In this document: piece by piece, positions 1 through 64,000 of the stretch
Numbering within the stretch: position 1 is the stretch's first letter
How the letters are laid out: each line of letters starts with the position of its first letter
NCBI RefSeq assembly: GCF_964030965.1
Contig: NZ_OZ034999.1
Location: 1,860,001 to 1,924,000, forward strand
Source of the DNA: Spiroplasma endosymbiont of Amphimallon solstitiale
GTDB lineage: Bacteria; Bacillota_I; Bacilli_A; Mycoplasmatales; VBWQ01
Direction of reading: 5' to 3'
DNA length: 64,000 bases
The notes under the pieces: generated by a model
The model's database searches: none
What the model was told of the DNA's origin: nothing
The model's input: the letters and a program-made list of their open reading frames with translations, nothing else
Program-made: the position numbers and the translations under genes

Positions 1-44
1 TTATTATTGTAAAAATTATATTAAAAATTAATCAAATATTTTAA
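1..44 (+). CDS. Small single-span membrane protein of prophage copy A, 3' end only
   Basis: These bases encode the last 13 residues and TAA stop of a small hydrophobic protein whose complete homologue (40 aa) lies at 5804-5926 on the minus strand. In both copies it sits directly upstream of the portal gene, and the stop codon is followed by the portal ribosome binding site. The 5' part lies outside the window. Its function is unknown. Confidence 0.6.
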   Translation, partial: IIVKIILKINQIF

Positions 45-61
45 GAAAGGGGATGAATATT

Positions 62-1345
62 ATGTTAAGTTTATTTAAAAGAAAAGATAAAACAAATATT
101 AATGATAATCAAAGTGAAAAATTAAAATTTTTAACTAATAAAAATAAAAGTACACATGCTTCTATTTTAAATTATTTTGGTTTTAATGATTTTAACCATG
201 AAACTTATTTTACTGATTTTGTAGCAGAAAATAATTTTAATTATGTAGAAAAGTATGGATGACCAAAAATTATTCATCAATTTACACTTAAAATATTATT
301 TTTAATTAAAAATTTGTTAAAAGTAACATTATTTAGTGTAAAAATTCTCTAAAAATAACACTTTATCATGTATCATTACTTTTCTACAAAATTAAAGGAA
401 AATAATGCTAATTTATATAATGCTCCATTAGATATTAATAATGAAACTATTAAACAATATTTAATTCAACAAGATTTTTATAGAAAAAATTGAAATTCTA
501 TTTTTAAGTTAAGTAAATTAGGAATTAGTGGTTATTTAATTTATATTGCAAATGATAATTTATATTTTCAAGTAGTTGATATACAACAAAGAGTTTATGA
601 TATTACTGGTAAATTAATTCAATGTACTATTTTTTATGATAATTATGAACAAAATGCACAAACTGTAAGATTATTTGAAGTTTATACATTAAATAATGAA
701 CAAGTAATAATTAATCGTGCAATTTACAGTATTAGTGATAATAAAAAACAATTTCCATTAGATTTTAAATCATTTATTACTAATCCAAATTTAGAACAAG
801 AACAAACATTAAATATTAATTATATTCCAATAGTAATTATGAGAAATAAAGCAAATGAATTAGCAGATTGTAATAAAGTAATGGATAAAATTAAAGCATT
901 AGATGTTATTTATGAACAAATTGTTTTAGATACCATTTTAAATTCACCTAAATTTATATTTAGTCAAACTTATGGTAATGTTCAATCAACATTAGAAGAA
1001 GCAGTAAGAACATTAGTTACTAAAAACTACATATTTAAAAGTGGTGGAGATAATAATGAACAAAACGAAAATATCAATATGACAAATAGTAATTTTAAAG
1101 GTAAAAATTTAACTGATATATACGATTGAAATGTTAATGAAATATCTAAACGTTGTGGTATTCATATACCAAGTCAAAAGAAATCTGCACAACAATCAGT
1201 TCCCGAAAGTACAGCAGTAAATATTTCAACTATTAATTACATTGAACAAAAATTATGACAATTTAATATTGATATTCTTAAATTTATTCAAATATTAGTA
1301 AGCGTAGATAAAGATTTATTGGGAGCGTATCGAAGATGTCAATAA
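62..1345 (+). pseudogene. Phage portal-like protein, interrupted by a MITE
   Basis: With the 163-bp MITE and one copy of its 8-bp duplication removed, the frame runs for 370 residues with TGA as Trp. The start at 62 is chosen because AAAGGGG lies 9 bases upstream. The layout resembles portal or upper-collar proteins. It has a central antiparallel-strand region (about residues 90-180), the segment IPIVIMRNKANELADCNKVM followed by a long helix ending LDTILNSPKFIF, and a C-terminal helical part with a Ser/Thr linker. Portals form the dodecameric ring through which tailed-phage DNA is packaged. The assignment rests on fold-like pattern and on co-occurrence with scaffold and capsid genes in copy B, so it is probable rather than proven. 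The MITE enters after about residue 57, so the gene is presumably dead. Copy B keeps only its first codons at 5765-5787. Confidence 0.55.
235..397 (+). mobile_element. MITE copy 1 (IS1595-related)
   Basis: A 163-bp element begins TTTTAATTATGTAGAAAAGT; the reverse complement of its other end begins CTTTAATTTTGTAGAAAAGT. These ends match the IS1595-family elements at 30970 and 53624. It has no open reading frame of useful size. The 8-bp duplication GAAAATAA (227-234 and 398-405) flanks it. It interrupts the portal gene of prophage A. Confidence 0.9.
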
Positions 1346-1409
1346 CTAAAAAGTTTTAAAAATAGCTCCTTTCTTTTTTAAACCCTTAAATTAAAAATAA
1401 ATGACAAAA

Positions 1410-1437
1410 GACGAGAATAAAATTCTTGTCTTTTTTT
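1410..1437 (+). terminator. Terminator downstream of portal gene
   Basis: GACGAGAAT, a short AAA loop and ATTCTTGTC form a 9-bp stem with one G.U pair, followed by seven T. It ends the structural-gene transcript of prophage A and separates it from the structured region that follows. Confidence 0.7.
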
Positions 1438-1477
1438 GTAATTGTAAAATTTTAAAATTTTTATTATTAACACTCTT

Positions 1478-1800
1478 TAAATATCTACTACACGCAGTGA
1501 CCAAGTAGGAGAAAGTTAATAATTAATAATCTTCTTTAACACTATTATCAACACGTGTTAGGGAATTAAAAAAGTGAACTACAACACAGTTGTTAAAAAT
1601 AGTAGCTAGAGCATGTGGACTTGCATGGATAAATAAAAAGTGGAGTGATACCTAATAAAATATACTAACCATTTAATGGTAATTCTTGGGGTGGGAGCGA
1701 ATTGGAAACTAGTATATATAGACCTACTAGGGAACCTACTATATTAATTCTATTCTTTATTTAACCAACCTTGCCACTCCCCAGTGAGCAAGTGTTGGTT
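1478..1800 (+). ncRNA. Candidate structured phage RNA
   Basis: About 320 bases without a credible ORF are visibly richer in G and C than the surroundings and full of short complementary pairs. Examples are CTACT/AGTAG near 1487-1507, TAACAC/GTGTTA ending near 1560, ACAAC/GTTGT near 1581-1592, ACCAT/ATGGT at 1668-1680, CTAGT/ACTAG near 1709-1730, and a possible long-range pairing of GGAGTG (about 1643) with CACTCC (about 1775). The region closes with a strong terminator hairpin. It lies between two terminators in the only prophage copy that retains this part. It does not look like tRNA, tmRNA, RNase P RNA or SRP RNA. A large phage-associated RNA, a packaging RNA or a replication-control RNA are possible classes; none is shown. 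Confidence 0.45.
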
Positions 1801-1812
1801 TTATTTTTTATT
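1763..1812 (+). terminator. Strong terminator closing the candidate RNA
   Basis: AACCAAC pairs with GTTGGTT, TTGC with GCAA and CACT with AGTG around a CCCC loop. A run of almost only T follows. It is the most stable hairpin in the prophage and suggests that an RNA ends here. Confidence 0.75.
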
Positions 1813-1871
1813 TTTTTTGAAAAAATTTTTGGGCGAGAAAATAAATTTCAAACTTGTAAAAAAAATTGAGC

Positions 1872-1942
1872 GGTGCCGGTTCAATTAAAATATTAATTTA
1901 TTAAACATAAATTAAATAAATATTGAATCGAATGCCTCGATT
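1872..1942. repeat. Paired stem-loops, possible origin or regulatory site
   Basis: GGTTCAAT at 1878 pairs with ATTGAATC at 1922, with an inner AT-rich stem between them. It is followed at once by ATCGA, a 5-base loop and TCGAT. The spot is non-coding and sits between the candidate RNA and the early-gene cassette. A replication origin of the phage or a second terminator are both possible; the sequence alone does not decide. Confidence 0.35.
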
Positions 1943-2080
1943 TCTTTTTAAAATTTCACAATTTATTTTTGAGCCCAGTTTTCATGGAATGAATAAAACT
2001 AATAGTATTAATAATATAAAAATAAAAATATATATTCTTTATGCTACAAGCAACAGAATATATTAGAAAAGAAAGTAAAA

Positions 2081-2233
2081 ATGGAAGAAAAAGAAAAGAA
2101 AGAATTAATAGAACAAAAAATCAAAATAGCAAAAGAACATCAAAAAAAGTGATTAAAAATAAAAATAATTATTACTTTAATTTCAACTTTAATTGGATTA
2201 ATAATTTTATTAATTACTGTAAGTAAAAATTAA
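2081..2233 (+). CDS. Small membrane protein with charged N-terminus (prophage A)
   Basis: The 50-aa product starts with a strongly charged, helical segment rich in Glu and Lys (residues 1-25). A single membrane span rich in Ile and Leu follows (about 28-46), with a short polar tail. No family was recognised. It is the first gene of the small-gene cassette after the structured non-coding region. The start at 2081 has only a weak purine-rich binding site upstream. Confidence 0.5.
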
Positions 2234-2249
2234 AGAAATAAATAAAGTT

Positions 2250-2657
2250 ATGAATATTAATGAAAATAAAAAATGTGAATTAAGAATTTGTAAAAATAAA
2301 GTTTGAAAAGATTGTATTAATAATTCTACTAAAACTATTAAATATAAAAATTGACCAATACCTTATTTAATATGTGACAGTTGTTATCACAAACTACCTA
2401 AATACCTTAAACAAACAGCAAAAATAATTGAAAAGGATATTTTGATTATGAATAAAACTAAAAAAAGAAGAAAAAGATGTGTTGGATGTAATGAATTATA
2501 TGAAGATAACAAAATCAATATGCTTTATCACTTTAAAACAGAATTAGAAGCAGAACAACATAATACTAAAAAATATGAAGATAATTATGATATTGAAAAA
2601 CATTTAGATTATACAAAATCATATGGATATGTTTGTGATTGATGTAGAGATGATTAA
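2250..2657 (+). CDS. Small protein with two Cys clusters (prophage A)
   Basis: A 135-aa frame contains a first cysteine group (C-x4-C ... C ... CDSC) in residues 9-55 and a second (CVGC, then CDWC near the end), each typical of zinc ribbons. In-frame TGA codons are read as Trp. A Met at about residue 67 is preceded by a weak GGA, so the region may make two proteins or one. A DNA- or RNA-binding role is a guess from the zinc motifs and from the nuclease and ssDNA-binding-like genes that follow. Confidence 0.5.
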
Positions 2658-2660
2658 TAA

Positions 2661-3098
2661 ATGCAATACGAATTAATCATTGGTATTGACCCTGCTGGTA
2701 TTGGTAATAATGGAATTGTTATATACTCAAATGAAACTAATAATATTATTTTTAATGAAACATTTAAAACAAAAACAGTTTTAGAAAGTAAAAATATATA
2801 TAAAGAATATTTTAAATTAATTAAAAAACAATTTAAAAATAAAAAAATATTAGTTATTGTAGAAAATTTCTTTTTAAGTTCAAAACAGTTATTAACTAAT
2901 CCATTAGCAACACCAAAAGTTATTGGTGCTTTAATGATATTAGTACAAGATGTTATGAACTGAGATTATCATGAAAATGAACCAAAAAACAAAAATAAAA
3001 TAGAAGATTATAAAGGAAATATAAAATTTACAAAACATGAACAAGATGCTTATAAACATATTCAATATTATTTAAGGAATTATAAAAATGAAAAATAA
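2661..3098 (+). CDS. RuvC-like Holliday-junction resolvase of prophage A
   Basis: The 145-aa protein has the RNase H-like fold pattern of RuvC nucleases: IGIDPAG with the first acidic residue (Asp10), strand LVIVEN with Glu68, and the C-terminal HEQDAY with Asp129. RuvC enzymes cleave four-way DNA junctions; phage versions clear branched DNA during replication or packaging. It lies 3 bases after the Cys-cluster gene and overlaps the following OB-fold gene by 11 bases, so the cassette is probably co-transcribed. The length is a little below the usual 150-180 aa. No copy survives in prophages B or C. Confidence 0.65.
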
Positions 3099-3381
3099 AG
3101 AAAATTACGTTAAATTAACAGTAAAACTTAGTAATACTATTGAAGTAAAATATCATGAAAAAGGTAATAAACAATTATATTATACTGTTCGTGGTCAATG
3201 AAATGGATTAAACTATGTTACTTTAATTTTTAATAACCCAAAATTTTATAAACGATGTATTTTATTAAACAAAAATGATGAAATTATAGTAACTGGTCAA
3301 ATCTTTAATACTTTAAATATTCCTAAAAATCGTGCATTTTGTTCAATTAATGTTAAATGATTTAAAAAATGAAAGGAATAA
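3088..3381 (+). CDS. OB-fold, single-stranded-DNA-binding-like protein (prophage A)
   Basis: The 97-aa product has the strand pattern of a small OB fold: KLTVKLSNTIEVKYHE, then YYTVRGQW, VTLIFNNP, and DEIIVTGQI, ending in a basic Trp-rich tail. This resembles single-stranded-DNA-binding proteins. Its start overlaps the end of the RuvC-like gene. Phage SSBs coat replication intermediates, which suits the neighbour. Similarity is by pattern only. Confidence 0.5.
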
Positions 3382-3384
3382 ATA

Positions 3385-3528
3385 ATGAATTTTGATGAAT
3401 GATACATGAAAAAAATAAAAGAAACTTTAAAAATTATTGAAAGTGATAGTTATAAAGAAGAACTAAAAAAACATAATGAAATCATTGAAAAACATAAAAA
3501 TTTAATGAAAGGACTAAATAATGAATAA
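3385..3528 (+). CDS. Small charged protein (prophage A)
   Basis: The 47-aa product is helical and Lys/Glu-rich. It starts 3 bases after the OB-fold gene and overlaps the next gene by 8 bases. No recognised family. A fragment with a similar C-terminal end (LNNE in A, FNNE in B) precedes the same neighbour in prophage B at 16194-16269. Confidence 0.5.
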
Positions 3529-3628
3529 ATGTAAAAAATGTAACAAAAGAATATGATTAAGTAAAAATTGATGTATGAAATGTTTAGAAATAATAGTTAA
3601 TAATTTAACTAAAAATAAGGAGAAATAA
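3521..3628 (+). CDS. 35-aa zinc-knuckle-like protein (prophage A)
   Basis: It starts MNKCKKCNKR and has a second pair C-x3-C at residues 18-22, a compact four-Cys layout expected to bind one zinc ion. Prophage B has the same gene at 16094-16201 with only a few changes, so selection on the protein is likely. Two in-frame TGA codons are read as Trp. Confidence 0.6.
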
Positions 3629-3739
3629 ATAATTTTAGAATTAATATCTTTAATAGAAGATTATAAAGACTGTAATTTTTATAATAATTATTTAATTTAT
3701 AAAATAATGAATTTTATTATAAGAAAGGATAATAAATAA
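3629..3739 (+). CDS. Possible small ORF with non-AUG start (prophage A)
   Basis: An open frame of about 36 codons begins ATA/ATT 8-11 bases after AGGAG and ends one base into the next gene's start codon. This spacing fits translational coupling. There is no ATG until residue 27. At this position prophage B has an unrelated-looking 84-aa gene with a GTG start (15836-16090). This may therefore be a remnant or a gene with an unusual start. Confidence 0.25.
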   Translation: MILELISLIEDYKDCNFYNNYLIYKIMNFIIRKDNK

Positions 3740-3975
3740 TGATAATATTACCTACTTTATTTGGTGATAAAGATGAAATTGAAATATTAACACCATCACC
3801 GCAAGCACTTCGTACTCATAATGATATTAGAGCAATTATATTAATGAAATATCCAAATGTTAAATCAGAACATATAATTATTTCTGATCCAGAAGATAAT
3901 GTTGCATTAATAGTTGGTGATAATGATGTTTATCAAGGTTGAGTAAAAGTTTGAATTAAAAAAATAGAAAATTAA
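3739..3975 (+). CDS. Conserved 78-aa prophage protein, copy A
   Basis: The product starts MIILPTLFGDKDEIEI and ends in a strand-rich region with two Trp codons encoded by TGA. Prophage B carries an 81-aa homologue (15591-15836) with many synonymous and some amino-acid differences. The gene is therefore conserved between diverged copies. The function is not known. It lies 12 bases before the four-segment membrane protein gene in both copies. Confidence 0.6.
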
Positions 3976-3987
3976 AGGAAGAAAATT

Positions 3988-4203
3988 ATGCCAAATATAG
4001 AAAACATACAATCAAATTATACTTTATTAAAATTAATAAGAACTGGAATAAGTCCCATTTCAGCAATGATTGGTACAAGTGCTTATTATGGTCAACTTAT
4101 AGGTAATCCAATATTAGGTTCATTTAATAGTTTATTATTTGGTAAAAAATTAGGATTAGATATATGAAATTTAAATCAAAGACCAAGTAATAAAACAAAA
4201 GTA
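3988..4203 (+). pseudogene. Prophage membrane protein, 5' part, cut by IS256
   Basis: It encodes the first 72 residues, MPNIENIQSN onward, of the protein that is complete in prophage B (14771-15589). It ends exactly at the left end of the IS256 copy at 4204. The bases beyond that IS are IS30, not the rest of this gene, so the remainder was lost or moved by recombination. Confidence 0.7.
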
Positions 4204-5577
4204 GGCAATGTTTAGTAATCTGTGTAACTTACAAAAATAACTATGTTTAATTAATTCTAGTAAATATAATTAAATGACTAGAAAGAGTGAGTTACAAATG
4301 GCTAAAAAACAAAATATTAATAATAATGATCCAATATCAAAAGCAGTAGATTTATTATTAGAAAATACTGAAGATTTAACAACAGTTTTTAAAGAAGGGG
4401 GTTTATATAAAGAATTAACAAAACGTTTAGTTGAAAAAATGTTGAATTCTGAAATGCAAAATTATTTAGGATATGAAAAAAATCAACATAGTAATACTGA
4501 AAATGCTCGTAATGGTACAAGTTCAAAAAAATTAATAACTCAACAAGGTAAAATTGAGATTGATGTACCAAGAGATCGCAATAGTGATTTTACTCCTGTA
4601 ATAGTTGCAAAAAGACAGCGAAGATTTGATGGTTTTGATCAACAAGTGCTTTCACTATATGCAAAAGGTATGACTCTATCTGACATTAGAATGCAGTTAC
4701 AAGAGTTATATCATGGTGCTGATATTAGTGAAAGTGTTATTAGTCAAATTACTGATGATGTTATTGATGATGTCAAAACATGACAAAATCGACCATTAGA
4801 AAGCGTTTATCCGATTGTTTATTTTGATTGTATAGTAGTTAAAGTTCGACAAGATAAACGGATTATTAATAAATCAGTTTATATAGCATTAGGAGTTGAT
4901 TTAGAAGGTAAAAAAGATGTTTTAGGCTTATGAATTAGTGAAAATGAAGGTGCTAAATTTTGATTAGCTAATTTCACAGAAATGAAAAATCGAGGCTTAA
5001 ATGATATTTTGATTGCTTGTAGTGATAATTTAACAGGCATGTCAGAAGCAATACAAGCAGTTTATCCTAAAACAGAACATCAATTATGCATTGTTCATCA
5101 AATTCGAAATAGTTTAAAATATGTTTCATACAAACATCGAAAAACTCTAGTTACAGATTTAAAACCAATTTATAGTGCATGTAGTGAAGAACAAGCAATG
5201 CAAGCTTTAGAATCATTTGAAAGTAAATGAAATAAACAATATCCCCAAATTGCTAAATCTTGATATAAAAATTGAGAAAATTTGATGATTTTTATTAGTT
5301 ATCCTGCAGAAATCAAAAGAGTAATTTATACAACAAATGCTATTGAATCTGTTAATAGTCAATTACGAAAAGTTATTAGAAACAAAAAAGCTTTTCCTAA
5401 TGATATGTCAGTTTTTAAAATATTTTATTTAGCAATTGAAAATATAACAAAAAAATGAACATTGCCTATTCAAAATTGAAATACAGCAATTGTTCATTTT
5501 ATGATAAAATTTGAAGACAGAATTAATCTGAACTAGTACTTTGTAAAACAAAGATACACAGATTACTAAAAAGCCTC
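4204..5577 (+). mobile_element. IS256-family element, copy 1 (no target duplication)
   Basis: The 1374-bp element begins GGCAATGTTTAG; the reverse complement of its other end begins GAGGCTTTTTAG. The shared core of both ends is AATCTGTGTA. Left flank CAAAAGTA is phage DNA. Right flank AATAATAA is the inside of an IS30 element. The flanks differ, so this copy is a recombinant. The partner of the right flank is copy 5 (18553-19926). Confidence 0.9.
4274..5536 (+). CDS. IS256-family transposase
   Basis: A 420-residue DDE transposase reads through many TGA-Trp codons; a start at MAKKQN (residue 9) is equally likely. Family hallmarks are the first Asp in [10 protein letters not shown], the second in [13 protein letters not shown] followed by CIVHQIRNS, and the catalytic Glu in [15 protein letters not shown]. 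It should cut and join the element ends. The gene looks intact. Confidence 0.92.
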
Positions 5578-5764
5578 AATAATAATGGTATTTTAAGAAG
5601 ATATTTACCAAAATCTACAGATCTATCTTCATATAAACAAAAAGATTTAAATACTATAGCATTTCAAATTAATTCTACACCCAGAAAATCACTATCTTAT
5701 AAAAGACCAATAGATTTAATACAATTATTTTAAAAAACTGTCCCATTTATATTTACAATTCAGG
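5578..5764 (+). mobile_element. IS30-family element, 3' fragment
   Basis: The last 187 bases of the IS30 element seen whole at 54795-55855 are here, including the transposase C-terminus and the inverted repeat ending CAATTCAGG. Its left edge is the IS256 copy at 4204. The missing 5' part is the fragment at 19927-20808. The right edge falls inside the portal gene of prophage B. Confidence 0.85.
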
Positions 5765-5787
5765 TTTCTAAAAAATCTACCTAACAT
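5765..5787 (-). pseudogene. First codons of the prophage B portal gene
   Basis: Reading MLGRFFR, these few codons follow AAAGGTGGT and the 40-aa membrane protein, exactly as the portal gene does in copy A at 62. The IS30 end at 5764 removes the rest. The fragment shows that portal follows tail genes in this phage. Confidence 0.6.
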
Positions 5788-5803
5788 AATATTCACCACC
5801 TTT

Positions 5804-5926
5804 CTAAAATATTTGATTAATTTTTAATATTATTTTTACAATGATAAATATAATTAAACCTGCTGTTGCTGATGATAAAATTACTCCAATTAAACCTAAA
5901 ATAATTTTTATAATTTTAAAAAACAT
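5804..5926 (-). CDS. 40-aa single-span membrane protein (prophage B)
   Basis: This tiny protein is almost entirely one or two hydrophobic helices: MFFKIIKIILGLIGVILSSA, then more Ile and a short polar tail. It starts 4 bases after the tail-fibre-like gene. A minor coat, portal-associated or holin-like role would each fit; there is no direct evidence. Copy A retains its 3' end (1-44). Copy C retains only the start at 38362. Confidence 0.6.
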   Translation of the reverse strand: MFFKIIKIILGLIGVILSSATAGLIIFIIVKIILKINQIF

Positions 5927-5930
5927 AATA

Positions 5931-8282
5931 TTATTCCTGTAATTCTTCTAATTTTCATACATTACCTTTTAAATTACCTTTTCCACTATAAATAGTAATC
6001 AATTTAGCATGTTGAACTGATAAAATTACTATATTAACACTATCATTAAAGGTTTGTATTGGTACACCAGCAATTTTGTTATCCGTTATAATAAATTCTT
6101 GAATAGTATAAACTGGATTATATATACTTCAAGAATAATAAACTCTATAATGTTTATTAACTATAAAATCATAAGTAATTTGTCAATTATCTCATTTATT
6201 TTTTTCTCTTGTTCCTACATCTTTTCATTGTTGATTATTTGGACTTGGTGTTGGATTATCTGGTAATTCAATATCTCAACAATTTTCTTCAACTTCATTT
6301 GTTTCTAAACTTTTTGAATTAATTTTTATTTTTGGTGTAACATCAACTTTAATTGTATTTTGTAATTCTTCTAATGAAAGAATAGCACCATAATTAATAT
6401 CTCCACCTTTTAAATATAAACTACAATTAAAACTACTTTCTCTAACAGTTAAAGTTAATATTACATCTTCATCTTTAATTTTAAATTTTGCAAGTAAATA
6501 ATCTCCACCTAAATAATTACCAGTTTTAAATTCTACTTTATGCTTTATATTTGCTTGATTTACTGGTAATTCATCTAATGTTATAATTACTCTATATACA
6601 GTATTAAAATTAATTTCAAACGTATCTCATTCACGATTATTTTTACTTTTACTTATTACTTTTCATATTTCTTTATCTTGTTTTTTATCAATATTTGCTT
6701 TATTTTCATTAATAGCACCAGCAACAGTTTTATTAATAGTTTCTAAATTAGGGATTTCTTGACTTACAGCATTCAATTGAAATGCAATAGGGAATTGTGA
6801 CTTTACATCTTCTAATTTTTTATCAATTTCTGGTTTTGTATAATATTTAGTTGGGTCAACTCCACCACCACTATCTTTAATTCATTGTTTAATAAATTTA
6901 GTTGGTGGAATATCTAAATCACCCGTAAATAAACCAGTTCCTAATTCTTTATATTGTAAAACTTTATAAGTAATATCTTCTTTAATTAAAGATAATTTAT
7001 CTTGTTTTTTATCTAATAAATTATTAGTTTCTAGTTTTGTATAATAATCACGTTCAGTATTTTCTTCTGCTATAAATTCAGTTGGTGTTCCAGTACCTTG
7101 ATATTGATATATATTATGAATTATTGGTGTATACTTTTTTGTGCTATTAGCAACAATAAATTTTATTAAATTATCATCATATAATAACATTACTTTGTCA
7201 ATATTAACATCAATTTTTTCAATTATTATTTGTCTATTTTCTATTTGATGATTAGTAATTCTTATATTAGATTTAGTTAATTTATTATTACTTATAATAA
7301 GTTGTTTACTATCGATAAAATAATATGTTCAATCAATAATATATCATATATCTGTTTTAATATTTTCATTTTTAACTTTTTTTCATAAAGGACTAGTTTC
7401 AATATTAAATCAATTATTTTTAATATCATCAATATTTTGTTTATTAATATCAACTTTATTTTCTAATAATTTAATACTATTTTCATTAGTAGTAATTCTT
7501 TTTTGTTGTTTAGCAGAAAAGTCAGCAGTCGCAGCATGAGTAAAATCACCAATTTGTGGATTATTTTGTAATGCTTCTGGTGGTAATGTACCAATTTCAT
7601 CAGGTCAATCTAAAATCATTGTTTCAGTTTTTGGGTCATAATCAGTTGCAACATAACCTTTATTTATAAAGTTTGTAACACGACCCCTATATATCTCATT
7701 TTCGTTATCATTAACTAAATCATCATATAATTTTATTTGTTTTGATAATGTAAATTCTTTTTGTTCTTTAATTAATTCATCAACTTGATTTCTAGTATAA
7801 AATACTTTTAAGTCAATTTTTTCAATATCTATTTCATCTTGATTATAATTTGAAAATACTTGTTTTAATTCTGTTAATCTTGCTCATATTTTCATTCTAC
7901 TTGGTGCTAAATCTCAAACATTAATTGTAGGAATACTACTTGCATTAAATGATGTACCATTATTGAATTGAATAGTAGCATCAACATTAAATTCAATTGG
8001 TGTACGATTAAATACTCAATGTTCAACCATTACATAAACCATATCTCTTAATGTTTCTTTAATTAATTCATCTTTAAAACTATCAAAAGGAAATTTAGAT
8101 AAAATAAAATCAAGATAAGCATTAATATCATTTTGAGCGCGAATAGCAAAAGTTGTAAATCAATCATTAACATTTGGTCATGTTTGTATATATTGCTGTG
8201 GAGTTTCTGTAATTTTTCCAGTTAATGGATATCAGTTATTATAATTTTCAAGACTGACATCAGTTCAAAGTTTATTAATCAT
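5931..8282 (-). CDS. Large tail/fibre-like structural protein (prophage B)
   Basis: A 783-aa frame is intact with TGA as Trp. The first 180 residues (MINKLWTDVSLENYNNW onward) look like a compact tail domain. The middle contains repeated phage-fibre signatures with YT followed by a Lys/Glu-rich coiled coil: AFYTRNQVDELIKEQ, DYYTKLETNNLLDKKQ and KYYTKPEIDKKL. Such segments trimerise many receptor-binding proteins. Two beta-rich C-terminal domains follow, one with the proline-rich linker DIELPDNPTPSPNNQQW. A role in host attachment is inferred. It follows the 565-aa gene by 3 bases. Copy C has a broken homologue whose middle has diverged while both ends are nearly identical, as expected for a receptor-binding protein. 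Confidence 0.6.
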
Positions 8283-8485
8283 AATTTATCATTCCTTAAA
8301 AAATGCTTTTTTATAATGTTTAGTTTTTGTTTTAGTTTTCCTATGTGATATATGGATAATTTCTTTTTGTAATTTTTTCTTACCTTTTTCTACAACTTGA
8401 CTATATGCAAATTTTTCTAAATGATGTAATAGTCCAGTACCAAATAAAGTATTAACTGAAAATTTTAAACCAACACTTTTAAATG

Positions 8486-9859
8486 GAGGCTTTTTAGAAA
8501 TCTGTGTATCTTTGTTTTACAAAGTACTAGTTCAGATTAATTCTGTCTTCAAATTTTATCATAAAATGAGCAATTGCTGTATTTCAATTTTGAATAGGCA
8601 ATGTTCATTTTTTTGTTATATTTTCAATTGCTAAATAAAATATTTTAAAAACTGACATATCATTAGGAAAAGCTTTTTTGTTTCTAATAACTTTTCGTAA
8701 TTGACTATTAACAGATTCAATAGCATTTGTTGTATAAATTACTCTTTTGATTTCTGCAGGATAACTAATAAAAATCATCAAATTTTCTCAATTTTTATAT
8801 CAAGATTTAGCAATTTGGGGATATTGTTTATTTCATTTACTTTCAAATGATTCTAAAGCTTGCATTGCTTGTTCTTCACTACATGCACTATAAATTGGTT
8901 TTAAATCTGTAACTAGAGTTTTTCGATGTTTGTATGAAACATATTTTAAACTATTTCGAATTTGATGAACAATGCATAATTGATGTTCTGTTTTAGGATA
9001 AACTGCTTGTATTGCTTCTGACATGCCTGTTAAATTATCACTACAAGCAATCAAAATATCATTTAAGCCTCGATTTTTCATTTCTGTGAAATTAGCTAAT
9101 CAAAATTTAGCACCTTCATTTTCACTAATTCATAAGCCTAAAACATCTTTTTTACCTTCTAAATCAACTCCTAATGCTATATAAACTGATTTATTAATAA
9201 TCCGTTTATCTTGTCGAACTTTAACTACTATACAATCAAAATAAACAATCGGATAAATGCTTTCTAATGGTCGATTTTGTCATGCTTTGACATCATCAAT
9301 AACATCATCAGTAATTTGACTAATAACACTTTCACTAATATCAGCACCATGATATAACTCTTGTAACTGCATTCTAATGTCAGATAGAGTCATACCTTTT
9401 GCATATAGTGAAAGCACTTGTTGATCAAAACCATCAAATCTTCGCTGTCTTTTTGCAACTATTACAGGAGTAAAATCACTATTGCGATCTCTTGGTACAT
9501 CAATCTCAATTTTACCTTGTTGAGTTATTAATTTTTTTGAACTTGTACCATTACGAGCATTTTCAGTATTACTATGTTGATTTTTTTCATATCCTAAATA
9601 ATTTTGCATTTCAGAATTCAACATTTTTTCAACTAAACGTTTTGTTAATTCTTTATATAAACCCCCTTCTTTAAAAACTGTTGTTAAATCTTCAGTATTT
9701 TCTAATAATAAATCTACTGCTTTTGATATTGGATCATTATTATTAATATTTTGTTTTTTAGCCATCTGTAACTCACTCTTTCTAGTCATTTAATTATATT
9801 TACTAGAATTAATTAAACATAGTTATTTTTGTAAGTTACACAGATTACTAAACATTGCC
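8486..9859 (-). mobile_element. IS256-family element, copy 2
   Basis: A full 1374-bp copy in minus orientation, flanked by the 8-bp duplication TTTAAATG (8478-8485 and 9860-9867). It is thus a simple insertion into the 565-aa structural gene. Confidence 0.93.
8527..9789 (-). CDS. IS256-family transposase
   Basis: An intact 420-residue transposase. It differs from the 4274 copy by a few residues, for example DVKA in place of DVKT and ESIYP in place of ESVYP. Confidence 0.9.
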
Positions 9860-10228
9860 TTTAAATGATTTATTAATATTTTCAATAGGATTATTAATAA
9901 CATTTACTACTTTATGATAAGTTCTAATAGTTCTAAATATTTCTCTATATACTTTAAAACTATCTCTAATTACTTGTTGCACCACTGGTGGAGCAAATGC
10001 TATTGCTTTTAATCATTTATTACGATTAACACCATAACCAATGTATCAACCACTATATCAACGATATCAATGAAATGGATGTATTTGAGTAACAAAAGTT
10101 TTTGCTTTAAGAATACTATCAACAACTGTAATTGGTTTATACTTAGGATTACGATGATAAATAGTAATTGCACATTTGTCTAATGATAAAGGTTGAATTT
10201 TACAACCCATAAATACTGGTGAATTTAG

Positions 10229-11602
10229 GGCAATGTTTAGTAATCTGTGTAACTTACAAAAATAACTATGTTTAATTAATTCTAGTAAATATAATTAAAT
10301 GACTAGAAAGAGTGAGTTACAGATGGCTAAAAAACAAAATATTAATAATAATGATCCAATATCAAAAGCAGTAGATTTATTATTAGAAAATACTGAAGAT
10401 TTAACAACAGTTTTTAAAGAAGGGGGTTTATATAAAGAATTAACAAAACGTTTAGTTGAAAAAATGTTGAATTCTGAAATGCAAAATTATTTAGGATATG
10501 AAAAAAATCAACATAGTAATACTGAAAATGCTCGTAATGGTACAAGTTCAAAAAAATTAATAACTCAACAAGGTAAAATTGAGATTGATGTACCAAGAGA
10601 TCGCAATAGTGATTTTACTCCTGTAATAGTTGCAAAAAGACAGCGAAGATTTGATGGTTTTGATCAACAAGTGCTTTCACTATATGCAAAAGGTATGACT
10701 CTATCTGACATTAGAATGCAGTTACAAGAGTTATATCATGGTGCTGATATTAGTGAAAGTGTTATTAGTCAAATTACTGATGATGTTATTGATGATGTCA
10801 AAACATGACAAAATCGACCATTAGAAAGCATTTATCCGATTGTTTATTTTGATTGTATAGTAGTTAAAGTTCGACAAGATAAACGGATTATTAATAAATC
10901 AGTTTATATAGCATTAGGAGTTGATTTAGAAGGTAAAAAAGATGTTTTAGGCTTATGAATTAGTGAAAATGAAGGTGCTAAATTTTGATTAGCTAATTTC
11001 ACAGAAATGAAAAATCGAGGCTTAAATGATATTTTGATTGCTTGTAGTGATAATTTAACAGGCATGTCAGAAGCAATACAAGCAGTTTATCCTAAAACAG
11101 AACATCAATTATGCATTGTTCATCAAATTCGAAATAGTTTAAAATATGTTTCATACAAACATCGAAAAACTCTAGTTACAGATTTAAAACCAATTTATAG
11201 TGCATGTAGTGAAGAACAAGCAATGCAAGCTTTAGAATCATTTGAAAGTAAATGAAATAAACAATATCCCCAAATTGCTAAATCTTGATATAAAAATTGA
11301 GAAAATTTGATGATTTTTATTAGTTATCCTGCAGAAATCAAAAGAGTAATTTATACAACAAATGCTATTGAATCTGTTAATAGTCAATTACGAAAAGTTA
11401 TTAGAAACAAAAAAGCTTTTCCTAATGATATGTCAGTTTTTAAAATATTTTATTTAGCAATTGAAAATATAACAAAAAAATGAACATTGCCTATTCAAAA
11501 TTGAAATACAGCAATTGCTCATTTTATGATAAAATTTGAAGATAGAATTAATCTGAACTAGTACTTTGTAAAACAAAGATACACAGATTTCTAAAAAGCC
11601 TC
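10229..11602 (+). mobile_element. IS256-family element, copy 3
   Basis: A full 1374-bp copy with the 8-bp duplication GAATTTAG (10221-10228 and 11603-11610). It is the second insertion in the same prophage B gene, about 370 bases from copy 2 and in opposite orientation. Confidence 0.93.
10299..11561 (+). CDS. IS256-family transposase
   Basis: An intact 420-residue transposase with all three acidic catalytic motifs. Like copy 2 it has ESIYP instead of ESVYP. Confidence 0.9.
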
Positions 11603-12761
11603 GAATTTAGTGGAATTAATTGTGCATGTTTAATTGCTCTTTTTTCTGCACTAGTAAATAAATCTGTTGCTTTTTCTTTTAATTTATTAATTTTTTCAAA
11701 TGCTTGTTTTTCTAATTTTTCAAATTTTTCTTGTAATTTATATATACTTTCTCGTAATTTTTCAAAATATGGTGTATCTTTTCAAAATTTATTTAAACCT
11801 TTTTTTAAATAAAATCTAATATCAAAATACTTAAAAATTTTATTTGCATTTAAAACAATTTTATGAATTGAACTATTTTTAAAATTAAATTTAATAGCAT
11901 TAGCACGAATTTTTTGTAAATCTAAAATTAAAGTTTTTCCATATCTATTCTCTGTATGTATTGTATGAACTAAATTTAATCAATCATGTTGGTTCATTTT
12001 TAATACTTCTTTTAATTCAGTATTATATTTTTTTAAAAAGTTATTTGCTTTTTCAATATCTTTAATTTTAAACTTTGGAGTTAATTGTGGACTTAATTTT
12101 ATTAATGTATTTTGTAATGATAAATATTCTTTTATTTGTTGTGATTTTAAAGATTTAAAATTATTTTTAAATTGTTTTTCAGCAACATAACCTAAATTTT
12201 GTGTTATTGTTTCACGATTAGGTGCCAAACTATAATTAAATAAATAACGTTTATTACCAATGATTTTATCTGTTAAAATTTCTTTTCCACTTACTTGACT
12301 AATAATTTCTTGTAAATTTTTTGCTTCTTTAACACCAATTTGTTCTAATGTTTTAGTTTTTTGTGCTAACTTAATAAATTTAGTAGTACGATAACCACGA
12401 CTAATTTTATTAATTCCAACAAATGCAGGTAATATATTAAAAAAAGTATTTAATGGTGTTACATTTCCTTTTAAATAATCATAAACTTGATTAATAGTAA
12501 AATCAGTTAAAAACTCTACACCAACAGCACTAATACTAGCAATTAAATCACTTGCACCTAATCCAAGTGCTATACTTTCACTTAAACCACCAGTAAAAGG
12601 AGCAAGTGCTACTGCTATTACTTGTACACCAATCATTTCTAAAATTTCTCATCAAAAACTTTTATTTTCTTGTTGGTTACTTGTTCTAGTATGTTTTGGT
12701 TTATTTATGTTTAAAAGTATTGCTGTACTAGTTGTACCAATTGGCATGATATTAATTTCCT

Positions 12762-13946
12762 TTATTTAAGAGTTATTTTAATTGGATTTGTTGTTCCTTT
12801 ATAATTTAAGTCATTAACATTTGCAGTAATAGTTATATATAAGTCACCTACTTTTTGTTTTTGATTACTTACATTAGTTTTTCCTTGTGCATCACTAAAA
12901 TATTTAATAGTTGGATTTGTTAAATTAGGATTTAATGTTTTAAATTCATTAGTACTTTTTATTTCTGTATTTAATTCATTGTTATTGTTATTAACATTTG
13001 CAGTAATATTTGTTGTTAAAACTGTAATTTTAGTTTTTAAATCATTTTTTTCTGTTTTAATAACTCCACATAACATTCATCTTGATGTTGTTTCATTATT
13101 AGAAATATATGGGATTGCTTCTCCAACAACTTCACCAGCAACTTTATATGCTCTTCCTGCTTTAGCATCTTTAATAAAATCTACATAAATAACTGTATTT
13201 TCTATCATGTATCTTTTCATCGCTCTTGGTGTTGCTAAAACAAAGGTCATTAATTGTTGTTCATTTTTATCATTAGTAAAAATCATATAGTCATCAAGAA
13301 CGATTTCACATAATACGCCTTTTACATATAAATTATTTCCATTTAAACGTAATTGTTGTGCCAACTGATTATCGGTAATTAAACCTTTATTATCTGCTAA
13401 ATAAACTAAACTATCATAAAGACCATTAGTAATAAAAAATTTACTATTTGCAATATTTCTAAATTGAAACAAAGTATTTCAAGCAGATAACATCGATTTT
13501 AAATAGTCTACTGGTGTTGTATCTTCAATATCGATTTTAGTAGCAAATTTTGCAATTGCTTGTGTATCATCAATTGCCAATTTATCTGCTAAATCATTTG
13601 CAACTTCATATTGCATACTATCTAATAAATTTTGTCCATTATTTGCTTTTAAATCTACATCTGCAATAATTTCTCCTGCAAGATATTTTTTAGTTATTTT
13701 TTTACTAATTTTATCTGTATCAACATATGGTAATTCATATCTTTTACTTTTATCATCCCAAGCAATAATTTTTACTTCCGGTTTTTTTGGTTTTTTAACA
13801 ATAAACTCAATATTTACTGAGTCAACAATTTCAGTAGGAAAAAAGTTTGCCCATGGACTATTTGAAATTTTAAAAAACTCTATAAATTCTGGTGCTTCTA
13901 CTAATCTCTCTGTATTGTCTAAATTTTGATTAAATGGTACTGACAT
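12762..13946 (-). CDS. Major capsid protein (prophage B)
   Basis: The 394-aa frame is complete with TGA as Trp and is preceded by AAAGGAAG at good spacing. It directly follows a scaffold-like gene, the usual head-gene order. The first 310 residues have the alternating strand-helix pattern of HK97-fold coat proteins: N-arm, long helix around QNLLDSMQYEVANDLADKLA, then a strand-rich body with TFVLATPRAMKRYMIE. The last 80 residues form a separate beta-rich domain (TNPTIKYFSDAQGKTNVSNQ onward), like the Ig-like decorations on some coats, including phi29. The fold is inferred. The 3' part survives almost unchanged in prophage C (32430-32942). Confidence 0.65.
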
Positions 13947-13964
13947 TTTATTTCTTCCTTTCGT

Positions 13965-14342
13965 TTATAAATAATTTTTCTTTTTATAATTAATTAAAAA
14001 ATTTTCTTTATCATTTGTTTTATTATTAATAATTATTTGTTTATTGCCACCTGTATTAATTGTTTGTTTAAATACCGGTTGTTCTTTAATCATTTTTTTA
14101 ATAGTTTCTTCAATTTTTGAATTTTCTATATTACTTGTTTTAAATTTTAAATAATCATAAAATTCAGTTTTAACTTGATATTTTTTAAATATATTAATCA
14201 TTTCTTTTTCTTTAATTTCTTGATTAAGTTTATTTAACTTATTTTCTGCTTCATTAACTTTATTTTCTATTTCTTGTGAAGAAGCATTATTTTCAGTTAA
14301 AGGTTCAGTTGTTTGTTGAACATTATTTTCATTTTCTAACAT
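13965..14342 (-). CDS. Capsid scaffold protein (prophage B)
   Basis: The 125-aa acidic-to-basic protein is dominated by a Glu/Lys/Asn coiled coil (residues 20-50). A short folded segment around KYQVKTEFYDYLKFK and a basic C-terminus follow. This layout and position immediately before the coat gene match DUF4355-like scaffold proteins, which guide procapsid assembly and then leave. The gap to the capsid gene is 18 bases, so the two are surely co-transcribed. Confidence 0.6.
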   Translation of the reverse strand: MLENENNVQQTTEPLTENNASSQEIENKVNEAENKLNKLNQEIKEKEMINIFKKYQVKTEFYDYLKFKTSNIENSKIEETIKKMIKEQPVFKQTINTGGNKQIIINNKTNDKENFLINYKKKNYL

Positions 14343-14358
14343 TTACATCACCACTTTT

Positions 14359-14547
14359 TTATTTATTTTCTTTATTAATCTTTTCATTTAACTTTGCTAA
14401 TTTTTTTTGATGTTTAATAATTTTGTTATTTGCTCTAACATGTTTTGGAGTTGTGATAAATCTTTTTAATAAAACAATAATTTCTCGACAAATTAATGTT
14501 CCAACGCTTGTTCCAATAATAATTAATTCATGTATAAATTCTTTCAT
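14359..14547 (-). CDS. Small membrane protein with basic tail (prophage B)
   Basis: The 62-aa product has one membrane span at residues 6-28 and a strongly basic, helical C-terminus. It is preceded by AAAGGAAA. A holin-like role is possible from size and layout alone, but the basic tail is also found in small phage head proteins. It lies 16 bases upstream of the scaffold gene. Confidence 0.5.
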   Translation of the reverse strand: MKEFIHELIIIGTSVGTLICREIIVLLKRFITTPKHVRANNKIIKHQKKLAKLNEKINKENK

Positions 14548-14565
14548 TTCAATATTTTCCTTTCA

Positions 14566-14754
14566 TTAATTAATTTTTTGATTTGTATCTAATTCCATTA
14601 CTAATATTTGATAATCCTGAATATAAGCATTTTCTAATATATGATGTTTATAATTTCTATGAAAATTAATAGCATTTTCAATTGTAGAAAATAATTTATA
14701 TTTTGTTTCAATTCCATAATTAGTTTTATATTTTAATAAATAAGCATATTTCAT
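14566..14754 (-). CDS. Unknown 62-aa prophage protein
   Basis: The start at 14754 (MKYAYLLKYKTNYG) is chosen because AAGGAG lies 9 bases upstream; a longer frame has no such site. The product is strand-rich and resembles small YopX- or DUF-type phage accessory proteins only in size. Its function is unknown. Confidence 0.45.
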   Translation of the reverse strand: MKYAYLLKYKTNYGIETKYKLFSTIENAINFHRNYKHHILENAYIQDYQILVMELDTNQKIN

Positions 14755-14770
14755 TTTAATATTCTCCTTT

Positions 14771-15589
14771 TTATAAATGATAATAATTTTCATCAAATTC
14801 TAAATTTGCATTAACATTAACTTCACTCATATTATCACTACCATATTGACTAGTTGTTTCACTATTAATTGAAAATCTATTATCATTATTAATTAAATGT
14901 GCTATTTCATTTGTAAAACTAGTTTCTTGCATTTCTACATCAAATTTTCTTTCCATAGGTAATAAATTATGGATAATTTCACTTGCACCAGCAATTATGG
15001 TAGGTACTGCATAAGCATTATTAAAATCATTATTTATCCCCATTGCAACACCACTTGAAATTAAACCACCACCAGTAGCCATATTACAAATTTTTCTTAT
15101 TGTTTCAAATTTATTAGGTATTAATTCTAGAATTCCACTAATAAGATTTGAAATACCATAAGCATTTAAACTAATATATGTATCTCAATCCATTAATGAC
15201 TGATTTTCTTGTTTATTTAATAGTAATCATGGAGGACCTTCTGTTGTAGTTGTAGTAGTTACTGGAATTGGTGTTGTTGGAATAATAGGATTAATATTAT
15301 TTTCAGTTCATTTACTATAATTTGCTAATCCAATTGTTCCTAAACCTAATAAGATTTTTTTAGAACTATTAATTAATTTAGTTTTAGTATTTGGTCTTTG
15401 ATTTAAATTTCATATATCTAAACCTAATTTTTTACCAAATAATAAACTATTAATTGAACCCAATATTGAATTATCTATTACTTGACCATAATAAGCACTT
15501 GTACCTATCATTGCACAAATTGGGCTTATACCAGTTCTTATTAATTTAGTTAAAGTATAATTTGATTGTGTATTTTCTATACTTGGCAT
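14771..15589 (-). CDS. Multi-segment membrane-associated prophage protein (prophage B)
   Basis: A 272-aa frame is complete with TGA as Trp. It has hydrophobic segments near residues 15-30, 80-95, 155-170 and 185-220, and a Thr/Pro-rich linker with six consecutive Thr around residue 125. Its C-terminal 60 residues are polar. Copy A has the first 72 residues at 3988. The glycine-rich hydrophobic stretches suggest a membrane-inserting virion protein or lysis factor. No family was recognised. Confidence 0.55.
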
Positions 15590-15590
15590 T

Positions 15591-15836
15591 TTATTCTCCT
15601 TTAATTTCTAATTTTTTAACTGTTACTTTAATTCAACCTTGATAAACATCATTATCACCAACTATTAATGCAACATTACTTTCGGGATCAGAAACAATTA
15701 TGTGTTTTGATTTAACATTTGGATATTGTTTTAAAATAATTGCTCTAATATCATTACTTGTATGAATTGCTTTTGGAAATGGTGATAATATTTCAATTTC
15801 ATCTTTATTTTCAAACAAAGTAGGTAATATTATCAT
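15591..15836 (-). CDS. Conserved 81-aa prophage protein, copy B
   Basis: Homologue of 3739-3975 with about 20 amino-acid differences, mainly near the C-terminus. Its start overlaps the stop of the preceding gene by one base, and it ends 1 base before the membrane protein gene, so the cassette is tightly coupled. Confidence 0.6.
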
Positions 15837-16090
15837 TAATGAAGTTCTCCATTTTCTATAAACTCAATTAATTTATAATAAGCAGTAAGTTTACCTGCTT
15901 CTTTTAATGAATCACATAAACAAATACTAATTTGCTTATTCAATCAGATAATTAATTTTTCATTATATTTATTAATTACTTTTTGTTTAAACTCTTCTCT
16001 TAATTTTTCTATATTATATAAATGTTCTTCAGTTATTTCTTTATTACGTTTTTTATTATATTCATTAATAATTTCTTGGTCTTTATTCAC
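15836..16090 (-). CDS. 84-aa helical protein with GTG start (prophage B)
   Basis: Starting at GTG with AGGAG 9 bases upstream, it encodes a Lys/Glu-rich helical protein (NKDQEIINEYNKKRN, later LREEFKQKVINKYNEK). There is no copy in prophage A at this position, where a different short frame stands. Unknown function. Confidence 0.5.
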
Positions 16091-16093
16091 TAT

Positions 16094-16201
16094 CTATTTC
16101 TCCTTATTTTTATTTAAATTATTAACTATTATTTCTAAACATGTCATACATCAATTTTTACTTAATCAGATTCTTTTATTACATTTTTTACATTTATTCA
16201 T
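16094..16201 (-). CDS. 35-aa zinc-knuckle-like protein (prophage B)
   Basis: Counterpart of 3521-3628 with the same CKKC and C-x3-C pairs and two TGA-Trp codons. In both copies the start overlaps the end of the preceding small gene. Confidence 0.6.
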
Positions 16202-16269
16202 TATTAAATTCACCATTAATTATTTTTTGCAATAAAATATCAAGTATCAAATCTATTTCTGTACCGTTA
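16194..16269 (-). pseudogene. 3' end of a small prophage B gene, cut by IS5
   Basis: The last 24 codons, ending INGEFNNE, run up to the IS5-family element at 16270. The IS5 end has TTA on its left, consistent with a TNA target duplication whose other copy is no longer adjacent. Confidence 0.45.
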
Positions 16270-16335
16270 GAACCTGTTTAGAATCTTTTCGAAAATAATG
16301 TAAAATGATTATATATTTTAAAATAAGAGGTATAT

Positions 16336-16611
16336 ATGCATAAAAATTATCCAAGTCATGTCACCAAAGAACAATTTGAGAACATAAAATCAATTTTAGA
16401 AAATAGCAAAAAGAAAACAAAACCAAGAAGTTTAGATTTATATGAAGTATTTTGTGCAATTTTATATGTATTAAAAAGTGGTTGTCAATGAAGAATGCTA
16501 CCAAAAAATTTTCCAAAATGACAAACTGTATATTATTATTTTCAAATTTGAAGTAAAAATAATGGTAAAGAACCTAGTGTATTGCAATTAATTTTAAAAA
16601 AAATTAGTTAA
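16336..16611 (+). CDS. IS5-family transposase, OrfA
   Basis: The 91-aa product starts MHKNYPSHVTKEQFENIKSI and has the helix-turn-helix region and CQWRMLPKNFPKWQTVYYYF segment typical of the N-terminal half of IS427-group transposases. The frame ends just after a run of eight A. OrfB lies in the +1 frame, so a slip there would join them. Confidence 0.8.
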
Positions 16612-16958
16612 AAAAATTCGTATCAATAATAATCGCAAAGAACAAACTAGTTTTTGTATAATTGATTCGCAAAGTGTTAAAAATACAGATACTACCGAAA
16701 ATAAAGGTTATGATGCTGGTAAAAAGATTTCAGGCATAAAACGTCATATTGTTGTTGATTCTCAAGGTTTACCACATGCAATTTACATAACCACAGCAGA
16801 AAAAACAGATCGTAATAGCGCTATAATAATGATTGAAAATGAAAAAGAAAATCTTTCTGCAGTTCAAAAAATAATAGTAGATGCTGGTTATACTGGTGAA
16901 AAATTTGCTTCTGAAATCAAAACAATCATAAATGCAAATGTTGAAGTGATAAAACGTA
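16598..16958 (+). pseudogene. IS5-family transposase, OrfB, truncated
   Basis: It contains the DDE-fold start FCIIDSQSVKNTD and the second motif IIVDAGYTGEKF, but IS256 removes everything after ANVEVIKR, including the catalytic Glu region ERSFAWLEKYRRL. Confidence 0.75.
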
Positions 16959-18332
16959 GGCAATGTTTAGTAATCTGTGTAACTTACAAAAATAACTATG
17001 TTTAATTAATTCTAGTAAATATAATTAAATGACTAGAAAGAGTGAGTTACAGATGGCTAAAAAACAAAATATTAATAATAATGATCCAATATCAAAAGCA
17101 GTAGATTTATTATTAGAAAATACTGAAGATTTAACAACAGTTTTTAAAGAAGGGGGTTTATATAAAGAATTAACAAAACGTTTAGTTGAAAAAATGTTGA
17201 ATTCTGAAATGCAAAATTATTTAGGATATGAAAAAAATCAACATAGTAATACTGAAAATGCTCGTAATGGTACAAGTTCAAAAAAATTAATAACTCAACA
17301 AGGTAAAATTGAGATTGATGTACCAAGAGATCGCAATAGTGATTTTACTCCTGTAATAGTTGCAAAAAGACAGCGAAGATTTGATGGTTTTGATCAACAA
17401 GTGCTTTCACTATATGCAAAAGGTATGACTCTATCTGACATTAGAATGCAGTTACAAGAGTTATATCATGGTGCTGATATTAGTGAAAGTGTTATTAGTC
17501 AAATTACTGATGATGTTATTGATGATGTCAAAACATGACAAAATCGACCATTAGAAAGCGTTTATCCGATTGTTTATTTTGATTGTATAGTAGTTAAAGT
17601 TCGACAAGATAAACGGATTATTAATAAATCAGTTTATATAGCATTAGGAGTTGATTTAGAAGGTAAAAAAGATGTTTTAGGCTTATGAATTAGTGAAAAT
17701 GAAGGTGCTAAATTTTGATTAGCTAATTTCACAGAAATGAAAAATCGAGGCTTAAATGATATTTTGATTGCTTGTAGTGATAATTTAACAGGCATGTCAG
17801 AAGCAATACAAGCAGTTTATCCTAAAACAGAACATCAATTATGCATTGTTCATCAAATTCGAAATAGTTTAAAATATGTTTCATACAAACATCGAAAAAC
17901 TCTAGTTACAGATTTAAAACCAATTTATAGTGCATGTAGTGAAGAACAAGCAATGCAAGCTTTAGAATCATTTGAAAGTAAATGAAATAAACAATATCCC
18001 CAAATTGCTAAATCTTGATATAAAAATTGAGAAAATTTGATGATTTTTATTAGTTATCCTACAGAAATCAAAAGAGTAATTTATACAACAAATGCTATTG
18101 AATCTGTTAATAGTCAATTACGAAAAGTTATTAGAAACAAAAAAGCTTTTCCTAATGATATGTCAGTTTTTAAAATATTTTATTTAGCAATTGAAAATAT
18201 AACAAAAAAATGAACATTGCCTATTCAAAATTGAAATACAGCAATTGCTCATTTTATGATAAAATTTGAAGACAGAATTAATCTGAACTAGTACTTTGTA
18301 AAACAAAGATACACAGATTTCTAAAAAGCCTC
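16959..18332 (+). mobile_element. IS256-family element, copy 4 (no target duplication)
   Basis: A full 1374-bp copy. Left flank AAAACGTA is IS5 sequence; right flank TTTTAGTA is an unrelated 220-bp fragment. The mismatch marks a recombinant copy. Confidence 0.9.
17029..18291 (+). CDS. IS256-family transposase
   Basis: An intact 420-residue transposase. It differs from copy 1 by SYPTEIK in place of SYPAEIK close to the catalytic Glu segment. Confidence 0.9.
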
Positions 18333-18552
18333 TTTTAGTATTACTTTTACATCTTTATATTTTCAACTATCATCCTTAGTAGAATGTATAGGATTTGATT
18401 TTAATTCAAAATAATAAGGTAATAAAATTTTATTATCATCATTTAGACCTTTATTTATTGATAATATTGAATAAATATACTTTGATAACATAATAAATAC
18501 TTGTTTAAATATTTTAACTTGTTGCAAATTTATGTAATTTGGATAATCAAGT
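18333..18552 (-). pseudogene. Unknown coding fragment trapped between two IS256 copies
   Basis: On the minus strand one frame is open throughout with TGA as Trp, about 73 codons (LDYPNYINLQQVKIFKQVFI onward, later PYYFELKSNPIHSTKDD). It has no start or stop of its own. Codon use is like the prophage genes. It could be the only remnant of a phage gene missing elsewhere, for example a packaging or replication gene; nothing in it identifies one. Confidence 0.4.
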
Positions 18553-19926
18553 GAGGCTTTTTAGAAATCTGTGTATCTTTGTTTTACAAAGTACTAGTTC
18601 AGATTAATTCTGTCTTCAAATTTTATCATAAAATGAGCAATTGCTGTATTTCAATTTTGAATAGGCAATGTTCATTTTTTTGTTATATTTTCAATTGCTA
18701 AATAAAATATTTTAAAAACTGACATATCATTAGGAAAAGCTTTTTTGTTTCTAATAACTTTTCGTAATTGACTATTAACAGATTCAATAGCATTTGTTGT
18801 ATAAATTACTCTTTTGATTTCTGCAGGATAACTAATAAAAATCATCAAATTTTCTCAATTTTTATATCAAGATTTAGCAATTTGGGGATATTGTTTATTT
18901 CATTTACTTTCAAATGATTCTAAAGCTTGCATTGCTTGTTCTTCACTACATGCACTATAAATTGGTTTTAAATCTGTAACTAGAGTTTTTCGATGTTTGT
19001 ATGAAACATATTTTAAACTATTTCGAATTTGATGAACAATGCATAATTGATGTTCTGTTTTAGGATAAACTGCTTGTATTGCTTCTGACATGCCTGTTAA
19101 ATTATCACTACAAGCAATCAAAATATCATTTAAGCCTCGATTTTTCATTTCTGTGAAATTAGCTAATCAAAATTTAGCACCTTCATTTTCACTAATTCAT
19201 AAGCCTAAAACATCTTTTTTACCTTCTAAATCAACTCCTAATGCTATATAAACTGATTTGTTAATAATCCGTTTATCTTGTCGAACTTTAACTACTATAC
19301 AATCAAAATAAACAATCGGATAAACGCTTTCTAATGGTCGATTTTGTCATGCTTTGACATCATCAATAACATCATCAGTAATTTGACTAATAACACTTTC
19401 ACTAATATCAGCACCATGATATAACTCTTGTAACTGCATTCTAATGTCAGATAGAGTCATACCTTTTGCATATAGTGAAAGCATTTGTTGATCAAAACCA
19501 TCAAATCTTCGCTGTCTTTTTGCAACTATTACAGGAGTAAAATCACTATTGCGATCTCTTGGTACATCAATCTCAATTTTACCTTGTTGAGTTATTAATT
19601 TTTTTGAACTTGTACCATTACGAGCATTTTCAGTATTACTATGTTGATTTTTTTCATATCCTAAATAATTTTGCATTTCAGAATTCAACATTTTTTCAAC
19701 TAAACGTTTTGTTAATTCTTTATATAAACCCCCTTCTTTAAAAACTGTTGTTAAATCTTCAGTATTTTCTAATAATAAATCTACTGCTTTTGATATTGGA
19801 TCATTATTATTAATATTTTGTTTTTTAGCCATCTGTAACTCACTCTTTCTAGTCATTTAATTATATTTACTAGAATTAATTAAACATAGTTATTTTTGTA
19901 AGTTACACAGATTACTAAACATTGCC
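18553..19926 (-). mobile_element. IS256-family element, copy 5 (no target duplication)
   Basis: A full 1374-bp copy in minus orientation. Left flank ATCAAGT is the trapped fragment; right flank TTATTATT is inside an IS30 element. Together with the right flank of copy 1 (AATAATAA) this restores one 8-bp duplication in a single IS30. Confidence 0.9.
18594..19856 (-). CDS. IS256-family transposase
   Basis: Intact 420 residues, with Met in place of Val in FDQQMLSLY and DVKA like copy 2. Confidence 0.9.
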
Positions 19927-20723
19927 TTATTATTTTCATTTAAACCTCTTTGACAAGGTTTACCAGGATCTGCAAAATAAATCTTAACATTACAATTTTT
20001 TTCGATTAATTTTCATTTACTAAATTCTTTACCACGATCAAAAGTAATAGTTTTAACTGTTCCTTTTTGTAACTTTGAAATAAATTTTATTATACTTTTT
20101 GTAATATTTTCTGATTTATTATTTTTAGTTGCTAAAGGAATTGTGGTTTTTGATCATATATCAGCTAAAGTAATAATAGAACTTTTATGATCTTTACCAA
20201 TGATAGTATCACCCTCTAAATGACCAAATTCTTCTATATTTTTAATATTAGGAATGATTAAATTTCTTTCATGAATAGACTTACAATTATTAATTCTGCC
20301 CCTAGTTTCTTTTTGTTTGTGAGGTTTATTTTTTCCTTTTCTCAATAAGTTATTTTCATCAAAACCCATTCGATTTGTTTTAAACATGTTATATAAAGTT
20401 TTTGTTGAAATACTTTTTATTTTATTTTCCTTTAAAAAATTAGCAATTATATCAAGAGCATAATTTTTAGTAATTAACAAATGATTAATAGTATTAATTT
20501 CTATTAAAGTTAAAATTATTAATTTTCTACCTGCATTTTGTTTATTTTTTTGAATTTTATTCAATATTTCTAATGGTAATAAGTTTTGATTTAATAATCT
20601 ACAAACTCTATGTACAGTTGATTTACTATAATCAATGGCTTTTGCTATTTTACGAATCGAAAATCCATAACTTTTATATTCTTTTATTGCTATTATTGAT
20701 TCAATAGTCAGATACTTATACAT
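19927..20723 (-). pseudogene. IS30-family transposase, 3' truncated
   Basis: It encodes about 265 residues, including the N-terminal helix-turn-helix (IRKIAKAIDYSKSTVHRVC), the first catalytic Asp in EGDTIIGKDH and the second in TFDRGKEF. The C-terminal part with the Glu region is missing. Confidence 0.85.
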
Positions 20724-20808
20724 TGTGCTAATTCCTTTCTTTTCTTAATTATAGAATTAACACAATTTAATTTTTATATAAGTGTCCTTTTTAATTTTAC
20801 AATTCAGG
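19927..20808 (-). mobile_element. IS30-family element, 5' fragment
   Basis: The 5' 882 bases of an IS30 copy are here with the right-hand repeat ending CAATTCAGG at 20808. The 3' remainder corresponds exactly to 5578-5764. The element had inserted in an IS5-family copy, whose N-terminal coding part follows at 20809. Confidence 0.88.
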
Positions 20809-21008
20809 ACATATAAAATTGCACAAAATACTTCATATAAATCTAAACTTCTTGGTTTTGTTTTCTTTTTGCTATTTTCTAAAATTGATTTTATGTTCTC
20901 AAATTGTTCTTTGGTGACATGACTTGGATAATTTTTATGCATATATACCTCTTATTTTAAAATATATAATCATTTTACATTATTTTCGAAAAGATTCTAA
21001 ACAGGTTC
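20809..21008 (-). mobile_element. IS5-family element, 5' fragment
   Basis: This is the first 200 bases of the IS5-family element, with the OrfA N-terminus at 20809-20942 and the outer repeat ending CAGGTTC at 21008. The IS30 end at 20808 interrupts it in the codons for AILYV. Confidence 0.85.
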
Positions 21009-21172
21009 TAATAGTTATTGAATCACCATTATAAATTTTACCATCAGGAGTAACTACTGCACTAGTAATTGGATCTCCTTCTTTTTCAGGAGTATTAACT
21101 TTAACTGTAATACCATTTAAATCAATGTTTTTATTTTCTGGAACTGCTTTAATAGCTTCTTTAAGTTCTTTC
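21009..21172 (-). pseudogene. Fragment of an unknown, probably surface, protein
   Basis: An open minus-strand frame of 54 codons (KELKEAIKAVPENKNIDLNG onward) ends TPDGKIYNGDSITI. The strand-rich DG/NG repeats look like a bacterial surface or lipoprotein domain. Both ends are cut, by a MITE on one side and an IS5 end on the other. Confidence 0.35.
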
Positions 21173-21335
21173 TTTTAATTATGTAGAAAAGTATGGATGA
21201 CCAAAAATTATTCATCAATTTACACTTAAAATATTATTTTTAATTAAAAATTTGTTAAAAGTAACATTATTTAGTGTAAAAATTCTCTAAAAATAACACT
21301 TTATCATGTATCATTACTTTTCTACAAAATTAAAG
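21173..21335 (+). mobile_element. MITE copy 2
   Basis: 163 bp. Flanks GTTCTTTC and AAAATAAA do not match, so one side was replaced after insertion. It forms the border between the IS scrapyard and the host region. Confidence 0.88.
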
Positions 21336-21352
21336 AAAATAAAATTTCTATT

Positions 21353-23038
21353 TTAGATGTCTTTGCCATTTTTAATTGCTTTAATATCTTTTTTTAACTG
21401 CTCTTTTAAAAATTTAATATCATTCTCACTATTTTTTACTTTTTTTAATGCTTCAATTTTAACTTTAGTATCTTTTTTTAATGCTTGAATCTTATCATTT
21501 TTTTCAGATCTAATTAACAATTTGGTTCCAACTTTCTTTGTTAAAATATGTAAACCCCTAAAAGGGTATTTTTTTAATAAAAGTTTTTCATCTTCAATTA
21601 ATTCTTGATTGCGAGAAGCAATAACAGTAGCTTGTAAACCACCAGAAATATTAACTGCAGTTCTACCCATATCAAATAAACCATCTAAGGCACCAATAAT
21701 ACCATAAACAGCAGCATAATAGCTACCAAAACCAAGACCACCTAAAACACCAGCTGTTACAACAGCAGCAGTTCCTGGTACTCCCGCAATTCCTAATGAA
21801 GCAACTAGTGTTACAATTAAGCCATTAATAAATAAAATAGCGATTGTTCAGTTGGGAAAATTACCAGGAAGGATAATACTAAATCATAAGAAAGATAAAA
21901 TAATTCCAGCTTGTACTCCAGCACAGCCACTTAAACCTATTGTTGTTGAAAGTGGCATTACTGTATCACTACCCTCTTCTTTCACTTTTAAATCTTCTTT
22001 TAAGGTATTCATAGCAATTGGTAAAGCGGCATTAGAAGACTGAGTTGTAAAACCAGCAATAATTGGTTTCTGTGCTTTTACTAATCAACGATAAGGATTA
22101 ATACCAAATAAATATAATGATAATAAATGTCATAAGAAAGTAATAAGTAGTGCTAAATAAGCAACTCCAATAATAATGCCAATATTAGCAAGTGCACCAA
22201 TTGGTTGATTAATAATTGCTGTTGCTAGCATACTCATAACAGCAAATGGCATAATTTTAATAAACATCATTAATATTGAAATAATAATTTTTCACATTGT
22301 TTCTAAAGTGTTTCTTGCTTTGTCCATTCGTTCTTCATTATGTTTAGTTAGTTTTTTAATTGCAAATCCAATTAAAGCACCAAGTACAATGATTGGAATA
22401 ATTAATGTTTGAGTAAAAACACCAATTAAGCTGCTAGGAACGTAACTAATGATAATTTCGGGAATTGTTTTGGCAGTAGTTTTATCGTAACTACCACCAT
22501 CAGTTAAATTAAAACCTTGGCCAATTTTAAAAGCAATTCCTAGTTCAAAGGCAATAGTAAAAGCAATAGCCACATTTATTAATAAAATAGTAATACCAAC
22601 TCTTGAAACTTTAGTTATTGTTTTTGAGTTACTATTTTTTTTACTAGTAATTCTAGCGATAGCTAAAAATACTAATGGAATAGTTAACATAGTAATACCA
22701 ATAATAAAAATAGTTTTTAATAATTCAATTCAGTGTACAATTTCTGCAACTCAGGGTATATAGTCAGGATTAGGTTTTATTGGTGTTCCAGGTAAGTTAG
22801 GATAAGTAATGTTATGACTATTAAAACCAGTAATAGCTTGGATAGTAATACCAAAAATTAGTCCTAATCCCATTCCAGTAAAAATACGAATTGGAAATTT
22901 AGGTTTAGTTTTTTTAATAAAAATAGAAAGTGCTAGGATAATACTAAAAAAGACAATTATCCCGATTAGACTTTGTCAGTGTGAAATACCAACAAAGTCT
23001 CTTAATAAGTTAATATTGTCATTACTAAGAGTTGTCAT
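21353..23038 (-). CDS. Dicarboxylate/amino acid:cation symporter (DAACS family)
   Basis: The 561-aa protein has about eight membrane spans and the family's re-entrant loop features: the MLTIPLVFLAI segment, the serine-rich GFTTQSSNAALPIAM hairpin and AGVPGTAAVVTAGVLGGLG near the C-terminal substrate site. The domain resembles the cystine/glutamate carriers TcyP and GltP. It would import an amino acid or dicarboxylate with sodium or protons. About 100 charged residues follow the last span, an unusually long cytoplasmic tail. GAGG lies 8 bases before the start at 23038. The substrate cannot be told from sequence. Confidence 0.85.
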
Positions 23039-23071
23039 AGTTGATACCTCATTCTTTTTATTTTTTATAGG

Positions 23072-24520
23072 TTATGACGATGTTACTTTTCTGCTTGCTA
23101 TATGAATAATATCACTAGTACGAGCAAAAGGAGGTGAATAAACTAAATCTAAATTTTGTAAATCACGGATGTCCATTTTATTTCAAATGGCAGTAGCAAG
23201 AGCATTAATTCTTAATGTGGCATGATTATAGCCTGCCATTTGTGCTGCCAGTAATTGGAAATTTGTTTTATCATAAAATAGTTTCAAGTATAAAGGACGA
23301 GATTGTTTTAAGTATCTTGGTAGATCATAATCTTTAATATAAACACTACCAATTTTATTTTTATCAATCGTATCAAAACTGCCAGTTTTTGTTATTTCTA
23401 AATTACCAACACGTAAAATACTTGACCCTAAAGTTCCTGGGTATTTATGTTCTGGGTTTTTAATATTATCAGCAATAATACGTGCCATTTTATTAGCATT
23501 AGTTGCCAAGGGAACATATATTGATGATTTATCAAATTGACTATATATTTGTGCACAATCACCACCACTATACATATTTGAAAACTTTTTTGTAACATTT
23601 TCTTTAGAAGGAATTTGACAGAATTCGTTAATAATAATTGCTTTATTTTTGTTTAATTCAATATTGCTATTTTGTAAAAAATTCGTATTTGGTTTAAAAC
23701 CAACTGCTAGTATTACTAAGTCACAAGGTATTGTTTTTCCGTTTTTTTTATCATTTACACTTCTTAAACGCAAATCATTAACATTATTATGAGTCATCAT
23801 TAGTTCTTCAATTTGATAGTTTAGTAAAATGGTGGCATCATTTTTTGATTTAGTTTTATGATTAATATTTTTTTTGGTTAGTTCATCATAAATTAATTGA
23901 CTAAATTCTTTATCAACAACGTCTGCCATTAATCGATCTTTCATTTCAACGATTGTGACATCTTTTTTTTGTTTTAAGCATGCTTCTGCCATTTCCATGC
24001 CAATAAATCCACCACCAATAATAATTATTTTTTTAGCGTTTTTCATTGCTTTTTTTAGATTTATGGCATCTTCTTTAGTAAAAACATTATAAACATTATG
24101 TGGTAAAATACCATGACTAAAAGGTGGCGGAATTTTTGGTTTGGCTCCTGTTGCAATAACTAAGGCATGATAAGATACAACTTTTGCTTTAGTTTTATCG
24201 TCTATTGTTTTTTTGACATGAATTTCTTGTTTTGCTGTATCGACTTTAATAACATTTTGATTTAAATGAATTTTAATTTTATTTTTATTATTAGTTTTTT
24301 CTGAAAAATCTTTTTTTGTACGGTCATTTAAAAGTTTTTTATCTTTAAATTCATTAGCAATATAATAAGGAATACCACAAGCACCAAGTGAAATATAGTT
24401 TTTTTCTTGATAAACATGGATATCAAAATTTTTATCACTATTTTTTTCACTACGTAATAATTTACTCGCAACTCCCATCCCAGTCGCGCCAGCACCAATA
24501 ATAATAACTTTAATTTTCAT
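23072..24520 (-). CDS. FAD-dependent pyridine-nucleotide disulfide oxidoreductase (CoA-disulfide reductase / NADH oxidase type)
   Basis: Residues 3-25 hold the FAD-binding VIIIGAGATGMG motif. ALVIATGAKP is at about 125. The NAD(P)H-binding IIIIGGGFIGMEMAE lies near 165-180 and the FAD-binding YSGGDCAQ near 315. A single redox Cys sits in SLGACGIPYYIA at about 45, the position of the active cysteine of CoA-disulfide reductases and water-forming NADH oxidases. It probably uses NAD(P)H to reduce CoA disulfide or oxygen. The start at 24520 is preferred because GGAG is 11 bases upstream; a Met three codons earlier is too close. The length of 482 aa is normal with a short C-terminal extension. Confidence 0.85.
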
Positions 24521-24590
24521 TTTTATCATCGCTCCACTCTCATTAATTATAATATATATTTAATAAAAAAATCAATTAATAGTGTTTATC

Positions 24591-25604
24591 TTAAGTATTG
24601 ATTCATTTTTGAACAAATTCTAAAGTAGTGTCACTAATACCCTTGTCAGTCACTAAATTATATTCATTAACAACTGTGTGGTCTAAATCACCAATTAAAA
24701 AACTTTGACCGTGGTTAGCGTCAAGGATAGTGTATAATGAACTTTTTTTTGGTATTTCATAACGAATTTTTTCTTGAAATAATTCGTTAGCATTAGTGTA
24801 CTTAATAAAGTGATCATTTTGACCATGAAGAAATAACATTGGCATATCAGGTATTAGTTTTAAATATTTAATTGGTTGTATTTCTTGTAAACCATCGACA
24901 CCAAATGTTTTTTGTGCTTTTTTACGACTTAATTTCAGCATTAAATTAGTAGGTAAGAAAGCATAATTGTATAGTTTTTCACTATACGTACGATCTAAGC
25001 GACTAAATGTACAATCAGAAATAATGAATTTTACTTTTTGATTAATTTTATGTTTTGCATATAAATTGCTTCACATTACTACTGTTGCGCCACCTAATGA
25101 AAAACCATATAATCCTAAAGCAGTAGTTTCTTGTTTATATGTTTTACAACAGTATTCAATAATGTCTTGTAAATCTTGTGATTCTTTTAAACCAAAAGTT
25201 GTTGGTGATGCATCACTTTCACCATGGTTACGAGCATCATATCAAATAACATTGTAGCCAGCACGTAAAAAAATGAAAGCTTGTTTAAATATTCAAAATC
25301 TTGTATTAGTTATTCCGTGTAATAAAATTATTGTTTTATTATTATTTTCATTTTTAAGGGGACTTTTTAAAAGATTACCGTATAATGTTAAATTATCAAT
25401 TGATGTTTTAATTGAAAAAGGAATTATATTTTCATGTTTTTCTAGGTATTCTCAATATTCAAAATACATTGGCCATTTTGCTAATTCAATTTTAACTTTC
25501 GGTTGAAATTGTGAATTATATTGCAAGCATGCTTTAAACATTTCAATTGAATTTATATTAACTTTTTGTCTTAATTTTATTCTATTAATACTACTTTGTT
25601 TCAT
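24591..25604 (-). CDS. Alpha/beta-fold hydrolase
   Basis: The 337-aa protein has an oxyanion region ILLHGITNTR near residue 95, YDARNHGESD near 120 and the nucleophile elbow GLYGFSLGG near 165. The late acid and His lie in LFLHGQNDHFIKYT and DANHGQSF. This is the pattern of the serine peptidase/esterase group of alpha/beta hydrolases common in Spiroplasma. Substrate unknown. It follows the oxidoreductase on the same strand but with about 70 bases between, so it may have its own promoter. Confidence 0.8.
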
Positions 25605-25634
25605 TAGTTTTCCTCACATTTTAGGTCATACATT

Positions 25635-25946
25635 TTAATAGTTGACGTTATTTAGTATTGTTGGTTTTGGTTTACAACGAATATATTTTTTATATTTTTT
25701 ATAAGGTATAAATTTAATATATTTGTATTTGCTAACTACGTGTTGTCCATTATTTTTACTATTTCGTCGTAAACAGGGTTTTACTTTTTTGATTTTAAAA
25801 GTACCAAAATTAGAAATAGTAATTACTTTACTTAGTTGGTTAATATTTTTAATTTCTTCAATTACACAATTAAAAACTATTTCAATATCTTGAATGTTAA
25901 ATTTAGTTTTATCTGATACTCTTGCAATTAATTCTTTTGCGTTCAT
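25635..25946 (-). CDS. HU-family DNA-binding protein
   Basis: From Met at 25946 the 103-aa product aligns with the start of HU proteins (MNAKELIARVSDKTKFN). It keeps the ISNFGTFKIKKVKPCLRRN beta-arm region, although the arm is not fully typical. HU dimers bend and compact DNA. A start nine codons earlier is possible but would add a non-HU extension. The C-terminal basic tail is longer than usual. Confidence 0.8.
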   Translation of the reverse strand: MNAKELIARVSDKTKFNIQDIEIVFNCVIEEIKNINQLSKVITISNFGTFKIKKVKPCLRRNSKNNGQHVVSKYKYIKFIPYKKYKKYIRCKPKPTILNNVNY

Positions 25947-26132
25947 AAAAATCAACCCTATCTGTTTGCCCATATCCTTCTAATATTATTTTATATTATT
26001 TTATTTATAAAATGTAATCTATAAATTTTTCGTACTTTGCTTGTTAATAATTTTATATATAAAAGGCATTTTACATATTTAATTTGAATAATTTTAACAT
26101 TAAAAATAATAAGAATCAAAGATAAAAATTTC

Positions 26133-26295
26133 CTTTAATTTTGTAGAAAAGTAATGATACATGATAAAGTGTTATTTTTAGAGAATTTTTACACTAAATA
26201 ATGTTACTTTTAACAAATTTTTAATTAAAAATAATATTTTAAGTGTAAATTGATGAATAATTTTTGGTCATCCATACTTTTCTACATAATTAAAA
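26133..26295 (-). mobile_element. MITE copy 3
   Basis: 163 bp in minus orientation with the 8-bp duplication AAAATTTC (26125-26132 and 26296-26303). It lies between HU and the coiled-coil gene and breaks no gene. Confidence 0.9.
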
Positions 26296-26384
26296 AAAAT
26301 TTCTTTATTATATTCAATAGTATAAGTAAGTATATTCCTTAACTATAATTATAATTTCTATAAAATGTAATTACAAAAATAAAA

Positions 26385-28553
26385 GTGTTTGGCCATTGCT
26401 TTAGTTTTAAAGCAAGTGGTTTTTTATTTTTGAAAGAAAAGAAAGAGAGGTTTAAAGTTATTCTAGAGATAGCGACAACAAATGTTTCAATAAGTGATAT
26501 TGAAAATAAGATTAGAAAATTTAAAGAAAATTTAGAAATTTTTAAAAAAGAATTCACATTTTTCATAAATGAAAGTGTTGAGGAACAACGTAATTATAAA
26601 CAAAGATATCAAGATATTTTATTAGAAGAAGAATTAGAGAATAGTAAATATGAAAAGGATTTATCTTATAAAGAAGATGATTTAAAAAACTTAAAAAGTC
26701 ATATTGAAGATTTAACAAAAAGTAGGACTAATAATCAACTTAGAAATCAAACATTGGATGAAAAAATAGCAAAAGATCAAAAAGAATTAAAAAAAATAAG
26801 AAAAGAAATTAAAGCTTTGCAAAAAGATAAAGAAGAGTTTAAAGAAAAAATCACAAAGATAGATAAAGAAACTTTTCAAGAAACTCAAAAAAATATTGAA
26901 GATTTCCAAGCTACTATGAGAACAAAAATAAAATATGTTGAAGTAGTATCAACCTTAATTGAAGTTAATTCAAGTGATGAAAACATACAAAAGCATTGAG
27001 ATGCATTATGAATCGATTATAATAATAAAGTTAAAAATGCAAAAGAAAGAATTCAAATTTTAGAAACAAAAATTTCAAGTTATAAAAAACAAATTTTAGA
27101 AAATGAAAGTAGTATTAAAAACCAAAAAAAAGAAATAATATTACTAAAGCAAGAACAATTAAAGTTAGAAATTGATATAAAAAAAATTAAAGATAAAATT
27201 GAAAAAAATATAAAAGAAATAAGGGATAAATTAAGTGAAATTAATAATAAAATGAATAGTTGTTTTACTGAAAATAAATTGAATATAACCAAAAAGAGTA
27301 ATGATATTATTAATTTATTTAATGAATTTAAAAATTTTAATGAAAAAATAAAAGAAGATTTTAAGTTTTTCATTACAATAAAAGAACAAGTAGATAAATT
27401 TTTAGGTGAATATTTTTTTATTAAAAACTCTAAAATTGAAAATTCTATATCAATAGTTGCTGATTATGATGCTGCACTTAAAATTATTATCAAGAATTTC
27501 ACTACTTTTTTTGGAGAAAATAAATATGGTGAACTTTTAAAAAGTATAAAACAGTTTAATAACTATAAAGAAAGTAATGCTCAACAAGAATTACAACCAT
27601 CAACTTCTAGTGATATCACTATTGATATCAATAATGAAAATAATGGTAAATGCAAATTATTTGATTTTGAAGAATTAAAATTAGAATCAGGATCAATAGT
27701 AAAAATGACTCTTAATTATTATAATTTTTTACAAGAATATAAAGGTCCATATTCTTATTTAATTTTTATTAAAGATGATAGTTTAAATGAAAGGAAGAAT
27801 CAAAAAATAGCAAAAAACCTTTATTTTAATCCATTACTATTATTTGAAGATTGTAATGAAGAAGAACAAATGATTTTTAAAAAATTACAAAATAAAATAG
27901 CAAAAAATAATAAAAAGAACTTTCTTTTTAATGAAAACAAAAAATTTGCTTTATTATGTATTAGTGAAAATGATAGTTCTCAAAATCTTTTGTTTTTAAT
28001 TGATTTTACAACATTAATTAAAATTCCTAAAAAGTTTATTCCATTAATGTATGATTATCAAAAAAAATATAATTTAAATCAAAAAATATGTAAAAAAATA
28101 GTTAATAATTTTGAACAAAAAAATAAAAAAGATTATAAATTTATGTTTATAAAAGTTAGAGTACAAAACAATAATATTAAAAATTATATTAAAAATTTAG
28201 ATTTATTATATGAAAAAATTTATCAACAAAAAGATCAATTACAAGAGTTAAAACATTTATTTTTTGAATTTAATGAATTTCTTGAATTAAATAAAAAACA
28301 GCAAAGTATAAAAATAAGTGATTATGAAACGCAACAAACTAGCGAATTTCTTAAAGAAAATGATTTTGTATATAAAATGGTAAAAGAAATATCTAATATT
28401 TTAGATATAACATTAAATTCGATAAATTCAGATTGTTTGATAGGAAATTCTAATAATGTATTACAAATAGCAGATGTTGAATCAATAAACCAAGAAGTAT
28501 CAGTTGGTCTAGTACTTTCTGAACAAAAGGTAGCATTTACAAATAATATATAA
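26385..28553 (+). CDS. Large coiled-coil protein of unknown function
   Basis: The frame is open for 722 codons with TGA as Trp. Residues 30-300 are an almost unbroken Lys/Glu/Ile heptad coiled coil. Residues 390-620 look globular (NYYNFLQEYKGPYSYLIFI and FALLCISENDSSQNLLFLID), and a second coiled coil is at 600-650. It has no signal peptide or membrane span. The only in-frame start near the 5' end is GTG at 26385 without a good binding site. An ATT after AGAGAGG near 26461, or loss of the real 5' end, are alternatives. A hairpin terminator follows at 28587. It may be a cytoskeletal, cell-shape or host-interaction protein; this is not shown. Confidence 0.6.
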
Positions 28554-28586
28554 TCAAAAGTTTTAAACTTATAAATAATGCATATT

Positions 28587-28611
28587 TTCCAGATAATTAA
28601 ATTATCTGGAA
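28587..28611 (+). terminator. Terminator after the coiled-coil gene
   Basis: TTCCAGATAATT and its exact reverse complement are separated by one base, forming a 12-bp stem. There is a short AT-rich tail but no long T run. Confidence 0.65.
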
Positions 28612-28772
28612 TTTAAAATATTATTTACTTATTTTGTAATTTTTTATTTTATGATTTGAATTTATAATTTACAAATTTTGTAAAATTAACGAAGAAAGAT
28701 GTTTAATAATTAAGTTTTTTGTTAAAAATTATCATATAATTAACAATGAACATTTTAATTATGGAGAAAAAT

Positions 28773-29723
28773 ATGAATAAGGATATGTATTTAATTAGAG
28801 CAGTAGAAATGGCAACAATTGCTGCTTATAAATTTATTGGTCGTAAAAATAAGAATGCTGTTGACTTTGCTGCTGTTGAAGCAATGACAATTATGTTAGA
28901 TAATGTCCCTATTAAATGTCGTATTATCGTTGGTGAAGGTGAGTTAGATCAAGCACCAATGTTATTTGTTAATCAAGAGTTAGGAAAAGGAAAAACTTTA
29001 ACTTATGATTTAGCAGTTGATCCAGTAGAAGGTACTTATCCTGCTGCTTATAATATTGCTGGTAGTATTGCTTGTTTAGCAGCAGCACCTAATACTATTT
29101 TAAAGTTACCAGAAATGTATATGGAAAAATTATTTGTTGGACCCGATTTACAAGATGCTATTAACAATGAAGATGATTTTATTACTAATATTAAAACTAT
29201 GCAAAAGATGAAAAAACATAATGATTTAATTGGTATTATTTTAGATAAACCAAGACATCAAAAAATAATTGAAAAGTTGCATGATTTAGGTATTATTGTT
29301 CGTTTAATTGGTGATGGTGATGTGCTTGCTGCTATTGATGTTATTAACAAGGAAGCAGATTTTGTTTATGGTATTGGTGGTGCTCCTGAAGGGGCATTAA
29401 TGGCAGCATTAGCATTAAGTGCTGGTGGCAATATTAAAACTAAGCTAATTTCCTATCAAACAATATGACCTACTGATGAAGATACTAAGATTCGTGTTAA
29501 TATTGAAGATATTGCTATTAAAAAATATAAATTATCATATAATAAATATTATTTTGCTAAAGATTTAGTAAAAGATGAAAATGTCCGTTTTGTTGCAACA
29601 GGTTTAACAGCTGGTGGAAGTTTAAAAGCAATTAAATATTATTATGGTACATATTATTTAAATACTTTTTTTGTATCACATGGTGTTGTTAGAAATATGG
29701 AAGTTACTTATAGTGTTAGTTAG
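28773..29723 (+). CDS. glpX: Fructose-1,6-bisphosphatase, class II
   Basis: The 316-aa protein removes the 1-phosphate from fructose 1,6-bisphosphate. Class II markers are RKNKNAVDFAAVEAM near residue 25, GEGELDQAPML near 58, the metal-binding DLAVDPVEGT near 83, and IGDGDVLAAI with GIGGAPEGAL at 190-215. The start at 28773 has GGAG 6 bases before it. A TATAAT box lies at 28735-28740. The length matches the family. In a mollicute it probably serves sugar-phosphate supply for glycolipids or pentoses. Confidence 0.92.
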
Positions 29724-29804
29724 GTTAATAAACTATTGCCAAGTGTTGAAAAAATTATGAAAATATATAATAAATATGTTTAAAAATATTTAAAGGAGAA
29801 AATT

Positions 29805-30374
29805 ATGAATGATATTGATCGTTTACCTGTTATCCCAGTTTTAGAAAGTCAACGTTTAAAACTACGACCTATTACTTTAAATCATGCACAAGCATTATTT
29901 AATTATGCGAAGAATGAAAATATGACAAAATATGTACCGTGAAAAGCTCATAAAAGTATTAATGATAGTATTGGTTTTATTAATTCTTTATTACAAGAAT
30001 ATAAACAATTAAGTTCTTTAATGTGAGCAGTGCAATTAAAAGATGATAAAACTAATACGATGATTGGTACTTGTGGCTTTATTAGATATTTTGCTCACAC
30101 TAAATGTTTGGAAATAGGTTATGCTTTTAATCCAAAAGAGTGGGGTAAAGGTTATGCCAAAGAGGCGTTGTTAACTGCTATTAAGTATGGATTTGAAAAT
30201 ACTGATAGTATTAGAATTGAAGGTAGTTGTGTTAAAGAAAATATTGCTTCAGCGAAAACGATGGAAAGTGTTGGCATGAAGTTTGAAGGATTTTCTCGTA
30301 GTAATTTTATTAAAGATGGTAAAGTTAGTGATTGTAAAATATTTAGTATTATTCGTAGTGAGTATTTTAAATAA
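29805..30374 (+). CDS. GNAT-family N-acetyltransferase (RimJ/RimL-like)
   Basis: The 189-aa protein begins with the LESQRLKLRPIT strand, carries the acetyl-CoA-binding EWGKGYAKEALLTAI (Q/R-x-x-G-x-G/A) near residue 115, and ends with NIASAKTMESVGMKFEG, as in RimJ/RimL acetyltransferases. It is expected to acetylate a protein N-terminus or small amine; the substrate is unknown. AAAGGAG lies 7 bases before the start. IS30 lies 13 bases downstream of the stop. Confidence 0.85.
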
Positions 30375-30387
30375 TATTTTAATATTA

Positions 30388-30969
30388 CCTGAATTGTAAA
30401 ATTAAAAAGGACACTTATATAAAAATTAAATTGTGTTAATTCTATAATTAAGAAAAGAAAGGAATTAGCACAATGTATAAGTATCTGACTATTGAATCAA
30501 TAATAGCAATAAAAGAATATAAAAGTTATGGATTTTCGATTCGTAAAATAGCAAAAGCCATTGATTATAGTAAATCAACTGTACATAGAGTTTGTAGATT
30601 ATTAAATCAAAACTTATTACCATTAGAAATATTGAATAAAATTCAAAAAAATAAACAAAATGCAGGTAGAAAATTAATAATTTTAACTTTAATAGAAATT
30701 AATACTATTAATCATTTGTTAATTACTAAAAATTATGCTCTTGATATAATTGCTAATTTTTTAAAGGAAAATAAAATAAAAAGTATTTCAACAAAAACTT
30801 TATATAACATGTTTAAAACAAATCGAATGGGTTTTGATGAAAATAACTTATTGAGAAAAGGAAAAAATAAACCTCACAAACAAAAAGAAACTAGGGGCAG
30901 AATTAATAATTGTAAGTCTATTCATGAAAGAAATTTAATCATTCCTAATATTAAAAATATAGAAGAATT
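30388..30969 (+). mobile_element. IS30-family element, 5' fragment
   Basis: It starts with CCTGAATTGTAAAATTAAAA and stops at GAAGAATT, where the IS1595 element begins. The same 8 bases are the target of MITE copy 9 in another IS30. Confidence 0.88.
30473..30969 (+). pseudogene. IS30-family transposase, 3' truncated
   Basis: The first 165 codons are present up to NIKNIEEF. All catalytic acidic motifs are missing. Confidence 0.85.
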
Positions 30970-32110
30970 TTTTAATTATGTAGAAAAGTAGTGGTAAAAT
31001 AAAAAAAGTCATCAACTTGACTTAAAATTTGATTTTATTAAATTTTGGGATTTATTTTTTTTACAAACTGAAATATAACACATTGGATTTTTGATAAGGG
31101 GTTAATCCGTAGTGTTGATATTTTCATTTCCATAAATTGAGGTAATTTTGAATATTGGTAAATCCAATGCCATGGTAATGAGTAATAAATTCTTTTAAAC
31201 TTGATTGTATTTTACTGACATTACTTAATTTTTTATAATTTAATTCTTTATTTTCTTTTGATTTAAACTGCTGGATAGTGGATTTAGTTTGTTTAGCTAC
31301 TGTATCATATAATACTTGCATATCACAAACTATAATTGAATTTTCTTCGATAAGTTTCGATGTTAAGTTTTCTTGTACTCATTTTTTATTTAATCTTTTA
31401 GTATTTGTTGTTTGAGCATAGATATTTCGGTTTTCATCAATTGCCATTTGAATACAACAATTTAAATCTTTAGCATTTTCTTCAATTCATTGTTTTCTTG
31501 GATCATTTGGATCTTTAAAGTTTCCTTTATGAATTTCTTTGATAAAAGTTTCGTCAATTTCAATTCTAGCTTTTAATTTTACAAATTGATTTTGTGTTTT
31601 TACTAATTGTGTTGATTTCATAAATTTTTGACGATTAAATCAGGCAGTTTTATTTGTAGTATTAATAAATTGAGAAATAATGTAAGCAGATTGACCTAAA
31701 GTAGCTATTTGTATCAATAAATCTCATTGATCATGAGATAAATGACTTCAATAAAAATAATGATTTTTAAAAGCATGAAAAGTAATATTACAACTTTTAC
31801 ATTTATATCTTTGCTTATAATCTTTACTACCATATTTAGTACACAAAAAAGAACTACAATCTGGACATTGAATCCCTTTCTCTTTGAATTTTTGTTCGAC
31901 TGCTTCAAATTTTTCTTTTTTCTCAATTTGTTTAATTCTAGTTTTATTTTCTCTAAAAATCTCAATAAAATCTTTATCAGACAAATTATTTAAAATTTCT
32001 TTTACTGTATTTTTATTCATTTAAAATCACCTCTTTAATATTAAAAATACCATATAAAAATATATTTTTGCTAATTTTACTAATACCACTACTTTTCTAC
32101 AAAATTAAAG
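30970..32110 (-). mobile_element. IS1595-family element, copy 1
   Basis: A 1141-bp element, with the same terminal repeats as the 163-bp MITEs extended by three bases to GTGGTA. Left flank is GAAGAATT; right flank CCAAATTC differs. Eleven bases of inverted IS30 separate it from MITE copy 4, so the right side is rearranged. Confidence 0.9.
31061..32020 (-). CDS. IS1595-family transposase
   Basis: The 319-aa protein has an N-terminal zinc ribbon (CPDC ... CKSC, residues 52-78) followed by an ISXO2-like DDE domain: ARIEIDETFIKE for the first Asp, IIVCDMQVLYDT for the second, and a C-terminal region with FITHYHGIGFTN and LNLWKWKYQ. It is the likely source of the enzyme that moves the MITEs, because their ends match. 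It is identical in length to the 53715 copy. Confidence 0.85.
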
Positions 32111-32121
32111 CCAAATTCTTC

Positions 32122-32284
32122 CTTTAATTTTGTAGAAAAGTAATGATACATGATAAAGTGTTATTTTTAGAGAATTTTTACACTAAATAATGTTACTTTT
32201 AACAAATTTTTAATTAAAAATAATATTTTAAGTGTAAATTGATGAATAATTTTTGGTCATCCATACTTTTCTACATAATTAAAA
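32122..32284 (-). mobile_element. MITE copy 4
   Basis: 163 bp, minus orientation. Left flank AATTCTTC and right flank GATCTATC are two different sites within IS30, so this copy has recombined. GATCTATC also flanks MITE copy 12. Confidence 0.88.
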
Positions 32285-32429
32285 GATCTATCTTCATATA
32301 AACAAAAAGATTTAAATACTATAGCATTTCAAATTAATTCTACACCCAGAAAATCACTATCTTATAAAAGACCAATAGATTTAATACAATTATTTTAAAA
32401 AACTGTCCCATTTATATTTACAATTCAGG
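32285..32429 (+). mobile_element. IS30-family element, 3' end fragment
   Basis: The last 145 bases of IS30, starting at GATCTATCTTC and ending CAATTCAGG. Its right edge enters the capsid gene of prophage C. Confidence 0.88.
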
Positions 32430-32942
32430 AATGATAAAAATGAACAACAATTAATGACCTTTATTTTAGCAACACCAAGAGCGATGAAAAGATACATGAT
32501 AGAAAATACAGTTATTTATGTAGATTTTATTAAAGATGATAAAGCAGGAAGAGCATATAAAGTTGCTGGTGAAGTTGTTGGAGAAGCAATACCATATATT
32601 TCTAATAATGAAACAACATCAAGATGAATGTTATGTGGAGTTATTAAAACAGAAAAAATTAATTTAAAAACTAAAATTACAGTTTTAACAACAAATATTA
32701 CTGCAAATGTTAATAACAATAACAATGAATTAAATACAGAAATAAAAAGTACTAATGAACTTAAATCATTAAATCCAAATTTAACAAATCCAACTATTAA
32801 ATATTTTAGTGATGCACAAGGAAAAACTAATGTAAGTAATCAAAAACAAAAAGCAGGTGACTTATATATAACTATTACTGCAAATGTTAATGACTTAAAT
32901 TATAAAGGAACAACAAATCCAATTAAAATAACTCTTAAATAA
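32430..32942 (+). pseudogene. Major capsid protein, 3' part (prophage C)
   Basis: The last 170 residues are open and nearly identical to prophage B: NDKNEQQLMTFILATPRA through the C-terminal Ig-like domain ending NPIKITLK. The IS30 end removes the N-terminal 224 residues, so no coat protein can form. Confidence 0.75.
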
Positions 32943-34149
32943 AGGAAATTAATATCATGCCAATCGGTACAACTAGTACAGCAATACTTTTAAACATAAA
33001 TAAACCAAAACATACTAGAATAAGTAAACAACAAGAAAATAAAAGTTTTTGATGAGAAATTTTAGAAATGATTGGTGTACAAGTAATAGCAGTAGCACTT
33101 GCTCCTTTTACTGGTGGATTAAGTGAAAGCGTAGCACTTGGATTAGGTGCAAGTGATTTTATTGCAAGTACTATTAATTTTGGTATTTATGCTATAACTG
33201 ATTTTACTATTAATCAAGTTTATGATTATTTGAAAGGAAATGTAACACCATTAAATACTTTTTTTAATATATTACCAGCATTTGCTGGAATTAATAAAAT
33301 TAGTCGTGGTTATCGCACTACTAAATTTATTAAGTTAGCACAAAAAACTAAAATATTAGAACAAATTGGTGTTAAAGAAGCAAAAAATTTACAAGAAATT
33401 ATTAGTCAAGTAAGTGGAAAAGAAATTTTAACAGATAAAATTATTGGTAATAAACGTTATTTATTTAATTATAGTTTTGCTCCTAATCGTGAAACAATAA
33501 TCCAAAATTTAGGTTATGTTGCTGAAAGACAATATAAAAATAATTTTCAAAAATTAGAAGCACAAGAATTAAAAGATTATTTATTATTACAAAATACATT
33601 AATAAAATTAAGTCCACAATTAACTCCTAAATTTAAAATCAAAGATATTGAAAAAGCAAATAACTTTTTAAAAAAATATAATACTGATTTAAAAAAAGTA
33701 CTATCTATGAACCAACATGATTGATTAAATTTAGTTCATACAATACATTCAGAAAATAGATATGGAAAAACTTTAATTTTAGATTTACAAAAAATTCGTG
33801 CTAATGCTATTAAATTTAATTTTAAAAATAGTTCAATTCATAAGATTGTTTTAAATGCAAATAAAATTTTTAAGTATTTTGATATTAGATTTTATTTAAA
33901 AAAAGGTTTAAATAAATTTTGAAAAGATACTCCATATTTTGAAAAATTACGAGAAAGTATATATAAATTACAAGAAAAATTTGAAAAGTTAGAAAAACAA
34001 GCATTTGAAAAAATTAATAAATTAAAAGAAAAAGCAACTGATTTATTTACTAGTGCAGAGAAAAAAGCAATTAAACATGCACAATTAATTCCATTAAATT
34101 CCCCAGTATTTATGGGTTGTAAAATTCAACCTTTATCATTAGATAAATG

Positions 34150-34312
34150 CTTTAATTTTGTAGAAAAGTAATGATACATGATAAAGTGTTATTTTTAGAG
34201 AATTTTTACACTAAATAATGTTACTTTTAACAAATTTTTAATTAAAAATAATATTTTAAGTGTAAATTGATGAATAATTTTTGGTCATCCATACTTTTCT
34301 ACATAATTAAAA
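34150..34312 (-). mobile_element. MITE copy 5
   Basis: 163 bp with 8-bp duplication GATAAATG, inside the prophage C structural gene. Confidence 0.9.
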
Positions 34313-34745
34313 GATAAATGTGCAATTACTATTTATCATCGCAATTCTAAATATAAACCAATTACAGTTGTTGATAGTATTCTTAAAGCAGAAACTTTTG
34401 TTACTCAAATATATCTATTCCATTGATATCGTTGATATAGTGGTTGATACATTGGTTATGGAGTTAATCAAAATAAATGATTAAAAGCAATAGCATTTGC
34501 TCCACCAGTGGTGCAACAAGTAATTAGAGATAGTTTTAAAGTATATAGAGAAATATTAGAACTTATCATAAAGTAGTAAATTTTATTAATAATCCTATTG
34601 AAAATATTAATAAATCATTTAAAACTGTTGGTTTAAAATTTTCAATTAATACTTTATTTGGTACAGGATTATTGCATCATTTAGAAAAATTTGCATATAG
34701 TCAAGTTGTAGAAAAAGGTAAAAAAAAGTTACAAAAAGAAATTAT

Positions 34746-34908
34746 TTTTAATTATGTAGAAAAGTATGGATGACCAAAAATTATTCATCAATTTACACTT
34801 AAAATATTATTTTTAATTAAAAATTTGTTAAAAGTAACATTATTTAGTGTAAAAATTCTCTAAAAATAACACTTTATCATGTATCATTACTTTTATAAAA
34901 AATTAAAG
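34746..34908 (+). mobile_element. MITE copy 6
   Basis: 163 bp with 8-bp duplication GAAATTAT. The right terminal repeat is altered (TTTATAAAAAATTAAAG), so this copy may no longer move. Confidence 0.88.
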
Positions 34909-35756
34909 GAAATTATCCATATATCACATAGAAAAACTAAAATAAAAACTAAGCATTATAAAAAAGCATTTTTTAAGGAATGATAAATTATGATTAATAA
35001 ACTTTGAACTGATGTCAGTCTTGAAAATTATAATAACTGATATCCATTAACTGGAAAAATTACAGAAACGCCACAGCAATATATACAAACATGACCAAAT
35101 GTTAATGATTGATTTAAAACTTTTGCTATTCGTGCTCAAAATGATATTAATGCTTATCTTGATTTTATTTTATCTAAATTTCCTTTTGATAGTTTTAAAG
35201 ATGAATTAATTAAAGAAACATTAAGAGATATGGTTTATGTAATGGTTGAACATTGAGTATTTAATCGTACACCAATTGAATTTAATGTTGATGCTACTAT
35301 TCAATTTAATAATGGTACTCAATTTAGTGCCAATAGTACTCCTACAATTAATGTATGAGATTTAGCACCTAGTAGAATGAAAATATGAGCAAGATTAACA
35401 GAATTAAAACAAATATTTTCAAGTTATAATGATGATGAAATAGATGTTGAAAAAATTGACTTAAAAGCATTTTATACTAGAAATCAAGTTGATGAATTAA
35501 TAAAAGAACAAAAAGAATTTACATTATTAAAACAAATTAAATTATATGATGATTTAGTTGATGATAATGATAATGAAATATATAGAGGTCCTGTTAGTAA
35601 ATTTATTAATAAAGGTTATGTTGCAACTGATTATGACCCAAAAACTGAAACAATGATTTTAGATTGACCTGATGAAATTGGTACATTGCCAGCCGAAGCA
35701 TTACAAAATAATCCACAAGTTGGTGATTATACACATGCACCAACTTGTGATTTTTC

Positions 35757-35919
35757 CTTTAATTTTGTAGAAAAGTAATGATACATGATAAAGTGTTATT
35801 TTTAGAGAATTTTTACACTAAATAATGTTACTTTTAACAAATTTTTAATTAAAAATAATATTTTAAGTGTAAATTGATGAATAATTTTTGGTCATCCATA
35901 CTTTTCTACATAATTAAAA
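35757..35919 (-). mobile_element. MITE copy 7
   Basis: 163 bp with 8-bp duplication GATTTTTC (35749-35756 and 35920-35927), in the tail gene of prophage C. Confidence 0.9.
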
Positions 35920-36828
35920 GATTTTTCTGCTAAACAACAAAAAAGAATTACTGCAAATGAAAATGAAATTACGAAATTAAATAATGAATTAATTAAAGCA
36001 AATGAAAGTATCAATGATGTTAAAAATAATTGATTTAATATTGAAACTAGTCCTTTATGAAAAAAAGTTGAAAATAATAATATAGAAACATTTAAATGAT
36101 ATTTTATTAAAATCAGTTATCAATATTCAACAGAAAATAACTTTATGAAATTTTATAAAGTAATTAAAATTTATTTATTAAATAATATTTTTCATGAATT
36201 TGAATTGTTAAATGTTGATTCCATGACTTATAAAGAACAAATACAAAATAAAAATATTTTAAATATTGGAACTATTTACTATAACAATAGAAATAAAACA
36301 TTTAGTGGTGGCGGTAATTCTTATCCTGAACGTGGAAAAATTAATTTAATTGGTGATATAGACGAAATATATCAATATCAAGGAATAGATACACCAACTG
36401 AATTTATAGCAGACAAAGGCACTGAACGTGATTATTATACAAAACAAGAAACTAATAACCTATTAGATAAAAAACAAAATATAAGTGATAATAACTTACA
36501 AACTATTAATAAAACAGTTGTTGGTGCAATTAATGAAAATAAAAGTAATATTGATAAAAAACAAGATAAAGAAAATTGAAAAGTAATAGGTAATAGTCTT
36601 GATAATCGTACATGAGAAGATTTTACTCTTGGTTTTAATAAATATTATAGAGTAATTATTACATGAGAAAAACCACCATTTAATCAAGTAAATACAAGAA
36701 TTACAGTAGAATTTAAAACTGGTTCTTATTTAGGTGGTAGTGTTAATGAGAAATTTTTTTTAGAACCTGTTTAGAATCTTTTCGAAAATAATGTAAAATG
36801 ATTATATATTTTAAAATAAGAGGTATAT

Positions 36829-37104
36829 ATGCATAAAAATTATCCAAGTCATGTCACCAAAGAACAATTTGAGAACATAAAATCAATTTTAGAAAATAGC
36901 AAAAAGAAAACAAAACCAAGAAGTTTAGATTTATATGAAGTATTTTGTGCAATTTTATATGTATTAAAAAGTGGTTGTCAATGAAGAATGCTACCAAAAA
37001 ATTTTCCAAAATGACAAACTGTATATTATTATTTTCAAATTTGAAGTAAAAATAATGGTAAAGAACCTAGTGTATTGCAATTAATTTTAAAAAAAATTAG
37101 TTAA
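36829..37104 (+). CDS. IS5-family transposase, OrfA
   Basis: The same 91-aa product as at 16336. The eight-A run before its stop is conserved between the two copies, which supports programmed slippage into OrfB rather than a chance error. Confidence 0.8.
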
Positions 37105-37789
37105 AAAAGTTCGTATCAATAATAATCGCAAAGAACAAACTAGTTTTTGTATAATTGATTCGCAAAGTGTTAAAAATACAGATACTACTGAAAATAAAGG
37201 TTATGATGCTGGTAAAAAGATTTCAGGCATAAAACGTCATATTGTTGTTGATTCTCAAGGTTTACCACATGCAATTTACATAACCACAGCAGAAAAAACT
37301 TTTAATTATGTAGAAAAGTATGGATGACCAAAAATTATTCATCAATTTACACTTAAAATATTATTTTTAATTAAAAATTTGTTAAAAGTAACATTATTTA
37401 GTGTAAAAATTCTCTAAAAATAACACTTTATCATGTATAATTACTTTTCTACAAAATTAAAGGAAAAAACAGATCGTAATAGCTCTATAATAATGATTGA
37501 AAATGAAAAAGAAAATCTTTCTGCAGTTCAAAAAATAATAGTAGATGCTGGTTATACTGGTGAAAAATTTGCTTCTGAAATCAAAACAATCATAAATGCA
37601 AATGTTGAAGTGATAAAACGTAATGAATTACATACTTTTGTAGTATTACCAAAAAGATGAATTGTAGAACGAAGCTTTGCTTGATTAGAAAAATACAGAA
37701 GATTATGAAAAAATTGTGAAAGAAAACTAAATACTAGTTTACAAATGGTTGTTCTTTCATTTATTTCAGTTTTATTAAAAAGATTCTAA
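37091..37789 (+). pseudogene. IS5-family transposase, OrfB, interrupted by a MITE
   Basis: The frame continues from KKLVKKVRINNN through FCIIDSQSVKNTD, the MITE, IIVDAGYTGEKF and the catalytic Glu block IVERSFAWLEKYRRL to LLKRF. Removing the MITE restores one open frame, so only the insertion inactivates it. Confidence 0.8.
37300..37462 (+). mobile_element. MITE copy 8
   Basis: 163 bp with 8-bp duplication GAAAAAAC (37292-37299 and 37463-37470), nested in the IS5-family OrfB. Confidence 0.9.
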
Positions 37790-38374
37790 ACAGGTTCTTA
37801 CAAAAGGAGAAATTGATAGTGTAGAAGCAAATTTATATTTGGTTATAGGAAACGAACATAAATTCAAATTAATTATAGATGGTGGTAATGAAAAATATGG
37901 AAATATTTTTTCATTAGAAGAATTACAAAATACAATTAAAGTTGATGTTACACCAAAATTAAAAATTAATTCAAGAAGTTTAAAAACTAATGAAATAGAA
38001 GAAAATTATTGAGATATTGAATTACCAGATAATCCAACACCAAGTCCAAATAATCAACAATGAAAAGATGTTGGAACAAGAGAAAAAAATAAATGAGATA
38101 ATTGACAAATTACTTATGATTTTATAGTTAATAAACATTATAGAGTTTATTATTCTTGAAGTATATATAATCCAGTTTATACTATTCAAGAATTTATTAT
38201 AATGGATAACAAAATTGCTGGTGTACCAATACAAACCTTTAATGATAGTGTTAATATAGTAATTTTATCAGTTCAACATGCAAAATTGATTACTATTTAT
38301 AGTGGAAAAGGTAATTTAAAAGGTAATGTATGAAAATTACAAGAATTACAGGAATAATATTATGTTTTTTAAAA

Positions 38375-38498
38375 CCTGAATTGTAAATATAAATGGGACA
38401 GTTTTTTAAAATAATTGTATTAAATCTATTGGTCTTTTATAAGATAGTGATTTTCTGGGTGTAGAATTAATTTGAAATGCTATAGTATTTAAATCTTT
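38375..38498 (-). mobile_element. IS30-family element, 3' end fragment
   Basis: 124 bases of the IS30 3' end in minus orientation. The left edge follows the first four codons of the 40-aa phage membrane protein (38362-38374). The right edge is the IS256 copy at 38499. Confidence 0.85.
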
Positions 38499-39871
38499 GG
38501 CAATGTTTAGTAATCTGTGTAACTTACAAAAATAACTATGTTTAATTAATTCTAGTAAATATAATTAAATGACTAGAAAGAGTGAGTTACAGATGGCTAA
38601 AAAACAAAATATTAATAATAATGATCCAATATCAAAAGCAGTAGATTTATTATTAGAAAATACTGAAGATTTAACAACAGTTTTTAAAGAAGGGGGTTTA
38701 TATAAAGAATTAACAAAACGTTTAGTTGAAAAAATGTTGAATTCTGAAATGCAAAATTATTTAGGATATGAAAAAAATCAACATAGTAATACTGAAAATG
38801 CTCGTAATGGTACAAGTTCAAAAAAATTAATAACTCAACAAGGTAAAATTGAGATTGATGTACCAAGAGATCCAATAGTGATTTTACTCCTGTAATAGTT
38901 GCAAAAAGACAGCGAAGATTTGATGGTTTTGATCAACAAGTGCTTTCACTATATGCAAAAGGTATGACTCTATCTGACATTAGAATGCAGTTACAAGAGT
39001 TATATCATGGTGCTGATATTAGTGAAAGTGTTATTAGTCAAATTACTGATGATGTTATTGATGATGTCAAAACATGACAAAATCGACCATTAGAAAGCGT
39101 TTATCCGATTGTTTATTTTGATTGTATAGTAGTTAAAGTTCGACAAGATAAACGGATTATTAACAAATCAGTTTATATAGCATTAGGAGTTGATTTAGAA
39201 GGTAAAAAAGATGTTTTAGGCTTATGAATTAGTGAAAATGAAGGTGCTAAATTTTGATTAGCTAATTTCACAGAAATGAAAAATCGAGGCTTAAATGATA
39301 TTTTGATTGCTTGTAGTGATAATTTAACAGGCATGTCAGAAGCAATACAAGCAGTTTATCCTAAAACAGAACATCAATTATGCATTGTTCATCAAATTCG
39401 AAATAGTTTAAAATATGTTTCATACAAACATCGAAAAACTCTAGTTACAGATTTAAAACCAATTTATAGTGCATGTAGTGAAGAACAAGCAATGCAAGCT
39501 TTAGAATCATTTGAAAGTAAATGAAATAAACAATATCCCCAAATTGCTAAATCTTGATATAAAAATTGAGAAAATTTGATGATTTTTATTAGTTATCCTG
39601 CAGAAATCAAAAGAGTAATTTATACAACAAATGCTATTGAATCTGTTAATAGTCAATTACGAAAAGTTATTAGAAACAAAAAAGCTTTTCCTAATGATAT
39701 GTCAGTTTTTAAAATATTTTATTTAGCAATTGAAAATATAACAAAAAAATGAACATTGCCTATTCAAAATTGAAATACAGCAATTGCTCATTTTATGATA
39801 AAATTTGAAGACAGAATTAATCTGAACTAGTACTTTGTAAAACAAAGATACACAGATTTCTAAAAAGCCTC
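38499..39871 (+). mobile_element. IS256-family element, copy 6 (1373 bp)
   Basis: One base shorter than the others. Flanks AAATCTTT and ATAAAAGA are two different IS30 positions in opposite orientation, so this copy also marks a rearrangement. Confidence 0.9.
38569..39830 (+). pseudogene. IS256-family transposase with frameshift
   Basis: A single G is missing near 38871 (GATCCAAT instead of GATCGCAAT), which shifts the frame after PRD at about residue 101 and ends translation at residue 108. The rest is otherwise like the intact copies. Confidence 0.88.
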
Positions 39872-40780
39872 ATAAAAGAATATAAAAGTTATGGATTTTT
39901 GATTCGTAAAATAGCAAAAGCCATTGATTATAGTAAATCAACTGTACATAGAGTTTGTAGATTATTAAATCAAAACTTATTGCCATTAGAAATATTGAAT
40001 AAAATTCAAAAAAATAAACAAAATGCAGGTAGAAAATTAATAATTTTAACTTTAATAGAAATTAATACTATTAATCATTTGTTAATTACTAAAAATTATG
40101 CTCTTGATATAATTGCTAATTTTTTAAAGGAAAATAAAATAAAAAGTATTTCAACAAAAACTTTATATAACATGTTTAAAACAAATCGAATGGGTTTTGA
40201 TGAAAATAACTTATTGAGAAAAGGAAAAAATAAACCTCACAAACAAAAAGAAACTAGGGGCAGAATTAATAATTGTAAGTCTATTCATGAAAGAAATTTA
40301 ATCATTCCTAATATTAAAAATATAGAAGAATTTGGTCATTTAGAGGGTGATACTATCATTGGTAAAGATCATAAAAGTTCTATTATTACTTTAGCTGATA
40401 TATGATCAAAAACCACAATTCCTTTAGCAACTAAAAATAATAAATCAGAAAATATTACAAAAAGTATAATAAAATTTATTTCAAAGTTACAAAAAGGAAC
40501 AGTTAAAACTATTACTTTTGATCGTGGTAAAGAATTTAGTAAATGAAAATTAATCGAAAAAAATTGTAATGTTAAGATTTATTTTGCAGATCCTGGTAAA
40601 CCTTGTCAAAGAGGTTTAAATGAAAATAATAATGGTATTTTAAGAAGATATTTACCAAAATCTACAGATCTATCTTCATATAAACAAAAAGATTTAAATA
40701 CTATAGCATTTCAAATTAATTCTACACCCAGAAAATCACTATCTTATAAAAGACCAATAGATTTAATACAATTATTTTAA
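39872..40780 (+). pseudogene. IS30-family transposase lacking 12 N-terminal residues
   Basis: 302 codons are open to the normal stop, with EGDTIIGKDH, TFDRGKEF and the final [16 protein letters not shown] block intact. One change makes GFLIRK instead of GFSIRK. Only the start is missing. Confidence 0.8.
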
Positions 40781-40811
40781 AAAACTGTCCCATTTATATT
40801 TACAATTCAGG
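39872..40811 (+). mobile_element. IS30-family element lacking its 5' end
   Basis: It runs from ATAAAAGAATAT to the 3' repeat CAATTCAGG. IS256 replaces about 120 bases at the 5' end, including the left repeat and start codon. Confidence 0.88.
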
Positions 40812-41294
40812 ATTTATAAAATTGAGTATTTTAATTGTAATATTTTTAAATTAGTAGTAAGATAAATTTACAATTACATAAAATCCTAATTATTTCTTGT
40901 CTAAAAAATAATAAGACTATATATGAATTAATTTATTCCGGATTTTTGACAATCTCCCACTATTTTTATATATTTACTTAAACTTATTTTTAAAATTCTT
41001 TCAAAAAATAAAAATTTCTTATAATAAAGGTATGTCAAAATTTTTAATGTCCGTATTTATTTAGTTATTTAAAATTTAATTATTATAAAAGTTTAATTAT
41101 AACTAAAAATAAAAAAATCATTACTTCTACCATCCTCTAAAATCACACCAGTAACTATAATAATTGTATATTAAATACAATAAAAATAAAACGATAAATA
41201 TGAATTTATTTGCTAAAATATAATAGAATTTTTTTAACATTTTTTAAACAAGATTTATTAAAATAAAATCTATTATTAAAAAGGGATTTTTATA
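40812..41294. other. Non-coding stretch, no feature recognised
   Basis: Nearly 480 bases of AT-rich DNA between an IS30 end and the MATE transporter stop codon. No ORF with a binding site, no tRNA-like fold and no clear hairpin with a T run was seen. A weak AGATTT...AAATCT pairing near 41250-41266 could end the transporter transcript. Confidence 0.5.
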
Positions 41295-42716
41295 TTATCC
41301 ATGTGGTTCAAATGTCGGATGAGGTACATTTTCTACTTTAGAATTAATAATATTTTTATTTCAAGGAATTACTTTATAAAATACATAAGCACAAATAAAA
41401 TCAGCTGATTTACTTAAACACGAAATCATAATTACCATTTTAATACTTAAGTCAGTTCACTGCAATAAAGCAAAAGTAATAAAAATATCAATAAATCAAA
41501 TTAAAAATAGATCAGCAATACTAATAATTAAAGTATAGCCACCAGCATAAAGAAAACTAAATAATGGTTGCATCATATTAATGAAAAAATAAGTTACTGC
41601 TGAAAAAGCCATATATCAAACTGCAAGTTTCATAGCATTATTAGATAAATTTGGAAATAATACTTTTGGAACTCAAAAAGCACTACCCAAAATAATTAAA
41701 GCAATAACAGTTGAAATAGCAAAACTCAATTTTAATATCTTCTTAGCATTTTCTTTAGCCAGTACTAGTTCTCCTGAACCTAACTTGCTACCAACAGCAT
41801 ATCCAACTAAAGCATTATATCCCCTAAAAGTAGAATAAAAAATAGCAACAACACTACCAACAATTTGCACAGCGGCAACAACTTCAGTATCACCAAAATG
41901 AGAATATAAAGCTGTTAACATTACCACTGAAACACCAAATAATACTTGACTAGCAAATAAAGGAATAAAAGTAATAATATATTTTTTATGTAAATCTTTT
42001 GTAAATTTAAAAATATTTCAATTAGGAGCATAAATTGGTTTTTTATAAATTAAATAACCTAAAAATATAAAACATTCTACTGCTCTTGAAATAATTAAAC
42101 TTATTGCTAATCCTTCAATACCTAATTGTGGTCCCCCACTATATGGTAATGATAAAATACAAACTAAAAATGTATTTAAGAGTAATGAGCAAATAGAAGT
42201 TATCAATGGTGTTTTAACATTACCACATGTATTCATAGTAATTGACATAATAAAAGCAAAACCTAACAATGGGTAATTTCAAGCAATTAATTTACTATAT
42301 TCTTCAGCAATACCAATAGCATTTTGATGAGAATTATCTTCAGCACCAAGAATTACTCCCATAATTTGTTTACTAAATAATTCTAATATTACAACAAAAA
42401 ATATTGAAAAAATTAAAGTATAAAATAATTTTATATTAGTAGTTTCTTGAATTTTCTTCTTATCTTTAATACCTAAATATTGAGCAGTAAAAATATTACC
42501 GGTAGCAACAATAGCAAAAAAGATATATCAAACCATATCATAAATATTACTTGATGATGCAACTCCAGCAATAGCATCATCATTTCCAAATTGACCAACC
42601 ACAAAATTATTCATTAAGTTTATTAATGTTTCAATTAAAGATTGTGCACAAATTGGAATCATAAATAATAATGCCATTTTATAAAAGTTTAAATTATCTT
42701 TGTTTAACGTTTTCAT
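41295..42716 (-). CDS. MATE-family multidrug/sodium antiporter
   Basis: The 473-aa protein has about 12 membrane spans. The N-terminal half begins LIPICAQSLIETLINLMNNF-like and has VVGQFGNDDAIAGVA. The centre has MNTCGNVKTPLITS and LGIEGLAISLIISR; the second half has GFRGYNALVGYAVGSKLGSG-like segments. These are typical of MATE exporters, which expel cationic drugs in exchange for Na+ or H+. The Cys and Lys content is ordinary. The frame is intact with TGA as Trp. Confidence 0.85.
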
Positions 42717-42792
42717 ATCATCTCACCCAATTTAAAATTTAACTATAATAAAAAAATATATTAATGTTATTATTTAATATTTTGTTATATTT

Positions 42793-45198
42793 TTAACGAA
42801 TAATTGCTTGAAATTTTTTCTTTAATATTTCTTGAATAATACTTATTTGTCCACTTACTTTTGTTTCATCTAATTGTTCTTCTTGACTATTAAATTTCAA
42901 ATTAAAAGTTAATGAGTGTTGATGTTGTGATTTTAATTTTTCATCATTATAAAAATCTACCAAAGATATTTGTTCTAAAAAATCAATATTTGCAAAAATT
43001 ATAGCATTTTTTACATCAGAAAATTTAATATCGCTATTAACAATAATTGATATATCACGACTTAAAGCATTAAATTTTGATCAAAGCTTAAATTTAGAAA
43101 CTACTTTTTGCTGTTCTTCTATGATTTTAACTAACTTACTACAATTAATTTCTGCTAAGAATATTTTTTCAACATTCATTATTTTTTCAGTTTGTGGGTG
43201 CAGTGCGCCAATAGTAGCAATATGTTCTTGCTCATAAAAAATATCTGCGCTTAAATACGGATGCATTAAAGAATTATTATTTGTTTTATAAACAATAGAG
43301 TTAAATAAATTTGACATAACTTTTGCTAAAAAACCATCTAAAAAACCTTTAATAAAATAATACGTACTATTAGTAATTTTATTAGTATTAATTTTTGGTC
43401 AAAAATTATCCATAATCATAAAAGCTAAATGATGATTATCATCAGTTTCATCACCTGTATAAATAGTTTCATCAGTAAAAATTTTTAATTGTGTTTCTTT
43501 ACGTGCATAATTATATTGACAAATTCTTAATAAACTATCTGTCAAACTAAAACGCATAACTTCTCTTGTTAATGTCAAAGGTGCTTCTAATTTTACAGGT
43601 ATTTTATATTTAAAAAAATTAAAATCATTTAATCTCTGCATACTTGTTAAACTATATGTTTTTACTTGATTAAAACCATAACTTGTTAAATGTTGTCTTC
43701 ATTTCATCATTAAATTTTCCATTGCAGTTGGTGATTTAAATGATGCATTAAATTGTGGCTTAATAACTGGTAATTTATCATATCCAAATACTCTGGCAAC
43801 TTCTTCACTAAAATCATTAGCATTATTTAAATCACTACGATGATTAGGAACTGTTACTTTTAAAATTTCTTTATTTTTTGCATCAATTTCAATTTGACAA
43901 CCAATAATAGTCAAATAATTAATTATTTCATTAACCTCAAATTTTGTACCTAAAATTTTATTAATAAAATTAAAGTTAAAGTTAATCACTTTTGTTTTAA
44001 CTTGATAAGGAACATCATTACTAAAACCAGTAATTTCATATTTAACTTGTAATTGTCCTAAAATAAACAAATAACGTTGTAAAGCAATTAAATAATAATC
44101 AGGAACAACTGGTCTTGTTAAACGTTCTAATAATGTATTAATAAGAGCACCATGTCGCTTTGCTTGTTTACTCATTAAGGTAACATCAGGATTAATTGAA
44201 AATATAAAAACTTCTTTGGAACTTGGTTTAACTTCATATTCAATATTATGACTAACTCCTAAAACACTAAAAGCCAAATATTTATCGTGTAATAAAATAT
44301 CGCCCTCTTTAATTTGCAAATTACCTTCTGGGTATGATTTAGGTGAAATATTTAAAGATGGTTTTTTTAAAACATCAGCACTAAAAGTAATTAAGGGTTG
44401 ACCCAATTCTAACATTACTAAATGAATAATATCTTCTGATAAAGTTTTGGGTACAATATTTGCAAGTTGTAGTGTTCTTCTAATTCAAATTGGTGTTATT
44501 ACAGATTTATCATTAAATTCAATCTTTAATGTTGCTAAAGCTTGAATTTTACCATTAAGAACACTAACTTGACTTTTATTATCAAATTTTCCTATACTAC
44601 TAACTTCCATGTTTTTTAAAGGAATTTTAAAATAACCGCTTAATTCTCTAGCAATACTATAAATCCCCAAACAATCACTACGATTTACTGTTAAATCAAT
44701 AAAAAAAATTGTATCATCTAAATTTAAATATTGTAACGGATTAATATTACCAACCATTACATCATCTGGTAAATGAATAATACCACTTAATTCTTCTTTA
44801 TTCTGAACAATACCGCTTAATCCTAATTCTGTTAATGAACAAAGCATTCCTGAAGAAATAACATCTTGAATTGTTCTTTCAACAATAGTAAGACCATTAC
44901 CTAAAACACTCCCTATCCTTGCTACAACAACTTTAATACCAATAACTACATTTGGTGCACCACAAACTATAGTTAACATTTCAGTGCCTACTGTTACTTC
45001 ACAAATATTTAATTTATTCGATTTAGGATGTTTATTAATTTTAGTAATTTGACCAACAACTAAGTTTGTATTACTGAACATTAAATTTTTTACTTGATCA
45101 ACCTCAAAACCTAAACTATTTAAAGCATCAACGATTTCATAATCTTTAATGCTATTAATATTCAATCACTGCGAAATGATTTTACGTGAAACTATCAT
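42793..45198 (-). CDS. pheT: Phenylalanine-tRNA ligase beta subunit
   Basis: The 801-aa product has an N-terminal tRNA-binding OB domain (NLVVGQITKINKHPKSNKLN), LTVNRSDCLGIYSIARELSG, the B5 domain (NLVVPNHRSDLNNANDFSEE-like) and the C-terminal anticodon-binding fold. It pairs with PheS to charge tRNA-Phe. It starts 24 bases after pheS with AAAAGGAG, so the two form one operon. Many TGA-Trp codons are read through. Confidence 0.95.
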
Positions 45199-45222
45199 TT
45201 TATTTTATACTCCTTTTAATTT

Positions 45223-46287
45223 TTAAAATTGTTTTAAGAATCGAAAATCATTATTATAAAATAATCTGATATCGTCAATGCCATATTTAATCATAGTAAT
45301 TCTTTCAATGCCTACACCAAAGGCAAAACCTGCTGTTGTTTCATCTAAACCAGCAGCAATAAAAACATTTGGATGAATCATACCAGCACCTAAAACTTCA
45401 ATTCAACCAGTATACTTACATAATGAACAACCTTCTGTATTACATTTTGGGCAACTTACATCTACTTCAACTGAAGGCTCCGTAAATGGGAAATAACTAG
45501 GACGTAATCTTGTTTTAGTTTCCATACCAAAAAATTGCTGACAAAAATAATTTAATGTTCATTTTAAATTTGCAAAAGTAATATTAGATCCAACTAAAAA
45601 CCCATCAACTTGCATAAATTGATGAGAATGAGTAACATCATCATCATCTTTTCGATAAACATTTCCTAAACTAATAATAGCCGTGGTTTCTTTTGAATTT
45701 TTATCTTGCTCGCTAAGAATGCGTGCAGTCATATTTGTAGCGTGTGTTCTTAATAATCAACGATTAAGTTTGTCATTATTATTTTCAAGATAAAAAGTAT
45801 CTTGCATATCTCTTGCTGGATGATCAAATGGTAAATTTAAGCGTTTAAAATTATATTCTTCATTTTCTACTTCATTACCACTAATGATTTGATAACCCAA
45901 ATTTTTAAAAATTTCAGATATTTCGGTAACAGTTTTTAATAGAGGATTGATGTGACCAATATTAAAATCAATACCCGGTAGTGTTAAATCAATTTCTGAA
46001 GATTTAAGACACTCATTAATGTTATCTTTCTCAATTTCATTAAATTTTTTTATTATATATTCATTAATTTCTTTTTTTAATTTATTAGCTGCTTGACCAA
46101 TTTCAATTCTAAAGTTATGAGGAAATTTTTCTAAAGATTTTAATATATTATTAATATCCGAATTTTTACCTAAATATTGTGATTTTAAAACTTGCAATTT
46201 ATGTAAATCAGCAACTTCATCAATATTATTAAATGCTTGCTGTCTAATAATTTCTAATCTTTTTTTTAAATCGTTAACCACTAACAT
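45223..46287 (-). CDS. pheS: Phenylalanine-tRNA ligase alpha subunit
   Basis: The 354-aa protein has an N-terminal coiled coil ([20 protein letters not shown]) and class II motifs: [43 protein letters not shown] and the final [18 protein letters not shown]. It forms the catalytic alpha2beta2 enzyme with PheT. The IS-broken rRNA methyltransferase precedes it on the same strand. Confidence 0.96.
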
Positions 46288-46640
46288 TCTATTCCTCCAT
46301 TAATTTGTTAATATGTATAATTAAATTTTTATAATTCAAAATAAGTATAATTTATTTTAATATATTACTAGTAAATAAGCAATACGTTACTATTGCTACA
46401 CTTGTTGCTAAATTTAATGATTCAACATTAAAAGAAGTTGGAATAAAAATATTACTATTAATTTTATCTTTATACTTTTTATTAATACCTTGTCCTTCAT
46501 TGCCAAATAAAAAAGCATTCTTTTGCTTAAAGGTAATTTCAGATAAATTAGTACTATTATCTTCATGTAGAAATGTACCATAAATCATATAATTTGCATT
46601 TTTTACTTTCCTGAATTGTAAATATAAATGGGACAGTTTT

Positions 46641-47756
46641 TTAAAATAATTGTATTAAATCTATTGGTCTTTTATAAGATAGTGATTTTCTGGGTGTAGA
46701 ATTAATTTGAAATGCTATAGTATTTAAATCTTTTTGTTTATATGAAGATAGATCTGTAGATTTTGGTAAATATCTTCTTAAAATACCATTATTATTTTCA
46801 TTTAAACCTCTTTGACAAGGTTTACCAGGATCTGCAAAATAAATCTTAACATTACAATTTTTTTCGATTAATTTTCATTTACTAAATTCTTTACCACGAT
46901 CAAAAGTAATAGTTTTAACTGTTCCTTTTTGTAACTTTGAAATAAATTTTATTATACTTTTTGTAATATTTTCTGATTTATTATTTTTAGTTGCTAAAGG
47001 AATTGTGGTTTTTGATCATATATCAGCTAAAGTAATAATAGAACTTTTATGATCTTTACCAATGATAGTATCACCCTCTAAATGACCAAATTCTTCTTTT
47101 AATTATGTAGAAAAGTATGGATGACCAAAAATTATTCATCAATTTACACTTAAAATATTATTTTTAATTAAAAATTTGTTAAAAGTAACATTATTTAGTT
47201 TAAAAATTCTCTAAAAATAACACTTTATCATGTATCATTACTTTTCTACAAAATTAAAGAATTCTTCTATATTTTTAATATTAGGAATGATTAAATTTCT
47301 TTCATGAATAGACTTACAATTATTAATTCTGCCCCTAGTTTCTTTTTGTTTGTGAGGTTTATTTTTTCCTTTTCTCAATAAGTTATTTTCATCAAAACCC
47401 ATTCGATTTGTTTTAAACATGTTATATAAAGTTTTTGTTGAAATACTTTTTATTTTATTTTCCTTTAAAAAATTAGCAATTATATCAAGAGCATAATTTT
47501 TAGTAATTAACAAATGATTAATAGTATTAATTTCTATTAAAGTTAAAATTATTAATTTTCTACCTGCATTTTGTTTATTTTTTTGAATTTTATTCAATAT
47601 TTCTAATGGTAATAAGTTTTGATTTAATAATCTACAAACTCTATGTACAGTTGATTTACTATAATCAATGGCTTTTGCTATTTTACGAATCGAAAATCCA
47701 TAACTTTTATATTTTTTTATTGCTATTATTGATTCAATAGTCAGATACTTATACAT
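46641..47756 (-). pseudogene. IS30-family transposase interrupted by a MITE
   Basis: Both halves are present and in frame once the MITE is removed. The insertion lies in NIEEFGHLEGD, just before the first catalytic Asp. Confidence 0.85.
47097..47259 (+). mobile_element. MITE copy 9
   Basis: 163 bp with 8-bp duplication AATTCTTC, nested in an IS30 transposase. It carries a G-to-T change in TTAGTTTAAAA. The target is the same site where IS1595 copy 1 joins another IS30. Confidence 0.9.
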
Positions 47757-48125
47757 TGTGCTAATTCCTTTCTTTTCTTAATTATAGAATTAACACAATT
47801 TAATTTTTATATAAGTGTCCTTTTTAATTTTACAATTCAGGTTTTAATAAAAATTGATCAAAATTTTCATAATACACATTAGTATAAAAAATAGCTCCTT
47901 GACTTGCACTAATTACTTTGTGATTATATAAATCAACGCTTTCATTTGATAAATATACTTCAGAAATATTAAAAGCAGTAACACTGCGTAAAATATTTTC
48001 TAAATTACCTGGATCTTGAATTGTATCAATTAGAATAATATGAGAAGAATAAAAATAATTTAAAGGTTTAACAATATTACAAACACCAATTATTGGTTGT
48101 GATGTTTTTTGTTGTGAAATTTTTT

Positions 48126-48288
48126 TTTTAATTATGTAGAAAAGTATGGATGACCAAAAATTATTCATCAATTTACACTTAAAATATTATTTTTAATTAA
48201 AAATTTGTTAAAAGTAACATTATTTAGTGTAAAAATTCTCTAAAAATAACACTTTATCATGTATCATTACTTTTCTACAAAATTAAAG
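48126..48288 (+). mobile_element. MITE copy 10
   Basis: 163 bp with 8-bp duplication AATTTTTT (48118-48125 and 48289-48296), in the rRNA methyltransferase gene. Confidence 0.9.
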
Positions 48289-48513
48289 AATTTTTTTAAT
48301 AATCATACTATTTACAACAATAACTTCAATATTATTACAATCTTTTAATAAATTTGCATATTTGTCTAAATACTTCTCATCAACATATACTGCAAGTAAT
48401 CTTTTTTTAATAATGCAATACTAATTAAATGTTCTTCTTCAATTAAAAACATTTTTTTAACATTGCGATGTTTTCTTTCATGTAATAAAACTAATTCTTG
48501 AATTATTGGATTT

Positions 48514-49221
48514 TTAAGTGAGGTTATTTGTTTCATCCATAACTCCTTGTTTTAATATTTTTTGACAATCTTGAAAATCTGGACAATATTGAGCAACAAA
48601 ATTTCAAAATGTTTTTTTATGATGAGCATGAATTATATGCGCTAACTCATGAATTATAACATAATCAATTACAGCATAATCAAAATGAATTAATTTATAA
48701 TTAAGTGTAATGATTTTAGTATTTGGTTGACAAACACCTCATTTATTTAACATCGAACGAATTTTTAGTACTGAAAACTCAATATTCATAATTTCTGATC
48801 AATATTGTAAACGACTCATAAAAATATTTTTTGACTCTTCTTTTAAAAATTTTTGAATTTTAATTAATATTTGCTTATCATCTTGAATATTTGTGCATAT
48901 TACCAAATTATTAAATTCAAAATAAATAATGGTTTTTTTTGAATGATACTTAGTAATTAATTTATATTTTTTACTTAAAAAATAAAGATAACTGTCATTA
49001 TTATTAATAACAATATTAGGTTTTAATATAGTTTTCTTTTTTAAAATTTTAGGTAAACTTTTTAAAATGAAATCTTCAATTAATTTTTCTTGCATAAAAA
49101 ATGGAGCACTAATAATAATTTGATCGTTGCGCACTTTTAAATACATATGTTTTTGTTGTTTATATGTAATAATGTACTCTCATTTTGTATTATTATAATT
49201 GAAAATTTTAACATTAGTCAT
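48514..49221 (-). CDS. YgjP-like zinc metallopeptidase (M48-type, DUF45)
   Basis: The 235-aa soluble protein ends in the zinc site VIDYVIIHELAHIIHAHHKK, with HELAH supplying two His and the downstream region the third ligand. KWGVCQPNTKIITLNYKLI before it is the usual YgjP block. The role of the family is poorly known. It starts after TTAGGAG and overlaps the methyltransferase gene by 23 bases, so the two were probably translated together. Confidence 0.85.
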
Positions 49222-49256
49222 TTTAATCTCCTAAATAAAACGATCACTTATTTCCA

Positions 49257-49760
49257 TTAATAATTTTGTGATTGTCGTAAATGATTTATTTCATTTTTAT
49301 AAATATAACAAGAAATAATGTCTTCACTATTAAAATTACATTTTTTACCAATTGTAAAATAAATATTTAATAATTCAAAAAAATCATTACTTGATTTTGA
49401 TTTAAAAAGAGTTGTAACAAAAGCAAATAAATCAATGAATGCAAGATTAAGATCTTGATAATTTGTTTTTTCTGAAAAACTAAAATTTTGAAAATCAATA
49501 TTAAGGCTATTACCGATACTAAGAATAAAATGAAGACTATCAATATATTCTTCAAGCATTACTGATTTTTCACTACTTGGTTTTGAACTTCAATATTTAA
49601 AACATCTTTGTTCATTTGCAAATTCACCTAATTCAACTAAAAGTGCTAAAAATCTAGAATTTAATGTTTTAATATCGCTAACACCACGATTAATAATTAT
49701 TTTTTTATCTAACTCATTTTGAAGTTGGATAATTGTTGAAAATTGTTTTGAATTTAACAT
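49257..49760 (-). CDS. Dimeric dUTP diphosphatase (MazG-like)
   Basis: The 167-aa all-helical protein matches dimeric dUTPases: LLVELGEFANEQRCFKYWS with the metal-binding Glu pair, and EEYIDSLHFILSIG, the second acidic pair (E-x2-D). It would hydrolyse dUTP to dUMP, keeping uracil out of DNA. It lies upstream of the metallopeptidase on the same strand. Confidence 0.8.
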
Positions 49761-49791
49761 AATTAACTCACTTTCTTTTTTTAATTATTAA

Positions 49792-50652
49792 TTAAGATTT
49801 CATTATTTTCTTATCTTTTAAATTTAATTTTTTATAAAATTTTGTAATTAATGATTTTTTATCTTTGTAAATAGGATTAATTTTTGTTCCTTTTTCTAAA
49901 TAAAAAGGAGATAAAGTTTTTATAATAAAAATATATGTTAAAACTAGTAATGAAATACCAACAACAGACATAAATGTAAAACGTAAAATTGGTAACCACA
50001 ATGAAGTGTCTAATATTTTTTTACCAAAACTTGCTGTATAACCAGCATTACCAATAAATAAGTAATTAGTACCAAAAGAAGTATTAAAAATAAAAACACC
50101 ACTACCAAATAAAGTTAAATATAATATACTTTTTTTGATATATATTTTGTCATATTCAATATGACCATATAAATATAAAAGTAAATAAGAAAAAAGAATA
50201 ATAATATGAATAAAATAATAATTTCAATAAAGAAAATGCTGTGGACCAAAAACTCATTTTGTTTTATCTGGTAATAAAAATGCCAAAATAACAGGACCAA
50301 TTAAAGGAAAAGTAATATTAAATAAACTTTTATTAGGAATAATTAATAGTATACCACTAGTAATATTTAATACCGAACATAATTGAAAAGGAAAATAATC
50401 ATACCATTGATAATTATCACCATTCAATCCATGAACAATATAAAAACTAATATTTAAAAGTATTTGAAAAATACCTAAACTACATTTAAAACTATAGCAC
50501 TTACTTAAATTAGCATAAAACCTTTTAAAAATAAATAAACTAATTATCAAGAATAATGATATAGATAAGCCAATTCAATAATACATACCAAATAAAGGAT
50601 TAATAACTGCTTGTGGATTACCATCAAAAAATCCAAGAAAAACAAATTGCAT
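49792..50652 (-). CDS. YwaF-like integral membrane protein (TIGR02206 family)
   Basis: The 286-aa protein has six to seven membrane spans with the family-typical blocks YDYFPFQLCSVLNITSGI, FPLIGPVILAFLLPD, FGPQHFLYWNYYFIHIIIL and GTNYLFIGNAGYTASF. The role is unknown; such proteins are widespread in Mollicutes. GAGG lies 6 bases before the start. A charged Lys-rich tail follows the last span. Confidence 0.75.
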
Positions 50653-50817
50653 AATGGCCCCTCTTTTTTAAATTTCTTTCTTATTTTTATACTAAGAAGC
50701 GAATTTATTTTTTAATTTTACCATTAAATATATTATAAAACAAAGTTTGTGATAAAAAAATATTCTTTGAAATTTATATTAAATACATTTCTAAAACTTA
50801 TCATAATTATATAAATT

Positions 50818-50860
50818 AAAAACACTTATAATAAATTTAATTTATTTCAAGTGTTTTTAA
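50818..50860 (-). terminator. Terminator at the end of infC-rpmI-rplT
   Basis: AAAACACTT and AAGTGTTTTT pair around an AT-rich inner stem, with T-rich sequence on both outer sides. It can serve the operon on the minus strand. Confidence 0.65.
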
Positions 50861-50883
50861 TTTATATAAAATTTTGCAATTAA

Positions 50884-51243
50884 TTATTTTGCTAAAGCAG
50901 ATTTTGATGCCAAAACTAATTTCTCAAATTCTTCTGGTTGATTAATTGATAACTCAGACAATATTTTACGATTAAGATTAATATTAGCTTTATTTAAGCC
51001 ATCAATAAAACGTGAATATGATAAATCATAATTACGAACAGCTGCATTAATTCTTTGAATTCATAACTTGCGAAACTCACGTTTACAATTTTTACGATCA
51101 CGATAAGCATATGCTAATGAGTTCATTACTTGTTCATTTGCTGTACGATATAAACTATGTTTTGCTCCATAATATCCTTTTGCTGCTTTTAGTATTTTTT
51201 TACGACGATGATTAGTTGTATAACCGCCTTTAACTCTAGCCAT
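50884..51243 (-). CDS. rplT: 50S ribosomal protein L20
   Basis: The 119-aa basic protein starts [16 protein letters not shown] with [15 protein letters not shown] and RKLWIQRINAA, all standard L20. It binds 23S rRNA early in 50S assembly and in Firmicutes often controls its own operon through the leader. It is the last gene of the operon. Confidence 0.97.
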
Positions 51244-51259
51244 TTATTTTATCACCTTC

Positions 51260-51448
51260 CTAAATTAAATCTTTTAAACGCTTATAGTCAGAAGCAGATA
51301 CTTCACTTCACCCACGTAATTGACGTTTTTGTTTTGTTGTTTTATTTTGAAATAAGTGAGAAACAAAAGCACCACTACGCATTCATTTACCACTTCCTGT
51401 TACTTTAATTCTTTTTTTTAAAGCTTTTTTTGTTTTCATTTTTGGCAT
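51260..51448 (-). CDS. rpmI: 50S ribosomal protein L35
   Basis: The 62-aa product MPKMKTKKALKKRIKVTGSG is canonical L35. AGGAGG lies 6 bases before the start. It lies 16 bases after infC and 16 before rplT. Confidence 0.97.
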
Positions 51449-51464
51449 ATTTTACCTCCTATTG

Positions 51465-52007
51465 TTAATTTTCTTGATTTTTCTTTTTTGGAAAAAGATA
51501 AATAGTTTGTATATTTTTTTCTTTTTTATCAAAGTTTTTATCATAAATACAAATATCTTCTAATTCTTTATAAAATTTTGTAATTACTTCAAATCCTGCT
51601 TCAGGATTATGTAATTCACGACCACGATATTTTAATGTAACTTTTACTTTGTTACCATTACTTAGAAATTTACGAGCCTTATTTGCCTTTGTTTTAATGT
51701 CATTGTTATCAATAACAACACTTAGTCGAATTTCTTTTTCTTCAACAATTGTTAATTTTTGTGCTTTTTTAACTTCTTTTTCCTTTTTTTGTTGTTCAAA
51801 ACGATATGTATCAAATTTAAACATTTTACAAACAGGTGGTTTAGCATTTGGTGATATACATAATAGGTCATATCCTAAATCTTCTGCTTTTTTTAAAGCA
51901 TCATTTTTTTTCATTAAACCATAATTAGTACCATCATTACCAATTAATAAAAATTCATAAAAGGGAATATTACTATTTCATAAATTATCATTATTTTTAA
52001 AAGCCAT
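51465..52007 (-). CDS. infC: Translation initiation factor IF-3
   Basis: The 180-aa protein has an N-terminal domain (LLIGNDGTNYGLMKKNDALK) and a C-terminal domain with KKAQKLTIVEEKEIRLSVVI and VKVTLKYRGRELHNPEAG. IF-3 binds the 30S subunit and checks start codons. Unlike the rare AUU start known in many bacteria, it begins with ATG after AAAGGAGG. Confidence 0.96.
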
Positions 52008-52161
52008 ACATACCTCCTTTAATTTGCATAAATAAAAGTGTGCTAAAACGCACACTCACCACTACAAAACTTTATTTTAAAAATAAAAATTTAAAGCATT
52101 GAACCTATAACAACTTAGCTATCAGGTGAGCGTAAAAACTACTTTCTTTATGTCAAGTATT
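52008..52161 (-). promoter_or_regulatory. Leader of infC-rpmI-rplT (L20-leader-like)
   Basis: About 150 untranslated bases precede infC. They include several short complementary stretches and the hairpin AGTGTGC/GCACACT at 52038-52057 followed by TTTTATTT. In Firmicutes such leaders let excess L20 favour a terminator. The hairpin position fits; the L20-binding site itself was not identified. Confidence 0.5.
52038..52057 (-). terminator. Attenuator hairpin in the infC leader
   Basis: A perfect 7-bp stem AGTGTGC/GCACACT with a six-base loop and a T-rich tail, about 30 bases before the infC start. It could end transcription before the operon. Confidence 0.6.
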
Positions 52162-52189
52162 ATTATATTAGATTTTTAATAAATTACAA
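52162..52189 (-). promoter_or_regulatory. Probable infC operon promoter
   Basis: On the minus strand TTGTAA (52184-52189) and TATAAT (52162-52167) are 16 bases apart, a good sigma-A pattern. A MITE ends 6 bases upstream of the -35 hexamer. Confidence 0.55.
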
Positions 52190-52195
52190 GATTTT

Positions 52196-52358
52196 TTTTA
52201 ATTATGTAGAAAAGTATGGATGACCAAAAATTATTCATCAATTTACACTTAAAATATTATTTTTAATTAAAAATTTGTTAAAAGTAACATTATTTAGTGT
52301 AAAAATTCTCTAAAAATAACACTTTATCATGTATAATTACTTTTCTACAAAATTAAAG
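52196..52358 (+). mobile_element. MITE copy 11, next to the infC promoter
   Basis: 163 bp. Flanks AAGATTTT and GTTTTTTT do not form a clean duplication, so one side was altered. It replaces whatever lay upstream of the infC -35 box. Confidence 0.85.
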
Positions 52359-53623
52359 GTTTTTTTTAATATGTTAGTACATAAATTTAAATAAAAATAA
52401 AAAAACTTACTAGATAATTAGCAAGCAAGTCTTTTATTTTTATTAATTTTAATACTAATTACTTATATATAACCTATCTTTTATTAAAATTTTTAGCTGT
52501 ATATAAGATTCCTTGCGATCCAGCAGCATAAATTGAATCATCTGGACCAACTGCTAAAGCAAAAATATGATCATCAGTATTTTTTATTCCAGATAATTCA
52601 GAACATAAATCTGTACCTTCTATTTTTTTTATATACTTTATTGGAGTCAATACCAACAAATAAATTATTATCTCTATCAATGACTAAACGTTTAACCTCG
52701 TGGTTTGGATTTGTTTCTAAGATTACCTCATATATTCCATTCTTTATCTTATAAAGACGACCATTTCAAGAACCAGCAAAAACAGTATTATCCTTGTCAA
52801 CTACTAAACTATCAATTTGATGTCCATCGTTTATTTGTTGAAATATTCCAAAAGTTTGACTTATTTTATCAGTTTTATAAATTATTCCACGATCATCATC
52901 ACCAGCATAAATTGAACCATCTGGACCAACTGCTAAACTTCTAATATGATCACCATTTGTTCCTTGCATTAAACTAGTGCTTCCATTTTTACTGATTTTG
53001 CATACACCAGTATCACTTACCAACATAAACGGTTTCAGTGTTTTTATCAAATGTTAAAGCTCAAATTCAGTTTTTTGGTCCTGGTATTATAATTTTTTCA
53101 AAACTACATACACCATCGCTCTTATAAACAAAGCCATTATCACTACCAACATAAACATTATCTTCATTATCATTACTAAGGCTCTAACTGCTCAATATCC
53201 TTCTAATCCTGCCATTAAAATTTCTAATCCTGTTGGAGTAATCTTATAAACCTTATCTTCTTGTGCTCTAAAAATATTACCTTGTGAATCAACACCTAAA
53301 GCATAAATGTTTCCATTTGTTAATTTTTGAGAAACAAAATTAGTAATACTATAGTACAAATTAACTGTTCCTATATAATCACCTTTACCAATACTAGTAT
53401 CTTGTCTTTTAATATCAAAATCATTAACTATTAATGATTTAATTGCATGATTTGCTTCAATAATACCTATTAGTAAACTCATTTTAGATGGTGCTAAATC
53501 CTTACCACTATTAATAAGTCCTAAATTATTATTTACTATTATATCTGCTAAGTTAATTGCACTATGTTTATTTTCTAAACCTTTTTTATTTTGCATATAA
53601 TTAGTTGTAATATTAGTTTTTTC

Positions 53624-54764
53624 TTTTAATTATGTAGAAAAGTAGTGGTAAAATAAAAAAAGTCATCAACTTGACTTAAAATTTGATTTTATTAAATTTT
53701 GGGATTTATTTTTTTTACAAACTGAAATATAACACATTGGATTTTTGATAAGGGGTTAATCCGTAGTGTTGATATTTTCATTTCCATAAATTGAGGTAAT
53801 TTTGAATATTGGTAAATCCAATGCCATGGTAATGAGTAATAAATTCTTTTAAACTTGATTGTATTTTACTGACATTACTTAATTTTTTATAATTTAATTC
53901 TTTATTTTCTTTTGATTTAAACTGCTGGATAGTGGATTTAGTTTGTTTAGCTACTGTATCATATAATACTTGCATATCACAAACTATAATTGAATTTTCT
54001 TCGATAAGTTTCGATGTTAAGTTTTCTTGTACTCATTTTTTATTTAATCTTTTAGTATTTGTTGTTTGAGCATAGATATTTCGGTTTTCATCAATTGCCA
54101 TTTGAATACAACAATTTAAATCTTTAGCATTTTCTTCAATTCATTGTTTTCTTGGATCATTTGGATCTTTAAAGTTTCCTTTATGAATTTCTTTGATAAA
54201 AGTTTCGTCAACTTCAATTCTAGCTTTTAATTTTACAAATTGATTTTGTGTTTTTACTAATTGTGTTGATTTCATAAATTTTTGACGATTAAATCAGGCA
54301 GTTTTATTTGTAGTATTAATAAATTGAGAAATAATGTAAGCAGATTGACCTAAAGTAGCTATTTGTATCAATAAATCTCATTGATCATGAGATAAATGAC
54401 TTCAATAAAAATAATGATTTTTAAAAGCATGAAAAGTAATATTACAACTTTTACATTTATATCTTTGCTTATAATCTTTACTACCATATTTAGTACACAA
54501 AAAAGAACTACAATCTGGACATTGAATCCCTTTCTCTTTGAATTTTTGTTCGACTGCTTCAAATTTTTCTTTTTTCTCAATTTGTTTAATTCTAGTTTTA
54601 TTTTCTCTAAAAATCTCAATAAAATCTTTATCAGACAAATTATTTAAAATTTCTTTTACTGTATTTTTATTCATTTAAAATCACCTCTTTAATATTAAAA
54701 ATACCATATAAAAATATATTTTTGCTAATTTTACTAATACCACTACTTTTCTACAAAATTAAAG
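53624..54764 (-). mobile_element. IS1595-family element, copy 2
   Basis: A 1141-bp element with a clean 8-bp duplication GTTTTTTC (53616-53623 and 54765-54772). This proves the eight-base target size shared with the MITEs. Confidence 0.93.
53715..54674 (-). CDS. IS1595-family transposase
   Basis: 319 residues, essentially identical to the 31061 copy; one base near 54211 differs (KVDETF against KIDETF context). It is complete and has the zinc ribbon and DDE motifs, so it could mobilise the MITEs. Confidence 0.88.
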
Positions 54765-54794
54765 GTTTTTTCCTCAATTCTGTTTAATAAATTA

Positions 54795-55855
54795 CCTGAA
54801 TTGTAAATATAAATGGGACAGTTTTTTAAAATAATTGTATTAAATCTATTGGTCTTTTATAAGATAGTGATTTTCTGGGTGTAGAATTAATTTGAAATGC
54901 TATAGTATTTAAATCTTTTTGTTTATATGAAAATAGATCTGTAGATTTTGGTAAATATCTTCTTAAAATACCATTATTATTTTCATTTAAACCTCTTTGA
55001 CAAGGTTTACCAGGATCTGCAAAATAAATCTTAACATTACAATTTTTTTCGATTAATTTTCATTTACTAAATTCTTTACCACGATCAAAAGTAATAGTTT
55101 TAACTGTTCCTTTTTGTAACTTTGAAATAAATTTTATTATATTTTTTGTAATATTTTCTGATTTATTATTTTTAGTTGCTAAAGGAATTGTGGTTTTTGA
55201 TCATATATCAGCTAAAGTAATAATAGAACTTTTATGATCTTTACCAATGATAGTATCACCCTCTAAATGACCAAATTCTTCTATATTTTTAATATTAGGA
55301 ATGATTAAATTTCTTTCATGAATAGACTTACAATTATTAATTCTGCCCCTAGTTTCTTTTTGTTTGTGAGGTTTATTTTTTCCTTTTCTCAATAAGTTAT
55401 TTTCATCAAAACCCATTCGATTTGTTTTAAACATGTTATATAAAGTTTTTGTTGAAATACTTTTTATTTTATTTTCCTTTAAAAAATTAGCAATTATATC
55501 AAGAGCATAATTTTTAGTAATTAACAAATGATTAATAGTATTAATTTCTATTAAAGTTAAAATTATTAATTTTCTACCTGCATTTTGTTTATTTTTTTGA
55601 ATTTTATTCAATATTTCTAATGGCAATAAGTTTTGATTTAATAATCTACAAACTCTATGTACAGTTGATTTACTATAATCAATGGCTTTTGCTATTTTAC
55701 GAATCGAAAATCCATAACTTTTATATTCTTTTATTGCTATTATTGATTCAATAGTCAGATACTTATACATTGTGCTAATTCCTTTCTTTTCTTAATTATA
55801 GAATTAACACAATTTAATTTTTATATAAGTGTCCTTTTTAATTTTACAATTCAGG
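54795..55855 (-). mobile_element. IS30-family element, complete
   Basis: 1061 bp between CCTGAATTGTAAATATAAAT and its partner ending CAATTCAGG, flanked by TTA on both sides as a three-base duplication. This is the only uninterrupted copy in the window. Confidence 0.93.
54826..55770 (-). CDS. IS30-family transposase
   Basis: The 314-aa enzyme has an N-terminal helix-turn-helix (GFSIRKIAKAIDYSKSTVHR), DDE residues in EGDTIIGKDH, TFDRGKEF and the [16 protein letters not shown] Glu block, and ends PIDLIQLF. IS30 enzymes cut at short palindromic targets. AAAGGAATTAGCACA precedes the start. Confidence 0.93.
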
Positions 55856-55857
55856 TT

Positions 55858-56229
55858 ACTAATAATTTAAATAATCCAAGTATAAAAAGTTTATTATTAA
55901 TTGATGAATTTAATAATAAAATTGGTGACGCAATACTTATTATTGATTTAGAAAAAAAAGAAGCTATTTTAGAAAGTATATTTATTGAAGAAAAATATCG
56001 TAAGCAACAATATGGTAGTTTACTTATTTACAAAATTTTTGAGATATGTCATAGCAATAATATCGAAAACCTTATTTTATTATCAGATCCAACTAATGTT
56101 ACTGTCGGTGAATTTTATGAAAAATTAGGATTCACTTATGCATGAAATAAAAAAACTCTTTTTTATGATTATGAAATTAATATACCTCATGCAATTTTTA
56201 ATAAAAGAAATTTTTATTGATTTTGATAA
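55858..56229 (+). pseudogene. GNAT acetyltransferase-like remnant lacking its start
   Basis: 123 open codons read TNNLNNPSIKSLLLIDEFNN, then ESIFIEEKYRKQQYGSLLIY (acetyl-CoA-binding R-x-x-Q-x-G) and VGEFYEKLGFTYAWN, a small GNAT fold. There is no start codon: IS30 abuts it, and reading through the IS would meet stop codons. The 3' end overlaps the next ORF. Confidence 0.55.
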
Positions 56230-56656
56230 GTCAAAATCAAAAGCTATAAATGATGAACAAAAGATATTAGAGGATAGTGAAATATTATCTAGTATTTTAA
56301 ATGAAGTTTTAATACATGAAGAATCAATTTTCAAGGAAGATTATCAAAAAGTTATTGATTGATTTAATCAACAAAGAGAACAAATAATCAAAAATCCAAA
56401 ACAATGATGAAATACTTTAACCCCCAAACAAGTAGAGGTTGCTAAAAATGAGGCAAAAAAATGATGAAATAACTTAACACCAGAACAAAGAAAAATAAAA
56501 TTATTAGAAAAACAAGCATATCAAAAAAAGACAATAAAAAAAGATGATACTCCTTTATTGTGTGATTTTGATCAAAATATAAAAAATAAATTAGACTGCA
56601 TGCAGTCTATGAAAACATCAAGTTCTGTTGTTAAAAAAGATAATTTTAATATATAG
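56138..56656 (+). CDS. Unknown protein with WW-LTP repeats
   Basis: The 172-aa frame has a hydrophobic start (MHEIKKLFFMIMKLIYLMQF), an acidic middle, and two tandem units NPKQWWNTLTPKQVEVAKNE and KKWWNNLTPEQRKIKLLEKQ. All four Trp of the WW pairs are TGA. The C-terminus is polar. It may begin at Met 10 or 12, since the first part overlaps the GNAT remnant. No family was recognised; the repeat recalls charged tandem units of mollicute surface proteins. Confidence 0.5.
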
Positions 56657-56726
56657 ATTTTTTCTTTTTTCAAATGTCTTGTTTTTTAAAATTAACAATG
56701 TAAAATAAAATACATAATTAATTTAA

Positions 56727-56912
56727 AATATGAAAGAGTAAAATTAAATGGTAATTTAGAGACTTAGTGGTTGCTGTAAACTAAGCAAGTTTAATTTGAA
56801 GGTAACTTATATTATTAGTAATTTAAATAATAATTAAGTGCATTTACTTTGTAAATGAATTAGGATGGTACCGCGTTAAGAAACGTTCCTATTTGTGGAA
56901 TGTTTTTTTATT
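56727..56912 (+). promoter_or_regulatory. T-box leader of valS
   Basis: The T-box consensus AGGATGGTACCGCG is at 56862-56875. A terminator/antiterminator pair AACGTTCC ... GGAATGTT with a T run follows (56882-56911). A long Stem I region lies before it, with a possible GTA valine specifier at 56802-56804. Uncharged tRNA-Val should stabilise the antiterminator and turn valS on. Confidence 0.85.
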
Positions 56913-56931
56913 TTAAAAAGGAGTATAACAA

Positions 56932-59559
56932 ATGAATAGAAACTTAAACAAAAAATATAATCATATTGAAATTGAAAAGGATCGTTATGAACAATGAGTA
57001 AAATCTGGATTATTTAAGGCAAATGTTAGTTCTATTAATCCTACATTTTCTATTATCTTACCACCACCTAATGTAACCGGACTTTTACATTTAGGTCATG
57101 CTTGAGATAGTACTATCCAAGATTTATTAATTCGTTATAAACGTTTACAAGGATTTAATACTTTATTTATACCTGGTATGGATCATGCTGGCATTGCCAC
57201 GCAAGTTAAAGTTGCACAACGTATTAAAGAAGAACAAAAACTTAATTTGCAAGAATTAGGTAAAGATAAATTTTTACAACAAGCATGAAAATGAAAAACA
57301 GAATATGCACAAAACATAAGAAAACAGTGAGCAAAACTTGGTTTAGCATTAGATTATTCGCATGAAGTATTTACTTTAGATGAAAATGTTAAGCAACCAG
57401 TTAATGAAGTATTTGTAAAGTTATATAAAGAAGGTTTAGTTTATCGAGGAAAAAAGATAGTAAATTGAGATCCAGAATTAAAAACCGCTATTTCTAATAT
57501 TGAAGTAAATTATCATGAAACAAAAGGAAAAATGTATTATTTAAAATATTTTATAGAAAATAGTAGTGAATTTATTACTATTGCTACTACCAGACCAGAA
57601 ACAATGTTTGCTGATCAGTGTATAGTTGTAAATAGTAAAGATAAACGTTATTTACAATTTATTGGTAAAATGGTTGTTAATCCGGCTAATAAAATGTTAA
57701 TTAAAGTCATTGCTGATGATTATGTTGATATGAATTTTGGAACAGGTGCTATGAAATGTACACCAGCTCATGATGCTAATGACTATGAAATTGCATTACG
57801 TCACAATTTAGCAATACCTATTTGTATGAATGTTGATGGAACTATGAATGAATTAGCACAATCATATATTAATCAAGATCGAATGGTGTGTCGTAAACAA
57901 TTAGTTGAACAATTAAGAAAAGAAAATTTAGTTGTAAAGGTTGAAGACCATCTTCATCAAGTTGGTTATTCAGAAAGAAGTAACGCTATTATTGAACCAT
58001 ATTTATCACAACAATGATTCATAAAAATGAAACCATTAGTTGAAATGATTATTGATAAACAAAAAAATAAGAAAACAAAGATTGATTTTCATCCAATATT
58101 ATTTGAACAACAACTTTTGCAGTGATTAAATAATATTCAAGATTGATGTATTTCCCGTCAATTGTGATGGGGTCATTCGCTTCCGGTTTGATATCATAAA
58201 AAAACTAAGAAAATTTATGTTGATACTAACCCACCATCACCAATTAACGATTATATTCAAGAATCAGACGTATTAGATACATGATTTTCTAGCGGTTTAT
58301 GACCTTTTGTAACCTTGGGTTGACCACAAAAAAATGTTGATTTGCAAAAATATTATCCAATATCAGTATTAGTTACTGCTTATGATATTTTATTTTTTTG
58401 AGTTGCACGAATGATGTTTATGGGTTGAAAATTTACTAACCAAAAACCATTTACTAATGTTTTAATTCATGGTTTAATTCGTGATGAACAAGGTAGAAAA
58501 ATGTCAAAATCATTAAATAATGGAATTGATCCAATGGAAGTTATTAAAAAGTATGGTGCCGATGCTTTACGTTACTTTTTAGTTAGCAATTGTGCTCCGG
58601 GTCAAGATTTAAGATTTAGTATTACTAAAGTTGAGTCAGCTTGAAATTTCAATAATAAGTTATGAAACGCTGCACGTTATGTACTAATGAATATTGATGA
58701 TAAGTTTCAATTGGATGAAAATATTGTCTATAATAATTCATTATCATTTATTGATCAATGAATTTTACAAGAACTTAATCAATTGATTATTTATGTAGAG
58801 CAATATATGGAAAAATATGAATTTGTTTTAGTAGTTAAAGCACTATCAAACTTTATATGAAATAAATATTGTTCTTGATATATTGAATTAAATAAAGTTA
58901 ATTTACAAAATCAAGAGCAACAAAGTAACTCATTACAAACATTATATTATGTTTTACAACAAATTATTATTATGGTTCATCCCTTTATTCCCTTTATTAC
59001 AGAAGCAATTTATCAAGAAATGGGGTATAAAAATAGCATTTTAACAAATAAGTTTCCTAAAGTTAAAGTTATGGAAAAAACAAAAGATGTAACACAATTT
59101 GTTGAAATATTAATTGAAATTATTGGTAATATTCGAGAAATTCGTAAAGAACTTAATTTATCTTTAAAATTACCGTTAACTATTCATATCAATACGACTA
59201 ATTCTTTTTTTGAAGTAGAAAAAAATACTTTAAATCCTTATTTATTACAATTAACTAATAGTCAAATTGTTACTATTAGTGATAGTCCGTTGTCTGTTAA
59301 TAATAAAATAATTAAAATTATTAATTCAGCAGTAATAGAAATTAATGTTTCAAATTTATTTAATAAAGAAGAACAATTAGCAAAATTAAAAGAGGAATTA
59401 GTTTATATTGAAAATGAAATAAAACGTAGTAAAGATATTTTAAGTAACCAACAATTTTTAGCAAAGGCACCACCAACAAAAGTTGAAATAGAAAAGCAGA
59501 AATTAGAAAAGTATCAAAATCAAAAAATTTTAATCAATGCCAAGATTAAAGAATTATAA
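56932..59559 (+). CDS. valS: Valine-tRNA ligase
   Basis: The 875-aa class I enzyme has [17 protein letters not shown] (HIGH motif), the editing domain with [14 protein letters not shown] and [17 protein letters not shown], and [14 protein letters not shown] (KMSKS). It ends in a C-terminal coiled coil ([19 protein letters not shown]). It charges tRNA-Val and clears mischarged Thr. AAAAGGAG precedes the start. More than 25 in-frame TGA codons, many at invariant Trp positions, prove the genetic code used here. Confidence 0.97.
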
Positions 59560-59566
59560 AAAAGTT

Positions 59567-60049
59567 TTATTTTAATTCAAGTTGAAAAATTTCATTATTT
59601 TCCAATTTAATATCATCGATACCTACTGAAAAATCAATAAATTCTTTACCATTTCAATGCTCAATGTATCAAAATTTTTTATCTTCTTGAGTACCTTTTT
59701 TACCTTTTACAGCAACCAAAAATCTTCCAAATTGACTTTTTTCAACAGTAAAATCATTAGAACAAGCACTTAGTAAATTACCAAGTGTATTAAAAGTAGT
59801 AATATAATTAGTTTTTTCAAGAATAGTTTCCTTGCCGTTGATAGCTGTAATTTCAATATTAGTAGTAATGCTATTTTGATTAGTAGTACCATTTAAGAAT
59901 TTTGGGATATAAATAATATTTAGTATTAATGAAGTTCCTAATATTAATATAATAGAATTATATTTGCATCATTTAATAAATGTTTTATTTTTAATTATTT
60001 TTATAAAATTATTTTCTCATTTCTTACCATCAGTTTTTATTTTTGTCAT
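59567..60049 (-). CDS. DUF4430-like membrane-anchored protein
   Basis: The 160-aa product has a basic N-terminus and one membrane span (SIILILGTSLILNIIYI, residues 30-47), then an extracellular beta-rich domain ending FWYIEHWNGKEFIDFSVGID. This DUF4430 pattern is found in cobalamin- or substrate-binding surface proteins. A Cys in LLSACSNDF is not in a lipobox. The gene faces valS and the two stops are 7 bases apart. Confidence 0.6.
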
Positions 60050-60088
60050 TATTATCAGCCTTTGCATTATCTTTTTTATTTTATTATA

Positions 60089-61012
60089 CCTGAATTGTAA
60101 AATTAAAAAGGACACTTATATAAAAATTAAATTGTGTTAATTCTATAATTAAGAAAAGAAAGGAATTAGCACAATGTATAAGTATCTGACTATTGAATCA
60201 ATAATAGCAATAAAAGAATATAAAAGTTATGGATTTTCGATTCGTAAAATAGCAAAAGCCATTGATTATAGTAAATCAACTGTACATAGAGTTTGTAGAT
60301 TATTAAATCAAAACTTATTACCATTAGAAATATTGAATAAAATTCAAAAAAATAAACAAAATGCAGGTAGAAAATTAATAATTTTAACTTTAATAGAAAT
60401 TAATACTATTAATCATTTGTTAATTACTAAAAATTATGCTCTTGATATAATTGCTAATTTTTTAAAGGAAAATAAAATAAAAAGTATTTCAACAAAAACT
60501 TTATATAACATGTTTAAAACAAATCGAATGGGTTTTGATGAAAATAACTTATTGAGAAAAGGAAAAAATAAACCTCACAAACAAAAAGAAACTAGGGGCA
60601 GAATTAATAATTGTAAGTCTATTCATGAAAGAAATTTAATCATTCCTAATATTAAAAATATAGAAGAATTTGGTCATTTAGAAGGTGATACTATCATTGG
60701 TAAAGATCATAAAAGTTCTATTATTACTTTAGCTGATATATGATCAAAAACCACAATTCCTTTAGCAACTAAAAATAATAAATCAGAAAATATTACAAAA
60801 AGTATAATAAAATTTATTTCAAAGTTACAAAAAGGAACAGTTAAAACTATTACTTTTGATCGTGGTAAAGAATTTAGTAAATGAAAATTAATCGAAAAAA
60901 ATTGTAATTTTAAGATTTATTTTGCAGATCCTGGTAAACCTTGTCAAAGAGGTTTAAATGAAAATAATAATGGTATTTTAAGAAGATATTTACCAAAATC
61001 TACAGATCTATC
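60089..61012 (+). mobile_element. IS30-family element, cut by a MITE
   Basis: It starts CCTGAATTGTAAAATTAAAA and runs to GATCTATC, where the MITE follows. The last 145 bases are missing here but exist at 32285-32429 beside MITE copy 4. Confidence 0.88.
60174..61012 (+). pseudogene. IS30-family transposase, 3' truncated
   Basis: About 280 codons with all three acidic motifs are present. The C-terminal 34 residues are replaced by the MITE. One change gives NFKIYFAD in place of NVKIYFAD. Confidence 0.85.
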
Positions 61013-61175
61013 TTTTAATTATGTAGAAAAGTATGGATGACCAAAAATTATTCATCAATTTACACTTAAAATATTATTTTTAATTAAAAATTTGTTAAAA
61101 GTAACATTATTTAGTGTAAAAATTCTCTAAAAATAACACTTTATCATGTATCATTACTTTTCTACAAAATTAAAG
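61013..61175 (+). mobile_element. MITE copy 12
   Basis: 163 bp. Left flank GATCTATC (IS30), right flank GATTTATG. The partner 3' half of the IS30 lies at 32285, so the copy is recombinant. Confidence 0.88.
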
Positions 61176-61270
61176 GATTTATGTATACGAAATAAATATT
61201 ATGTTAAAATTTTTAATTCAAAAATAAGTATTATTAATTTAATTAATACTTATTAAATCTAATAATTAAA

Positions 61271-61317
61271 AATAATAAAATTAAAAAGGACTTTTAGTCC
61301 TTTTTAATTTTATTATT
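61271..61317. terminator. Strong bidirectional terminator
   Basis: A near-perfect 47-base palindrome with GGAC/GTCC at the core and flanking A and T runs works on both strands. It overlaps the stop codon of the next gene on the minus strand. Confidence 0.85.
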
Positions 61318-62764
61318 TAAATAAATCACTATTACGTCAAAATTTATGATCTTTTGTATCTTTTTTATTATTATCTAAACTATCATCAAAAAGTGATGGA
61401 TCGATTTCATAAGGTTTACCACTTAAAGCATTATTAATAGCATTTTGATATTCCGAATTGGCTCTCATAATTTTATTACGATCAATTTTTGGATTAAGAA
61501 TAGCAATAACTAGTATAATAGCAATTGGTAAAATTGCTGATGCTGCTGTAATATATGTTAATATTTGAAAAGCTTTAAAGGTTGCTAATCCTTTTAATCA
61601 AGGTAAAGCATTAGGATTAATTTTGTCACCTTTATCTAAAAAAGAAGTAAATGTTCTTAATAATGAATCATTTGTTGTCATATAAATTAAATTTGAAATT
61701 GTATAAATTATTCAAAAAATTAAAATAACTATTAAAAAATATGATGTTCAATATAAATCACGACCTAATTTTGGTGGTTTTAAAATTGAATATAAAAAGC
61801 CTCCATTTAAAACTATTGTTGTGACAATAGTGAAAACTATAGTTTTTGATTGTTGTGCAAAATTATAATAAACAGGTGATGTACTATTATTATCTTTAAT
61901 TTGAAAAGTACCTGCTATAAAATAAGTTAGTATATAAGTAGCTATTGCTAGCACTGTTGTTAATAAGAAAAAAGCTGATAATATTTTCTTTAAAAGTGGA
62001 ATATATTTTGGTTTATTCATATACGGGTAAAATTTAGGATTTGTGGCGGGATGTTGCGGTAATACACCTAACTTCGCTAAATTTGCTAAACTATTATTAT
62101 CAAGATTATTAATATTTAAATTATTACCTAGATTTCCAATGCCACCAATATTAGGATTTGTATCAACATTATTATCAACATTCTGATTATTTGGAGTAAC
62201 ACTTGGCTTAACCTCAGTAGCATCATCACTAAAATTATTTAATGCAGTAATTTGATCATTTAATTCATTAAAAGTATTATTATCAAACTGTCTTATTCGT
62301 TCAAGACTTTCTTTTTCCACAGTCTTACAAATATTAGTAATTGTAACTATTAATAAGTTACGCTCTTCAAGAATTTCAATACGATTTTTAGGAGAACTTT
62401 TAGTAATGCTCAAACTACGATTTACCAAATTAGAAATTAACTGCAAAAATTCTATTGCATACTTTTTATCTTTTAATTCTTTTAGTTCTTTTTCAAGAAA
62501 AAATAAATTAGAAATTTGTAATTCTAAAATTTTTAAAAGTTCTTCATTAGCAAAAATAGATTTTCTAACAATTAAATTATTTAAACTGTTATATATAGTA
62601 CTTGATATTTCATAGTATAATGCCACATTTAAATCTTCTTCTGAGTACACTTTTTCGGTTTTTTTCTTTGTAACTCTTTTTACTTTTGGTTTAACCAATG
62701 TAATGTCACTATTTTCTTCTACTAACTTTTTTTCTGTAACATCAGTATTTTTATTACTTTTCAT
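61313..62764 (-). CDS. Large membrane protein with charged N-terminus
   Basis: The 483-aa product has a Lys-rich N-terminal region (VKRVTKKKTEK), a helical domain (residues 45-190), an Asn/Pro-rich linker around NNQNVDNNVDTNPNIGGIGN, and four or five membrane spans from about 255 to 430. The C-terminus is acidic. The start at 62764 has GAGGTG 9 bases upstream; a GTG four codons earlier is less likely. This is typical of lineage-specific Spiroplasma membrane proteins of unknown role. Confidence 0.65.
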
Positions 62765-62807
62765 TATATGTATCACCTCTTGAGTTTAAAACATCTATAA
62801 TTATATA

Positions 62808-63719
62808 CTAAATATTCAAAAAAAATAAATCAATTGTAATATTTTTATTAAACTTTCCTTTTTTGATATTGTAATCTAATTCATATAATTTTAACAAAAT
62901 ATTATTAATATTTAAATTAATATTTAAATATTGTTCTAATATTTTTACTTGAAACTTGGAAATATTTAATATATTGGAAATATCTTCATTACTTTTTTTT
63001 TGTTTAACTAAAATTTTGATATCTCTAATTAATTCTAATTGATATACAAGAATATTAATCAATTTAATTTTATCATAATTAATAACATTATAATAGTTAT
63101 ATTGTGTTCAAAAATTGTTATAATCTTTTTTTAATATATATTCAACAGTTTTAAAAATATTTGTTTCAAAATATTTAGGAACCACCTCAATAATAATATC
63201 TGAAGTTATTTTTTTTCCAATTAATCTTAATTTTGATAACTCATTTAAAATAATACTGACATCATTTGGCAAGTATTCTAAAAGAAAATTAGTTGCTTCT
63301 TGAGTAATGTTAATTTTAAAACTATTGCAAACTTTATTAATTAATAATAATAATTGTGATTTTGTATAATTTTTAATTTTGATAATATTAAATTGTTGAA
63401 ATTCTCTACTAATTTTAAAATCAACATTTAAACTTTTAATAATTATCATTGTTTTTTGATTATGGTTAAGCAAAGCATTAACAAATTTTTTTTCTTTAAT
63501 ATATTTTTGTCATAAATTACTGCTATCATTAATTACGATTACTTTATTTTCTTCAAATATACTCATAATTTGAATTTCATTAATAATATTAACAATTGTA
63601 TCCTCTTGTAATTCATATAGATTATAATCATAATTTTCTTTTTTATGATTTTTTCTAATTAATTGTTCAATATTTTTTCTTACTAAATACTCATCTTGAC
63701 CATGAACAATATAAACCAT
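62808..63719 (-). CDS. holA: DNA polymerase III delta subunit
   Basis: The 303-aa protein begins MVYIVHGQDEYLVRKNIEQL, the P-loop-less start typical of HolA. It has ATNFLLEYLPNDVSIILNEL and a C-terminal helical collar domain. Delta opens the sliding clamp as part of the clamp loader. It is slightly short of the usual 330-340 aa. Confidence 0.85.
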
Positions 63720-63934
63720 GTTTCCAACCTCACAAAATTATTAATATATTTTATGTTAATGTTATAATATCATAATGTTTCATATATAATCACACTTTTA
63801 TTTTTTCCTCAATAATAAACTTTTTTAAGATTATTCAGTGTTTCAATATTCGGAAAACACTTTCGTTTTTGATAATATTCCAAATTTGAACTTTTATCTT
63901 ATATACTAATTGTTATATCTAATGTTTTAAAACA

Positions 63935-64000
63935 TTATCACTTTTCAACTAAATTATAAAGATCTTCAGCAACCGCTTGATGCACTAATGTTGTTGGATG
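63935..64000 (-). CDS. 3' end of an unidentified gene
   Basis: The last 21 residues, HPTTLVHQAVAEDLYNLVEK plus a TGA-encoded Trp, and a TAA stop are inside the window. The rest lies beyond. The fragment is too short to name. An AT palindrome AATGTTTTAAAACATT just downstream may end its transcript. Confidence 0.4.

What the first reader, a model, noticed from the sequence alone, without database searches (positions are those of the whole stretch)
1..16269. A compact tailed-phage family with capsid, scaffold, portal and fibre genes but no visible terminase, polymerase, integrase or lysin
Prophage A runs from the 40-aa membrane gene through portal and small genes to the multi-segment membrane protein. 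Prophage B runs from the small genes through that protein, scaffold, capsid and tail to the portal start. The two overlap at both ends, so together they close a circle of about 11 kb once IS elements are removed. No Walker A motif, integrase or polymerase signature was found in that circle. Either a small novel virus relies on host or helper functions (satellite-like), or a segment was deleted from A between portal and RuvC.
Basis: partly seen in the sequence, partly recalled or inferred. Interest (0 to 1): 0.75.

Follow-up and report, generated by a model that had tools for sequence, protein, structure and literature searches.

The report
Spiroplasma tailed phages carrying jumping-gene transposases
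The window holds broken copies of a small virus of Spiroplasma bacteria; complete copies in related genomes suggest that it inserts itself like a jumping gene and that many of its copies have lost the gene for its DNA-packaging enzyme.

Summary
The capsid-, scaffold-, portal- and fibre-type genes are real, but the 11-kb circle is not a unit. The window holds remnants of several copies of one element; at 1321 the left inverted repeat of one copy sits inside the portal gene of another, which explains the portal-to-RuvC joint. Identical tandem dimers in a congener give complete units of 15.3-17.6 kb. The part missing here holds a 674-aa protein, a small membrane protein, a large terminase (TerL, absent in many copies) and, at the right end, a DDE transposase of the Mbov_0401 (mycoplasma ICE) family. 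Four of five TerL+ units have perfect 8-bp target duplications; four of four tandem junctions hold 5 bp of the left flank. So this is most likely a transposable tailed phage. Stretches from four other genus-level groups of the order show the same order of structural genes and TerL, with Mbov_0401-, IS3- or rve-type transposases. TerL is absent from 25 of 45 firmly classified same-genus units, whose structural genes still look constrained. No polymerase was recognised; a lysin is not expected in wall-less hosts. Particles, packaging in trans and the capsid and portal folds are unproven; both structure predictions failed.

The parts
53..1320 (+). portal-type gene of copy 1, codons to ~369; broken near 203-401 by a dispersed repeat; the copy starts upstream of the window (scaffold hit at genome 1851951)
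1321..1345 (+). left terminal inverted repeat of copy 2 (TerL+ class end), inserted in the portal gene of copy 1
   Evidence: (94.9% to the TerL+ class left-end probe)
2250..2657 (+). 135-aa protein of copy 2, zinc-binding by look (alternative to the 172-aa gene of other copies)
2661..3098 (+). RuvC-like protein of copy 2
   Evidence: weak PHROG match of the relative L025 protein (phrog_1770 E 0.0088)
3088..3381 (+). 97-aa protein of copy 2, SSB-like by look and position; no family hit
3739..3975 (+). 78-aa protein of copy 2
3988..4209 (+). membrane protein of copy 2, residues 1-73, cut by IS256
5764..5926 (-). 40-aa membrane gene (about 5926-5804) and first ~11 codons of portal (about 5796-5764) of copy 3
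5931..8282 (-). 783-aa tail-fibre-type protein of copy 3
8289..12747 (-). 572-aa-type protein of copy 3 in three pieces, split by two IS256 elements (8530-9789 and 10299-11558)
12762..13946 (-). major-capsid-type protein of copy 3
   Evidence: two distant proteins in the same position match PHROG major head families weakly
13965..14342 (-). scaffold-type protein of copy 3
14359..16090 (-). small genes of copy 3: p62, 76-aa, 272-aa membrane protein, 81-aa, 84-aa
18297..18566 (-). remnant of the 674-aa protein (residues 431-515) between two IS256 copies
32415..38357 (+). copy 4 remnant outside the finding: capsid C-terminal part, 572-aa-type protein, fibre, interrupted by IS
40938..40958 (+). 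right terminal inverted repeat of a TerL- class copy, probably the end of copy 4

Best explanation
The window carries fragments of at least four copies of a compact transposable tailed phage of Spiroplasma. The complete phage (about 15-18 kb) is a transposon bounded by imperfect terminal inverted repeats. From the left end it carries small genes (RuvC-like, SSB-like), scaffold, capsid, a 572-aa protein, fibre, a small membrane protein, portal, a 674-aa protein, a small membrane-anchored protein and, in its full form, a divergently read large terminase; a DDE transposase lies next to the right end. Shown: gene order, ends, target duplications, tandem junctions, presence or absence of terminase. 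Inferred: the transposase brings the element out as a circle whose joined ends hold 5 bp of flanking DNA, host enzymes replicate it, terminase packages it, and after infection the transposase inserts it at scattered sites, other copies included. In the window one copy landed in the portal gene of another, and IS elements and rearrangement broke the rest.
For: Complete units in congeners: tandem dimers identical over the whole period (15319, 15623, 17585, 17612 bp) and shared order p172/zn135...portal-p674-lipo-(terL)-tnp in G002 and G005. Transposase: NCBIfam ICE_Mbov_0401 287.7 bits against a cut-off of 162; Pfam UPF0236. Ends: inverted repeats with tnp next to the right one; 4 of 5 TerL+ units with perfect 8-bp target duplications, against 3 of 182 mismatched pairings with a repeat of 7 or more; 4 of 4 tandem junctions hold the last 5 bp of the left flank (read by eye). 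TerL: alignment of 9 with invariant K59, D166-E167, N242, D373, D380, D535; a distant member matches phrog_2 TerL at 2e-9; the profile hits 28 of 320 genomes of the order, and 7 of 16 fetched distant stretches also hold p674 and portal with fibre or p572. G183 unit: 14,917 bp, 24-bp inverted repeats with 1 mismatch and an apparent GTA duplication, beside an IS3-like transposase. Window joint at 1321.
Against: Capsid and portal names rest on position, size and weak matches of distant relatives; models had pLDDT 32 and 29; phi29 capsid and connector comparisons were null; no credible solved-structure match by sequence for TerL or portal. The ixodetis-group TerL itself has no Pfam or NCBIfam match and only weak PHROG matches. 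Of ten TerL- units only two have a perfect duplication, one by script and one by eye. One TerL+ dimer (G002 1261k) has an imperfect one. The right-hand partner of the nested insertion at 1321 was not found. No recognised replication gene. No evidence of particles or free circles. A blind inverted-repeat scan missed the known ends in two TerL+ controls.
Confidence: 0.85

Rival explanations
1. TerL-less copies are satellites: they still make capsid, portal and fibre but depend on the terminase of TerL+ siblings in the same cell for packaging.
For: 25 of 45 firmly classified units lack TerL; the transposase tree puts TerL- copies in two clades, each with members from G000, G001, G002 and G004; structural genes of TerL- copies have dN/dS like TerL+ (portal 0.22 and 0.26, p674 0.24 and 0.28); p674 is not sorted by TerL state (10 changes, shuffled mean 10.0); each of G000, G001, G002 and G004 also holds at least one TerL frame of 560 or more residues.
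Against: Purifying selection may predate the loss or be carried over by recombination with TerL+ copies. The portal tree is partly sorted by TerL state (7 changes against a shuffled mean near 13). No packaging data. 8 of 10 TerL- units tested show no perfect target duplication.
Confidence: 0.4
2. TerL-less copies are dead or purely intracellular transposons; their structural genes look constrained only because they recombine with TerL+ copies.
For: p674 and, less so, portal trees mix the two classes; many TerL- units have broken or unseen genes (capsid intact in 14 of 27, p572 in 12 of 27, which counts genes beyond the fetched stretch as not intact).
Against: TerL+ units are broken or unseen about as often for some genes (p572 intact in 12 of 20, p674 in 13 of 20); two of the four identical tandem dimers are TerL-; TerL- clades are shared between host strains.
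Confidence: 0.4
3. A genuinely terminase-less virus of about 11 kb, as first proposed.
For: Only the window's own fragments.
Against: Left end at 1321 inside the portal gene; periods of 15.3-17.6 kb; a terminase in the same place in other groups of the order.
Confidence: 0.03
4. The transposase is an IS hitch-hiker beside an ordinary prophage that integrates by another route.
For: The window is full of IS elements.
Against: In the complete units mapped, the transposase lies inside the inverted repeats next to the right end; duplications bracket phage plus transposase together; the tandem unit includes it; the IS3-like case repeats the pattern.
Confidence: 0.04
5. A domesticated particle (gene-transfer-agent-like) maintained for the host.
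For: Structural genes constrained; TerL sometimes absent.
Against: Multi-copy at many sites and broken by IS elements, not one conserved locus.
Confidence: 0.04

Closest known systems
p-MULT 5 mycoplasma ICEs (ICEA, ICEF, ICEHo; Guerillot 2014, PMC3942029, passages seen; PMC6813540, passages seen)
   Same: Transposase gene next to one inverted repeat; 8-9 bp target duplications; joined circle ends separated by a few bases taken from the flank. That our Mbov_0401-type protein belongs to p-MULT 5 is inferred from the NCBIfam name (ICE_Mbov_0401).
   Different: Phage-type structural genes and terminase instead of conjugation genes; 5-bp coupling where those passages give 6-10 bp (and 6 bp). The passages seen call all p-MULT 5 elements mycoplasma ICEs.
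Mu-like transposable phages (recalled)
   Same: Tailed phage that integrates by DDE transposition at scattered sites.
   Different: About 15-18 kb, no MuB-like ATPase seen, other transposase families, circular junctions inferred; Mu packs from integrated copies with host flank (recalled), untested here.
phi29 and Mycoplasma phage P1, small podoviruses (records EU771092 and AF246223)
   Same: Small tailed phages, P1 of a mollicute.
   Different: Their records list a DNA polymerase; none recognised here; phi29 capsid and connector comparisons null. P1 proteins were not compared.
SpV3 short-tailed viruses of S. citri and Drosophila spiroplasmas (morphology recalled; one title seen in a reference list)
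   Same: Tailed virus of Spiroplasma; the TerL family is present in the genome whose contig length (1,938,611) equals the N50 given for S. poulsonii MSRO.
   Different: No sequence of SpV3 was available to compare.

Membership tests
Tailed phage (Caudoviricetes) | large terminase with ATPase and RNase H nuclease motifs | tested here: met
   the Walker A is canonical only in two of the groups aligned (g31, g33) and degenerate in the others
Tailed phage (Caudoviricetes) | HK97-fold major capsid protein | tested here: inconclusive
   distant member phrog_422 4.8e-4 and phrog_267 0.01, another phrog_422 0.018, two others no head family; model pLDDT 32; phi29 comparison null
Tailed phage (Caudoviricetes) | portal protein | tested here: inconclusive
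   position and size only; null
p-MULT 5 transposon | ICE-type DDE transposase next to one inverted repeat | tested here: met
p-MULT 5 transposon | 8-9 bp target duplication | tested here: met
   TerL+ 4 of 5, TerL- 2 of 10 (one of the two read by eye)
p-MULT 5 transposon | joined ends with a flank-derived coupling sequence | tested here: met
   5 bp in 4 of 4 tandem junctions, one base short of the 6-10 bp in print; circles themselves not observed
Mycoplasma ICE | type IV secretion genes | tested here: not met
   no such Pfam family among the unit proteins scanned; the smallest frames were not scanned
Mu-like transposable phage | MuA/MuB pair | tested here: not met
   transposase matches another family; no P-loop frame in the four same-genus units scanned
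Small protein-primed podovirus (phi29, P1) | encoded protein-primed DNA polymerase | tested here: not met
   no polymerase family among the unit proteins scanned; not tested with a dedicated polymerase profile search
Phage satellite | packaged by a helper in trans | not testable with these tools
   only genomic hints
SpV3 | identity of virion DNA | not testable with these tools
   no sequence held

The most novel reading that the evidence does not exclude
These Spiroplasma phages are a lineage of virus-transposons that exchange whole DDE transposase modules (Mbov_0401, IS3-like, rve type) as their integration machinery, and whose populations inside one chromosome are split into full phages and terminase-less, capsid-making copies packaged in trans; they are also the genome behind the short-tailed SpV3 particles known only by microscopy.
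Probability: 0.3. Interest if true: 0.85.

Novelty: new variant of a known kind. Interest (0 to 1): 0.7.

Why it matters
It would add a second way of being a transposable tailed phage, built on a transposase family that the passages seen tie to mycoplasma ICEs (PMC3942029). It offers a mechanism for part of the prophage load reported in expanded Spiroplasma genomes (PMC13375240 and PMC9742256, passages seen), and a testable case of phages that drop only their packaging motor while keeping the virion genes. It also gives sequence handles for asking what the SpV3 particles are.

Tried and rejected
Structure prediction of the capsid-type protein and of TerL: both unusable (pLDDT 32 and 29), so no fold search was run. 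Sequence profiles against solved structures: only chance-level matches for TerL and portal. phi29 capsid and connector: no similarity. INPHARED tblastn with capsid, TerL and p674: no match. IMG/VR with capsid, portal and TerL: no relative. The tools note that records near the window's genome may be left out. Rfam on L088 5600-9000: nothing up to E 0.1. Two other terminase-like families in the own genome (291-aa remnant L026, 450-aa L057) were first taken for this phage's terminase; the 568-aa gene beside the transposase is the one that travels with it. A blind search for inverted repeats found a convincing pair only in G183; it missed the known ends in two controls, so its blanks for G164, G176 and G314 mean nothing. 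Horizontal transfer between host strains was considered with valyl-tRNA synthetase (96% listed identity to the three nearest strains); listed portal identities between strains are no higher, so no claim is made. tRNA scan of the window with the bacterial code: none.
Full report
What the window shows. Mapped against complete relatives, 1-16269 holds parts of three copies of one element and several IS256 copies: copy 1 (portal 53-1320, earlier genes upstream of the window), copy 2 (zn135, RuvC-like, SSB-like, p78 and a piece of the membrane protein, 2250-4209) and copy 3 on the minus strand (16090 down to about 5764). A fourth remnant lies at 32415-40958. The capsid query has 35 matches and the portal query 32 in the 2.12-Mb own genome, fragments included.

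Why a circle seemed to close. At window 1321 the sequence inside the portal frame changes to the left inverted repeat of the TerL+ class of the same element (94.9% over the left-end probe; sequence; place again). So one copy was inserted in the portal gene of another. The other end with a matching duplication was not found in the genome, so the place has probably been rearranged since. The joint is therefore no evidence of a unit that runs from portal to RuvC.

The complete unit. In the congener G002 four tandem dimers give periods of 15319, 15623, 17585 and 17612 bp; the two copies are identical over 15317 of 15317, 15623 of 15625, 17586 of 17589 and 17608 of 17609 compared bases, the compared stretch reaching a few bases past some ends. 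The three stretches listed frame by frame (L088 and L090 of G002, L094 of G005) and the mapped others share the order p172 (or zn135), RuvC-like, SSB-like, small genes, membrane protein, scaffold, capsid, p572, fibre, portal, p674, a small membrane-anchored protein (lipoprotein-like by look in distant members), then transposase. In two of the four dimers and in G005 a 568-aa gene read the other way lies between the membrane-anchored protein and the transposase.

The terminase. The 568-aa protein has no Pfam or NCBIfam match and weak PHROG matches, but its family reaches 28 of 320 genomes of the order. An alignment of nine members keeps one lysine in the Walker A place, an Asp-Glu pair, an Asn and three acidic residues in the nuclease half; the distant L184 member matches the PHROG large terminase at 2e-9. 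Of 16 distant stretches, chosen because they hold TerL, 13 also match p674, 10 the transposase profile and 7 the portal. The capsid profile reached 7 of 320 genomes, two of them only by its C-terminal part.

The transposase and the ends. The gene at the right end is Mbov_0401-family (287.7 bits, cut-off 162). Comparing copies gives sharp ends. Of five TerL+ units four have perfect 8-bp target duplications; of ten TerL- units one has a perfect 9-bp repeat by script and a second by eye, where the script could not place the boundary; one more differs at one base of eight by eye; pairing ends of different units gave a repeat of 7 or more in 3 of 182. Four of four tandem junctions carry 5 bp equal to the last 5 bp of the left flank. 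Guerillot et al. (PMC3942029, passages) give for Mutator-type prokaryotic elements inverted repeats of 18-39 bp, duplications of 8-9 bp and joined circle ends with 6-10 bp of flank, and call the p-MULT 5 elements mycoplasma ICEs; PMC6813540 (passages) gives 8-bp duplications and 6-bp coupling. The match in anatomy is close, with phage-type genes in place of conjugation genes.

Module exchange. In G183 the same phage order ends in a transposase with HTH_21 and rve domains (phrog_157), IS3-like by that make-up (recalled), and the 14,917-bp unit is bounded by 24-bp inverted repeats with one mismatch and an apparent 3-bp duplication GTA (by eye). In G314 the neighbour of TerL is an rve-type protein whose ends were not found. 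In several g32 stretches and in L191 it is a protein that matches our Mbov_0401-type profile; the two of these that were scanned (L187, L191) had no Pfam family at E 0.1. The order p572-fibre-portal-p674-TerL is seen in four other genus-level groups (g31, g32, g33, g49); in g33 the fibre is placed by position only.

Terminase-less copies. Of 56 portal-anchored rows, 3 duplicates and 6 without a readable right side were dropped; of the 47 left, 20 have TerL (fragments included) and 27 were counted as without. Two of the 27 are doubtful, leaving 25 of 45. On the transposase tree (43 rows) TerL- copies fall in two groups and need 2 changes against a shuffled mean of 14.5. On the portal tree the label needs 7 changes against about 13, on the p674 tree 10 against 10.0: p674, and to a lesser degree portal, moves between the classes. 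dN/dS is alike in both (TerL+ and TerL-: portal 0.26, 0.22; capsid 0.38, 0.43; p572 0.31, 0.34; p674 0.28, 0.24; scaffold 0.63, 0.79; RuvC-like 0.30, 0.34; SSB-like 0.11, 0.09); pairs include divergence from before any loss. This fits packaging in trans by siblings but also passive mixing; the data do not decide. That most TerL- units tested lack duplications is unexplained.

What stays open. Capsid and portal are named by order, size and weak matches of distant relatives; both AlphaFold jobs failed. Replication is unknown: no polymerase was recognised. A lysin is not expected in wall-less bacteria (established knowledge). Novelty was checked by searches of the held library and passages of nine papers; several report many prophages in Spiroplasma, but none of the passages seen describes this element. 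Whole texts were not read, and most subscription papers are not held.

Noticed in passing
L057:6364-13857 (own genome about 1211364-1218857): A second, unrelated tailed-phage module (TerL 450 aa, phrog_2 3e-18; portal 433 aa, phrog_533 2e-6; 827-aa, 166-aa and 396-aa proteins) lies beside a copy of the transposable phage; five related TerL matches of about 250 residues in the genome.
   Followed up: partly
L026:1993-2868: A third terminase-like gene (291 aa, phrog_3717 2e-8), seen mostly as fragments in the own genome.
   Followed up: partly
L182 (G177), L183: The genome of contig length 1,938,611 (the N50 given for S. poulsonii MSRO) holds several TerL plus transposase pairs, two TerL genes about 5.2 kb apart in the same orientation.
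   Followed up: no
window 203-401, 21161-21340, 26126-26319, 32115-32308, 34143-34336, 34734-34913, 35750-35943, 37288-37467: Dispersed repeat of about 180-194 nt in both orientations, some copies at breaks of phage genes; several frames around it share MYHYFSTKLK or FNFVEK, so it looks like IS ends or a MITE.
   Followed up: no
L094:17069-17668 (G005): Rolling-circle replication initiator (199 aa, phrog_3419 3e-21) next to a transposable-phage copy.
   Followed up: no
L088:7069-8114: About 1 kb at the tandem junction, between transposase and p172, with only one minor listed frame (74 aa, minus strand); no Rfam match; a candidate for origin or regulatory DNA.
   Followed up: partly
own genome: p172 and zn135 look like alternatives at the same place left of the RuvC-like gene.
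   Followed up: no
TerL- units, e.g. G002 84997-115629 and 893754-924994: Well-defined ends but no target duplication, unlike most TerL+ units tested.
   Followed up: partly
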